A stretch of 41,980 nt of DNA from a virus. The DNA is taken from IMG/VR virus record IMGVR_UViG_3300036715_004491, positions 1-41,980 of that record. The stretch is one strand, 5' to 3'. Both the position numbers and the translations under genes were made by a program. The notes beneath the pieces were generated by a model that made no database searches, was not told the DNA's origin, and saw only the letters and a program-made list of their open reading frames with translations. Below are positions 1 through 41,980 of this stretch, in pieces; the stretch's first letter is position 1; every line of letters begins with the position of its first letter.

Positions 1-198
1 ATGCAAGACAAACTAATCACACGAGGCGGAGCCGGAAGAGGCCAGGGGCGCAAGCCGCTCAAGTCCGGTGAAGCCACCACACCTGTAACCATCCGCTTGG
101 CTGAGAGCCAAAAGGTTAAGCTGGCCACGCTGGGCGGCTCCAGGTGGGTGCGTGAGCGAATCGACGAGGCTGAGACACCCAAGGTGGCCGGCGACTGA
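1..198 (+). CDS. Small basic phage protein, 65 aa
   Basis: The first base of the window is the A of an ATG, so the ribosome binding site is not visible and the true start could lie further upstream. The protein has a Gly/Arg/Lys-rich N-terminal stretch (GRGQGRKPLKSGE). A segment resembling small phage DNA-binding proteins follows (TPVTIRLAESQKVKLATLGG, then WVRERID). The pattern is seen in short regulators near the control region of temperate phages. I infer DNA binding only from composition. It sits at the left of the visible early region, followed by about 100 bases before the next gene. Confidence 0.55.
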   Translation: MQDKLITRGGAGRGQGRKPLKSGEATTPVTIRLAESQKVKLATLGGSRWVRERIDEAETPKVAGD

Positions 199-298
199 TC
201 TGCGAAGCCCTGGCGCAGTTCTACCAGGGCAACAAGGCGGCGGCCAAGGTGAGTGAGACCACCAAGACCGCCTGACCACATCAAAAATGGAGTTTGAA

Positions 299-748
299 AT
301 GGCTATCGAAAGTGTAAGCGAGGGCGTAGCTTGTGCACGCGGAGAGCAATCGTTCATGAAGGGCAAAGCGCTGGCTGCCGCCATGGCAATGGCGGTCAGT
401 ACTGGCGGCAACGTCAGGCGCGAACTCGTTGCGGAATACCGCGGTGATGACACTGTTGAGCAGGATAATTTTGTGCGTAAGTACCTGGTCGTCCTCCTGG
501 AAAGTCCTGATTTGCTCGGTGGCTTCTCCGCAGGCCTGACACAACTGCTCGAAGAGGGATTTGATCACCGGAGCGGTATTGCTCAGTCTGTGGCCGCAGT
601 GTCTTATGAGGCGTGCCATTCTCTGCCGGGCGAAGATGGCAACCGCTGCACCGCGCCGCCCTTGAATGTTCAACTTCTCCAGTTCGGTCTCGCCAATTTG
701 GCTGAGGAAATGACCACAGCCGAAATGAAGGAGGTGGCCCATGGCTGA
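299..748 (+). CDS. Early cassette protein, paralogue of the 22327-22728 product
   Basis: 149 residues, function unknown. From residue 19 it matches the product of 22327-22728 closely. Shared blocks include FMKGKALAAAMA, SPDLLGGFSAGLTQLL and YEACH, and both end in KEVAHG. The start at 299 is chosen over the ATG at 287 because GGAG at 289-292 then serves as ribosome binding site. The same leader (GAGTTTGAAA then ATGGCT) also precedes the array in element 2. The last codons contain the GAGGTG binding site for the next gene, and the two genes overlap by 8 nt (ATGGCTGA). It looks like a collapsed version of the longer array at 22020-24044. Confidence 0.75.
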   Translation: MAIESVSEGVACARGEQSFMKGKALAAAMAMAVSTGGNVRRELVAEYRGDDTVEQDNFVRKYLVVLLESPDLLGGFSAGLTQLLEEGFDHRSGIAQSVAAVSYEACHSLPGEDGNRCTAPPLNVQLLQFGLANLAEEMTTAEMKEVAHG

Positions 749-1007
749 TTTTGATGGCGTCCAAACGGCATTCAACAACAGGCAGACGGTCCTGGTGCGA
801 GGTAACGATGCGCGCTGTGTCTCGTACTGGGCAGAGGACGATGCAGGGCATGAGCAGCAGGAGGACGGGCCTACCTACATCGTGATTGGGCGCGGGGCGC
901 CGGACGGCACACTGGTGAAGCTCGCGCAGCGCTATGGCTACGCCTTGGAGCTGCTGCAGGCCTTCCGGGATGGCCCTGGCAACGTATCAGCCCTGCAGTC
1001 GGCCTGA
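741..1007 (+). CDS. Early cassette protein, paralogue of the 23799-24044 product
   Basis: 88 residues, function unknown. The middle part is close to the product of 23799-24044. Both carry LVRGNDARC, YWAED, an acidic GHEQQ/GSEQL-EDGPTY stretch, VIGRGAPD and LQAFRD. The ATG at 741 overlaps the previous stop by 8 nt, and GAGGTG lies at 731-736, so translation is probably coupled. In both elements this gene closes the small-gene cassette, which suggests a conserved end gene with variable genes before it. No domain is recognised. The VIGRGAPDxxLxxLAQRxG stretch suggests a small mixed alpha/beta protein. Confidence 0.75.
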   Translation: MADFDGVQTAFNNRQTVLVRGNDARCVSYWAEDDAGHEQQEDGPTYIVIGRGAPDGTLVKLAQRYGYALELLQAFRDGPGNVSALQSA

Positions 1008-1015
1008 GCATCGCT

Positions 1016-1297
1016 ATGTACGCCCTCTACCGACTCGACTGCAGCGACATACCTGCCGGTGATGCGCCGCACTTGAGTGGGCGCTTTGCGACTGCTGAGC
1101 TGGCCCTGGTAGAGGCGCGCCGGATCATTAATGACAACCTGCGCGAATCTTTGGCCGGTTCCACCAGTGCAGCCGATCTGCTGGGGCGGTTCATGGACTG
1201 GGGCGAGGTCGTATACATCCGTGGTGATCCAGAGGTCGTGTGGGACTCATTTGAGTACGCGACACAGAGCGCGCAGGTAATTTACGGAGGCAACTGA
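1016..1297 (+). CDS. Hypothetical early phage protein, 93 aa
   Basis: Not recognised. The 93-residue product begins MYALYRLDCSD and contains an alanine-rich helical stretch (FATAELALVEARRIINDN). It ends in acidic and aromatic residues (VVWDSFEYATQSAQVIYGG). It starts 9 nt after the previous stop with no strong Shine-Dalgarno sequence, so its translation may depend on the upstream gene. No paralogue is visible in element 2. Confidence 0.55.
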   Translation: MYALYRLDCSDIPAGDAPHLSGRFATAELALVEARRIINDNLRESLAGSTSAADLLGRFMDWGEVVYIRGDPEVVWDSFEYATQSAQVIYGGN

Positions 1298-1299
1298 GC

Positions 1300-1956
1300 T
1301 TGGTCAACAAGAAAACGACAAGGGGCTATGAAGCCCCTTCCAAGAGTTTCCCTGATGCGCTCCGGGAACCCATTTACCCTGACTCCCCCCCGCCGCGAGA
1401 GCCGACATTCTTGGAGCAGTTCAAGGATGGCAATGCTGTCAGCCAACACGCTGATGCAATGCGCCGCTACTTTTTCGGAATCGCTCAGGAGATAGAAAAA
1501 AAGAAACACGCAAAGTTGCTGATGTTGGCTGATCACTTCGGCATCAGCCATGGGCATGATGACACATGGCTTAAGTTGTCTCTGAAGCTGGCTGAGCATT
1601 TCATGCCTGGATTTGAAGTAAGGCTGACCAGGGGTAAAAGAGGTCCGCCAGAGAAGTGGAATGAAATGCAGCTGGCCAAGCTGTATTGCAGCGTGATGTT
1701 GAAGAACAAGTCGCTTGAGGAGCGCGGCAACACGAAGTCATATGCCGCAGCGTGCTCCGTACTTTCAAAATCTGGCTACTGGAAGGCCGCAGGGTCCGGC
1801 AAGACGCTGCACAACAAGTTTGACGAGGCCAAGAAAACGAATCTCGTCCGGATGCTTGATAGGGTTGCTGATGATCCGAATTATGGGCATCGAATTTACA
1901 AAGACTTTTTGCAACAAATGACCGGCGACGTAGGAGAAATGCGCAAAATTGAATAA
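1300..1956 (+). CDS. Hypothetical phage protein, 218 aa
   Basis: Not recognised. The start is a TTG at 1300, preceded by GGAGG at 1285-1289. No ATG further in leaves a better-placed binding site. The protein has a proline-rich N-terminal part (YPDSPPPREP), a helical middle and a basic lysine-rich C-terminal half. The segment around KSYAAACSVLSKSGYW is compatible with a helix-turn-helix, but this is weak. It is the last gene before the regulated gap at 1957-2041 and probably ends the first early transcription unit. Confidence 0.6.
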   Translation: MVNKKTTRGYEAPSKSFPDALREPIYPDSPPPREPTFLEQFKDGNAVSQHADAMRRYFFGIAQEIEKKKHAKLLMLADHFGISHGHDDTWLKLSLKLAEHFMPGFEVRLTRGKRGPPEKWNEMQLAKLYCSVMLKNKSLEERGNTKSYAAACSVLSKSGYWKAAGSGKTLHNKFDEAKKTNLVRMLDRVADDPNYGHRIYKDFLQQMTGDVGEMRKIE

Positions 1957-1961
1957 ATAGC

Positions 1962-1995
1962 TTCCCGGCAATAGGTGCGCAGCATTTACCGGGAA
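1962..1995. promoter_or_regulatory. Inverted repeat upstream of the AlpA-type gene
   Basis: TTCCCGG (1962-1968) and CCGGGAA (1989-1995) form 7-bp arms around a 20-nt gap that has further A/T pairing near the arms. It lies in the 85-bp gap before the AlpA-type gene. It could be an operator or a weak terminator. There is no T-run after it, so a regulator site is preferred. Confidence 0.3.
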
Positions 1996-2041
1996 ACTTG
2001 AAAAATTAATCTCGGGTCATTCGTTCAACGAGGTGCCCGAA

Positions 2042-2332
2042 ATGCAAATTAAGTTTCTTCGGATCAAGTCAGTATGCGAGCTGCTTGATCTGCCCTATCA
2101 GACATTTGTCGACCAGGTAAACAATGGCCTGTTCACCAAGCAGGTGAAATTGGGTCTTCGGGTCGCTGTGTGGCCAGCCCATGAAATTGAGGCCGTCATG
2201 CGGGCACGCTACGCCGGCAAGAGCGAAGAGCAAATCAAGAAACTTGTTCAGGCTCTGCATGACCAGCGCCAGACACCCAACGCGTTCAACGGCCCCGCCG
2301 CCGTCCTGGCCGCCGAGGCGCAGGCAGCATGA
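2042..2332 (+). CDS. AlpA-type helix-turn-helix regulator
   Basis: 96 residues. The N-terminal half (FLRIKSVCELLDLPYQTFVD) reads as a MerR/AlpA-like helix-turn-helix. The following LRVAVWPAHEIEAVMRARYAG fits the family pattern in which a strand and 'W/Y..EI..' helix contact DNA. AlpA proteins in P4-like satellites and related prophages act as excisionases or activators of the integrase region. Start 2042 is preferred over the GTG at 2033 because CGAGG at 2029-2033 is then well spaced. It leads an operon whose next gene overlaps by ATGA. Assigned from fold pattern, not a strong family match. Confidence 0.65.
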   Translation: MQIKFLRIKSVCELLDLPYQTFVDQVNNGLFTKQVKLGLRVAVWPAHEIEAVMRARYAGKSEEQIKKLVQALHDQRQTPNAFNGPAAVLAAEAQAA

Positions 2333-2541
2333 GCACCGCGAAGCAGTTCGAGACGCTGCGCGCCGAGGCCGCCCTGGCCGGTGTCACCCTAGTGGCATCC
2401 ACTGATGACCGTGACCTGCCCATTTACATCGCCAGTCGCTGGGCGCTGACACGCACGTTCCTCACTCTGGCTGAAGTGGCGCATTGGCTCGCCATGGTCA
2501 CCGGCAAGAAGGTGGCGATGCATGAGGAGGCCGCTGCATGA
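2329..2541 (+). CDS. Hypothetical early protein, 70 aa
   Basis: Not recognised. It overlaps the AlpA-type gene and the next gene by ATGA at both ends, so all three are probably co-translated. The product is alanine-rich at the N-terminus. Its central strand-helix pattern (PIYIASRWALTRTFLTLAEVAHWLAMVTG) occurs in small phage early proteins of unknown role. It lies just upstream of the replication genes. Confidence 0.6.
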   Translation: MSTAKQFETLRAEAALAGVTLVASTDDRDLPIYIASRWALTRTFLTLAEVAHWLAMVTGKKVAMHEEAAA

Positions 2542-2825
2542 CCGAAGCAGAAAGTTTTCTCATCCTGCAGGGCCAATGCTCGCTCTTCGACACGCCAACG
2601 GAACTTGTTCGTGTCACTTATGAGCAAGGTGCACCCGGATACCTGGCCACGCGAGCAGGATCCTCCTGGTTCACCCCAGACCTCGAGTCCATGCGTCTGC
2701 AGTTAGAAGCTCTGGAGGGTCGGACCATACCGCGCCCGGGCGTGGCCGCGAATGCCTTGGGCGGCCTGATGGACGCATTCCTGACCGGTCTGCAGGACGC
2801 CACCGCGCCGGACATGGACCACTGA
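2538..2825 (+). CDS. Hypothetical early protein, 95 aa
   Basis: Not recognised. It starts at an ATGA overlap with the gene before. The sequence is mildly acidic, with a predicted beta-rich first half (LFDTPTELVRVTYEQGAPGYL) and an alanine-rich C-terminal helix. It is followed within 5 nt by the zinc-finger gene and belongs to the same early operon. No paralogue is seen in element 2. Confidence 0.55.
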   Translation: MTEAESFLILQGQCSLFDTPTELVRVTYEQGAPGYLATRAGSSWFTPDLESMRLQLEALEGRTIPRPGVAANALGGLMDAFLTGLQDATAPDMDH

Positions 2826-2830
2826 TAGCC

Positions 2831-3298
2831 ATGGGCCTACTTCGCGATCACCTTCCTGAACCCGCCAGCTACTTTGAGAGCCAGGGGCTCGTGCTGCAGC
2901 CCGGCGCCAAATGGCGCACCACGCGCTGCGACTTCCATGATGGCAGTGACTCCATGCGGGTCAACGTCCAGACCGGCGCCTGGGTCTGCATGGCCGGCTG
3001 CGGCGCCAAGGGCGGTGATGTGCTGGCCTACCAGATGCAGCGCCATGATCAGCCGTTCATTCAGGCCGCCAAGGCCCTGGGCGCCTGGCAGGACGATCCC
3101 CGTGATGAAACGCAGCCCAGGCGCAAGCCCCTGCCGTTCCCCGCTCGTGACGCACTGGAGGTACTGGCAGACGAGGCCATGCTCGTGGCCGTCGCCGCTG
3201 GCAATGTTGCACACGGTGTGGTGCTCAGCGCAGTTGATCGGGCACGCCTGATGCAGGCCGCCGGGCGCATTAACGTGATCGCGGAGGCCAGCGCGTGA
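2831..3298 (+). CDS. Stand-alone primase-type zinc-finger protein
   Basis: 155 residues. C33, H36, C53 and C57 form a CHC2-like zinc site, set in GAKWRTTRCDFHDG and TGAWVCMAGCG, followed by GGDVLAY, as in the zinc domain of DnaG/P4-type primases. No TOPRIM catalytic domain follows. The C-terminal half is a helical segment (ALEVLADEAMLVAVAAGNV). It is closely related to the product of 26511-26969 in element 2. It overlaps the helicase gene by GTGA, so the two products are probably made in matched amounts. Role in priming or in loading the helicase at the origin is inferred. Confidence 0.8.
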   Translation: MGLLRDHLPEPASYFESQGLVLQPGAKWRTTRCDFHDGSDSMRVNVQTGAWVCMAGCGAKGGDVLAYQMQRHDQPFIQAAKALGAWQDDPRDETQPRRKPLPFPARDALEVLADEAMLVAVAAGNVAHGVVLSAVDRARLMQAAGRINVIAEASA

Positions 3299-4353
3299 GC
3301 AAAGAATCCACCATCATCACCATCGACAGCAAGATGAAGCGGCCCAAGTTCAAGCTGCTCGACTACGCGCTTGCTGAAGACTTGGACCCAGATTCCACCG
3401 AGTTCGCTGATGAGCTGGTCGAGGGCCTGCTGGCCAAGCGCTCGATCTCCGTCCTGTACGGCGACTCCAACAGCGGCAAGACCTTCCTGGCAATCGACCT
3501 GGGGGCCGCCGTGGCCCGCCAACTGCCCTGGATGCAGCGCAATATCGATGGTGGCATGGTTGTCTACCTGGCCACCGAAAGCCCGGAGAGCGTACGCAAC
3601 CGGCTGCGGGCCTACCAGAAGCACCACGGCGTGAAGATCCCGAACTTCATCGTTGTCAGCACACCCATCAACCTGTACGAGAACCCGGCGGACGCCGCGG
3701 CCATCGTGAACATGATCCAGACGATCGAGGTCGAGCGCGGCTGCAAGTGCGAGCTGGTGATCGGTGACACGCTGGCCCGGATGAGCGCCGGCGCGAACGA
3801 GAACAGCGGCGAGCACATGGGCATGGTGCTGGCCCAGCTGGACCGCGTGAAGACCCAGGGCAAGACTGCCGTGGCCATGATCCACCACACCGGCAAGAAC
3901 GCCGCCATGGGCATGCGTGGATGGTCTGGCATGCGGGCCTTCATCGACACCGAACTGGAGGTGACCACCAGCGAGGCCTCAAGCGACCGCGTTCTGGAGA
4001 TCACCAAGCAGCGCGACATTGGCGGCAAGGGTGACCGCTTCGGGTTTCGCCTGGACACCGTGGCCATGGGCCTGGGCAAATGGGGCAAGGAACGCACATC
4101 GTGCGTGGTCGTGCCCGCCAATGCACCCATTAGGGCCCCCAAGAGCAACGCGAAGATGGGGCAGACCCAGCAGGCCGTCATGGCGCTGCTGCGCGGCGCT
4201 GAACGCAACATGCGCATCACCGAAATTGCCGAGGCCCTGAAGCCGCAGGGCGTCTCCAAGACCAGTGTCTACAACTCCGTAGAGCGCCTCCGGGATGCCG
4301 GACTGGTGGAAGTTTCCACCGGATTGGTACATCTGAATGGGGGTAAATCGTGA
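3295..4353 (+). CDS. RepA-type replicative helicase (AAA_25 family)
   Basis: 352 residues, starting at a GTG that overlaps the previous stop. Walker A is GDSNSGKT (56-63) and Walker B is LVIGDTL (154-160). IHHTGK lies around 196-201, and the RGWSGMRAFIDTELEV segment fits the RecA-like core of RSF1010 RepA and phage RepA-like helicases. The last 65 residues (MRITEIAEALKPQGVSKTSVYNSVERL) form a winged helix that could bind the adjacent repeats. These proteins act as ring helicases at plasmid or phage origins. The stop is immediately followed by the TTCACG repeat array, which supports a replication role. Confidence 0.85.
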   Translation: MSKESTIITIDSKMKRPKFKLLDYALAEDLDPDSTEFADELVEGLLAKRSISVLYGDSNSGKTFLAIDLGAAVARQLPWMQRNIDGGMVVYLATESPESVRNRLRAYQKHHGVKIPNFIVVSTPINLYENPADAAAIVNMIQTIEVERGCKCELVIGDTLARMSAGANENSGEHMGMVLAQLDRVKTQGKTAVAMIHHTGKNAAMGMRGWSGMRAFIDTELEVTTSEASSDRVLEITKQRDIGGKGDRFGFRLDTVAMGLGKWGKERTSCVVVPANAPIRAPKSNAKMGQTQQAVMALLRGAERNMRITEIAEALKPQGVSKTSVYNSVERLRDAGLVEVSTGLVHLNGGKS

Positions 4354-4441
4354 TTCACGTCATTCACGTTTGTTCACGCGTGAATGCCCATGAACGTTCA
4401 CGTTTATTCACGCCGCCCTTTAGGGGCGTGAATAACGTGAA
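4354..4441. repeat. Iteron array and hairpin, candidate replication origin of element 1
   Basis: Within 88 bp there are five TTCACG copies on the plus strand (4354, 4363, 4373, 4397, 4407). Three inverted CGTGAA copies (4379, 4427, 4436) accompany them. Two copies form the palindrome TTCACGCGTGAA at 4373-4384. A perfect 11-bp stem, TTATTCACGCC (4404-4414) with GGCGTGAATAA (4425-4435), closes the array. Such repeats directly after a helicase gene are typical of iteron origins. The stem could also end transcription of the replication operon. No protein gene is supported in this stretch on either strand. Confidence 0.7.
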
Positions 4442-4462
4442 TGGGGAAACGGTGGAATTGGC

Positions 4463-4705
4463 ATGAATGCCAGCACCGCCATGCTGATCCACACCTGGAG
4501 CGTAGGCAAAAGGTATCAGCTGACCCTGACCGTCCCCTTCCCGGTTGCTGGTGTTGTGACCGTGGCCACTTGCGAATGGGCGCCATGTCTGCCCCAGACC
4601 ATGAACCAGCGCGAGCGCCGCGACTACCTGCGCGGCCGTGCAAAAGCCATCGAAACCCTGTTGAAAACCGGCCTTTTTGATGCCGATTCGCTTGAAAAAG
4701 CATAG
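4463..4705 (+). CDS. Hypothetical protein, 80 aa
   Basis: Not recognised. It is the first gene after the origin candidate. The start ATG follows a weak GGTGGAA. The N-terminal part looks beta-rich (AMLIHTWSVGKRYQLTLTVPFPVAGVVTVATCEW). The C-terminal part is a charged helix (NQRERRDYLRGRAKAIETLLKTG). It lies between the replication and virion blocks, so it could belong to either. Confidence 0.55.
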   Translation: MNASTAMLIHTWSVGKRYQLTLTVPFPVAGVVTVATCEWAPCLPQTMNQRERRDYLRGRAKAIETLLKTGLFDADSLEKA

Positions 4706-4784
4706 CAGGAATCGAAAGAAATCGTGCAGCCATGCGGGTTGCCCGGTAGTTCCCCCCGTTTTAACCACTGAAAGAGAGAAAGCC

Positions 4785-5141
4785 ATGAGCATGCAACGAT
4801 TCCCCTCCGCCGTCCGTTCCGCCACCCTGATCGGTGACGACAACGCCAAGAACCCTGGCAATGTGGGCTGCAAAGTCCATTTGCGTGTGTCCGCCGTGCC
4901 TGGCGTGGATACCGTGCAGGTTGTGATTGAAGGCAAGGACTCGCTGTCCGGCCTGTACTACACGATCCTGCAGGGCGCCGTTCAGGTGGCCGCTGGGCTG
5001 TTCGTCTATACCGTCTACCCTGGCGTGGCCGCCGTGGCCAACGTGTCCGCGTCTGATGTTTTGCCCGATACCTATCGGGTACGCGTGGTGCACAGCGCCG
5101 GCACGGCTTTCACCTATTCCATGCAGATTGTGGAGATGTGA
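4785..5141 (+). CDS. Phage virion-associated protein, beta-rich, 118 aa
   Basis: The start at 4785 is chosen because GAGAGAAAG lies just upstream. Earlier in-frame starts have no binding site. The protein is beta-rich, with alternating patterns (VQVVIEGKDSLSGLYYTIL, then YPGVAAVANVSASDVLP and YRVRVVHSA). These resemble small structural proteins of tailed phages found beside head genes. I cannot name the exact position in the virion. It opens the virion-gene block of element 1; a capsid gene would be expected nearby but none is present. Confidence 0.6.
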   Translation: MSMQRFPSAVRSATLIGDDNAKNPGNVGCKVHLRVSAVPGVDTVQVVIEGKDSLSGLYYTILQGAVQVAAGLFVYTVYPGVAAVANVSASDVLPDTYRVRVVHSAGTAFTYSMQIVEM

Positions 5142-5142
5142 G

Positions 5143-5373
5143 ATGCCCATTTCTATCTCGACAGATCCAAGCGATCAAACGCGCGACGCCGCCTGGTTTG
5201 AAAACGAGGCCCGCATGAAGGACCCGGCGTACTTCAACCCGCAGGACCCTATGCACGAAATCGTCAAGGCTCAAGTCAAGGGGTATTTCTCAAGCCAGTA
5301 CCAGAACTCGGGCCCGGTCAATCGCTCTGCGATGCCGTTCTATATCGACACCACACCACCCAACCAAAAGTAA
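5143..5373 (+). CDS. Hypothetical phage protein, 76 aa
   Basis: Not recognised. The ATG at 5143 lies one base after the previous stop, with GGAG at 5132-5135 inside the upstream gene. The protein is polar, with proline and asparagine (FNPQDPMHEIVKAQVKGYF), and shows no transmembrane segment. The context is the virion block, between the beta-rich protein and the coiled-coil protein. Confidence 0.55.
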   Translation: MPISISTDPSDQTRDAAWFENEARMKDPAYFNPQDPMHEIVKAQVKGYFSSQYQNSGPVNRSAMPFYIDTTPPNQK

Positions 5374-5379
5374 TCGACC

Positions 5380-6117
5380 ATGAAAAAGCAACCCACTAAG
5401 ACCGAGGCGGTCTACATTGAAAACAGCATCACGCAAGCGCCCTGCGTCTCGATCGCGCAGGCCACTGCCATGGATATTAAGAAAAAGATCGAGGACTTCG
5501 AAGCCGAGATTGCCAAGACGGATGCCGAGATCCTTGGTGCCAATGAGCTGTTGCACGGCGGCTGGCGCGCCCAGTCCAAGGACCCCAGTGCGATGGAGCG
5601 AATCGCGGAAGACATAGAGCGCCTGCACAGGCGCAAGAAGATGCAGGAGACCGTGTGCACGGGCGCCGTTGCTGAGCTGGAGGCCGTGGAGCGCCAGATC
5701 ACTGCCGACCAGATCCTGCGCGTGCGCGCCGATGTGGACCGGTTGATGGCGGCCCGCACAGCCACCGCGCGCAACATCACCGCCGTGTGCTTCCAGCTGG
5801 CCGCCATGGTCCGCGAGGTAGACGCAATTGGCGACCAGGTCAAGAATCTGTTCAGCCATGACCGCAAGCAGACCGGCCTGACCGCCAATGAAGTGGCGGG
5901 CCGAATCAACCGCAGCCCGCTGCAGTGGGGCATTGACGAGATTCTTTCGCAGCAGCTAGACCCAGCCTTGTGGAAATCCGAGCGCCCAATATTTGGCATC
6001 CAGGGCAATCTGGAGGAGAAGATGGCAGAGGCCATTGATGTCGAGCGCCGTGGCCTGCTGTCCTCCATGGACATGATCGTGGAGCAGTTCGCTGCTGGGC
6101 TCAAGGTCGAGGAGTAG
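5380..6117 (+). CDS. Coiled-coil virion-block protein, 245 aa
   Basis: The ATG follows 6 nt after the previous stop. Long heptad-like helices fill most of the protein (IKKKIEDFEAEIAKTDAEIL; then ERIAEDIERLHRRKKMQE). An alanine-rich helical middle and an acidic C-terminus follow. No catalytic motif is seen. It directly precedes two ejection-type proteins, so it is probably a structural or assembly factor of the DNA-ejection apparatus. That role is inferred from position only. Confidence 0.6.
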   Translation: MKKQPTKTEAVYIENSITQAPCVSIAQATAMDIKKKIEDFEAEIAKTDAEILGANELLHGGWRAQSKDPSAMERIAEDIERLHRRKKMQETVCTGAVAELEAVERQITADQILRVRADVDRLMAARTATARNITAVCFQLAAMVREVDAIGDQVKNLFSHDRKQTGLTANEVAGRINRSPLQWGIDEILSQQLDPALWKSERPIFGIQGNLEEKMAEAIDVERRGLLSSMDMIVEQFAAGLKVEE

Positions 6118-6122
6118 CTCGC

Positions 6123-8015
6123 ATGATCGACACCCTCTACCAGGACAGCATCGACAAAAGCCTTGATGACCAGCTCCAGCGACCCAAGTCCGTAGCGCCG
6201 CCACCGCCCAACCCCTTCACCTTTTCAGGGATTGGCAAGGCTGCAACCGTCGGCGCCGTGGGCGGCGGTGCAGCGCAAGCGATTGGCTCAGGTGCGGATA
6301 TTCTGGGCGCATTTGGTCAGGTGCTGGGCGCGTCTGATGTCAGCTCCCAGGGCATGTTCTCCGGGTTCAGGACCCATGGCCTCTTGTCCGGCCCGACCCC
6401 GGCCGAGCGCACTCAGCGCGAGCAGGCCAACACCAAGATCCAGACTGAAGGCGTTGACTACAGCAGCGACGGCGGTGATCTGTTCCGCCAGCGGGCCGAC
6501 GATCTGATGCCCAACCCCCAGACCGCACACGCCAGTGAAATGATCGTGGCAGGCGTTGGCAAGTCCGTGGTCAAGGCCATCGGCCATGCTGCCCTGTTTG
6601 GCCCAGCGGCCCCGATCAGCTTTGCACTGGATGAGGGCCTGACCGAGTCCGATCGCCTGAAGCATCTAGGCGTTGACCTGGAGACCCGCACGAAAGTGGG
6701 CGCGGTGACCGGCGCAGTGGCTGGCGCCTCACTGGTACTGCCTGTGGCCGCGCCCGGGGCGCTGCTCAAGACCACCGGACTGGTGACCGTGGCGGGCCCG
6801 GGCGGTTTCGTCACGCAGAACATCGCCAATCACGCCATCCTGGAGCACGCAGGCTACAAGGATCTGGCAAACCAATATGACCCTCTGGACCCGGTGGGCC
6901 TGGCCCTGTCCACGCTGGTACCGGCCGTGTTTGGTTACATGGGCTACCGTGGTGGCAAGCCTGTGCCATCGCCCAAGCTGCGTGATGTGGCCATGGGCAT
7001 GGAGAGCGGCGGGCAGGACTTGGATGCCAACGGCCAAGTGCTGACCTCGCCCAAGGGCGCCAAGGGCAAGATGCAGGTGATGGACGCCACCAACCTGGAC
7101 CCGGGCTTTGGCGTGCGTCCTGCAGCCGATGGCAGCCTCGCTGAGCGTGCGCGCGTGGGTGGTGACTACCTGGACGCCATGGTTACCCGCTACGGCTCAG
7201 AAGACAAGGCTCTGGCTGCCTACAACGCTGGCCCCGGCGCGCTGGACAACGCCCTGGCAGCGGCGACCAAGAAGGGCACCAGCTGGCTGGCAGAGCTGCC
7301 CGCAGAGACCCAGGCCTATGTGCGAAAGGGCATGGCCAAGCTGGGCCCTGATCGCGTGGAGCACGGTGTGCGCACCGCCATTTCCGATGATCCCGATGTG
7401 GTGATGGCCGCGCGCGTCAACCAGGTGAACGAGGCCGTCGACGCCATGCGCCTGACCCCAGACGATGACCTGGCCGGCATGAATGCCCACATCGATGCCC
7501 TGCAGCGCGCGCATGACCAGCTGGCGCGCGGCGATGATGTGCACGTGCTGGACCTTCTGCCGCAGGACCGGCTCAATACGGCTCGGATGATTGACGCGCT
7601 GGGCCGCGACACGCGGGATTCAGCTGCGCCAGTGCCCGAGCTGATTCGCGCCGTGCAGGCCGATATGACCCCGCCCAGGCGTGCCAATGGATCCATGGGC
7701 CAAGAGCCGCCCACAGTGCTGGCTCGGGGCGCTGATGTGCAACCCGAGCTCATGGCGAAACCTGCAACACCTGCAACGGCAGCTGCAACGCTGCGCGATG
7801 TGGTCGGCAACGATGCACCGCACATCGATGCTGCCACGCCCGCCTCGGATTCCATGGCCATGCGCAATCCAGACCGCCCGGTGCTGATGGATCACATGGA
7901 CGAGAAGATGCCCAAGGCCCAGTTCATGGAGATGGTGCGCCGGGAGGCCGAGAGCGACACCAAGGACGCGCAGCTGCTGCAGGTTGCCGCCGAATGCTTC
8001 TTGCAGCAGGCCTAA
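6123..8015 (+). CDS. Ejection-type virion protein with lytic transglycosylase domain
   Basis: 630 residues. Residues about 36-70 and 190-280 are rich in Gly/Ala and hydrophobic residues, suited to membrane insertion. Residues about 285-390 form an SLT-type lytic transglycosylase. Glu294 in MESGG is the expected catalytic acid, GKMQVM follows, and AYNAGPG at 366-372 is the family signature. The rest is helical and polar. Podovirus ejection proteins of this kind enter the cell envelope and locally open peptidoglycan for DNA entry. The gene lies between the coiled-coil gene and the 851-residue gene. It is functionally parallel to 37178-40000, where the transglycosylase domain is at the N-terminus. 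Confidence 0.75.
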   Translation: MIDTLYQDSIDKSLDDQLQRPKSVAPPPPNPFTFSGIGKAATVGAVGGGAAQAIGSGADILGAFGQVLGASDVSSQGMFSGFRTHGLLSGPTPAERTQREQANTKIQTEGVDYSSDGGDLFRQRADDLMPNPQTAHASEMIVAGVGKSVVKAIGHAALFGPAAPISFALDEGLTESDRLKHLGVDLETRTKVGAVTGAVAGASLVLPVAAPGALLKTTGLVTVAGPGGFVTQNIANHAILEHAGYKDLANQYDPLDPVGLALSTLVPAVFGYMGYRGGKPVPSPKLRDVAMGMESGGQDLDANGQVLTSPKGAKGKMQVMDATNLDPGFGVRPAADGSLAERARVGGDYLDAMVTRYGSEDKALAAYNAGPGALDNALAAATKKGTSWLAELPAETQAYVRKGMAKLGPDRVEHGVRTAISDDPDVVMAARVNQVNEAVDAMRLTPDDDLAGMNAHIDALQRAHDQLARGDDVHVLDLLPQDRLNTARMIDALGRDTRDSAAPVPELIRAVQADMTPPRRANGSMGQEPPTVLARGADVQPELMAKPATPATAAATLRDVVGNDAPHIDAATPASDSMAMRNPDRPVLMDHMDEKMPKAQFMEMVRREAESDTKDAQLLQVAAECFLQQA

Positions 8016-8039
8016 CCCCAATCACAAAAGGAATTCACC

Positions 8040-10595
8040 ATGCATCAGAACTGCGTCAACAGCGTCAACGCCGCCGCCGGCCGCACGCTTACCGAGGCCC
8101 AACTGGCGAAGATCGAAGAAAGGCTGAAGGGAACCATGAAGCGCTTGGCGGTCAGCGATCCGAAGGCCTGGAGTGCCATGTCCAGGAGCGACCAAGTCAG
8201 GATGGGGGCCGAGGCGGCCATGCAAGATGTGAAAGCTGAGGCCGAGATGAAGGTCAAACGGGCCGAGATGCAGGCAGAGCGCACGGACGCCACCGAGCAG
8301 CGCGTGGCTGATTTTCGCCAGCAATATGGGGCCAGTCGCAGCCGGGCCCTTGTGCACGACATGCAGGCCACCAGCAACTATGTCGAGGCCATCAAAGTCC
8401 ACTCCATTTCCCGTATGGCCGACCTGATGGATGCCGTCACCAACAGCGAGGGTGCGACCGCAGGACGCCGGGTGATGATGTTCTTGTTCGACGCCGAAAA
8501 TCCGCACATGACCAAAGACTTGGTCGCCGAGATCTTCGGTAATGGGGACGGCCGCACCGGCAACAAGGTGGCACAGGAAGGCGCGAAGGCCTGGCTCACG
8601 GTAATTGAAGAGCTGCGGCAGCGCTTCAACGCAGCAGGCGGCGACATCCGCAAATTGCTCTACGGCTACATTCCACAGCCTCATGATGCAGTGCGGATAC
8701 TGAAAGCTGGAGCTGATGCGTGGACCTCCAAGGTGTTGCCAATGCTGGACCGCGCCCAGTATCTGAACGAAGATGGCACGCGCATGAATGACGCCCAGGT
8801 GATGGGCTACCTCCACCAAGCATGGGAGACCCTCTCAAGTGAGGGAATGAACATGCGGGAGGCCGGGGCCTTTGTTGGTGAGGCCGCCCGTGCCAAGAAA
8901 GGCGGCGAAGCTCGGGGGATTCATTTCAAGAACGCAGACAGCTACCTGCAATACATGGGAGAGTTTGGCCGCGGATCTCCCTATGACGCGATGATGGGAC
9001 ACATTGGCAGCCTGTCCCGCAGCATCGGCCTGGTGGAGCGCTACGGGCCCAATCCGAATGCACAGATGCGGCTGCATTTCGATCTGGCTGACAAGGCCGA
9101 TGGAAAGCTGCAGCGCGTTGGAATGGGTCTCGGCCCTTTCCGCGTTGATCCAAAGGGACTTTGGAACATCGTCAATGGCAATGCCTCTGCGCCAGCTGAC
9201 ACCCTCTATGCCGCGGGCGGCAGCGTTGTTCGCAATGTGCAGGTATCCAGCAAACTGGCGGGCACTGTGATCAAAAGTCTGCCTGATCTCTCGACCTTCG
9301 TGAACACCGTGGGTTACAACAAGCTGAGTTACTGGGAAGCCATCAAGAACCTGAAGGCGGTGGCCACCAGTGCGGACGCGCGCGAGTTCATGGCCATGCA
9401 CGGCCTAATTGCAAATTCAGCCATCCATGAAGTCAATCGCTTTGTCGTGGAAAACATCCGCCAGACCTGGAGCGGGCGGGTGGCCAACAGCACCATGATG
9501 CTCTCGCTGATGAATGCCTGGGATGATTGGTTGACGCGGGCATACCAGATGACCCAGATGGGGGGGTACGGCAAGCTGGCGCAGAAGAGCTGGGGCGACA
9601 TCAGCCAGTGGGACCGCGCGCTGCTGGAGCGCAAGGGCATCACGTCGAGCGACTGGGCAGTAATCAACGGTGCCAAGTTGGACGAATTCAATGGCATGAA
9701 ATTCCTGACCCCCGAATCAATCGTTGCCACTGGCCACCCAGAGGCTGTGCAGATCGCCACAAAGGTGCTCGCCGCAATACGCGAGGAAGCTGAATATGCC
9801 GTGATCAAGCCGGACCTGCTGACGCGCGGGGCACAGACTTGGAACGGCACCCAGGCGGGCACTGGAGTAGGTGAGATCGCGCGCGCCGCCATGATGTTCA
9901 AGAGCTTCCCCATCGCCATGATTACCCGCCATTGGGGTCGTATGCTGGACGCACCCCGTGTAACGGATGGGAGCGCCCCGGGCATGATGGGGGGACGGTT
10001 CGCCGGCAAGGGCGTGGGCCCGGTGCTTGTCAACCGCGTGGCGTACATGGGCGCGCTGAGCGTCAGCGGCATGGCCCTGGGCGCCATTTCCCTGCAGGCG
10101 GTGCAGATCATCACAGGCAAGGATCCAATCGACATGGCAGGCAAGCACGCAGCGGCCTTCTGGGCGAATGCTTTGGCAGTGGGCGGCGGGCTGGGCTTCT
10201 ATGGCGATCTGGTGCTCAAGGACTCCAGCACGGACCGCAGCGCCTGGGACACCGTGGGCAAGACGCTGGGCGGGCCGTTGCTGGGCGATGCGGCCGACCT
10301 GTACGCGCTGACCAAGGGAAATTTTGACCAGGCAATGGCCGGCAAGGAAACCCATGCTGGCGCTGAGGCCGTGCGCTTCATTCGCTCCCACCTTCCCTGG
10401 GTTAACTTGTGGTACGCGAAAGCAGCCATTGACCATGCCGGCTTGCACGCCCTGCAAGAAAACCTTTCTCCGGGCTACCTGGCGCGCATGCGGGACCGTG
10501 CGCAGAAGGACTGGGGACAGGACATGTGGTGGAAGCCGGGCACCGACCTGCCAGACCGCGCGCCGGACCTGGGCGCGGCCGTTGGCCAGCGTTGA
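8040..10595 (+). CDS. Large ejection-type internal virion protein, 851 aa
   Basis: The ATG follows AAAGGA. A charged helical N-terminal region (residues about 20-110) leads into a long helical body. A hydrophobic segment appears around residues 660-720 (RVAYMGALSVSGMALGAISL and following). The C-terminal segment (RFIRSHLPWVNLWYAKAAID, then SPGYLARMRDRAQKDWGQD and WWKPG) is a signature I know from large internal or ejection proteins of tailed phages. I infer that it is packaged in the head and ejected with DNA, as T7 gp16 is. It is the largest gene of element 1. Confidence 0.7.
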   Translation: MHQNCVNSVNAAAGRTLTEAQLAKIEERLKGTMKRLAVSDPKAWSAMSRSDQVRMGAEAAMQDVKAEAEMKVKRAEMQAERTDATEQRVADFRQQYGASRSRALVHDMQATSNYVEAIKVHSISRMADLMDAVTNSEGATAGRRVMMFLFDAENPHMTKDLVAEIFGNGDGRTGNKVAQEGAKAWLTVIEELRQRFNAAGGDIRKLLYGYIPQPHDAVRILKAGADAWTSKVLPMLDRAQYLNEDGTRMNDAQVMGYLHQAWETLSSEGMNMREAGAFVGEAARAKKGGEARGIHFKNADSYLQYMGEFGRGSPYDAMMGHIGSLSRSIGLVERYGPNPNAQMRLHFDLADKADGKLQRVGMGLGPFRVDPKGLWNIVNGNASAPADTLYAAGGSVVRNVQVSSKLAGTVIKSLPDLSTFVNTVGYNKLSYWEAIKNLKAVATSADAREFMAMHGLIANSAIHEVNRFVVENIRQTWSGRVANSTMMLSLMNAWDDWLTRAYQMTQMGGYGKLAQKSWGDISQWDRALLERKGITSSDWAVINGAKLDEFNGMKFLTPESIVATGHPEAVQIATKVLAAIREEAEYAVIKPDLLTRGAQTWNGTQAGTGVGEIARAAMMFKSFPIAMITRHWGRMLDAPRVTDGSAPGMMGGRFAGKGVGPVLVNRVAYMGALSVSGMALGAISLQAVQIITGKDPIDMAGKHAAAFWANALAVGGGLGFYGDLVLKDSSTDRSAWDTVGKTLGGPLLGDAADLYALTKGNFDQAMAGKETHAGAEAVRFIRSHLPWVNLWYAKAAIDHAGLHALQENLSPGYLARMRDRAQKDWGQDMWWKPGTDLPDRAPDLGAAVGQR

Positions 10596-10603
10596 GGACC
10601 GGC

Positions 10604-10837
10604 ATGGCCGATGTTTCCGAATTGCAGATCAAGTTAGGCATCAAGCGCATCAAGACGCCGGTGGACGTGCGAGATGAGATGGAGCGCGTTTACCGAGCCA
10701 TGGCCAGAAAGCAGATCGAGTCCGCTGATGGCGCGCGGATGATCAACGCGCTGTCCATGCTGCTCAACACGATGGACCGGGCCAGCTACCAGGATGTGGT
10801 GGACGCGGCCGAAGAGTTGTTTCAACAAAGGGGGTAG
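10604..10837 (+). CDS. Small phage protein after the ejection gene, 77 aa
   Basis: Not recognised. The start at 10604 is preceded by GAGGACC. The sequence is helical and charged (VDVRDEMERVYRAMARKQIE, then ARMINALSMLLNTMDRASYQ). A short helical protein of this kind often follows virion genes in related prophages. No paralogue is seen in the window. Confidence 0.6.
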   Translation: MADVSELQIKLGIKRIKTPVDVRDEMERVYRAMARKQIESADGARMINALSMLLNTMDRASYQDVVDAAEELFQQRG

Positions 10838-10839
10838 GC

Positions 10840-11148
10840 ATGGCTTCACGATTGACACCAAGGCTCAAGGAACTGCGCAAGAAGCTGGGCATGCTGCCGG
10901 TTGAAGCGGCGCGTCAAGCCGAGGAAAAAACAGGCGTTGAACGATCGACGGAAATGGCAGAGCTGGCGGCCAGTCACGCCATAGCGCTGCTTGCAAAGGG
11001 CATCACTGGATGGTCTATAAACCCCTCCACCATGGAAATCTGTTATCACGATGGGCGAAGGCTGTCGATGCTCGATATGCCGCCACCAGATGCATGCACC
11101 TTGCCTCGCAAAACATTCTCTGATCGCGTGGAAGGAAAGCAATCGTGA
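10840..11148 (+). CDS. Hypothetical phage protein, 102 aa
   Basis: Not recognised. It starts 2 nt after the previous stop, with GGGGG just upstream. A basic N-terminal helix (LTPRLKELRKKLG) is followed by an alanine-rich helix and a beta-like C-terminal part. It overlaps the next gene by GTGA, so the two are coupled. Confidence 0.55.
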   Translation: MASRLTPRLKELRKKLGMLPVEAARQAEEKTGVERSTEMAELAASHAIALLAKGITGWSINPSTMEICYHDGRRLSMLDMPPPDACTLPRKTFSDRVEGKQS

Positions 11149-11474
11149 TCCAGCCGATCGACTGGCCCAAGCTCCTGGGCGATCTGCACTACCTTGGGCT
11201 CACTGGGCGGGAGCTGGCCAGGGCTGCAGGCGTGGGCCAGGACGCCGTGAGAAGGTGGGCAAAAGGCGGGAGGCCATCAGAGAACGCTGGCGAAGGCTTG
11301 CAGCGACTCTGGTGCCACATGACCGGCAAGTCCGCAAGGTTCCTACCCCGCCAGTTGCCCGGAGCCACGCCGGTGCCGGTTCCTGGCCTCGACAGCGATG
11401 AGGAGCAGGAGCCCGCCTACGTGCACCTGGAGCAGTTGCAGCAGATCTGGAACCGGAGCATTTTGGGGTCCTGA
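11145..11474 (+). CDS. Helix-turn-helix protein next to the integrase
   Basis: 109 residues from a GTG start overlapping the previous stop. Residues about 18-40 (LTGRELARAAGVGQDAVRRW) form a clear Cro/CI-like helix-turn-helix. The C-terminal part is acidic and proline-rich (PVPVPGLDSDEEQEPAYVHL). It ends 1 nt before the convergent integrase gene. A role in controlling the integrase or late genes is possible but not shown. Confidence 0.65.
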   Translation: MIQPIDWPKLLGDLHYLGLTGRELARAAGVGQDAVRRWAKGGRPSENAGEGLQRLWCHMTGKSARFLPRQLPGATPVPVPGLDSDEEQEPAYVHLEQLQQIWNRSILGS

Positions 11475-11475
11475 G

Positions 11476-12780
11476 TCAGGCTACTGAGCGCGGCCGGATC
11501 GGGATCACCAGTGCGCCGCCCTGGCGCAAGCTGTCCAGGTGCGCGCCAGCCCGGTCCCAGGCTTCAATCATCTGCTCCCGGTAGTCGAAACCGTCGTATA
11601 CCAGTTTCAAGATGTTCTTTTCCTTATGGTTCAGGCACTTCTCTGAAATGTGGGGAGCAATGCCGATGCGCGACATCATGGTTTTGAACGTTTTGCGCAG
11701 ATCGTGCGGCGTCATCCGGCGGAAGTTCTCATCGGTGGTCTGTTGCTTGAAGCGGTTGAGGGCATGACCGATTACGGCCGATCCAATCACCTTTTTTCCG
11801 TCAACGCTCATCGGGGCAGGGAATACCAGGTCGCTGGCTGTCTTGAGTGCTTTGGCTTGTTCAAAAACACGCATTGCACCAGCAGACAGATGGACGATGA
11901 ACCCACGTCCCATTTTGTCTATCTCGTCTGGGATCACCCACTGCCGGTTTTTCAAATCCACATGAGACCATGTGCAATGCCGAACCTCTCCCGGCCGCGC
12001 CCCTGTGTAGATCTGCAGTTCGGCGGCGAGCTTCACCGCCGGGGCAGCCTCAGACCCCTCAAAAGCCTTAAAGAATGCGACGAGCTCCACGTCATTGGCC
12101 GCGTTCGGTGGGGCTGGCCGGTAAGGCTTGGGATTGACAACGCCACGCATTGGATCAGCGCCGGTGATGTACCCGCGTGCGACGCAGAAGATCATCAGGC
12201 CGCGCAGCGTGCGAAAAACGTGAGCTGCGGCGCCGGGTGATCCACGCCTGCGAGGTGCGTCCACACAATTGCGCAGCGCTTCTGTGGTGATGCTTTTGAC
12301 CTTGGCATGCCCAATGGCTGCCTTGATGTCCATGTCGTAGTTGTATTGGAGGATCTTCACCGTGCTCTCACGCACTGGCTTTCCGTCCTTGCGGGGGCTG
12401 CCCAGGCGTTTGTCCGCAATCCACTCGTCGAAGGCTTCCTGAATGGTTGGCAGCTCCTTGATTGCCTGGCGCTGCATCTGTGCTGCCACCACCGGGTGAT
12501 CGGCTTGCCCCTTGAGCGCTGCCTGATGTGCATCCTGGTGCGTCTGCATCTCTGCATTGGCCTGGGCCAGTCCAACCTCCGGATAGGACCCAAGAGAAAG
12601 CCAGCGGCGCTTGCCGTCAACCTGGGCACGGTATTGCCACTGGTGGTTTACCTTGCCTTTGCCCATGCGCGCGAATATGTAGAGACCTGGTGCGACCAGC
12701 TTGCGCACCTCGGTCTTTCCAGCAGGAGGACGCACCGCTTTTACCTTCTCGTCTGTCCAACGAACTGCCCTTGTTGCCAT
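11476..12780 (-). CDS. int: Tyrosine integrase of element 1
   Basis: 434 residues from the ATG at 12780, which has GGAG 9 nt upstream. A longer reading from 12816 would translate the tandem 12-bp repeats and is rejected. The N-terminal region (residues 1-95) fits the P4-type arm-binding domain. Catalytic residues are R262 (TGARPGE), H359 and R362 (PHDLRKT), H385 (CLNHKEK) and Y395 (LVYDGFDY), so the enzyme appears intact. It would recombine the element at the 3' end of tRNA-Thr. The gene is convergent with the HTH gene, and its start faces the attachment site 150 bp away. Confidence 0.93.
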   Translation of the reverse strand: MATRAVRWTDEKVKAVRPPAGKTEVRKLVAPGLYIFARMGKGKVNHQWQYRAQVDGKRRWLSLGSYPEVGLAQANAEMQTHQDAHQAALKGQADHPVVAAQMQRQAIKELPTIQEAFDEWIADKRLGSPRKDGKPVRESTVKILQYNYDMDIKAAIGHAKVKSITTEALRNCVDAPRRRGSPGAAAHVFRTLRGLMIFCVARGYITGADPMRGVVNPKPYRPAPPNAANDVELVAFFKAFEGSEAAPAVKLAAELQIYTGARPGEVRHCTWSHVDLKNRQWVIPDEIDKMGRGFIVHLSAGAMRVFEQAKALKTASDLVFPAPMSVDGKKVIGSAVIGHALNRFKQQTTDENFRRMTPHDLRKTFKTMMSRIGIAPHISEKCLNHKEKNILKLVYDGFDYREQMIEAWDRAGAHLDSLRQGGALVIPIRPRSVA

Positions 12781-12792
12781 GCCAATCTCCGG

Positions 12793-12816
12793 TTTGGATA
12801 CCACTTTGGATACCAC
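12793..12816. repeat. Two tandem 12-bp repeats upstream of the integrase
   Basis: TTTGGATACCAC occurs twice without spacing (12793-12804 and 12805-12816), between the integrase start and the tRNA fragment. Direct repeats at this place are typical of arm-type integrase or excisionase sites. They could also be an operator for the integrase promoter. Confidence 0.5.
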
Positions 12817-12929
12817 TTTTCCCGTATATTGTCGTGTCTCTCGTTGGTTTGGCCGCTACCTGCATTGATGATTTCAGGGGGGAAGTTGCGTTTTTGATAC
12901 GTTCTCGTGACTTCTCGGATATCAGAAAA

Positions 12930-12979
12930 ACCGCCTTGTAAGCGGTAGGTCGTCAGTTCGATTCCGACAAGCGGCACCA
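12930..12979 (+). other. attR: 3' part of a tRNA-Thr(TGT) gene
   Basis: The anticodon stem ACCGC (12930-12934) pairs with GCGGT (12942-12946) around the loop CTTGTAA with anticodon TGT. A T-arm (GTCAG, loop TTCGATT, CCGAC) and the acceptor strand AAGCGGC follow, then A and CCA at 12977-12979. No D-arm or 5' acceptor strand lies upstream, so this is a tRNA 3' portion, not a gene. It is the crossover remnant left by integration. An intact tRNA-Thr is predicted at the left end of element 1, outside the window. Confidence 0.85.
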
Positions 12980-13027
12980 CTCAAATCAAGCGATTTTGCG
13001 ATTGTGATTACAAACAAGAAAATCCCC

Positions 13028-13046
13028 GTGCTACCACGGTGCTACC
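13028..13046. repeat. Direct repeat resembling a second integrase control region
   Basis: GTGCTACC occurs at 13028-13035 and 13039-13046, an 11-bp period. Position and layout next to the tRNA end match the tandem repeats upstream of the element 1 integrase. This may be what is left of an earlier element integrated at the same tRNA. The rest of 12980-13278 shows the terminator below and no gene I can support. Confidence 0.4.
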
Positions 13047-13106
13047 TTGGAAGGTAATCAAGAGGATCGCAGAGGTGCTGGAAATGCACCTCAAATCGCA
13101 AAAAGC

Positions 13107-13127
13107 AAACGCCCTTCGGGGCGTTTT
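13107..13127 (+). terminator. Rho-independent terminator, probably of tRNA-Thr
   Basis: AAACGCCC (13107-13114), loop TTCG, GGGCGTTT (13119-13126) and a further T give an 8-bp stem with a stable tetraloop. It lies 128 bp beyond the tRNA CCA end, on the host side. Confidence 0.8.
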
Positions 13128-13278
13128 GTCATTCTGGGCGCTGATTTACACGGCCGGCGTTGCCAGGCATCCACCATCTTTCCGGCCAGGAACCATGGCT
13201 ATGGCCGGCCTGGGGCTGCATTGGGCGTTGTGCTGGCAGTCTTTGCACCCCAGGGCCAGCACGTTCGCCAGTCAGCCC

Positions 13279-14046
13279 TCAGGGTGGGTTCTGTGGCCCC
13301 TGCATCGAGAGGTCAAACGCTTTGATGTCATCGGGTGCTGGGGGCTCGGCGCCATCGGCCAATGCGCGCAGGTGATCGGCAATGTCTCGACGGCTGATCG
13401 TTCCCAGGACGTAGCGCGCATTGGAGAGTTCGTAGTCCAGTGACCCGCAGTACCGATTAATGCGCCCGTAGCCTGGCATGTGTGCAATGGAGCCCTTTTG
13501 GCCGCGATTCTCATGCTTGGCCAGATTCATGCGCAGGGCCTCGATTCGGCGAAATGGAATGTGTATTCGCGCCAGGTCCCGCTCGACCAGTGTTTTGAGG
13601 TCGCCAACTGCTATGGCTGATTCCAAAACGGCGATGCGCGCTCCGACCCCCGCGCTTTCATAACCCTGATCCAGCTGCAGGCGGCCCAGCTCACTTTCCA
13701 GGTCGCCCTTGTCCGCCAGCGCCAGCAGATGCCGGGCGCGCTGTCGCCATGTCCGCAGCAGCTCGTACACCGCCATGACCCACATCTGTGACAAGGCATT
13801 CAACATATGGGCGTCGGCCGGCGTTCGGTCCGTTTCGAATAGCTCGCGGAGCACCTGGTATTCCATCTCAGTGACTGTTTCATCGACCATCTGGATGTTG
13901 AACGCCTGCATGCCGAGAAACATGTCGTCGCCAAGGAAGGCCAACGACCGCAATCCGGCCGAAGTCTGTCCAAAATCGATGGCATCCAGGTGTGGGTATG
14001 GAAGCGGCTCGCTTTCGCCTGGATCAAAGTCTTCATCATTTGCCAT
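13279..14046 (-). CDS. Hypothetical protein, 255 aa
   Basis: Not recognised. The ATG at 14046 has GGGAG 8 nt upstream. The N-terminus is acidic (MANDEDFDPGESEPLP). The middle is helical (residues about 60-180), with many Arg and Leu residues. The C-terminal part is soluble and ends in a proline-rich tail. There is no signal peptide or membrane segment. It is a single gene in host-like DNA between the tRNA terminator and the degenerate integrase. It may belong to an older island, but its coding pattern is ordinary. Confidence 0.7.
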   Translation of the reverse strand: MANDEDFDPGESEPLPYPHLDAIDFGQTSAGLRSLAFLGDDMFLGMQAFNIQMVDETVTEMEYQVLRELFETDRTPADAHMLNALSQMWVMAVYELLRTWRQRARHLLALADKGDLESELGRLQLDQGYESAGVGARIAVLESAIAVGDLKTLVERDLARIHIPFRRIEALRMNLAKHENRGQKGSIAHMPGYGRINRYCGSLDYELSNARYVLGTISRRDIADHLRALADGAEPPAPDDIKAFDLSMQGPQNPP

Positions 14047-14321
14047 CTGCTATCTCCCTTGGTGCGCTTGGTAACTGTAGCCGAGGGCGTGCCTTTGTGG
14101 AGCGCGAGTAGGGCAGTGCCCGCTGCAGCGGCGAGTCACCTCGACGCTGGCCGATACACATAGATCGGTAGCTTGCACGCGCTGAGTCGGCCTTCACCGG
14201 CCCGCACTGTTGCCGCAGCCGCCATAAATTTTCACTCGGAGTGCCATCGCTGCCAAGAAATGAGCTTTTTGAAATAGGGTCAACTGGCAATATGAAATTA
14301 CCAACTAACTCTCAAGGACAC

Positions 14322-14936
14322 ATGAATATGTTGAATGCCACCGTAAATCCGGAGTCACCTCGGCCCCGCTTTGTCGCACCAAGGCCCATTGCAATCGATC
14401 CCAATTCCATGCCCCGAGTCGTCTCCTGTTTGGCCGAACTGCCAGGAGTGCAGGTACGGGCGCTTGAGTTCCTGGCCTTAACCGGCGCCCGGATCAGTGA
14501 GGTTCTTGGCGCCAAATGGGACGAAATGGATATGAACGCGAGGACGTGGACAATTCCCAGTCAGAGAATGATGTCGGGCCGTGGCTTGGTGGTTCCACTT
14601 TCTCGCCAGGCCGTCAGAGTGCTTGAGGATCTGGATCGAATTGCAGGCACCGGCCTGGTCTTCGCATTTCCACGCAGCGGCGGCCAAATATCGAGGCCCT
14701 CCCTGGCCAAGGTGCTGCATCAATTGCCGGTTGGGACGCAAACTGCTAGTAGCTTCAGGAGGGCTTTCCGAGCGTGGCTTTCTACGATAGCCACGCAAGA
14801 TCAATTCAGGGCCACCATGCAGTTTCTTTCTCCCCGCCAGTTCCTGTCGAGAAACGCTTTTTGTCGGCCCAGGTTGGACAACGGTTACGCACAGACGATG
14901 CAGGCATGGGCTGATTTCTGCAAGCCAGAGGCTTGA
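14322..14936 (+). CDS. Degenerate tyrosine recombinase, catalytic domain only
   Basis: 204 residues from the ATG at 14322, with AAGGA just upstream. The stretch FLALTGARISEVLGAKWDEM is the first Arg box of a tyrosine recombinase (R57). SSFRRAFRAWLS (143-154) matches the usual HGFRSTFRDW box but lacks its His. The second catalytic His is not found. The C-terminal GYAQTMQAWADFC keeps the Tyr-containing tail pattern. Arm-binding and core-binding domains are absent. It is most likely an integrase remnant, or a protein kept for DNA binding only. It supports an older integration event in this spacer. Confidence 0.65.
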   Translation: MNMLNATVNPESPRPRFVAPRPIAIDPNSMPRVVSCLAELPGVQVRALEFLALTGARISEVLGAKWDEMDMNARTWTIPSQRMMSGRGLVVPLSRQAVRVLEDLDRIAGTGLVFAFPRSGGQISRPSLAKVLHQLPVGTQTASSFRRAFRAWLSTIATQDQFRATMQFLSPRQFLSRNAFCRPRLDNGYAQTMQAWADFCKPEA

Positions 14937-14977
14937 TGCATGTGGTTGAATGAAGGCAACCGCACGGAGGTCCCCAG

Positions 14978-15529
14978 ATGCCCGCCACGTTACCGCTTCC
15001 CCTCATCATTGACGCGCTGGCCTTCGCCGCCCACAAGCACCGGGACCAGCGCCGCAAGGACAAGGGCGCCAGCCCCTACATCAACCACCCGGTCACCCTG
15101 GCGCATATCCTGGTGACTGAGGGCGGGGTGACGGATCCGGTCGCCATTGCCGGCGCGCTGCTGCATGACACGGTCGAAGACACCGACACCACCTATGACG
15201 AGCTGGTCGCCCAGTTCGGCAAGGATGTGGCGGACGTGGTCATGGAGGTCACCGACGACAAGGCTTTGCCCAAGGCTGAGCGCAAGGAGCTCCAGGTCAC
15301 CCATGCCCCCCACATGACCCCAGCCGGCAAGCTGGTCAAGATCGCTGACAAGACTGCCAACCTCCGGGACATTGCATCGCACCCGCCGGCCGATTGGACT
15401 CGCGCGCGTCGCTCGGAATATGCGCAGTGGGCCAAGCGTGTGGTCGACAACCTGGGCCCGATGAATCCGGCGCTGGAGGCCAGCTTTGCCAAAGCATATG
15501 CCGCGGTCATTACCTCGATGTCGCCATAG
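14978..15529 (+). CDS. Small (p)ppGpp-hydrolase-like HD protein
   Basis: 183 residues with CGGAGG just upstream. HD-family metal ligands are visible: an HRDQRRK helix near residues 21-27, YINHP (34-38), the LLHDTVEDTD motif (61-70) and KIADKTANL (121-129). This pattern and length match stand-alone alarmone hydrolases of the SpoT-HD/MESH1 type, which remove pyrophosphate from ppGpp. The synthetase and regulatory domains of RelA/SpoT are absent. No synthetase is visible nearby, so the substrate is inferred from the family. It sits alone between unrelated genes. Confidence 0.8.
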   Translation: MPATLPLPLIIDALAFAAHKHRDQRRKDKGASPYINHPVTLAHILVTEGGVTDPVAIAGALLHDTVEDTDTTYDELVAQFGKDVADVVMEVTDDKALPKAERKELQVTHAPHMTPAGKLVKIADKTANLRDIASHPPADWTRARRSEYAQWAKRVVDNLGPMNPALEASFAKAYAAVITSMSP

Positions 15530-15577
15530 TTGTTGCACTGGCTACCGGGTAATCGGTCCTGGTGCTGCCCTTGAAGG

Positions 15578-16051
15578 TCAGGCGTATTTCAATTTTCCGA
15601 CGAGGCGCCAGCGAAGTCGCAGCTTTTTCAATATGCCAATGTCAGCAAAACAGATGACCGGCCGGTTGCCAGTCGTCGACTGGACATAGTACCCGGCCAC
15701 CTTGCCGGGGATGTCCATGCCAGCCTCAGCGTGACCTAGCGGTTGGAGATTCAAATCCTTCATGGTGTAGGCATCGAGGTCATCATGAGGTGGCTCTGAA
15801 AACTCAACCTTGTAGGGGATAGACAGCAGCTCGCCGCTGAATAACAGGAACCCGTAGTCGCTGATCTTCACGTCCTGCTTGCCCATGTTGACCACATAGA
15901 AGCTTGTGTACTGATGCAGCGTCGGCTGCTGAGTCCCTTCTTTGACGAGTAGCTTCTCACCCCGATCGCGCAGCTGCACAACCAAGTTCACGATGCTGAT
16001 AACTGCGGCGATGACCGCCGCGACTCCAGTGATCCAGTCTTTTAGTTCCAT
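15578..16051 (-). CDS. Membrane-anchored hypothetical protein, 157 aa
   Basis: The start at 16051 is chosen over longer in-frame starts. The protein then begins MELKDW, followed by one transmembrane segment (WITGVAAVIAAVISIVNLVV). The remainder is a soluble, beta-rich domain (SFYVVNMGKQDVKISDYGFL) with a basic C-terminus. It probably lies in the inner membrane. No family is recognised. It is on its own on the minus strand. Confidence 0.6.
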   Translation of the reverse strand: MELKDWITGVAAVIAAVISIVNLVVQLRDRGEKLLVKEGTQQPTLHQYTSFYVVNMGKQDVKISDYGFLLFSGELLSIPYKVEFSEPPHDDLDAYTMKDLNLQPLGHAEAGMDIPGKVAGYYVQSTTGNRPVICFADIGILKKLRLRWRLVGKLKYA

Positions 16052-16269
16052 GCCCCCGATCGTAGTTCCTCCCGAATGGGGTTTGTTGGACCTCAGGCTG
16101 CTGGCGCCGCTCAGGTTCACTCATTTGGCCGAGATCCTTGCACGGTCACCCTGTGTTGGTTCTTGGTGACCTCGCAAACATCTCTACCTGGTCGAAATCT
16201 GGCGGGCTGTTGTTGCCGGCGACGGCGCTCAGCAGCATCTCGGCGGATGTAATCTCGTGGGTCTGCCGA

Positions 16270-16422
16270 CTATTCCACAGCTTGTCGCTGCAGTCGCTCG
16301 CAATGAGCCACGGCGTCAGCTTCCAACGCATGGCCAGCAATACGCACACCATCGATGAGGACGGCATAGTGTCCGTCCGCGGTGGCCCTGACTTCAAATG
16401 TGTGCGAGACGGATGTTTCCAT
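16270..16422 (-). CDS. Possible small protein, 50 aa
   Basis: A short open frame starting METSVSH and encoding FEVRATADGHYAVLIDGVRI, then an alanine-rich helix with HALEADAVAHCERLQR. The strand-strand-helix layout looks protein-like, and no other gene overlaps it. There is no strong ribosome binding site, so it could be chance. Confidence 0.4.
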   Translation of the reverse strand: METSVSHTFEVRATADGHYAVLIDGVRIAGHALEADAVAHCERLQRQAVE

Positions 16423-16454
16423 CGCTGCAGGGTAGGCCCTTGTCATGGCGTGCG

Positions 16455-16473
16455 CCATCCCCCATCAGAGTGA
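16455..16473 (-). promoter_or_regulatory. Copy 1 of the 19-bp TCACCCG motif (diverged)
   Basis: On the minus strand this reads TCACTCTGATGGGGGATGG, matching the other copies except in the left arm. It faces the small minus-strand frame at 16270-16422 and lies about 70 bp from copy 2. Confidence 0.4.
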
Positions 16474-16541
16474 GTTACAAAATGTCGCGCTTGATCTGAA
16501 ACTGGCCAGTGCCGCGCGCCAGCGTCGCCTGGCGGCCAATA

Positions 16542-16560
16542 TCACCCGAATGGGGGATGG
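16542..16560 (+). promoter_or_regulatory. Copy 2 of the 19-bp TCACCCG motif
   Basis: TCACCCGAATGGGGGATGG lies 73 bp upstream of the HipA-like gene. The core CCCG-N2-TGGGG is nearly palindromic, as expected for a dimeric regulator site. Confidence 0.45.
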
Positions 16561-16632
16561 GCCGATGGGCTGGACTGGTGCAGACTGAACGGGCGCAATG
16601 AAAAACATATTTCACGTAGGGAGCATCGCGTT

Positions 16633-17412
16633 TTGATCCAGCCACAGGCAACTATTCCGATACCAGGCATCTATCCTCTAATCATTCATCTCAACCCGCC
16701 TCAAAAGGGCAAGGACAACATTGGTATTGGATTTACCCAGCACAACGAACAATTCTTGCTGAAGGACGGAGGGCGCCTAGGGGCCGCGGAATTTGTTGGG
16801 GCTCGGGTGTGTGATGCATGCGGCATTCCCGCATGTCAGCCATCCATAGTGACAATTGAGCAGTTTGGCGTCCAACGTAACGTCTTTGGATCCCGTATAG
16901 AGTCAGGAGCCGCTTCCTTTGATCAGCTAAACATCGTTCAATGGCAGCAAGTGATGGCCATGTGCAGCAATCCAGACGTGTTCTCGGCACTGTTGGCGGT
17001 TGATCTTGCGCTCGGAAACGACGATCGGCATTGGAATAACTGGTTGATTCAGAACACGCAAACCCAAAGCGGGGCAAATTCCTTCAGGTTCCGTGCGATG
17101 GATTTCTCCAGAAGTTGGCCGGTCACCCATCCGGCCCAACATCCTTTGGCTCACAATAGCCCCAACACTTGGACTGCCGCAAAGGAATGGAGCCTAATGG
17201 GGGTTGCTTTCAATCAGACGGTGTTTTTTGATACCTGTGCAAAAATTGGTAGCTTGAGCGTTGGCTGGCTTCGCGGACATGCGATGCAGCAGCTATCTGG
17301 CGTGCTGATCAGTCCGGCTGAAGTTGAGCACTATTGTCAGTGGTGGGAACATCACTTTAAAGCTCAGGTCATTGAAGCGATTTACTCACTGGAAAACGGA
17401 GTGTGGCCATGA
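16633..17412 (+). CDS. HipA-like kinase, first gene of a two-gene unit
   Basis: 259 residues from a TTG start. It matches the short HipA-like kinase family. FLLKDGG supplies the likely ATP-binding Lys44, LGNDDRHWNNWLI (128-140) is the catalytic loop, and AMDFSRSW supplies the metal-binding Asp157. The N-terminal subdomain of full HipA is missing, as usual for this family. HipA kinases phosphorylate proteins and can stop growth; the target here is unknown. The stop overlaps the DUF3037 start (ATGA), so the pair is co-translated. No HipB-like antitoxin is present. A defence or toxin-antitoxin role is inferred. Confidence 0.8.
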   Translation: MIQPQATIPIPGIYPLIIHLNPPQKGKDNIGIGFTQHNEQFLLKDGGRLGAAEFVGARVCDACGIPACQPSIVTIEQFGVQRNVFGSRIESGAASFDQLNIVQWQQVMAMCSNPDVFSALLAVDLALGNDDRHWNNWLIQNTQTQSGANSFRFRAMDFSRSWPVTHPAQHPLAHNSPNTWTAAKEWSLMGVAFNQTVFFDTCAKIGSLSVGWLRGHAMQQLSGVLISPAEVEHYCQWWEHHFKAQVIEAIYSLENGVWP

Positions 17413-18227
17413 ATACGACATACAGTTACGTCGTCCTTCGCCTTGCCGTCGATCAGATGCGGGGTGAAGTTATAAACGTGGGAATCGTGTTGCTTGGCGA
17501 TGGTCAAAAGGCACGCGCAATAATGATGGCGACCCTCAATAAGTTGCGAGCAATTGATGCCTCTTGGACGAGTCAGAAGCTTTATGCGTGGGCTGAAAAC
17601 GTCAATGCAATTCTCAGGCACTACGACACGGTCAGTGGAAAGGTCAAGGCGCTGGAAAGGTTTGGATTTTGCGAGTCGAACTCTGTTGGAATGTTTACTG
17701 CAAACACCGACGAAGAATTGGCGAAGCAGTTGGCCCGGATAAAGGCCACCTATGTATCAAACCGACCGGCAGAACACCAGCCTAAGCGGGAAAAGCGAAC
17801 TCGACTCCAAACTGCCATGCGTGAACAGTTCAAACGCATGCAGGTTATGGGTGAAACGGTTGACGACATCGCCGAGCACCTTGTTGTTTCCAATGTGCCC
17901 GTCGCCAGCTATCCAGAATTGAAGTCCGATTTCGTCTACAAGAACGGTACATACCGCGTTACACAGACGCTGGATTACCACGTCGCGCCCGACTCCCTGC
18001 ACAACAAGTTGATGGAGGCATGCGTGAAGAGCACCGCAGCCGAGTTGGCCATGAAGGAGTATGGCCCAGATACGCGGCGCCTTGCCGTGGTGGACATACC
18101 GGAAGGTTACCTCGATGCCACCGACAGCCATCTGGATCTGCTAGTTGCACAGGGCTTTGAGGTGTTTCATTTCAACAGCCCGCAAAGCATGACCGATTAT
18201 CTCGCGGCTGCCGTGCCGACTCATTGA
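17409..18227 (+). CDS. DUF3037 protein, partner of the HipA-like kinase
   Basis: 272 residues from the ATG at 17409, overlapping the kinase stop. The N-terminus TYSYVVLRLAVDQMRGEVIN fits the DUF3037 family, which is often encoded beside short HipA-like kinases. The middle is basic and helical (REKRTRLQTAMREQFKRMQV). The C-terminal half looks like an additional alpha/beta domain. Function is unknown; it may be the substrate, activator or neutraliser of the kinase. A strong terminator follows 20 bp after the stop, so the operon ends here. Confidence 0.8.
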   Translation: MNTTYSYVVLRLAVDQMRGEVINVGIVLLGDGQKARAIMMATLNKLRAIDASWTSQKLYAWAENVNAILRHYDTVSGKVKALERFGFCESNSVGMFTANTDEELAKQLARIKATYVSNRPAEHQPKREKRTRLQTAMREQFKRMQVMGETVDDIAEHLVVSNVPVASYPELKSDFVYKNGTYRVTQTLDYHVAPDSLHNKLMEACVKSTAAELAMKEYGPDTRRLAVVDIPEGYLDATDSHLDLLVAQGFEVFHFNSPQSMTDYLAAAVPTH

Positions 18228-18246
18228 AAGTGGCCGATCATCATCA

Positions 18247-18268
18247 AACCCGCTTCGGCGGGTTTTTT
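18247..18268 (+). terminator. Rho-independent terminator of the kinase/DUF3037 unit
   Basis: AACCCGC (18247-18253), loop TTCG, GCGGGTT (18258-18264) and a run of T to 18268. Confidence 0.88.
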
Positions 18269-18370
18269 GTTGCCTTACCACCACCACCCTGTAACCCAAT
18301 AGGCATGCGGGTTCCCGCTAAATTCAGGTCGTAATTTGCAGGGTTAACCACCACCGTAGGTTTGACTAAA

Positions 18371-18389
18371 TCACCCGTTTGGGGGATGG
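18371..18389 (+). promoter_or_regulatory. Copy 3 of the 19-bp TCACCCG motif
   Basis: TCACCCGTTTGGGGGATGG lies 51 bp upstream of the chosen start of the Mrr-type nuclease. Its place before a gene is the same as for copies 2 and 4. Confidence 0.45.
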
Positions 18390-18439
18390 ATGCGCCAGCG
18401 TCCCGCTGTTACGGTCAACAGAAACAACTGGGAGTGAAT

Positions 18440-19288
18440 GTGGCCAGAAGAGGAAAGACCAGTCCGCTGGAAGACGTGTTCGAGTTGGTGGCGATGCTTC
18501 CGTGGTGGGCTGGCGTGGCAGCTGCCTTCGGCTTGTACATCGGCCTCCATGCCTATGCAAGCCAAGTCGCCATGCCAATCACGCCTGGTGTACAGCTGGG
18601 GCAATCGGTTTCGCAATCCATCTTCCGGACGCTGGCCAGCTTCTTCCAATACATCCTGCCGGCAGTCTGCCTGGCTGCCGCTGCGGCGTCGGCCTGGAAG
18701 GCGTCACAGCGCAAATCCCTGGCCAAGGGAGTCACCGCCAGCGGATCGGCCGCGTCGCTGGATGGCATGACCTGGCAGGAGTTCGAGCTCCTGGTGGGCG
18801 AGGCATTCCGGCAGAAGGGCTACAAGGTCCTTGAGCTTGGTGGCGCCGGCCCAGATGGCGGCGTTGACCTGGCGCTGACCAAGGGCAGCGAGAAGTTCCT
18901 TGTTCAGTGCAAGCAGTGGAAGGCCTTCAAGGTCGGCGTGGACGTGGTGCGTGAGCTCTACGGTGTCATGGCCGCCAAGGGTGCTACGGGTGGCTTTGTC
19001 GTCACGTCTGGCAAGTTCACGGCCGACGCCCAGGAGTTCGCCAGGGGCAGGAATGTCACGCTGGTGGACGGCGACAGGCTCATTTCCATGCTGCAGGCAG
19101 CACGGGCGGGGATCAGAAAGGGCGCTTCTGCGACTGGTGCGCAGGTAGGGTCGGGCGCATCGGCGCCAGCCTGCCCGGCGTGTGGATCCGCCATGGTCAA
19201 GCGGGAGGCGAAGCGGGGCGCCAATGCCGGCAATGCGTTCTGGGGATGCTCCACATATCCCAAGTGCAGAGGAACTGTGCCGATTTAG
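18440..19288 (+). CDS. Membrane-anchored Mrr-type restriction endonuclease with zinc finger
   Basis: 282 residues. The GTG at 18440 is chosen because GGGAG lies 6 nt upstream; the frame is open further upstream, but those starts run through motif copy 3. Two transmembrane segments (about 16-38 and 64-87) are followed by an Mrr-type nuclease core. D143 in GPDGGVDL and Q156-x-K158 in VQCKQW are the expected catalytic residues. At the C-terminus CPACG (245-249) and CSTYPKC (270-276) form a topoisomerase-type C4 zinc finger. Mrr-family enzymes cut modified or foreign DNA. Membrane anchoring suggests action at DNA entry, which is inference. It is a single gene. Confidence 0.8.
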   Translation: MARRGKTSPLEDVFELVAMLPWWAGVAAAFGLYIGLHAYASQVAMPITPGVQLGQSVSQSIFRTLASFFQYILPAVCLAAAAASAWKASQRKSLAKGVTASGSAASLDGMTWQEFELLVGEAFRQKGYKVLELGGAGPDGGVDLALTKGSEKFLVQCKQWKAFKVGVDVVRELYGVMAAKGATGGFVVTSGKFTADAQEFARGRNVTLVDGDRLISMLQAARAGIRKGASATGAQVGSGASAPACPACGSAMVKREAKRGANAGNAFWGCSTYPKCRGTVPI

Positions 19289-19377
19289 CGCGCCGTCCCC
19301 GCGATTGCCCTGTCACCTCTCAAGTGGCATTTTTGATCGGACCGCACACCAATCGTGATTCGGGCCAACGCCACGGC

Positions 19378-20772
19378 CTACTTCCCGCTCAAAGCAAACT
19401 CCTTCCAAGCCGCCTCGAACGCCACAAGTGCTGGCCCGGATGCCTGCACACCTGCAAAGTAGGAGCCGATGACTTCCTTGCTTTGGGCCGATGCCGGAAA
19501 TCCGACATCGTGGGTAACGTCTTGCGCCAAGTCTCCAATCGGATCGTTTCGGCCTACTTGTTGCTCCAACCACCGGTGGAAGTCGCTGCGCGCGGCTTCC
19601 TTTGCCTCGCGTGAAGCCAGGGCGGCGGCGGCGAGTATGTTGATGGCGCTGGCAGGTCGGCGGGTGTTGACCTTGTTCTCAGCCGGGGTACGCTGCCAGG
19701 CATTAAGTGAGCTGAAGTAACGAGCCTCGCTCGCGCCCGGGTGCTCCCCCTCAAAGTGGTCGGACGCCACAAACATGTCGCAGTGGGCGCAGTAGTAGTG
19801 ATCTTGGCTGCCCTCGACCTGATCACCGTGCACATAGTGACGATCCGGATTTGCATCACGCCCATGGACGTTATCGAAGAAGTTCAGCGAAACCCGCACA
19901 TTCAATGAACCATAACGCTGTTTGATTTTCGCCAGAACCGACTCGTCTGCTCCTGTGTCAGAGAAGTCAAAGATGTAGCCATAGACCACGTCTTCGTGGC
20001 CCTCAATCTCCTGGACATGGGCGTCCACCAACTGGTCGGCCTCGTCAATCTCTAGGCCCAACTCGTCAGCGAGTGCTTCGGCGAGACTGACCTTCGGCCG
20101 GCGGTCATCCCGCTCCTCGTCGTCAAGCCCCCAATCCAGCTGCGCATGCTCAACATGGCAAGTCACGTTGAACATGCTGCGTCCTTGGCGTGCAAGCCAC
20201 AGCCTGGCCTCGACGTCGATGCGGTGACCGCTGTATGGGCGCTCCAGATCGACCTCCATTGCGACATGGCCTTCGATTGTGATTGCGAGTCCGTCACCGG
20301 CGTCGTCACCCGCAACAGGCAAATCATTCCACTCAATGTCGAACGGCAGATAGATCTCCCTGATACCGCCGTTGTTCGTGACCGCCATTTGGCCAGCCGT
20401 ATTGCCGTCATTCAAGACTGCATCCTGTACCAAGTTTCGCAGCGCCTCCTCGAAGTCGTCCAAAGAGTCGTGGATGCCAATGCCAGGCAATTTTTTTGAA
20501 AACGCATCATCCAAGATCGCAATCAGGTCTTGGGACTTATGCGGCATCTGCAAGCCGGTGGCACGCCTCAGCAGCGTCGCTATGTCGAGTACGACGTGAC
20601 TGCCCTGGTGAAGCGCCTGTTTTGCATCTCTGGATGCTTGCCAGGCTGCAAGGCTGTTGTAACCCAACGCCGCGGCGGTGCATTGCTGCGCTTGGCTGAG
20701 TTTTATGGGAGTGGCTGACGCGGCGGTGTTGCTGCGAATCGCATAGGCGATGCCGGAAATGTCGATGTTCAT
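19378..20772 (-). CDS. Hypothetical protein with a CCHH zinc site, 464 aa
   Basis: The start at 20772 has GGAG 11 nt upstream. The first 50 residues (KLSQAQQCTAAALGYNSLAA) resemble a short helical motif at the N-terminus of various uncharacterised plasmid and chromosomal proteins. The middle is acidic and mixed alpha/beta (residues about 120-300). C328-x2-C331, H339 and H344 look like a zinc-binding finger (CAHCDMF, DHFEGEH). The C-terminus is an alanine-rich helix. No enzyme motif is visible. It is convergent with the Mrr-type gene, with no clear terminator in the 89-bp gap. Confidence 0.7.
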   Translation of the reverse strand: MNIDISGIAYAIRSNTAASATPIKLSQAQQCTAAALGYNSLAAWQASRDAKQALHQGSHVVLDIATLLRRATGLQMPHKSQDLIAILDDAFSKKLPGIGIHDSLDDFEEALRNLVQDAVLNDGNTAGQMAVTNNGGIREIYLPFDIEWNDLPVAGDDAGDGLAITIEGHVAMEVDLERPYSGHRIDVEARLWLARQGRSMFNVTCHVEHAQLDWGLDDEERDDRRPKVSLAEALADELGLEIDEADQLVDAHVQEIEGHEDVVYGYIFDFSDTGADESVLAKIKQRYGSLNVRVSLNFFDNVHGRDANPDRHYVHGDQVEGSQDHYYCAHCDMFVASDHFEGEHPGASEARYFSSLNAWQRTPAENKVNTRRPASAINILAAAALASREAKEAARSDFHRWLEQQVGRNDPIGDLAQDVTHDVGFPASAQSKEVIGSYFAGVQASGPALVAFEAAWKEFALSGK

Positions 20773-21099
20773 GCAAATCTCCAATTTGGCACGGGACGTT
20801 CGAGCGCTTATTCGTTCCGCGCCATGCGAGATGCATGGGGGGACAAAGCGATGGGAGGTAACCGGTGTAGCGCTGCGGACAGCACTTGTCTTGTGTGAGC
20901 CGCTCGAAGCTCAGGCGGACGCCTTGGTCGAGATCATAGCGGAAACCTGCATGTAGCGTTTCTGAATGTCGGAAGTTGTCCAAAAAGCAAATAAAAGTAT
21001 AAAAGTTGTACCGTTAAGGAATTTATGCCACAATGCACCCATGATTCACATGGTGCAAAAAATGACAACAGTGAGATTTCTAAAAGCTGGAGTTGAGCT
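20773..21099. promoter_or_regulatory. AT-rich left boundary region of element 2 with inverted repeat
   Basis: 327 bp without a supported gene. The part from about 20970 is clearly richer in A/T than its surroundings. TGCACCCATG (21034-21043) and CATGGTGCA (21049-21057) form an imperfect inverted repeat suited to a repressor site before the DUF4224 gene. The transition from host-like to phage genes lies here. I see no tRNA sequence or duplicated att core. Confidence 0.45.
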
Positions 21100-21357
21100 G
21101 TGACGCCCTGGTACACAGACCAAGAGATTGACGACCTCTGCGAAGGCCTGATCAACAACGCGGCCAAGGTGCGGTACCTGCGGAGCATGGGCCTCACGGT
21201 CATGCGCAAGCCCAATGGCAAGCCCCTGCTTATGCGGGCCCACGCGGACTTGATCCTGGCGGGTTTGCCCAGCGCTCCGGCGCCTACTGACACCGAGGCG
21301 AGGACCGGCGCGCAGCCCAACCTGGCCGGGTTGATTGCCCAATTTAAAAAGGGGTGA
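21100..21357 (+). CDS. DUF4224 family protein
   Basis: 85 residues from a GTG with GGAG 10 nt upstream. The N-terminal part (YTDQEIDDLCEGLINNAAKV, then RYLRSMGLTVMRKPNGKPLL) is characteristic of DUF4224, a small phage protein usually found next to integrase genes. A second member is encoded at 24117-24335 on the other strand. Here no integrase follows. Function is unknown; the basic RKPNGKP segment suggests DNA contact. Confidence 0.75.
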   Translation: MTPWYTDQEIDDLCEGLINNAAKVRYLRSMGLTVMRKPNGKPLLMRAHADLILAGLPSAPAPTDTEARTGAQPNLAGLIAQFKKG

Positions 21358-21431
21358 AATTGCATGAAAACCACGTCTGCACTTACAGATCGCGCGCTCA
21401 ATGGCACGGCGCGCGGGATGGCTTGCTATGA
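21354..21431 (+). CDS. Possible coupling mini-gene, 25 aa
   Basis: A GTG at 21354 overlaps the DUF4224 stop (GTGA). The 25-codon frame ends at 21431, overlapping the next ATG (ATGA). The arrangement could pass ribosomes from one gene to the next. The peptide has no recognisable pattern and may not be functional. Confidence 0.3.
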   Translation: MKLHENHVCTYRSRAQWHGARDGLL

Positions 21432-21700
21432 GTGAACTAAACCGCCAGCAACTTTGCGCCGCCCTGAGCATCAGCGAGTCCACTGTCAGGCGTCTGGAAC
21501 TGAGTGGGCTGCCATGCACGCCGGTGGGCATCCGATCCAAACGGTACGACCTGGAGGAGTGCAAGGCCTGGCAGAAGGTGAATCAGGGGCAATTTGGTAC
21601 GACAAAACGTGCTGTAAGCACCTCGGCACTATGGTCGGTGGACAAACAATTCACCGAAGCCTGCCGGAGAGTGAAATTGCGGGTGATGCCCAGTGTTTGA
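21428..21700 (+). CDS. Small helix-turn-helix protein, excisionase-like
   Basis: 90 residues. LNRQQLCAALSISESTVRRL is a helix-turn-helix. It is followed by GIRSKRYDLEECKAWQ, the wing pattern of MerR/excisionase-like phage proteins. The ATG at 21428 overlaps the stop of the preceding mini-frame. It may be an excisionase or control protein; with no integrase left in the element the partner is lost. Confidence 0.65.
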   Translation: MSELNRQQLCAALSISESTVRRLELSGLPCTPVGIRSKRYDLEECKAWQKVNQGQFGTTKRAVSTSALWSVDKQFTEACRRVKLRVMPSV

Positions 21701-21712
21701 GGACCAAACGAA

Positions 21713-21937
21713 ATGACAGTCGACGAATTTGAATCAGCGATCGCCACGCTTGGCTGGAAGGGCAGCGATTTCTGCCGCGCCGCCGGCGTTGGCAGCAACA
21801 CGGTCAGCCGGTGGCGTAACCACCATGTGCCGATCCCACTCTGGGTGGACAAATTTCTTGGCATGGCCATCGAGGTCAAGCGGCTGCACGACAAGTTTCT
21901 GATGCCGGGCAAGGGCCCGATCGAACCCGACGCCTGA
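21713..21937 (+). CDS. Cro/CI-like helix-turn-helix regulator, 74 aa
   Basis: TVDEFESAIATLGWKGSDFC, AAGVGSNTVSRWRN and VPIPLWVDKFL give the typical five-helix small repressor layout. It lies before the small-gene array and may control it. The design resembles the HTH protein at 11145-11474 of element 1 but lacks its acidic tail. Confidence 0.7.
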   Translation: MTVDEFESAIATLGWKGSDFCRAAGVGSNTVSRWRNHHVPIPLWVDKFLGMAIEVKRLHDKFLMPGKGPIEPDA

Positions 21938-22019
21938 GCGGTTCTCAGGCAAATAGCGGGGCTGGAGAGGGCGGCAACCCAATCCAACCCCTGACCAAAA
22001 TCAAAACGGGAGTTTGAAA

Positions 22020-22334
22020 ATGGCTGAGGTGAATGTAATCGACAGTGCCGCTGTGGGACATGCCGGCATGTTGTTCGAAGAAATTGCGCATGTCGCGTGC
22101 TTGGTTGATGAGCTTTGCTTCCATGGGGCCACATTCGGTGACAGTGCCGAAAAGTACGAGGTGCAGATGCGCATCGTGCGTGGCATGGTTCAACGCATTG
22201 GTTGGATGGCTGATCTGGGAACCGGCAAGGTTGACGGTACCGGTGAGGCGTCAATAAAGGGAGGGGCTGAGCACTGGATGGTCAACCCGGCCTATGCGCG
22301 AAGCCTGACCGCAGTGGAGGTGTCCCATGTCTGA
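22020..22334 (+). CDS. Small-gene array, gene 1 (104 aa)
   Basis: The start at 22020 has GGGAG 7 nt upstream; the leader resembles that at 280-301 in element 1. The helical product is paralogous to 23507-23806. Both contain LFEEIA, a VxGMVxRIGWxADxGT stretch and a C-terminal AEWM/EHWM-NPAY/SPSY segment. It ends in EVSHV because the next gene's GAGGTG and ATG lie within its last codons (overlap ATGTCTGA). Function unknown. Confidence 0.7.
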   Translation: MAEVNVIDSAAVGHAGMLFEEIAHVACLVDELCFHGATFGDSAEKYEVQMRIVRGMVQRIGWMADLGTGKVDGTGEASIKGGAEHWMVNPAYARSLTAVEVSHV

Positions 22335-22728
22335 ATACAACTTCATGAAGGGCAAGGCGCTGGCCGCCGCCATGGCGCTGGAAGTCAGCAGCGCGTTTGA
22401 AAATCCCGGGCGCGAGCTCGTGGCCGATTACCGCGCTGGCGATCATGTCGTGCCGCAAGACGACTTCACACGCAAGTATCTGCAGGCCGTCCTGGCGAGT
22501 CCGGATCTCCTTGGCGGATTTTCTGCAGGCCTGACCCAACTGCTCCAAGAGGGCTTTGACCGAACGGGCGGGATTCCCCAAGGTGTCGCTGCAGCCTCAT
22601 TCGAGGCGTGTCATTATCTCCTTGGCGAAGACGGCAACCGGTACACGGCGCCGCCATTGCAGGTGCAGCTCCGTGAGTTCGGCCTGCATGACCTGGCAGC
22701 AATGCGCAAGGAGGTGGCCCATGGCTGA
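22327..22728 (+). CDS. Small-gene array, gene 2 (133 aa)
   Basis: Closely related to the product of 299-748 of element 1 over nearly its whole length (FMKGKALAAAMA, GGFSAGLTQLL, EACHYLLGEDGNRYTAPPL). It is the most conserved cassette gene between the two elements. GAGGTG at 22317-22322 is its binding site, and it ends KEVAHG, overlapping the next gene by ATGGCTGA. No domain is recognised. Confidence 0.75.
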   Translation: MSEYNFMKGKALAAAMALEVSSAFENPGRELVADYRAGDHVVPQDDFTRKYLQAVLASPDLLGGFSAGLTQLLQEGFDRTGGIPQGVAAASFEACHYLLGEDGNRYTAPPLQVQLREFGLHDLAAMRKEVAHG

Positions 22729-22996
22729 GGCACTTCACAAAGGCATGGCGCTGTCATTCAGGACGAATGCGCACGCCGCCCTGGTGTTCACTGGCAGCCA
22801 AGAGCTGCAACGTTTCACTGAATGCACGTCCGTGCGCCTTGCGTCGTTGCTCCACATCTTGAAGCACGCCCACCCGCAGACTGACGATGGATTCATGGCC
22901 GACATGCTTGATATGGCCAACGACCTGGCCTACCAAGTGCAGCAGGCTGTGGAACTGGTTGGCTCCGGTGTTGAGACGGAGGTGACCCATGGCTAA
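22721..22996 (+). CDS. Small-gene array, gene 3 (91 aa)
   Basis: The start at 22721, not the upstream in-frame codons, is set by GAGGTG at 22711-22716 and the 8-nt overlap. Two predicted helices are separated by a DD-containing loop (LQRFTECTSVRLASLLHILK; ADMLDMANDLAYQVQQAVEL). It ends TEVTHG and overlaps the next gene by ATGGCTAA. Function unknown. Confidence 0.65.
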   Translation: MAEALHKGMALSFRTNAHAALVFTGSQELQRFTECTSVRLASLLHILKHAHPQTDDGFMADMLDMANDLAYQVQQAVELVGSGVETEVTHG

Positions 22997-23249
22997 ATCG
23001 GCATACGAAAATCTTTGTACCCAGGCGTACTTTCAAATCGAATCCATGTGCATGGCAATGCGGCAATTCGCGCGGTCACGCAGCGCTGATGAGTTGCCGC
23101 ACCTGGTGCAGAGTCTTGCCATTCGTATTGAGGAATTGAATGGTGCTTTGATGCATTCTGTTGGAGGGGAAGACGCCGACAATGTGGAAAACCTTCGTCA
23201 GGCAGTCTATGGCTCAAATGTCAATTTGGAGGTGGACCATGTCGCATGA
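22989..23249 (+). CDS. Small-gene array, gene 4 (86 aa)
   Basis: GAGGTG at 22979-22984 precedes the ATG. Helical product with a helix-loop-helix layout like its neighbours (SMCMAMRQFARSRSADELPH; LVQSLAIRIEELNGALMHSV). It ends LEVDHVA: here the overlap with the next gene is 11 nt (ATGTCGCATGA) rather than 8, the only departure in the array. Confidence 0.65.
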   Translation: MAKSAYENLCTQAYFQIESMCMAMRQFARSRSADELPHLVQSLAIRIEELNGALMHSVGGEDADNVENLRQAVYGSNVNLEVDHVA

Positions 23250-23514
23250 AGGTGCCCCACAACAAACGCCAGCCGAGCAGGTCATCGACAAACTGGATCG
23301 GTACGATATTGCCAGGGATGCGGCCTTGGACATCGATGTCCTGGTGAATCTGCTCAGAAAGCAAACCCGAGCATCCCGCGACCCAGAAGAACTGGAACTG
23401 CTGTTGGTTGCATCGTTCCACCACATGATCTCGTTGAACAACGTGGTCCTGTGCGCCCTCAGTGGCGACAACAGGCTGACGGTTGACGAGATGAAGGAGG
23501 TGGTCCATGGCTGA
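23239..23514 (+). CDS. Small-gene array, gene 5 (91 aa)
   Basis: The start at 23239 follows GAGGTG at 23229-23234. Two long helices are predicted (ALDIDVLVNLLRKQTRASRD; ELELLLVASFHHMISLNNVV). The end DEMKEVVHG resembles the end of the element 1 cassette gene (AEMKEVAHG). That fits exchange of gene ends within the array. Function unknown. Confidence 0.65.
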   Translation: MSHEGAPQQTPAEQVIDKLDRYDIARDAALDIDVLVNLLRKQTRASRDPEELELLLVASFHHMISLNNVVLCALSGDNRLTVDEMKEVVHG

Positions 23515-23806
23515 GAGACAGAACCACATCGCAATTCAACTTTTCGAGGAAATCGCTGCAGTCGCGCTCGACGTGCGCGGCCTGGGCATGCTTCCCGAAG
23601 ATCGCAACATGCACATCAACTCGGCGCTGATGCACTCCATTGTTGGCATGGTGAACCGGATCGGCTGGCTCGCCGACATGGGCACCATGGAACTGGGTGG
23701 CCTGGCTACCCTGGGCGCAGATCCGGCCGAGTGGATGCTGTCACCGTCGTACCACGCCGCGAAGGCGATTGAGCAACAAACCGCCAGGGAGGTGACCCAT
23801 GGCTGA
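23507..23806 (+). CDS. Small-gene array, gene 6 (99 aa)
   Basis: Paralogous to array gene 1 (22020-22334), sharing LFEEIAxVA, MVxRIGWxADMGT and a similar tail, which points to duplication within the array. GAGGTG at 23497-23502 precedes the ATG. It ends REVTHG and overlaps the last gene by ATGGCTGA. Confidence 0.7.
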   Translation: MAERQNHIAIQLFEEIAAVALDVRGLGMLPEDRNMHINSALMHSIVGMVNRIGWLADMGTMELGGLATLGADPAEWMLSPSYHAAKAIEQQTAREVTHG

Positions 23807-24044
23807 TTCTCAAGTTTCGCGGAAGGACTCCCGCGGCGCGCTGGCGCCTCTGGTCCGTGGCAACGACGCACGGTGCGGGACGTACTGGGCCGAGGATGAA
23901 GCCGGGTCAGAGCAGCTGGAGGATGGGCCGACCTACGTCGTGATTGGACGTGGCGCGCCGGACGACAAGCTGCAGAAGTTGGCGCAACGCCATGGATTCA
24001 CCGTCGAGCAGCTGCAGGCTTTCAGGGATTCACGGGTGCCGTAG
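23799..24044 (+). CDS. Small-gene array, gene 7, end gene shared with element 1
   Basis: 81 residues, close to 741-1007 of element 1 (LVRGNDARC, YWAEDEAGSEQ, DGPTYVVIGRGAPD, LQAFRD). GAGGTG at 23789-23794 precedes it. As in element 1 it closes the array. After its stop lies a large inverted repeat that may end transcription. Function unknown. Confidence 0.75.
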   Translation: MADSQVSRKDSRGALAPLVRGNDARCGTYWAEDEAGSEQLEDGPTYVVIGRGAPDDKLQKLAQRHGFTVEQLQAFRDSRVP

Positions 24045-24080
24045 AGCCTGAGAAAACCTGTGTTTGTCCGGTGATCGATT

Positions 24081-24140
24081 GGCCCGGTATGTGGGTTGGC
24101 AACAGCATTCAAATGCTCAGTGCACACCCCATATCGGGCC
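24081..24140. terminator. Nested inverted repeat between convergent operons
   Basis: GGCCCGGTATGTGGG (24081-24095) pairs with CCCCATATCGGGCC (24127-24140) with one wobble and one bulge. Inside it lies a second perfect repeat, AGCATT (24104-24109) with AATGCT (24112-24117). It separates the small-gene array from the convergent DUF4224 gene, whose last codons enter it. A two-way terminator is the simplest reading, although no T-run follows. A recombination or protein-binding site is the alternative. Confidence 0.45.
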
Positions 24141-24335
24141 ATTCGCGTCATCGGCCTTGTCCGACGTTCCCCCGCCCATCACCGCGTTGTAGTGGGCGCG
24201 ATTTACCAAGGGGCGTCCGTTTGGCTTCCTGCGGACAGTCAGCCCCAGCCGCTCAAGGAATCGAACCTTGGCATACCCCTGCTTGAGGCCGGCACAAATT
24301 TCATCAATTTCGCTGTCTGTGAGGTCTGGGTGCAT
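24117..24335 (-). CDS. Second DUF4224 family protein
   Basis: 72 residues with GGAGG 5 nt before the ATG at 24335. LTDSEIDEICAGLKQGYAKV and RFLERLGLTVRRKPNGRPLV match DUF4224 and the first copy at 21100-21357. It is second in a minus-strand pair that reads away from the operator array. In phages this family usually accompanies integrases, so two copies without an integrase suggest mosaic assembly. Confidence 0.75.
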   Translation of the reverse strand: MHPDLTDSEIDEICAGLKQGYAKVRFLERLGLTVRRKPNGRPLVNRAHYNAVMGGGTSDKADDANGPIWGVH

Positions 24336-24376
24336 GTTGTGCCTCCATGGCTTGGCATTGATCTGTCAGAGGTGCC

Positions 24377-24535
24377 TCAGGCCCAGCAATGGGCCACCCA
24401 CGCCACCCACTTGACCCGGTTGCGCAGCTTCCTCATGGGCCACTCCAGCGCACCGATGGCTTCGGCCCCGGTGGCACTCTGCTGAGCCATAGCGGCCAGC
24501 TCCGCTTCCTGAATGATGGCGTCGTATCCAGGCAT
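24377..24535 (-). CDS. Small helical protein, 52 aa
   Basis: The ATG at 24535 has GGAAGGGAA upstream. The product is an alanine-rich helix (YDAIIQEAELAAMAQQSATG) ending in a basic and tryptophan-rich segment (RKLRNRVKWVAWVAHCW). It is the first gene of the leftward unit that faces the operator array at 24613-24669. It may encode a control protein, but nothing in the sequence shows this. Confidence 0.5.
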   Translation of the reverse strand: MPGYDAIIQEAELAAMAQQSATGAEAIGALEWPMRKLRNRVKWVAWVAHCWA

Positions 24536-24612
24536 GGATTTCCCTTCCGTTTGAGCTGATTCCCATATTGCCTGGCAGGTAGCTTTCTGATTTCTGCCTT
24601 TGTGATGGGGGG

Positions 24613-24669
24613 TATGCGTCGCATAGGGGGGGTGCATGCGGCGCAGACAGGGGGTGTATGCGGCGCATA
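24613..24669. promoter_or_regulatory. Three operator-like palindromes at 22-bp spacing
   Basis: TATGCG-T-CGCATA (24613-24625, centre 24619), a weaker ATGCG-G-CGCAG (24636-24646, centre 24641) and TATGCG-G-CGCATA (24657-24669, centre 24663). All are preceded by G-runs. The centres are exactly 22 bp apart, about two DNA turns, so three dimers would bind on one face. The array lies between the leftward unit and the AlpA-type gene, as the operators of a phage switch do. Confidence 0.65.
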
Positions 24670-24729
24670 GCCCTGTTACCAAAGTTGATTGACGGCGACA
24701 TTCGCTCATCAATGTTTACGGAGGTATCA

Positions 24730-24981
24730 ATGTCAACTGTTCAAACCATCTTATCTGCCAGCCGCCCGGCTACTGTTGCAGACCCCAAAAATGCTCCGGC
24801 ACGTTCTTCGGGTTTGCTGCTTCAAGAGCAGGCCGCCGAATTTCTCGGGCTCAAGCCATCGACCTTGCGCAAGGACCGATGCACTCGCGAAATCGGAGTG
24901 CCGTTCGTGAAGCTTGGTCGCCTTGTTCGTTACCGCATGAGCGATCTCGAATCCTTCATCGCCACCCGCATTGTTCTTTGA
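24730..24981 (+). CDS. AlpA/excisionase-type regulator of element 2
   Basis: 83 residues from the ATG at 24730 with GGAGG 5 nt upstream. LLLQEQAAEFLGLKPSTLRK, then GVPFVKLGRLVRYRMSDLES is the classic HTH_17 pattern of AlpA/excisionase-like proteins: helix-turn-helix, then a wing with GRLVRYR. It starts the rightward replication operon and is transcribed away from the three palindromes. It probably controls that operon or excision. Confidence 0.8.
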   Translation: MSTVQTILSASRPATVADPKNAPARSSGLLLQEQAAEFLGLKPSTLRKDRCTREIGVPFVKLGRLVRYRMSDLESFIATRIVL

Positions 24982-24991
24982 GGAGTCGAAA

Positions 24992-25306
24992 TTGAATCAT
25001 CACAACATCGCCTCACGCGCTCGGCAGCCATCGCCGCAAAGTGAAGAGGCCTCAACCGCGGGAACGGATAGAGGCCTCAGGGAATTCGAAACCAAGCAAA
25101 GTGATTCTACGCAGCCAAACGGCACGGCGCAACAGGTTCTTGCAAAGGCCGTGTTCACCCAGATCGCCGAGCTTGCGTTGGCCGGACACGCGGTGCACGA
25201 GCTGCCAGCGGGTGCCTTCATGGTCACCAAGTACGGACTGGTCAAGCATTGCGAAAACTCTGACGAACTCCAGGTGTTCGCCCGAAAGCTGGGGGTGAGC
25301 AAGTGA
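24992..25306 (+). CDS. Hypothetical early protein, 104 aa
   Basis: Not recognised. The TTG at 24992 is chosen because AGGAG lies 7 nt upstream. The N-terminal third is polar and disordered (SPQSEEASTAGTDRG). The rest is a compact alpha/beta segment (AKAVFTQIAELALAGHAVHE; GAFMVTKYGLVKHCEN). It overlaps the next gene by GTGA and belongs to the replication operon. Confidence 0.6.
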   Translation: MNHHNIASRARQPSPQSEEASTAGTDRGLREFETKQSDSTQPNGTAQQVLAKAVFTQIAELALAGHAVHELPAGAFMVTKYGLVKHCENSDELQVFARKLGVSK

Positions 25307-25716
25307 GCGATACCGTCCAATCACGTTCTGAAGCCAAGCGTATCCAGTGGGAAGGGTACCGCGCCCTGTGCTTCATTCGCTGCAGTGAGGAGCCTGTCTG
25401 GGTCTGGACTGCGGCCCATGAATTCGAGTTGTCCTATGTTGGCCTCTTCCTGGAAGACGCGCCATCCGCCACGCTCGATATGGGCCTGCGCGCAATGTCC
25501 TTTCATGTATTCGATTGTCAGTACCTTGTGCCCCTTGAACGCATGACGGTCAAGTCCTTGGCGCACTTCGAGGGTGTTGCGACCTTCTCGCCGGTGGCGC
25601 GGCGCTCGGAGCTCTTGGGTGCCCAGGTTGCAGCAGAGAACGTGCTCCGTGGGCTGGTCAACCAGCAATTTCTTTTCAAGGCAGCGCCAGGGAGTCTCAA
25701 TGGCAGCCTTCAATAA
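25303..25716 (+). CDS. Hypothetical early protein, 137 aa
   Basis: Not recognised. GTG start overlapping the previous stop. The product is mixed alpha/beta with several aromatic residues (YRALCFIRCSEEPVWVWTAA). The C-terminal half contains VAAENVLRGLVNQQFLFKAA. There is no membrane segment. It lies between the AlpA-type gene and the replication initiator. Confidence 0.55.
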   Translation: MSDTVQSRSEAKRIQWEGYRALCFIRCSEEPVWVWTAAHEFELSYVGLFLEDAPSATLDMGLRAMSFHVFDCQYLVPLERMTVKSLAHFEGVATFSPVARRSELLGAQVAAENVLRGLVNQQFLFKAAPGSLNGSLQ

Positions 25717-25771
25717 CATCGTGGCCTGGCGCCGCTGCACTGGCCTGATGGCGCAGGGAGGGCATCACTGA
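25700..25771 (+). CDS. Possible 23-aa coupled peptide
   Basis: The ATG at 25700, with GGGAG at 25690-25694, starts inside the previous gene. The frame ends at 25769-25771, and the next gene starts on the last base (TGATG). Such a linker frame would keep ribosomes moving into the initiator gene. The peptide itself may be irrelevant. Confidence 0.35.
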   Translation: MAAFNNIVAWRRCTGLMAQGGHH

Positions 25772-26514
25772 TGGCCCGCATACGTAGCATCAAACCAGAG
25801 TTTTGGGTGTCAGAACAGATCGCCGACTGCTCGCCGAACGCTCGTCTGACGTTCGTTGGCATGTGGACCTTCAGTGATGACAACGGAGTTCATCCCGCGA
25901 AGCCCAAAACGCTGAAGGCAGAGCTTTATCCCATGGACGACGTGACTTCCACAAGCGTTGCCGGGTGGGTAAATGAGCTGATCAACGTTGGATTGGTGAT
26001 CCCTTTTGAGCATGCGGGCACCAGCTATTGGCACATCACTGGCTGGGGAAAGCATCAAAAAATTGATCGACCATCGTACAAATATCCTGCCCCACCTGAG
26101 TCGTCAAATTCGCCGACACCTCAGCAACCACTTGACGAGGACTCGTCGAATGCTCGTCGAGCGCCACCCCCCGGAGTCGATAGGATAGGAGTGGATAGGA
26201 AAGGAGTGGAGATAGCATCCTCGCCGAAGGCTCGGTCCACACCGGCAAAGAAAGCAGCGAAGACAACGATCCCATTGGATTTCTCCGTCAGTGAACGGGT
26301 CAGGGTATGGGCTGCGAAAAACGGTCATCTGCATCTCGACCGGCACCTTGAGCATTTCAAGAGCAAGGCAATTGCGAAAGCCTACTCATACGCTGACTGG
26401 GATGAAGGATTCATGGGGGCAATACGTGATGACTGGGCCAAGGTCAACTCTGGCTCCCATGGAACTGCACGGAACGGCTTGGACTCTGACGAAGTATTCG
26501 GAGGTGCACCATGA
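25771..26514 (+). CDS. Phage replication initiator, O-like layout
   Basis: 247 residues. The N-terminal half (ARIRSIKPEFWVSEQIADCS, then RLTFVGMWTFSDDNG and WGKHQKIDRPSYKYP) is the winged-helix pattern of phage replication initiators. A proline/serine linker follows, then the repeated GVDRI-GVDRK-GVEIA encoded by 15-bp DNA repeats. A basic C-terminal domain (VSERVRVWAAKNGHLHLDRH) resembles helicase-loading domains. As in lambda O, origin repeats seem to lie inside the gene between the DNA-binding and protein-binding halves. It is followed by the zinc-finger and DnaB genes. Confidence 0.75.
   Translation: MARIRSIKPEFWVSEQIADCSPNARLTFVGMWTFSDDNGVHPAKPKTLKAELYPMDDVTSTSVAGWVNELINVGLVIPFEHAGTSYWHITGWGKHQKIDRPSYKYPAPPESSNSPTPQQPLDEDSSNARRAPPPGVDRIGVDRKGVEIASSPKARSTPAKKAAKTTIPLDFSVSERVRVWAAKNGHLHLDRHLEHFKSKAIAKAYSYADWDEGFMGAIRDDWAKVNSGSHGTARNGLDSDEVFGGAP
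26173..26217. repeat. Three 15-bp tandem repeats in the initiator gene, candidate origin
   Basis: GGAGTCGATAGGATA (26173-26187), GGAGTGGATAGGAAA (26188-26202) and GGAGTGGAGATAGCA (26203-26217). They are A/G-rich on one strand and lie in the linker-coding part of the initiator gene, where lambda-type origins lie. Confidence 0.5.
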
Positions 26515-26969
26515 CCTTCGCACGCGAACAGCTTCCTGATCCCATTGGCTACTTCGAAGCCGAAGGCCTGGTCCTCCAGCGCGGCGGCAAATGGCGCACA
26601 ACCTCCTGCACCTTTCATGGCGGCCGGGATTCGATGCGCATCAGGACGGACACCGGCGCCTGGGTCTGCATGTCATGCCAGGAACATGGCGGCGACGTCT
26701 TGGCCTATCACATGGCCTCGCATGGCATGGGATTTGTCGACGCAGCCAAGGCCCTTGGCGCCTGGGTAGATGACGGAAAGCCAAGCGTGCCGCACCGACC
26801 CAAGCCACTACCCGCCGGCGACGCGCTGCATCTTCTCGCATTCGAAACGATGCTGGTGGCTGTAGCTGCAGGAAACATTGGGCGCGGAATCGCCCTGACT
26901 GACGAAGATCTGGCCCGAGTTCTCCTCGCCGCCGGCCGAATTAACCAAATACACACGATTTACCAATGA
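26511..26969 (+). CDS. Stand-alone primase-type zinc-finger protein of element 2
   Basis: 152 residues. C33, H36, C53 and C56 form the CHC2-like site (TSCTFHGG; WVCMSCQEHGGDVLAY). The product is clearly paralogous to 2831-3298, including the C-terminal helix (ETMLVAVAAGNIG). There is no TOPRIM domain. It overlaps both neighbours by ATGA. In element 1 the partner helicase is RepA-type, here it is DnaB-type. So the zinc protein is conserved while the helicase differs. A role in primer synthesis or in recruiting host primase is inferred. Confidence 0.8.
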   Translation: MTFAREQLPDPIGYFEAEGLVLQRGGKWRTTSCTFHGGRDSMRIRTDTGAWVCMSCQEHGGDVLAYHMASHGMGFVDAAKALGAWVDDGKPSVPHRPKPLPAGDALHLLAFETMLVAVAAGNIGRGIALTDEDLARVLLAAGRINQIHTIYQ

Positions 26970-28459
26970 CTGACTCAAAAAAATATCAGGCTCAAGCAGC
27001 CAAGCTGGACGATTTCTGCAAGGCCGCATCAATTGGTGCGACACCAGCCAGCCAGGCAGAGTCCCGAGACTATGCCCCGTTGCCCGTGGATCCGAATGAA
27101 GAGCTTGACTCTTGGGAAGAGCTTCCAAAACGGTCGAATTCATTGCCCTGGAGTGTGGACGCAGAGCAATCCGTACTGGGCGCGTTGTTGATCGATCCTG
27201 ATGCCGTAATGCGGATTGCTGAGCGGCAACTTGTTCCGCAACACTTCTTCGACCTGCGTCATCGTTGCACCATGTCGGCAATCTTCGAACTGACTGCGCT
27301 TCGCAAGCCAGTGGATGTAGTCACTGTTTTCGCCCAGTTGAGCAGCCAAGGGAAGGAGCAGGACTGTGGCGGCATTGAGTATCTGGACGATCTGGCGCAT
27401 TGCGTACCCAGCGCTTCGCGGGTTGCGGCTTATGCCGACATCGTGATCGAGAAGGCCATGCACCGGGCCATCATCAACGCGGCGGACAAGGCCCTGGCGA
27501 TTGCGTGGGAACCTGGTGACGCCGGTGTTGTGCTGGACAAGGTTGCATCCCTCTTCGCCGGCATCAAGCGTTCACGCTCGGCCTCTGCGCCGGTGCGTCT
27601 TGGTGAGTTGGTTGTGAATCGACTTGAGCATTGGCAGTCGCTTTCGGCTGGCGACACCCTGCCAGGCATACCCACCAAGCTCAAGGCGCTTGATGATGCG
27701 CTGGGCGGCGGAATCAAGCCAGGTAAGGTCATCGTTCTCGCCGCGCGCCCGTCTGTCGGCAAGACGTCGCTGGCGGGCCAGATAAGTTTGTCCGTTGCAG
27801 AGCAGGGACACACCGTACTAATGCTTTCTCAGGAAATGCCCGCCGGTGATCTCGTGGACCGCGCAGTTGCAAATCTTGGTGGCGTCCAGCTTGATCACCT
27901 CACAACAGGTGCTTTTGATGACGGTGATTGGGCGCATGTCGTCGACGCGGCAGAAGTTGCGTCGAAGCTTCCGTTCTTCGTTGACGATCAACCGGCGCTC
28001 ACGCTGCTGGACATCCGCGCAAAGGCGCGCCAGGTTCAGCAAAGCCATGGTCTGTCCCTCCTGGTTGTGGATTACCTGCAGCTCTGCTCCAGCCCGGGAC
28101 GCTTCGACAAGCGCCACCACCAGATCGAGGAGATGAGCCGCGGCATGAAGACCTTGGCCAAGGAATTTGGAATCTGTGTGATGGTGTTGTCCCAGCTGAA
28201 TCGCGAGAGCGACAAGGACGAGCCCGAGTTGGTGCACCTCAAGGAATCCGGCGCGATCGAGGAGGATGCAGACGTCGTGATCATGTTGCACCCCATGGGC
28301 AACGAATCGAATGGCGGACTGCTAGTGTTGGCCAAGATTCCAAAGAATCGTCAGGGCCGCCGAGGGCGCTTGGCACTATCGCTGTTTGGCAAGACGCAGC
28401 GCTGGTCTGAGTCTCAAGGGAACGTAACTCGCCGTCAAAAAAAGGAGTTCACGTCGTGA
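26966..28459 (+). CDS. dnaB: DnaB-type replicative helicase
   Basis: 497 residues. A 60-residue polar extension precedes the DnaB N-terminal domain (PWSVDAEQSVLGALLIDPDA). The RecA-like core has Walker A RPSVGKTS (261-268), MLSQEMPAGDL, Walker B around LLVVDYLQL, and the C-terminal arginine-finger region (VLAKIPKNRQGRRG). The hexamer would unwind the element's DNA, probably loaded by the initiator at 25771-26514. The ATG overlaps the zinc-finger stop; the stop overlaps the SSB start. Confidence 0.93.
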   Translation: MTDSKKYQAQAAKLDDFCKAASIGATPASQAESRDYAPLPVDPNEELDSWEELPKRSNSLPWSVDAEQSVLGALLIDPDAVMRIAERQLVPQHFFDLRHRCTMSAIFELTALRKPVDVVTVFAQLSSQGKEQDCGGIEYLDDLAHCVPSASRVAAYADIVIEKAMHRAIINAADKALAIAWEPGDAGVVLDKVASLFAGIKRSRSASAPVRLGELVVNRLEHWQSLSAGDTLPGIPTKLKALDDALGGGIKPGKVIVLAARPSVGKTSLAGQISLSVAEQGHTVLMLSQEMPAGDLVDRAVANLGGVQLDHLTTGAFDDGDWAHVVDAAEVASKLPFFVDDQPALTLLDIRAKARQVQQSHGLSLLVVDYLQLCSSPGRFDKRHHQIEEMSRGMKTLAKEFGICVMVLSQLNRESDKDEPELVHLKESGAIEEDADVVIMLHPMGNESNGGLLVLAKIPKNRQGRRGRLALSLFGKTQRWSESQGNVTRRQKKEFTS

Positions 28460-28866
28460 GCATCACAGCTTTGATCACCGGCAAGCTGATTGCCGATCCC
28501 GAGCAGCGCACTGGTCAGTCCGGCAAGCCCTACACGCGTGCCACAGTGGCTGCACATGACGGAGATGGGGATGCGCTGGTCAGCGTGATGGCCTTCGGTA
28601 CCGTCGGCGAGCAGCTGGCGGCCATGACGAAAGGGGACACGGTGGCACTGAACGGGCGAGCCAAGCTCAATTCCTGGACCGGGCGGGACGGCGTCACCCG
28701 AACAGGCCTGAGCCTCACGGCGGATGCCATGCTGACCTCATACCACCTCAAGCGAAAGCGGCAGGCCGTTTCGCCCAGAGCCGAGCCCGAACAGACCCCG
28801 CCGGCCCAAGCGGGCTATCAGGACTTCGATGACCGGCACTCCGATCTTTCTGAGGTGGATTTCTGA
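28456..28866 (+). CDS. ssb: Single-stranded DNA-binding protein
   Basis: 136 residues from a GTG overlapping the helicase stop. The OB-fold pattern (ALITGKLIADPEQRTGQSGK, then YTRATVAAHD and VSVMAFGTVGEQLAAMTKGD) fits the SSB family. After a proline/glutamate linker it ends DLSEVDF, an acidic tip with terminal Phe as in SSB proteins that recruit partners. It completes the replication set. Confidence 0.85.
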   Translation: MSITALITGKLIADPEQRTGQSGKPYTRATVAAHDGDGDALVSVMAFGTVGEQLAAMTKGDTVALNGRAKLNSWTGRDGVTRTGLSLTADAMLTSYHLKRKRQAVSPRAEPEQTPPAQAGYQDFDDRHSDLSEVDF

Positions 28867-29195
28867 TGATCGCGGCTCGCTTATCCGAACAGGAAATTTT
28901 GACCACCGGGCGGGTGCTCAACCCAACAGAAGCGAATGCCGCTGATCCACGGCTTGCAAACCAAGGTTCGTTCTGGTCGTGGGCCATGGTGGTGATGTCG
29001 CACCTGGTCAACGATGGCCGACCGTCAATGTTTCTCGTCGAATGGCCTGACTCATCCATGGGCTACGTGTCCGCATACCAAGACGAGCCGCGCCGGACCA
29101 ATGCCGTGCTGGAGGGCTATGGCTGGGCCCGCAAGCAGCTGGAGTTGCTGGAGCTGGAACGCTTCACGCTCTGCGACACACCACACCCACAGTAG
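28866..29195 (+). CDS. Hypothetical protein before terminase, 109 aa
   Basis: Not recognised. The start shares one base with the SSB stop (TGATG). It is soluble, with two tryptophans in SFWSWAMVVMSHLVNDGRPS and an alpha/beta C-terminal half. It lies between the replication and packaging blocks. Confidence 0.55.
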   Translation: MIAARLSEQEILTTGRVLNPTEANAADPRLANQGSFWSWAMVVMSHLVNDGRPSMFLVEWPDSSMGYVSAYQDEPRRTNAVLEGYGWARKQLELLELERFTLCDTPHPQ

Positions 29196-29207
29196 GAGCC
29201 CAAAGTA

Positions 29208-29780
29208 ATGACACCCAAGCAACAACGATTTGTCGCTGAATACCTGATTGACCTGAACGCGACGCAGGCGGCCATACGGGCCGGGTACTCGAAGAACCGG
29301 GCGGATGCCATGGGGCACGAGAACCTGGGGAAGCCAGAAATTGCAAAGGCGGTTCAAGACGCGATGCAGGCGCGGTCTCAGCGGACCGGAATCACTCAGG
29401 ATCGTGTCCTTGAGGAGCTGGGAAAGATTGCCTTTTCCGATATTCGCAAGGCCATCAAATGGGGCTCATCGATTCCGGTGACCAACGAAGAGACCGGGGA
29501 GACAACCCTGACGCATGGCATTGCACTCCTGGCATCTGATCAGATCGACGGTGACATGGCCGCCGCCATTGCAGAGGTGTCCGAGTCAAAGCAGGGCCTG
29601 AAGGTCAAGCTCCATGACAAGCGTGCCGCACTGGTGGACGTTGGGCGCCACCTGGGGATGTTCAAGGACAAGGTTGAGATCACCGGCAAGGACGGTGCAC
29701 CGCTGCGCCCTATGGCCGAACTCAGCACCGAAGAGATCCGCGCTGCGATCGAAATCATTGCGAGGGCGCCAGGTGGCTGA
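29208..29780 (+). CDS. terS: Terminase small subunit
   Basis: 190 residues. TPKQQRFVAEYLIDLNATQA, AIRAGYSKNRADAMGHENLG and the GITQDRVLEELGKIAFSDIR segment are hallmarks of the Terminase_2 family. This DNA-recognition subunit of the packaging motor binds the pac or cos site. The helix-turn-helix lies at residues about 20-45 and the oligomerisation region after residue 70. It overlaps the large-subunit gene by 8 nt. Confidence 0.9.
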   Translation: MTPKQQRFVAEYLIDLNATQAAIRAGYSKNRADAMGHENLGKPEIAKAVQDAMQARSQRTGITQDRVLEELGKIAFSDIRKAIKWGSSIPVTNEETGETTLTHGIALLASDQIDGDMAAAIAEVSESKQGLKVKLHDKRAALVDVGRHLGMFKDKVEITGKDGAPLRPMAELSTEEIRAAIEIIARAPGG

Positions 29781-31272
29781 AATTCAATATTTGGGGCGCG
29801 AGCTGACACTGGAGCTGGCCCGGCGCGACCTGATCACCTACGCCTCGCGCGTGCCGGTGCCAGGCTCACCGACCGATGAGGCAGACGAAACCGCCCGCAT
29901 TCCGCTGATCGAAAGCCACCAGGCCGACCACCACCGCCTGATCCTGCGAGAAATGCAGACCTGCATGGAGACGCCGCACGGGCGCCTGATGATCATGGCA
30001 CCACCCGGCAGCGCGAAAAGCACCTACGCCACGGTAGTGGCCCCGAGCTGGTACCTTGGCCGCCACCGTGACCGGCGCGTGATCCTGGCCAGCTACGGCG
30101 GTGACCTGGCCCGCAGGCATGGCCGGCGCACCCGCCAGCTTCTGCGCTCCAGCGAATCCAGGGCCATCCTGCAGACCACCATTGCAGACGACAGCCGGGC
30201 CGCTGACGAATTCGCCATGACCAACGGCAGCGAGTACATCGCCTGCGGCATCATGGCCGGCGTCACCGGCAACCGGGCGCATGGCATTGTGATTGATGAC
30301 CCGATTAAGGGCCGCCAGGAAGCTGACAGCCAGACCGTGCGCGACCGGACCTATGCCGCCTATGAGGATGACCTGCTTACCCGACTGATCCCCGGCGGCT
30401 GGGTGGTGATCATCCAGACCCGCTGGCATGAGGACGACATTGCCGGGCGCATCCTGCCCGATGGCTGGGCCGGTGAGTCCGGAGACATCAAGTGCCGCGA
30501 CGGCAACACCTGGCGCGTGCTGTGCCTGCAGGCCGAGTGCGAGACCAAGAGTGACCCGGTGGGCCGCGAGGTTGGGCAAATGCTCTGGCCGGAGTGGTTC
30601 GACAAACGCCACTGGGATCAGTTCCGACTGAACCGGCGCACCTGGTCAAGTCTGTACCAGCAGCGCCCAGCGCCAGCCGAGGGCATCTTGTTCCGCCGTG
30701 ACGACATGGCCACCTATGAGCGGCTGCCCGACGGCCTGCGCATCATCTGCGCCAGTGACAACGCAGCCACGCCGGACGGCGGAGACTGGACGGAGCAGGG
30801 CGCCGCCGGCATTGCCCCGGACGGATCGCTGCACCTGTTGGACTGGTGGCGCGGGCAGGTTGGTCCTGAAATCTGGATCGAGCGGCAGATTGACATGATG
30901 GTCCGGCACAAACCGCTGGTCTGGTTCTGTGAGTCCGGCCCACTGCGCCGTGCGACTGAGGGGCGCCTACGGGCCCGAATGGCCGAGCGCAGCGTGAACT
31001 GCCGCCTGGAGTACTTGCCGACCATTGCCGACAAGCCGACCATGGCGCAGTCCATCATTGCCACGGCTGGCATGGGCAAGCTCTGGTGGCCGCGCGCCGC
31101 CTGGGTGCCAGAGCTGCAGCGCCAGTGCCTGGTATTCCCTGCTGGGTCTCCGGACGATGGCGTGGACACGCTTGGGTTGCTCGGGCGCGGTGCCGATTCG
31201 CTGGGCAAGCAACGGCCGCCGGCGCCAATAGTCGTCCCCATTCCAATGGTCAACAGCTTCGCCCGCCGATGA
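29773..31272 (+). CDS. terL: Terminase large subunit
   Basis: 499 residues from the GTG at 29773, which overlaps the small-subunit stop. An ATG 159 nt further upstream in the same frame would read through the small-subunit gene and is rejected. The ATPase has Walker A PPGSAKST (77-84) and Walker B GIVIDDP (171-177). The nuclease part starts near residue 325 (IICASDNAA) and contains the later acidic residues (LVWFCESGP; DDGVDTLGLLGRG). It is the motor that packages DNA into a prohead, and length is normal. No portal gene follows, which is unusual. Confidence 0.93.
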   Translation: MAEIQYLGRELTLELARRDLITYASRVPVPGSPTDEADETARIPLIESHQADHHRLILREMQTCMETPHGRLMIMAPPGSAKSTYATVVAPSWYLGRHRDRRVILASYGGDLARRHGRRTRQLLRSSESRAILQTTIADDSRAADEFAMTNGSEYIACGIMAGVTGNRAHGIVIDDPIKGRQEADSQTVRDRTYAAYEDDLLTRLIPGGWVVIIQTRWHEDDIAGRILPDGWAGESGDIKCRDGNTWRVLCLQAECETKSDPVGREVGQMLWPEWFDKRHWDQFRLNRRTWSSLYQQRPAPAEGILFRRDDMATYERLPDGLRIICASDNAATPDGGDWTEQGAAGIAPDGSLHLLDWWRGQVGPEIWIERQIDMMVRHKPLVWFCESGPLRRATEGRLRARMAERSVNCRLEYLPTIADKPTMAQSIIATAGMGKLWWPRAAWVPELQRQCLVFPAGSPDDGVDTLGLLGRGADSLGKQRPPAPIVVPIPMVNSFARR

Positions 31273-31322
31273 ATGGCCAAACCCCATGCACAAAGCACTC
31301 ATTGAGAAAGGTATGGTGAACA

Positions 31323-32951
31323 TTGAACGCAGTACTTGAACGCATCGAAGCCGAGTTGGTGGATGAAGCCGCCCAGTTCTTTGCACCCGTTTCTTCTGAC
31401 CTGCTGGACGGCCTGCTGGGGCAGTACCAGGCCACGCGCAAGCGCATCGAGGCGGTGGCTGAGTTTGTGAATGCCGAGCTTGGCACCGGAGCCATCGATT
31501 ACTTCCTGGAGGGCAACAGCTCGCCAGACCGTGGCCGTCACAGCATGAGCATGTCGGCAAAGGCCCTGTTCGAGGCCGAAGGCGCCGTCAAAGCTCTGAA
31601 CGCTGCGTATTGGAGCAAGGCCCTGGCCTTCACCGACGTGCTGGACACCATGCCCCAGAAGCGGCGCAACGAATGGCACGAGTCCATCCGTGAACTGAAA
31701 ACGCCAGACTTCACCGAGGACACGGCGCGCGCCACCATAGGCGAGCTGCTGCGCATGCGCGGACAGTTCTTCAGCGAACGGGTGGACGGGATCTTTCGGG
31801 GCCTGAGTGGCGAGCACGTCACCAACGCGCCGGAGGCCTTCGGCAAACGCATGATCATTTCCCGGGTGATCAACGACTATGGCAACAGCGAATACAGCAC
31901 TTGCGGTCTGATCAACGACTTGCGTTGCGTGATCGCCAAGTTCATGGGCCGCGATGAGCCGAAATACGACGCCAGCAACTCCATGGTGCAGGCCCTGAAG
32001 TCCAACTGGGGCCAGTGGGTAACCATCGACGGCGGTGCGCTGAAAATCCGCCTCTACAAAAAGGGCACCGCGCACATGGAGGTGCATCCAGATCTGTCCT
32101 GGCGCTTGAACCTGGTGCTGTCCAGCCTGTACCCGCTGGCAATCCCCGCAGAGTTCCGCCAGAAGCCCAAGCGCCGCGTCAAGGACTACGTACTGATGGC
32201 CCGGCCACTGCCGTTTCAGGTGCTGGACGTTCTGGCCGCCATGGGGTGCGCATGGGAGTGGACCGAGCCCCGGTGGCGTGAGCAGAGGCGCAAGTTGTCA
32301 AACACTCTGCAGTTCAGCTACGGCAGTAAAACCAGCGATGTGGCCATGGCTGAGGCCGAACGCATCATTGAAGCCATCGGTGGCGTGAAAGCCGAGCAGG
32401 GGCACTTCCAATTTGACTACGACCCGGCCGAGGTTGTGCGGCAGATCGTGGTCAGTGGCTGCATCCCCGACCAAGTGGCGCACCAGTTCTACCCGACGCC
32501 GGCCGGGCTGGCCGAGCGCCTGGTGGGCATGGCCGACATTGGCCCACAGCACGCAGTTCTGGAGCCCAGCGCAGGGCAGGGCGGATTGCTGGCATTCCTG
32601 CCCTTGGGCCGCACCACCTGCGTGGAAGTCGCCGCCCTGAATGCCAAGGTGCTGGAGGCCAAGGGCGCGAGCGTGGTGCACGCCGACTTCCTGGCATGGT
32701 CAGCCACTACCGCCCAGCGCTTTGACCGCGTGGTGATGAACCCGCCATTCAGCGACGGCCGGGCCATGGCGCATGCAGAGGCCGCGGCTTCACTGGTCAG
32801 GCCCGGCGGCATTCTGGTGGCCATCTTGCCATCGGGGCACGCCACGCGCCTGACGCTGGACGGATTTGACTGTGAATACACCAAGCCGATTGATAACGCA
32901 TTCCCCGGAGTTAGCGTGTCCGTGGTGATCCTGAAAGCGGTGAAACAATGA
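31323..32951 (+). CDS. DUF4942 plus N6-adenine DNA methyltransferase
   Basis: 542 residues from a TTG with AAAGG upstream. The N-terminal half matches the DUF4942 region seen in phage methyltransferases (AKALFEAEGAVKALNAAYWS; then RRNEWHESIRELKTPDF). The C-terminal half is a SAM-dependent methyltransferase. The cofactor motif is EPSAGQG (414-420) and the catalytic motif is NPPF (473-476), typical of adenine-N6 enzymes. No restriction partner is nearby, so it is an orphan enzyme. It may protect phage DNA or influence packaging. Between terminase and virion genes a portal gene would be expected instead. Confidence 0.85.
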   Translation: MNAVLERIEAELVDEAAQFFAPVSSDLLDGLLGQYQATRKRIEAVAEFVNAELGTGAIDYFLEGNSSPDRGRHSMSMSAKALFEAEGAVKALNAAYWSKALAFTDVLDTMPQKRRNEWHESIRELKTPDFTEDTARATIGELLRMRGQFFSERVDGIFRGLSGEHVTNAPEAFGKRMIISRVINDYGNSEYSTCGLINDLRCVIAKFMGRDEPKYDASNSMVQALKSNWGQWVTIDGGALKIRLYKKGTAHMEVHPDLSWRLNLVLSSLYPLAIPAEFRQKPKRRVKDYVLMARPLPFQVLDVLAAMGCAWEWTEPRWREQRRKLSNTLQFSYGSKTSDVAMAEAERIIEAIGGVKAEQGHFQFDYDPAEVVRQIVVSGCIPDQVAHQFYPTPAGLAERLVGMADIGPQHAVLEPSAGQGGLLAFLPLGRTTCVEVAALNAKVLEAKGASVVHADFLAWSATTAQRFDRVVMNPPFSDGRAMAHAEAAASLVRPGGILVAILPSGHATRLTLDGFDCEYTKPIDNAFPGVSVSVVILKAVKQ

Positions 32952-33346
32952 TCAAACCAACTGAAACCCTGTACAAAAAGGTCGGCCGCAAGTATGTGCC
33001 GGTGGCGGCCCACTGGAGTGACTGCGACGGCGACCAGATGGCCGTTGGCACGTTCCGACTGACCTACGCATACGGCGACGGCGGCAAGCGCTACGAATAC
33101 CAGGTGACGCCTGACACGGCAGCGGCAGTGGCTGCGATGACTATCGCCAAAAAGGCCATGGAGGTGGCGATTGCGGAGGCCGCGAAGATGATGCCGTCCG
33201 GCGGCCTGTACAGCAAAAAGGAACTGGCGACCATCAAGGAATTTCGGGAGCGCATGGGCGGCATGTTTCCGAGCTGGTGGCACCAGGCAAGCGCTCATGA
33301 CATTGCGGATGCTGCGATCAAAGCGGTTGATGGGTTCAAGCCATGA
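32948..33346 (+). CDS. Hypothetical protein coupled to the methyltransferase, 132 aa
   Basis: Not recognised. It overlaps the methyltransferase stop by ATGA. The first half is beta-rich (KKVGRKYVPVAAHWSDCDGD; TFRLTYAYGDGGKRYEYQVT). The second half is helical. Close coupling suggests the two proteins are made together. No domain is recognised. Confidence 0.6.
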   Translation: MIKPTETLYKKVGRKYVPVAAHWSDCDGDQMAVGTFRLTYAYGDGGKRYEYQVTPDTAAAVAAMTIAKKAMEVAIAEAAKMMPSGGLYSKKELATIKEFRERMGGMFPSWWHQASAHDIADAAIKAVDGFKP

Positions 33347-33470
33347 ACTCTGAATGCGCCACGCAAACCTCTTTCATCGACCTTGGCCAGGCCACGACCT
33401 GGTGCCCATCGTCGGCCTAAAAGTGCCGGAACCAAAAATGCAACTCAACGACATTGAAAGGAAGAAAAGA

Positions 33471-33659
33471 ATGCAGTCCAATGAAGTCAAGCAATTCCCG
33501 CTGGCAGAGGTTCAATGCCGAGAGACTAATGCGCCAGGCCAATTGACGATCGTGATCATCGAGGACGGCCAGACCCAGGCCGCAGCCCTGCAGCGCGTCG
33601 GGCAGCCACCGGATGCCAGTGGTGTCATCTTCATGACGCCGCAAGATGCACTTTTGTAA
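33471..33659 (+). CDS. Hypothetical small protein, 62 aa
   Basis: Not recognised. The ATG at 33471 follows AAGGAAG. An alternative ATG at 33438 would add 11 charged residues, with no better binding site. The product is beta-rich (GQLTIVIIEDGQTQAAALQR) and ends PDASGVIFMTPQDALL. Confidence 0.5.
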   Translation: MQSNEVKQFPLAEVQCRETNAPGQLTIVIIEDGQTQAAALQRVGQPPDASGVIFMTPQDALL

Positions 33660-33677
33660 CCATCAGGAGACTTGGAA

Positions 33678-33917
33678 ATGGAAACCATAAGCCGCGAAGA
33701 GTTAAACGATCTGAAGGGCACCATCGAGGACATGGGTATCTTGCTGAACGCCGCCAATGCTGCAATCAAAGTCCTGCTCAGAAATTCACCCGAGTCGGTG
33801 GTGATGCTGACACGATATTTGACGAGCACCATGGACGGGTCGAATGTGGTCCCACTCACCGCCGAGGAAAAGGAAATGTTCTGTCGGCAACTCAAAGGCT
33901 TGATGCCACCAAAGTGA
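33678..33917 (+). CDS. Hypothetical small protein, 79 aa
   Basis: Not recognised. The ATG at 33678 is preceded by AGGAG at 33665-33669. A TTG at 33672 is a poorer start. The protein is helical and acidic (REELNDLKGTIEDMGILLNA), with KVLLRNSPESVVML in the middle. Confidence 0.55.
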   Translation: METISREELNDLKGTIEDMGILLNAANAAIKVLLRNSPESVVMLTRYLTSTMDGSNVVPLTAEEKEMFCRQLKGLMPPK

Positions 33918-33924
33918 ATGGGTG

Positions 33925-33973
33925 TTGTATTGGGTGACGTAGTTCTTGCGCCACCCCAGTTGCACCCATACAA
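33925..33973. terminator. Possible hairpin before the virion genes
   Basis: TTGTATTGGGTG (33925-33936) and CACCCATACAA (33963-33973) pair with one bulged base around a 26-nt loop. It lies in the only sizeable gap (142 bp) between terminase and the ejection genes and may mark an operon limit. No T-run follows. Confidence 0.35.
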
Positions 33974-34059
33974 TCCCCACCATCGACCAAGGCGCAAGCC
34001 TCTGGCCCGCTGAGCTTTTCGAGCCGCCAGCAGCTCACTGAACCCCGAAAGGGAGAGTG

Positions 34060-34833
34060 ATGCTGACCAAAACAAACCCACCCCAAATGGCCCGCAATGC
34101 GGCGCCTTCAAGCTCCAGCGTGGAGCAGCTCCAGAAGCTCGCTTCCCAACTTCCCCAACTAACGCTCGAAACGTTCAGCCACTTTGCGCCGGGTCTGTAT
34201 GCCCGCCAGTTGCTGCTGCCTGCCGGCGCGACCATCGTCGGCAAACGACACAAGAAGGAACACATCTACATCGTCACGCGTGGCCGTGTTGCTGTCGATT
34301 CTGGAAGCGGTGCCGTGATACATGAGGCAGGCTCCGTGCACGTCTCGCAGCCGGGCGCCAAGCGCGCCATCCATGCGCTGGAAGACGCGATCTTCACGAC
34401 GGTGCACCGCACGGACAACACCGACCTGGATGACATTGAGCGCGAGCTGCTTGAGGAAGACGACACAGCCCTGTTCGATTCGAGCAACCAGCTCAAGTTC
34501 GATGTGCCCAAATTTCGCGAGCACACCAAGCGTGTGATCGCTGGCGAGAAGCCCGGATTCTGGAGCGATTGGACCGAGGAGCAGCAGGTGCTCTACACGT
34601 CCGGCGACTGGCGTGCATTCTCCGAGAGCCGCGGCTACAGCCCAGAAGCCATTGCCGAATATTCCGAATGGATGGACCGCATTGCGCAGGCCAGGGCCGC
34701 CGGTGTCAACGCGCTGGCCTTCATCCATGACCTGGCCACCGCAGCAGCGCTGGCAAACATCAAGCAAGACAAGCGGGGCGAGATTCTGAAATCGTCCCAC
34801 GCACCATTTGAAAATCGTGGAGGTCAATCATGA
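34060..34833 (+). CDS. Cupin-fold phage protein, 257 aa
   Basis: The ATG at 34060 follows AAAGGGAGA. Residues about 50-125 form a cupin barrel (LLLPAGATIVGKRHKKEHIY, IVTRGRVAV, then GSVHVSQPGAKRAIHALEDA). An acidic helix and a helical C-terminal domain containing LYTSGDWRAFSESRGYSPEA follow. I associate cupin proteins like this with virion blocks of podovirus-like phages, but the role is unknown. Its stop overlaps the next gene by ATGA. Confidence 0.65.
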   Translation: MLTKTNPPQMARNAAPSSSSVEQLQKLASQLPQLTLETFSHFAPGLYARQLLLPAGATIVGKRHKKEHIYIVTRGRVAVDSGSGAVIHEAGSVHVSQPGAKRAIHALEDAIFTTVHRTDNTDLDDIERELLEEDDTALFDSSNQLKFDVPKFREHTKRVIAGEKPGFWSDWTEEQQVLYTSGDWRAFSESRGYSPEAIAEYSEWMDRIAQARAAGVNALAFIHDLATAAALANIKQDKRGEILKSSHAPFENRGGQS

Positions 34834-35753
34834 GCTGGGTTGCAGTAGCAGTAGGCGGAGCCACCTTGTTGAGTGGCGTCCTGAGTTCCAACGCGCAGTC
34901 GAGTGCTGCAAGTTCAGCAGCTGGTGCGCAGACCGCGTCAGCACAGATGGGCATTGCTGAACAGCAGCGCCAGTTCGACGCAGTTCACAAACTGCTGTCG
35001 CCGTTTGCCGATGCCGGCACTCAGTCACTGTCACAACAGAAGGATCTGATTGGCGTCAATGGCCGCGAAAGTCAGCAGAATGCAATCGATGCCCTCAAGA
35101 ATGGTGCCCAGTACCAGTCGCTGATCAAGACCGGCGAGAACTCGATCTTGGCAAACGCATCGGCCACCGGCGGGCTTCGCGGCGGTAACACGCAGAGTGC
35201 TCTGGCGCAGTTCAGCCCGTCCGTACTCAACGCCCTCATCAACGACCAGTACAGCAAGCTCGGTGGGCTGACCAGCATCGGGCAAAACGCTGCTGCAGGT
35301 GTTGGGAATGCGGGAATGCAGACCGGCAACCAGATCACCTCTCTGCTGGGACAGATCGGCAGCGCTGGCGCGGGCAATGCGCTCGCCCAGGGCAATGCTG
35401 CGGCAGGGTTCGGCAATGCGTTCACCAGGGGGCTTGGGGCCTATGTCGGCATGGGTGGGAATTTCGGGTCCGGTAGCACGGGCTTTAGCGGAATTGACCC
35501 CAACGGCGTTTTGGCAAACCTGAGTTCTACCGGTTACGTCCGTGCCGGTGGCGACTTCTCTGACATCCGCCTGAAAACCGACATCGAACCACTGGGCCTC
35601 GATGACAACGGCCTGATGCTGTACGCCTTCCGCTACATCTGGGGCGGTGCCAAGCACCTCGGCCACATGGCCCACGAGGTCATCGCCAAATTTCCTGATG
35701 CGGTCAGTAAGCACGCCAGTGGCTTCCTGATGGTCGATTACTCAAAAGTCTGA
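34830..35753 (+). CDS. Ejection-type protein with a short S74-like C-terminal domain
   Basis: 307 residues. The N-terminal hydrophobic stretch (WVAVAVGGATLLSGVLSSNA) and a Gly/Ala/Gln-rich body are typical of small DNA-ejection proteins. The last 65 residues read SDIRLKTDIEPLG, MLYAFRYIWGG, HLGHMAHEV and GFLMVDYSKV. This is the pattern of the S74 intramolecular chaperone domain, with Ser and Lys of SDIRLK as the likely self-cleavage pair. Such domains usually end tail fibres; here the domain is short and on an ejection-type protein. It heads the three-gene ejection block. Confidence 0.7.
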   Translation: MSWVAVAVGGATLLSGVLSSNAQSSAASSAAGAQTASAQMGIAEQQRQFDAVHKLLSPFADAGTQSLSQQKDLIGVNGRESQQNAIDALKNGAQYQSLIKTGENSILANASATGGLRGGNTQSALAQFSPSVLNALINDQYSKLGGLTSIGQNAAAGVGNAGMQTGNQITSLLGQIGSAGAGNALAQGNAAAGFGNAFTRGLGAYVGMGGNFGSGSTGFSGIDPNGVLANLSSTGYVRAGGDFSDIRLKTDIEPLGLDDNGLMLYAFRYIWGGAKHLGHMAHEVIAKFPDAVSKHASGFLMVDYSKV

Positions 35754-35767
35754 TTCGGAGCCACCAC

Positions 35768-37174
35768 ATGCCATCCCCAAACGATTACAGCCTCAACGTA
35801 CCCGACCCCTCGCAAGCCTTCATGCAAGGCCTGCAGAGCGGCGCCACCGTTCAAGACATGCAGCTTAAGCAGCAGCAGCAACAGTTCGCCTTTGCACAGC
35901 AGCAGGCCCAACAAAAGGCGTTGCAGGACTTCTACGCTAAGCCCGACAAGACACCCGATGACTATGCGCAGATGACCCTCGCCATCCCCGGAATGCGTGA
36001 ACAGTTCAAGCAAGCGCATGACATCGCGACATCGGCCCAACAGCAGGCCAACCTGCAGCACGTAGGCGAGGTGGCATCGGCACTCACCATCGGGAAGCCC
36101 GATGTTGCAATTCAACTGCTTTCGGATCGGGCCAATGCCTTGCGGAACTCGGGCGCCCCAGATGCCGAGGTAAAGGCGGCACTCGCCATGGCAGACACGA
36201 TAAAAGAGCATCCGGACTTTGCAGCAGGACTTGCGCAGGCAAGGCTGATGGCGACCCCTGGCGGTGACAAGGTATGGACCAACATTCAGGGGTTGGCCAA
36301 GCTGCCAGGAGAAGTGGCTGAAGGCCGAGCAAAGGCCACCCAGGCAACTTATGAGGCGAACAACACGCCGGAGCGCCTGGGTTTGGAGAACACCTACAAG
36401 GGTGCCCAGATCCGTGACCTGGACAGCAACATCGCCACGCGCGCTGGTCAGCTCAAACTGAATCGTGACACCCTGCAGACCGAGACGGAGATGAAGCTTT
36501 GGGAACTGCGCCAGAAGATGGACCCGAAGCTGAACCCCAGTCCCGAGGCGGTCAAGCTCATCAATGACTCGGCCATAGCATCAACCTCAGCAGAGCAGTC
36601 AGCGAATCAAATGGAGGACCTGGCCGGGCGGCTTGAAAAGCAGGGCGGTGGTTTTGGTGCTGCATCGACGGGATGGGAGTGGCTCAAGAAAGAGACGGGC
36701 AATCAGGATGCCCAGACCCAGATGCGCCAAGAGTACACGCGCATGCGGTCCTCGATGGTCTCGAAGATGTTGCCGCCGGGCTCGGCTTCCGACAAAGACA
36801 TTGCGCTCGCGATGGCGGGATTTCCGCCCGATACAGCTGATGCTGGAACGATGGCGTCGTTCCTGCGCGGCATGGCCAAGATCAACCAACTGACAGCCGT
36901 GAGCGAAAGTGCAAAGTCAGAGTGGGTCAATTCTGTGGGCCACCTCGGCAAGCCGAACGCGGACATCACCATCGATGGCGTCAAGGTCGCCGCCGGCACC
37001 ACGTTTCCAGACTTCGCCCGCAAATATATTGCTGCAAAGGTTGATCAGCGCGCCGCACTTGCTGCCCAGGCGCAGGTGCAGACGCGCGATTACATGCGAC
37101 ATGGTGGACAGCAACCTGGCACTCAGCCCGGACAGCCTGGCGTTGTGCAGCCCAGCGTGATTGGGGGGGACTGA
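35768..37174 (+). CDS. Ejection-type virion protein, 468 aa
   Basis: Gln/Ala-rich helices (MQLKQQQQQFAFAQQQAQQK) dominate the N-terminal third. Long coiled-coil-like segments follow (NLENTYKG-type repeats), with a C-terminal segment KSEWVNSVGHLGKPNADITI and GTTFPDFARKYI. This composition and the place between the S74-like protein and the transglycosylase protein fit the middle ejection protein of podovirus-like phages (T7 gp15 / P22 gp20 class). No enzyme motif. Assignment is mainly by position and composition. Confidence 0.6.
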   Translation: MPSPNDYSLNVPDPSQAFMQGLQSGATVQDMQLKQQQQQFAFAQQQAQQKALQDFYAKPDKTPDDYAQMTLAIPGMREQFKQAHDIATSAQQQANLQHVGEVASALTIGKPDVAIQLLSDRANALRNSGAPDAEVKAALAMADTIKEHPDFAAGLAQARLMATPGGDKVWTNIQGLAKLPGEVAEGRAKATQATYEANNTPERLGLENTYKGAQIRDLDSNIATRAGQLKLNRDTLQTETEMKLWELRQKMDPKLNPSPEAVKLINDSAIASTSAEQSANQMEDLAGRLEKQGGGFGAASTGWEWLKKETGNQDAQTQMRQEYTRMRSSMVSKMLPPGSASDKDIALAMAGFPPDTADAGTMASFLRGMAKINQLTAVSESAKSEWVNSVGHLGKPNADITIDGVKVAAGTTFPDFARKYIAAKVDQRAALAAQAQVQTRDYMRHGGQQPGTQPGQPGVVQPSVIGGD

Positions 37175-37177
37175 TCC

Positions 37178-40000
37178 ATGGCCACCACCGCACCCAATTC
37201 ATTCCGCGACCCGTATTACACTCAGCTCGCATCCAACACCGAAAGCAAGCTGGGCCTGCCCGATGGCCTGCTGTCGTCCATCGTCACCAAGGGCGAGCGC
37301 TCCAATGCCGACCAGGTATCCGAGGCTGGCGCCCGCACCGTGTTCCAGATCATCCCAGCCACGCGCAATGCGGCAATTGCAAAATTTGGAATTGACCCGT
37401 ACCTGAGCCCAGAGAATGCTGCAGAAGTGGCTGGGCGCCTGCTCAAAGACTCGCTCGACCGTAACAAGGGTGACGTTGCCGCCGCAGTGTCTGAATTCCA
37501 TGGAGGAACTGACCGCGCTAACTGGGGTCCCAAGACACGTTCCTATGTGCAGCGGGTCCTGGGCGATCTGCCATCTCAGCAACCAGTGGACCCAACAACG
37601 GACCAGTCTGCAGAGCCCAGCACGTTCAAGCGTGCCCAGGCCGCTCAGCAAGCAACCGACCAACATACCAGCGCCATCGCCAATGTGTTCGACGCCTACA
37701 AGGCCGGGCACATGACTCCGGACGAGTCCAAGCAGTTCGAAGCTGATGTGAAGTCCGGCCTGGTGATGCTGCCCAAGGGCGCTGCACTGATTGGTGCGCC
37801 ACAGCCGACGGTGGGCACCAGCAAGCCTGAGCCCATGCTGCTACCCCAAGGCGTCACCGATGCGTATGTGGGCGGCCGGATGACGCAGCAGGAGCGCGCG
37901 CAACTGGAGAGCGACATCACGGCTGGCCTGGTGAAGTTGCCACCGTCGGCACAGCAGAAAATTCCGACTGGCCCGAACTGGGCGCAGCCAACAGAGCAGG
38001 GCGTGATTCCCCAGGCCGTGCAGCCAACCATGGGACAGCGGGCAGTCGGCGCGCTGGAGGCTGGAGCAAACACGGTCACCGGCCTCACTGGTGGCGCCGT
38101 GGGCATGGTGGGTGGCGCTGCCAAGGGCATTGCGCAGTCCATCATTGACGGCACGTATGGCCAGGCTGACGCCGTGCGTGCTGTGGAACAAGCTGCCGCA
38201 GCCGGCGCGAGTGCTTTGACCTATCAACCCCGCACCGACACTGGTCAGGACTACTCTGCCGCCGTGGGTGAGGGCATGCAGGCCATGCTTCCAGTCGCCC
38301 CAATCATGCACACCTTGCCGCCGGCCTTTGGCGGTGTGCGGCCCGCCGCGCCCGCATCGGTGCTTGCACGAGCTGGAGCCGAGGGCACCGCGCGCGACGT
38401 TGCCAATGCCGTGGCCAGGCCTGCTGAAATGGCCGGCGTTGTCGCACCAGGTGCTGCTGGTGACGTTGCCGCTGGCGCTGTCGGCGCAACCATTGATGCC
38501 GCCCGCACTGCTGCCACCAATACCGCTGATGGCGTTGTGCGTGCTGGCAGCACTGTGGCCGATGGCTCACGACGTGTGGTCAATGTGGTGGCCAATGCCC
38601 CAACCAGGGCGGCCGAAATGATGGGCTGGCGCGAGCCTGCTGCTGATGTGGCGCCCGCAGCTGGTGGCCGGGCCAGTGGCGGCGCAGCCGCGGTGCCCCA
38701 GGACATGGTGCGCGCCCAGAAGTCACAGAACCTGCCCGTGCCAATCGATCTGACACTCGGGGCTGAATCGCGTGACGCCGCACAGCTGGCCTTTGAAAAG
38801 GAACAGATGAAGGGGCCGCTTGGTAAGCCGCTGCGAGACCGCGTGGAGACCAACAACCTGCAGGCCATGCAGAATTTTGACAAGCTGATCGACTCCACCG
38901 ACGCTCAGGCTCCAGACCTGGCTGCTGCTGGCAACAAGGTGGTGAATACGCTGAGCAGTGGCCTTAAGGCAGCAAAGAACCAGACCAACATCGCTTATGC
39001 CAAGGCGCGCAACTCTCCCGAGGCACTGCTGTCTGTGGATCCTGCCCAGGAGGTGACCATTCGCCACGCTGGCGCCGATACAAACACGTCCTTGATCGAC
39101 TACCTCAACTCGGTCCCTAACGGCCTCAAGACCACGGCACTGACCGATCATGCCAAGCAATATGCTGTGCGCCTGGGCGTGGCCACCAAGGGCGAGGATG
39201 GCCAACTCGTGCCCGTGGTCACTGACGTCAAGACCATGGAGGCGCTGCGCACCGAAATCAGCCAGGCCACCGGGCATGAGCCAATTGAGATCAGACACGC
39301 CACCATCCTGAAGAAGCTGATCGACGCGGCAACGGAGCCACTGGCTGGGCCGCTCTACAAGGAGGCCCGAATCCTTCGTGAAGCCCAGGCACGCAAGTAT
39401 GAGAACCGGGCCGTAGTAGCCAGGCTGATCACTGATCGCAGGGGCATGGATGACCCGCAAGTGGCAGTCGACCAGGTGTTTCACCGGTCCATCCTCAGCG
39501 GCTCGCCTGAGGAGATCACATTCCTCAAGCGCGTGCTGATGACCAATGGCGAGAGCGGCGTTCAGGCATGGAAAGAGTTGCAGGCGGCGACCTTGAAGCA
39601 CATACAGGATGAGGCCACCAAAAGCATGGGCATGGACTCCAACGACCGCCCGATCATTTCCCCAGCCAAGCTGCACAACGCGGTGAGCATGCTCGACAAG
39701 AACGGGCGTCTGGACATCGTGCTCGGCAAGAAGCAGGCCGAGATCGTGCGCGACCTCAATGACGTCGTCCGCTACGTGAACACTGTGCCGCCAGGCACGC
39801 TGATCAACAACAGCGGCACGGCCGGCGCGCTTGCTTGGGGGATAGCGGAGGCTGGCGCCACCGGGCTTCTTCTTGGTGTGCCCATGCCAATGCGGATGAC
39901 ATTGAAGTTGCTGGGCCAGCACGTCAAGGACAACAAGATCAAGCTGAAGATCAATCGAGCCCTGAACGTAAAGCCAGCGGCAGCGGCTGCGCACCCTTAA
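37178..40000 (+). CDS. Large ejection protein with N-terminal lytic transglycosylase, 940 aa
   Basis: Residues about 15-130 form an SLT-like domain: Glu40 in TKGERSN, GARTVFQIIPATRNAA, and SEFHGG in place of YNAG. Residues 171-200 and 227-256 are an internal repeat (DAYxxG-MT--E----E-D---GLV-LP). A Gly/Ala-rich region (about 285-500) follows, then a helical C-terminal half. A hydrophobic segment appears near the end (GALAWGIAEAGATGLLLGVP). It corresponds to T7 gp16-like proteins that open the cell wall and guide DNA. In element 1 this job seems split between 6123-8015 and 8040-10595. Confidence 0.75.
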   Translation: MATTAPNSFRDPYYTQLASNTESKLGLPDGLLSSIVTKGERSNADQVSEAGARTVFQIIPATRNAAIAKFGIDPYLSPENAAEVAGRLLKDSLDRNKGDVAAAVSEFHGGTDRANWGPKTRSYVQRVLGDLPSQQPVDPTTDQSAEPSTFKRAQAAQQATDQHTSAIANVFDAYKAGHMTPDESKQFEADVKSGLVMLPKGAALIGAPQPTVGTSKPEPMLLPQGVTDAYVGGRMTQQERAQLESDITAGLVKLPPSAQQKIPTGPNWAQPTEQGVIPQAVQPTMGQRAVGALEAGANTVTGLTGGAVGMVGGAAKGIAQSIIDGTYGQADAVRAVEQAAAAGASALTYQPRTDTGQDYSAAVGEGMQAMLPVAPIMHTLPPAFGGVRPAAPASVLARAGAEGTARDVANAVARPAEMAGVVAPGAAGDVAAGAVGATIDAARTAATNTADGVVRAGSTVADGSRRVVNVVANAPTRAAEMMGWREPAADVAPAAGGRASGGAAAVPQDMVRAQKSQNLPVPIDLTLGAESRDAAQLAFEKEQMKGPLGKPLRDRVETNNLQAMQNFDKLIDSTDAQAPDLAAAGNKVVNTLSSGLKAAKNQTNIAYAKARNSPEALLSVDPAQEVTIRHAGADTNTSLIDYLNSVPNGLKTTALTDHAKQYAVRLGVATKGEDGQLVPVVTDVKTMEALRTEISQATGHEPIEIRHATILKKLIDAATEPLAGPLYKEARILREAQARKYENRAVVARLITDRRGMDDPQVAVDQVFHRSILSGSPEEITFLKRVLMTNGESGVQAWKELQAATLKHIQDEATKSMGMDSNDRPIISPAKLHNAVSMLDKNGRLDIVLGKKQAEIVRDLNDVVRYVNTVPPGTLINNSGTAGALAWGIAEAGATGLLLGVPMPMRMTLKLLGQHVKDNKIKLKINRALNVKPAAAAAHP

Positions 40001-40100
40001 CCGGTTGCCTCATGGTAGTGGCCTGCAGGTGCTCATGGATCAGTTGGCGACATGGCAAGAAAGCGCCAATATTTTAATAATTTGAAGTTTTTTGTTGCTG

Positions 40101-40119
40101 TAAGTGCAAAATAAGTGCA
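40101..40119. promoter_or_regulatory. Direct repeat upstream of the scaffold gene
   Basis: TAAGTGCA occurs at 40101-40108 and 40112-40119 (11-bp period) in an AT-rich stretch of the 175-bp gap before the scaffold gene. The period of one helix turn suggests a binding site for a regulator of the late gene. No other feature is visible in the gap. Confidence 0.4.
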
Positions 40120-40175
40120 CGATAATTGCTCAATTGGAAACCCTGCGGCCATATTCGCGGGAGTCAAAGGACCAT

Positions 40176-41126
40176 ATGAACCTGCGTATTCAGAACCTCT
40201 TGAAACTGCACACGCTGCACGTGCCCGCTGACGATCATGGATCGGACACGGGCGGAACCGATACGGGCCTGCTGGAGCTGGGCGACGACGATGGCGTAGC
40301 CACTGGCGTTGATCACGACGAAGAGGAGGACCTGGCCTCCGTGACCGAAAGCGAGGGAGACGGCGGCGAAAGTGATGATGATGGTGGCGTTGTGATCACC
40401 ATTGGTGACGAGCCTGCCACCAAGGAAGCAGAAGACCAAGCCCGAGCCCCTGACTGGGTCCGCGACCTGCGCAAGTCCATCCGGGAAAAGGACCGCGTCA
40501 TCCGAGAACTCCAGGCCAAGATTTCCCAGGCCGCACCTGCGCCGATCCCCGTGGTACTTGGCGTCAAGCCCACGCTTGCAACCTGCGACTACGAAGAGAC
40601 GAAATACGAAGCCGAGCTGACCGCTTGGCACAAGCGCAAGGACGAGACTGAGGCGCAGCAGCGCACCCAGGCAGCAGCTGAGCAGCGCTCGAAGGAGGCA
40701 TGGCAGAACAAGCTGGCTGACTACGGCAAGGCCAAGGGCGCCTTGAAGGTCAAGGACTTTGAAGATGCTGAAGACGTGGCAAAGGAAGTGTTCAGCGTCA
40801 CGCAGCAGGGCATCATCTTGGATGCTTCCGATAATCCTGCGGTCGTGATGTATGCGCTTGGAAAGAACCCTAGCAAGGCCAGGGAGTTAGCTGCAATTTC
40901 GAGCTTTGCAAAATTCTCTGCCGCAATCGGGAAGCTGGAGACGCAATTGAAAGTCACCCCCCGCAAGCTTGCTCCAACACCCGAGCGCACCGTCCGCGGC
41001 GGCGCGACCGGCGCAGCAATCGACTCGACCCTGGCCAAGCTGCAGGCCGAAGCTGACCGCACTGGCGACCGCACCAAGGTCGCCCAATATCACCGGAACA
41101 AAACGCAGGCCCAGCGCCGCGCTTGA
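40176..41126 (+). CDS. Capsid scaffolding protein, 316 aa
   Basis: The ATG at 40176 follows AAGGA. The N-terminal 95 residues are strongly acidic (EEEDLASVTESEGDGGESDD). A coiled coil follows (VRDLRKSIREKDRVIRELQA), then YEAELTAWHKRKDETEAQQR and KDFEDAEDVAKEVFSVTQQG, with GKNPSKARELAAISSFAKFS near the end. This order (acidic, helical, basic C-terminus) and these segments match scaffolding proteins of podovirus-like phages, which guide prohead assembly. The capsid gene normally follows at once; here it is missing. Confidence 0.75.
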   Translation: MNLRIQNLLKLHTLHVPADDHGSDTGGTDTGLLELGDDDGVATGVDHDEEEDLASVTESEGDGGESDDDGGVVITIGDEPATKEAEDQARAPDWVRDLRKSIREKDRVIRELQAKISQAAPAPIPVVLGVKPTLATCDYEETKYEAELTAWHKRKDETEAQQRTQAAAEQRSKEAWQNKLADYGKAKGALKVKDFEDAEDVAKEVFSVTQQGIILDASDNPAVVMYALGKNPSKARELAAISSFAKFSAAIGKLETQLKVTPRKLAPTPERTVRGGATGAAIDSTLAKLQAEADRTGDRTKVAQYHRNKTQAQRRA

Positions 41127-41145
41127 TCCACCAGGACTGCGCACC

Positions 41146-41343
41146 TCACGCGCCCCAGCCGGCCCCAGTGCCGCGTAGTGGGTGGGCAGGCGGCCAGCGC
41201 CTTTGCACAGCAGTCAGTCCGCCGGGCCCTGCAGCTCGGACAGGCCGGCGCGGAGGCGCCAGCCCTGCAGGTGCGGCCCTAGCATCTGCCATCTGTTCCA
41301 GGTAATCGAAACTGCCATACACGCGGCAAATTCTTTGCAGCAT
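41146..41343 (-). pseudogene. C-terminal relic of a tyrosine integrase
   Basis: On the minus strand the frame encodes RVYGSFDYLEQMADA, matching LVYDGFDYREQMIEA of the element 1 integrase around its catalytic Tyr. At DNA level CATCTG-TCC-GGTA-TCGAAAC is shared by 41290-41311 and 11567-11590. Everything upstream of this box is gone. The downstream part has diverged into an Arg/Pro/Gly-rich tail. It marks the former right end of element 2. Confidence 0.75.
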
Positions 41344-41362
41344 TCACCCGATTGGGGGATTG
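41344..41362 (+). promoter_or_regulatory. Copy 4 of the 19-bp TCACCCG motif
   Basis: TCACCCGATTGGGGGATTG starts immediately after the integrase relic and 139 bp before the lipoprotein start. Its presence indicates that host-like DNA resumes here. The remaining sequence to 41482 shows nothing else I can support. Confidence 0.45.
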
Positions 41363-41482
41363 ACACTCCCGGCGCCGATACACACCATCGAGCCAGCACA
41401 GCCACTTGGGGCCTTCATGTCAAAGCTGGTCAACACCCCGGGCGCCACGACGGCTGCACATTGGTCCACAACAGGGGGAATC

Positions 41483-41980
41483 ATGAGGAAGTTTCTTTTG
41501 ATCGCGCTCATGGCGCTGGCGGGGTGCGCAACGAACCACGGTGCAGTGCAGATTTCACCCGATACCTACATGATCTCCCGGACCGATAAGGGCGGCATCT
41601 TTGGCAACGCATCGGCGATGAAGTCAGAAGTGTTGTCTGAGGCTGGCGAATTTGCAGCAAGACTGGGGAAGGTCTCAATTCCCGTGTCCTTGAATGAACG
41701 GCCCATGATCGTTGGGCACAGCCTGGCCTCAATCGAATACCAGTTCAGGGTTGTCGACAAGGATGATCCAGAGGCCCGCCGCGTTGCGCTGATTCGGGGC
41801 CCCGACCTGGTGATCGAGAAGACGGAAAAAATCACCAACGACACCAATGTAAAAACGACCGGGCAAAAGGCGGACATGTACGCTGAGCTGCTCAAGCTCG
41901 ACGATCTGAAGAAGAGGGGTGTTCTGACCCCCGAAGAGTTTGATGTGCAGAAGAGAAAACTGCTGAATTCGGCGCCGTAG
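41483..41980 (+). CDS. Lipoprotein with C-terminal SHOCT domain, 165 aa
   Basis: The ATG at 41483 follows AGGGGGA. A lipoprotein signal (MRKFLLIALMALAGC) with lipobox LAGC predicts lipid attachment and membrane anchoring after export. The middle is a soluble domain with beta strands (VSIPVSLNERPMIVGHSLAS). The last 30 residues (YAELLKLDDLKKRGVLTPEE, then FDVQKRKLL) are a SHOCT domain, a short helix pair that often mediates oligomerisation. The gene ends at the last base of the window. It lies outside element 2 and is probably a host gene. Confidence 0.8.
   Translation: MRKFLLIALMALAGCATNHGAVQISPDTYMISRTDKGGIFGNASAMKSEVLSEAGEFAARLGKVSIPVSLNERPMIVGHSLASIEYQFRVVDKDDPEARRVALIRGPDLVIEKTEKITNDTNVKTTGQKADMYAELLKLDDLKKRGVLTPEEFDVQKRKLLNSAP

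Follow-up and report, generated by a model that had tools for sequence, protein, structure and literature searches.

It is known that satellites take over or modify capsids, tails and packaging; in the literature searched we found no description of proteins injected ahead of the DNA as satellite equipment. A closely comparable system is EcCIMP1, a PICI of E. coli MP1 that is transduced by the podophage Kapi1 (PMC11773190). EcCIMP1 is 19,963 bp long, is integrated at tRNA-Thr and carries gp14, gp7, gp20 and a transglycosylase downstream of its primase, with no head genes; the role of this injection cassette was previously unrecognised. Among EcCIMP1-family satellites the P22-type ejection cassettes differ while the backbones are near-identical, dN/dS of the cassettes between satellites is mostly 0.03-0.3, and the cassettes are under purifying selection. 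In D8, the entire element sits between yicC and dinD, and 80% or more of the E8-type junction is present in 68 of 5426 E. coli genomes; a yicC location was ruled out for EcCIMP1 itself, the site being empty in MP1. A 53/57-aa gene ahead of the E. coli cassette was also considered as a scaffold tail and rejected, having no match to the Kapi1 scaffold. Such a protein has been described in SaPI1, where CpmB, which redirects capsid size, has a C-terminal motif in common with the helper scaffold (PMC5644958).

The DNA analysed here, called the window, comprises the 41,980 nucleotides of the IMG/VR virus record IMGVR_UViG_3300036715_004491. Its positions 1-12,979, element 1, hold a single intact, rightward gene series, closed at a tRNA-Thr remnant by a convergent integrase (Table 1), and we consider it probable that this is a PICI-like satellite of an epsilon15/BcepC6B-type podophage. 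The gene order runs from an AlpA-like regulator through a CHC2 zinc finger, a RepA-like helicase and an iteron origin to two ejection genes and the integrase. Element 1 has its own replication genes and origin together with an integrase and a right attachment site, all of them PICI criteria, and it follows the EcCIMP1-type plan, with head genes absent and the ejection genes placed after the replication gene. For the AlpA-type master regulator, a further PICI criterion, it has a candidate whose Pfam match is below the cut-off, and this counts against the satellite reading. No gene of positions 1-12,979 was identified as terminase, portal, capsid, tail or fibre. PICIs measure about 10-20 kb and have an incomplete virion set, and these 12,979 bp would be in keeping with that, the left end lying beyond the record.

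Table 1. Features of element 1 in their order along the window.
Feature	Coordinates	Strand	Evidence
Small gene, 65 aa	1..198	+	Starts exactly on position 1; codon-usage score computed
Early small genes, 153, 88 and 93 aa	287..1297	+	First two with element 2 relatives
218-aa protein	1300..1956	+	No relative in phage collection
AlpA-like HTH regulator / excisionase	2033..2332	+	Pfam Phage_AlpA E=0.0024, under curated cut-off; phrog_66 E=3.8e-4
Two overlapping small genes, 70 and 95 aa	2329..2825	+	
CHC2 zinc-finger (primase-type) protein	2831..3298	+	E=2.7e-5
RepA-like AAA_25 replicative helicase	3295..4353	+	E=8.8e-32
Probable replication origin, iterons	4353..4445	+	8 TTCACG/CGTGAA boxes in 93 bp
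80-aa protein, no assigned role	4463..4705	+	
118-aa protein	4785..5141	+	38% over 98 aa to portal-adjacent gene, podophage MW202512
76-aa stand-alone C-terminal domain, CpmB-like candidate redirector	5143..5373	+	Pre-capsid phage protein C-terminus
245-aa long-helix (coiled-coil type) protein	5380..6117	+	No relative found
SLT ejection protein	6123..8015	+	phrog_19855 E=1.8e-26; SLT E=4.3e-7
Large ejection protein, BcepC6B gp17 type	8040..10595	+	phrog_684 E=4.9e-201
Two small genes, 77 and 102 aa	10604..11148	+	
HTH protein	11145..11474	+	38% to BcepC6B gp01
Tyrosine integrase, intact	11476..12816	-	E=2.4e-16
Right attachment site, tRNA-Thr 3' end	12931..12979	+	Remnant, one copy in window

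Several of these features had been predicted in an earlier note on this DNA, and the AlpA-like HTH (sub-threshold in Pfam), zinc finger, helicase and intact integrase that it named are all present, as is the absence of terminase, portal, capsid and tail genes. Its origin claim was borne out by the eight boxes, since no comparable stretch elsewhere in the window holds more than two and none of 20,000 mononucleotide shuffles gave eight. The statement that virion genes were confined to the ejection type plus small proteins stands for the ejection pair, but the small protein at 5143-5373 is a capsid-assembly-type fragment. A satellite with ejection genes, as the note had proposed, is supported as a better fit to element 1 than a phage, because the ejection pair is surrounded by genes specific to the element, this compact context was seen in none of the 84 related viral loci, and independent E. 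coli satellites are built alike. The novelty claimed for such a satellite was not upheld: EcCIMP1-family satellites have the same plan, so that satellites with ejection genes do exist but have a precedent.

The loci used for this comparison were 84 IMG/VR loci carrying the ejection gene. The tail gene gp12 and the head gene gp15 precede it in all 56 loci with at least 7.5 kb upstream, and a fibre gene or a conserved 545-aa gene follows it in 69 of the 70 loci with at least 2.5 kb downstream. The helicase, zinc finger, AlpA and small genes of element 1 occur in none of the 84, and its compact context is absent from all of these viral loci. These data bear on the reading that element 1 is a complete phage, with head and packaging genes located to the left of position 1, a reading compatible with a record that begins at position 1 and a left attachment site that is unseen. 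Nevertheless, head, tail and ejection genes stay together in all related phages, whereas here any such block on the left would be cut off from the ejection pair by replication genes, and a fibre gene is missing downstream. In addition, position 1 is the ATG of a gene and the record ends on a stop codon, which suggests that the record was trimmed by gene out of a longer contig; a start of this kind would be expected if flanking non-viral genes had been removed. The 153-aa and 88-aa early genes match their relatives in element 2 at 68% and 77% over the aligned part, and those relatives begin about 1.2 kb inside the probable left edge of element 2. Because they sit by that edge, the left end of element 1 is probably near position 1. 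Head genes left of position 1 are unlikely, and we regard a complete phage as very improbable.

Both ejection genes are of the BcepC6B/epsilon15 podophage type. Residues 1-491 of the SLT ejection protein align with phage gp16 (57% to L067, one of the related loci), and the last ~270 residues of phage gp16 have no counterpart in it. The large ejection protein retains 156 of 174 near-invariant residues, so that 90% of near-invariant ejection residues are kept while mean identity is ~51%; its branch in the tree is 0.82 against a median of 0.14, which counts against the satellite reading. Upstream of the pair, a profile comparison over the 533 ORFs of the window matched the 76-aa protein to the C-terminus of the pre-capsid phage protein (E=1e-9), with 35.9 bits as compared with 7.5 for the best of 5000 shuffles. 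Across all retrieved loci, other matches to this profile were limited to ORFs starting phage loci, which lie upstream of the capsid gene wherever checked. The pre-capsid protein of related phages is a probable scaffold, judged by position; its family, phrog_3742, is annotated 'unknown' and relatives are named 'protease'. On sequence grounds, the 76-aa protein is a candidate CpmB-like capsid redirector. For its neighbours, AlphaFold without alignment gave helices alone for the 245-aa protein (pLDDT 64), and its model of the 118-aa protein was poor (pLDDT 51). Profile comparison did not support the 118, 245, 77 and 102-aa proteins as diverged gp11-gp15, and in the same comparison the genes on either side of the ejection pair, the 76-aa gene excepted, were unrelated to phage neighbours.

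The main rival explanation is that element 1 is a decaying prophage reduced by deletion, which would have lost terminase through portal, the bulk of the scaffold gene, coat through gp15, and the fibre and lysis genes. The 76-aa gene, gp16 and gp17 survive in an order colinear with that of the phages, as a deletion-reduced phage would show, the gp16 C-terminus is gone, and the searches described below gave the compact element no second time. However, all ORFs of element 1 are intact and tightly spaced with their own start codons, gaps from the 118-aa gene through the 109-aa HTH gene are -4 to 24 bp without deletion scars, and by profile comparison the 118, 245, 77 and 102-aa genes are not phage-gene leftovers. 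The retention of near-invariant ejection residues, the intact helicase, origin and integrase, and the existence of a functional satellite of like plan (EcCIMP1) also argue against decay, and we consider this explanation rather unlikely. An assembly chimera of island and phage could be envisaged for a single known record that is possibly metagenomic, but base composition is alike across the junction (tetranucleotide correlation 0.93), the genes from 4785 onward follow one another closely as a single series, and the 76-aa fragment differs from the gene in every phage relative; we give a chimera a very small chance of being correct.

We also looked for the same compact element in other genomes, as the earlier note had suggested. 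The sole match to the tRNA-Thr 3' end in viral contigs was a phage-borne tRNA, and no relatives of the helicase, the integrase, the 245-aa protein or the 88-aa pair turned up among these contigs. In the bacterial order suggested by the tRNA there was no close integrase, just phages or small primase-bearing islands. Together, the viral-contig and bacterial searches gave no second copy of element 1, and no helper phage was seen beside it; both observations count against the satellite reading.

Our preferred satellite reading draws on what was observed: the genes present and their homologies, an intact operon, residue conservation, the repeats at the origin and the parallel plan of independent E. 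coli satellites. Element 1 would integrate at tRNA-Thr and, once a helper is active, would be replicated through its AlpA-like regulator, zinc-finger protein, helicase and iteron origin. The helper, on which element 1 presumably depends, would provide terminase, portal, coat, tail and lysis, including a putative packaging route. The late operon would supply the 76-aa scaffold-tail copy, the helical 245-aa protein, the transglycosylase and the large ejection protein. The 76-aa protein may compete with the helper's scaffold-position protein, with a predicted redirection in favour of small or satellite-specific capsids, while the transglycosylase and the large ejection protein may take the place of the helper's counterparts in the particle, or act beside them, and give satellite DNA access to the next cell. 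Alternatively, the ejection genes could act in defence or in the exclusion of superinfecting phage and not in satellite transfer, as EcCIMP1 adds to the immunity of its host to superinfection by Kapi1 (PMC11773190). Here, though, a capsid-assembly-type fragment belongs to the same operon, and the transglycosylase domain is retained; a double role is possible, and exclusion in place of transfer seems highly improbable.

More broadly, we tentatively propose that podophage satellites could be a broad convergent class with its own ejection machine, whose cassettes are swapped to suit helpers or hosts, and to which element 1 would add a capsid-redirecting stand-alone scaffold tail. Under this proposal element 2, which in the same window has a terminase, P22-type ejection genes and a scaffold, with portal and coat absent as far as the record extends, would represent a third satellite design. 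If satellites carry and swap ejection cassettes, delivery into the recipient joins packaging in the satellite-helper conflict, and the cassettes may decide which cells a satellite enters. EcCIMP1 and Kapi1 are an existing laboratory system in which this idea is directly testable.

Compared with known systems, element 1 resembles the podophages BcepC6B, epsilon15 and phiV10 in its SLT gp16 and gp17 ejection proteins and in the gp01 HTH, which in BcepC6B is the gene preceding terS. Those are full 39-42 kb phages with terminase, portal, coat, tail, fibre and lysis genes, whereas positions 1-12,979 contain no terminase, portal, coat or tail gene, sequence left of position 1 being outside the record. 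Capsid-forming PICIs are similar in another part: the CHC2 gene is 54-63% identical to its counterpart in the short, capsid-carrying satellite-like elements L035, L036, L040 and L041, which also have an AAA_25 RepA-type helicase downstream of it. L036-L041 differ in having coat, protease, portal and terminase genes (confirmed with Pfam in L036), of which element 1 has none. In element 1 the integrase and the AlpA-like gene lie far apart at opposite ends, an arrangement that was not seen in the E. coli or capsid-forming PICIs examined and that counts against the satellite reading. CpmB of SaPI1 is likewise a small satellite protein repeating the C-terminal motif of a helper-type scaffold (PMC5644958), although it belongs to another sequence family and the phage counterpart of the 76-aa protein is called a scaffold from its position. 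EcCIMP1 has P22-type ejection genes and a TOPRIM/DUF927 primase where the ejection genes of element 1 are of epsilon15/BcepC6B type, its integrase is at the left end by the regulators and a scaffold-type fragment was not seen there. Nonetheless, the two elements are alike in their tRNA-Thr site, integrase, AlpA/HTH regulators (a candidate AlpA in element 1), replication gene and transglycosylase-containing ejection cassette, and in lacking terminase, portal and capsid.

Element 1 runs as a gene series that is closed by an opposite-strand integrase and a tRNA-Thr remnant (see table). The genes listed in the earlier note were confirmed, including an AlpA-like HTH protein, a CHC2 zinc finger, a RepA-like helicase, the SLT protein, the phrog_684 ejection protein and the integrase. 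The origin that it had claimed is also real, as eight TTCACG/CGTGAA boxes are clustered within 93 bp 3' of the helicase; at most two occur per comparable stretch elsewhere in the window, and eight was not reached in any of 20,000 mononucleotide shuffles. The window is a single IMG/VR virus record of 41,980 bp. A 65-aa gene has its ATG at the first position and a stop codon stands at the very end, which suggests that the record was trimmed at gene boundaries. In addition, two early genes of element 1 (153 and 88 aa) have relatives in element 2, from about 1.2 kb inside its probable left edge, preceded by an HTH gene with weak likeness to the one at the right end of element 1. Circular forms of both elements would read HTH, early genes and replication, and for element 1 this shared order suggests a left att site only a short way beyond position 1. 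The att sequence has 46 nt identical to a phage-borne tRNA-Thr gene (positions 2183-2228 of L025, a 177-kb viral contig).

Features of the window and their positions
Feature	Position	Strand	Remark
Element 1 gene series	from 1	+ (rightward)	closes with opposite-strand integrase
118-aa gene	4785-5141
76-aa gene	5143-5373
SLT protein gene (gp16 type)	6123-8015
Large ejection protein gene (phrog_684, gp17 type)	8040-10595
HTH109	11145-11474
tRNA-Thr 3' remnant	12,931-12,979		single copy within window
Inter-element stretch	13000-20800
Truncated integrase	14241-14936
Element 2	21050-41980		probable left edge at ~21.05 kb

The ejection pair is of the BcepC6B/epsilon15/phiV10 podophage type, with 36% and 33% identity for the large protein. 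Among 84 IMG/VR loci bearing the large ejection gene, 56 extend 7.5 kb or more upstream, and every one of these has tail gp12 and head gp15 ahead of the pair. On the other side, 70 extend 2.5 kb or more downstream; 69 of them have either the fibre gene or a conserved gene of 545 aa behind the pair, L008 alone giving no match to these queries. None of the 84 carries the helicase, zinc finger, AlpA or tested small genes of element 1. In remoter matches from bacterial genomes, the ejection gene adjoins head or tail genes wherever readable sequence sufficed, apart from L146, which is too sparsely annotated to judge. Around the pair of element 1, the neighbouring genes showed no phage likeness in profile comparison, the 76-aa gene excepted.

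The large ejection protein retains 156 of the 174 family positions conserved at 95% or more, similar to equally diverged phage members, and residues 1-491 of the SLT protein are present (57% to the phage-type locus L067), the phage C-terminal part being absent. The genes from 118 through HTH109 are all intact, with intergenic gaps of -4 to 24 bp. Kept residues, intact genes and tight gaps favour a maintained function. Element 1 could instead have been reduced recently, the sequence divergence being older, and its 76-gp16-gp17 gene order is indeed that of the phages.

The 76-aa gene, within this intact block, weakly matched sequence that several phage loci carry ahead of gp12, namely the C-terminus of the protein encoded directly before the major capsid gene. 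A profile built from 14 such C-termini and run on 533 window ORFs found the 76-aa gene at E=1e-9 (next-best ORF, E=2.5). The match scored 35.9 bits, and none of 5000 shuffles exceeded 7.5; among all ORFs of the loci fetched up to then, the profile matched only this gene and left-end ORFs of phage loci. The pre-capsid protein is "unknown" in PHROGs and its relatives are labelled protease; from its position, we infer a scaffold. In SaPI1, the small protein CpmB redirects capsid size and has at its C-terminus a coat-binding motif in common with the 80alpha scaffold (PMC5644958); the 76-aa protein may be its parallel.

Short records (8-17 kb) contain the nearest IMG/VR relatives of the zinc-finger gene. 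Of these, L036, L037, L039, L040 and L041 have the full-length gene in common with element 1 and differ in showing the anatomy of capsid-forming PICIs; Pfam, run on L036, recognised coat, protease, portal and terminase genes, and the others resemble L036 by sequence. Another of these records carries a satellite-like element (L035:313-12735). Besides an integrase, a zinc finger and a RepA-like helicase, it has a coat gene and encodes a protein of 969 aa, which by eye looks like a tape measure, with no Pfam match; no terminase or portal was recognised there.

Within the window, element 2 encodes TerS, TerL, a short-fibre-like protein, P22-type ejection proteins and a full scaffold. As far as the record end, no portal follows TerL and no coat follows the scaffold, whereas the nearest P22-like phages read TerL-portal-scaffold-coat with the ejection genes far downstream. 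Element 2 may be a second satellite design, its right end lying beyond the record. Between the elements, the truncated integrase and HD-hydrolase-like, HipA-like and restriction-endonuclease-like genes were assigned by eye, a content as in a genomic island.

Ejection genes also occur in E. coli satellites. EcCIMP1, a 19,963-bp PICI in the tRNA-Thr of E. coli MP1, is excised, packaged and transduced with podophage Kapi1, according to the literature (PMC11773190). Directly behind its primase lie DUF2824 (gp14), a 225-aa gp7 relative, a gp20-type "DNA ejection protein" and a transglycosylase of 906 aa. The locus as read contains no terminase, portal, scaffold or coat. Like elements, or the fetched part of them, are present in E. 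coli E8, D8, A10, ETEC6, SA186, 2273-PO3 and E1535, with yicC and dinD visible as both chromosomal borders in D8, and the E8-type junction is at least 80% present in 68 of 5426 genomes. In some elements, gp20 and gp16 are the whole cassette. Between E8 and ETEC6, identity is 25% for gp20 (over 322 residues) and 99.8% for the primase; in E1535 (L161), the ETEC6-type gp20-gp16 cassette stands behind a DUF5906-type primase gene, not TOPRIM/DUF927. Different ejection cassettes were also seen among E. coli satellites with primases at least 99.3% identical (L155, L153, L158, L151, L156 and L161). The cassette thus appears as if swapped as a module. Furthermore, dN/dS between satellites with the same cassette type was mostly 0.03-0.3, comparable to the primase, and higher in a handful of pairs that differ by very few changes. 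No description of ejection genes as satellite cargo was found in the open-licence papers searched.

We consider element 1 rather likely to be a satellite resembling PICIs, equipped with ejection proteins of its own and a CpmB-like fragment, whose helper would be an epsilon15/BcepC6B-type podophage. Its membership in the PICIs is presumptive, as are the helper, the excision and the left boundary. Element 1 is like EcCIMP1 in plan, but carries another ejection family on another backbone.
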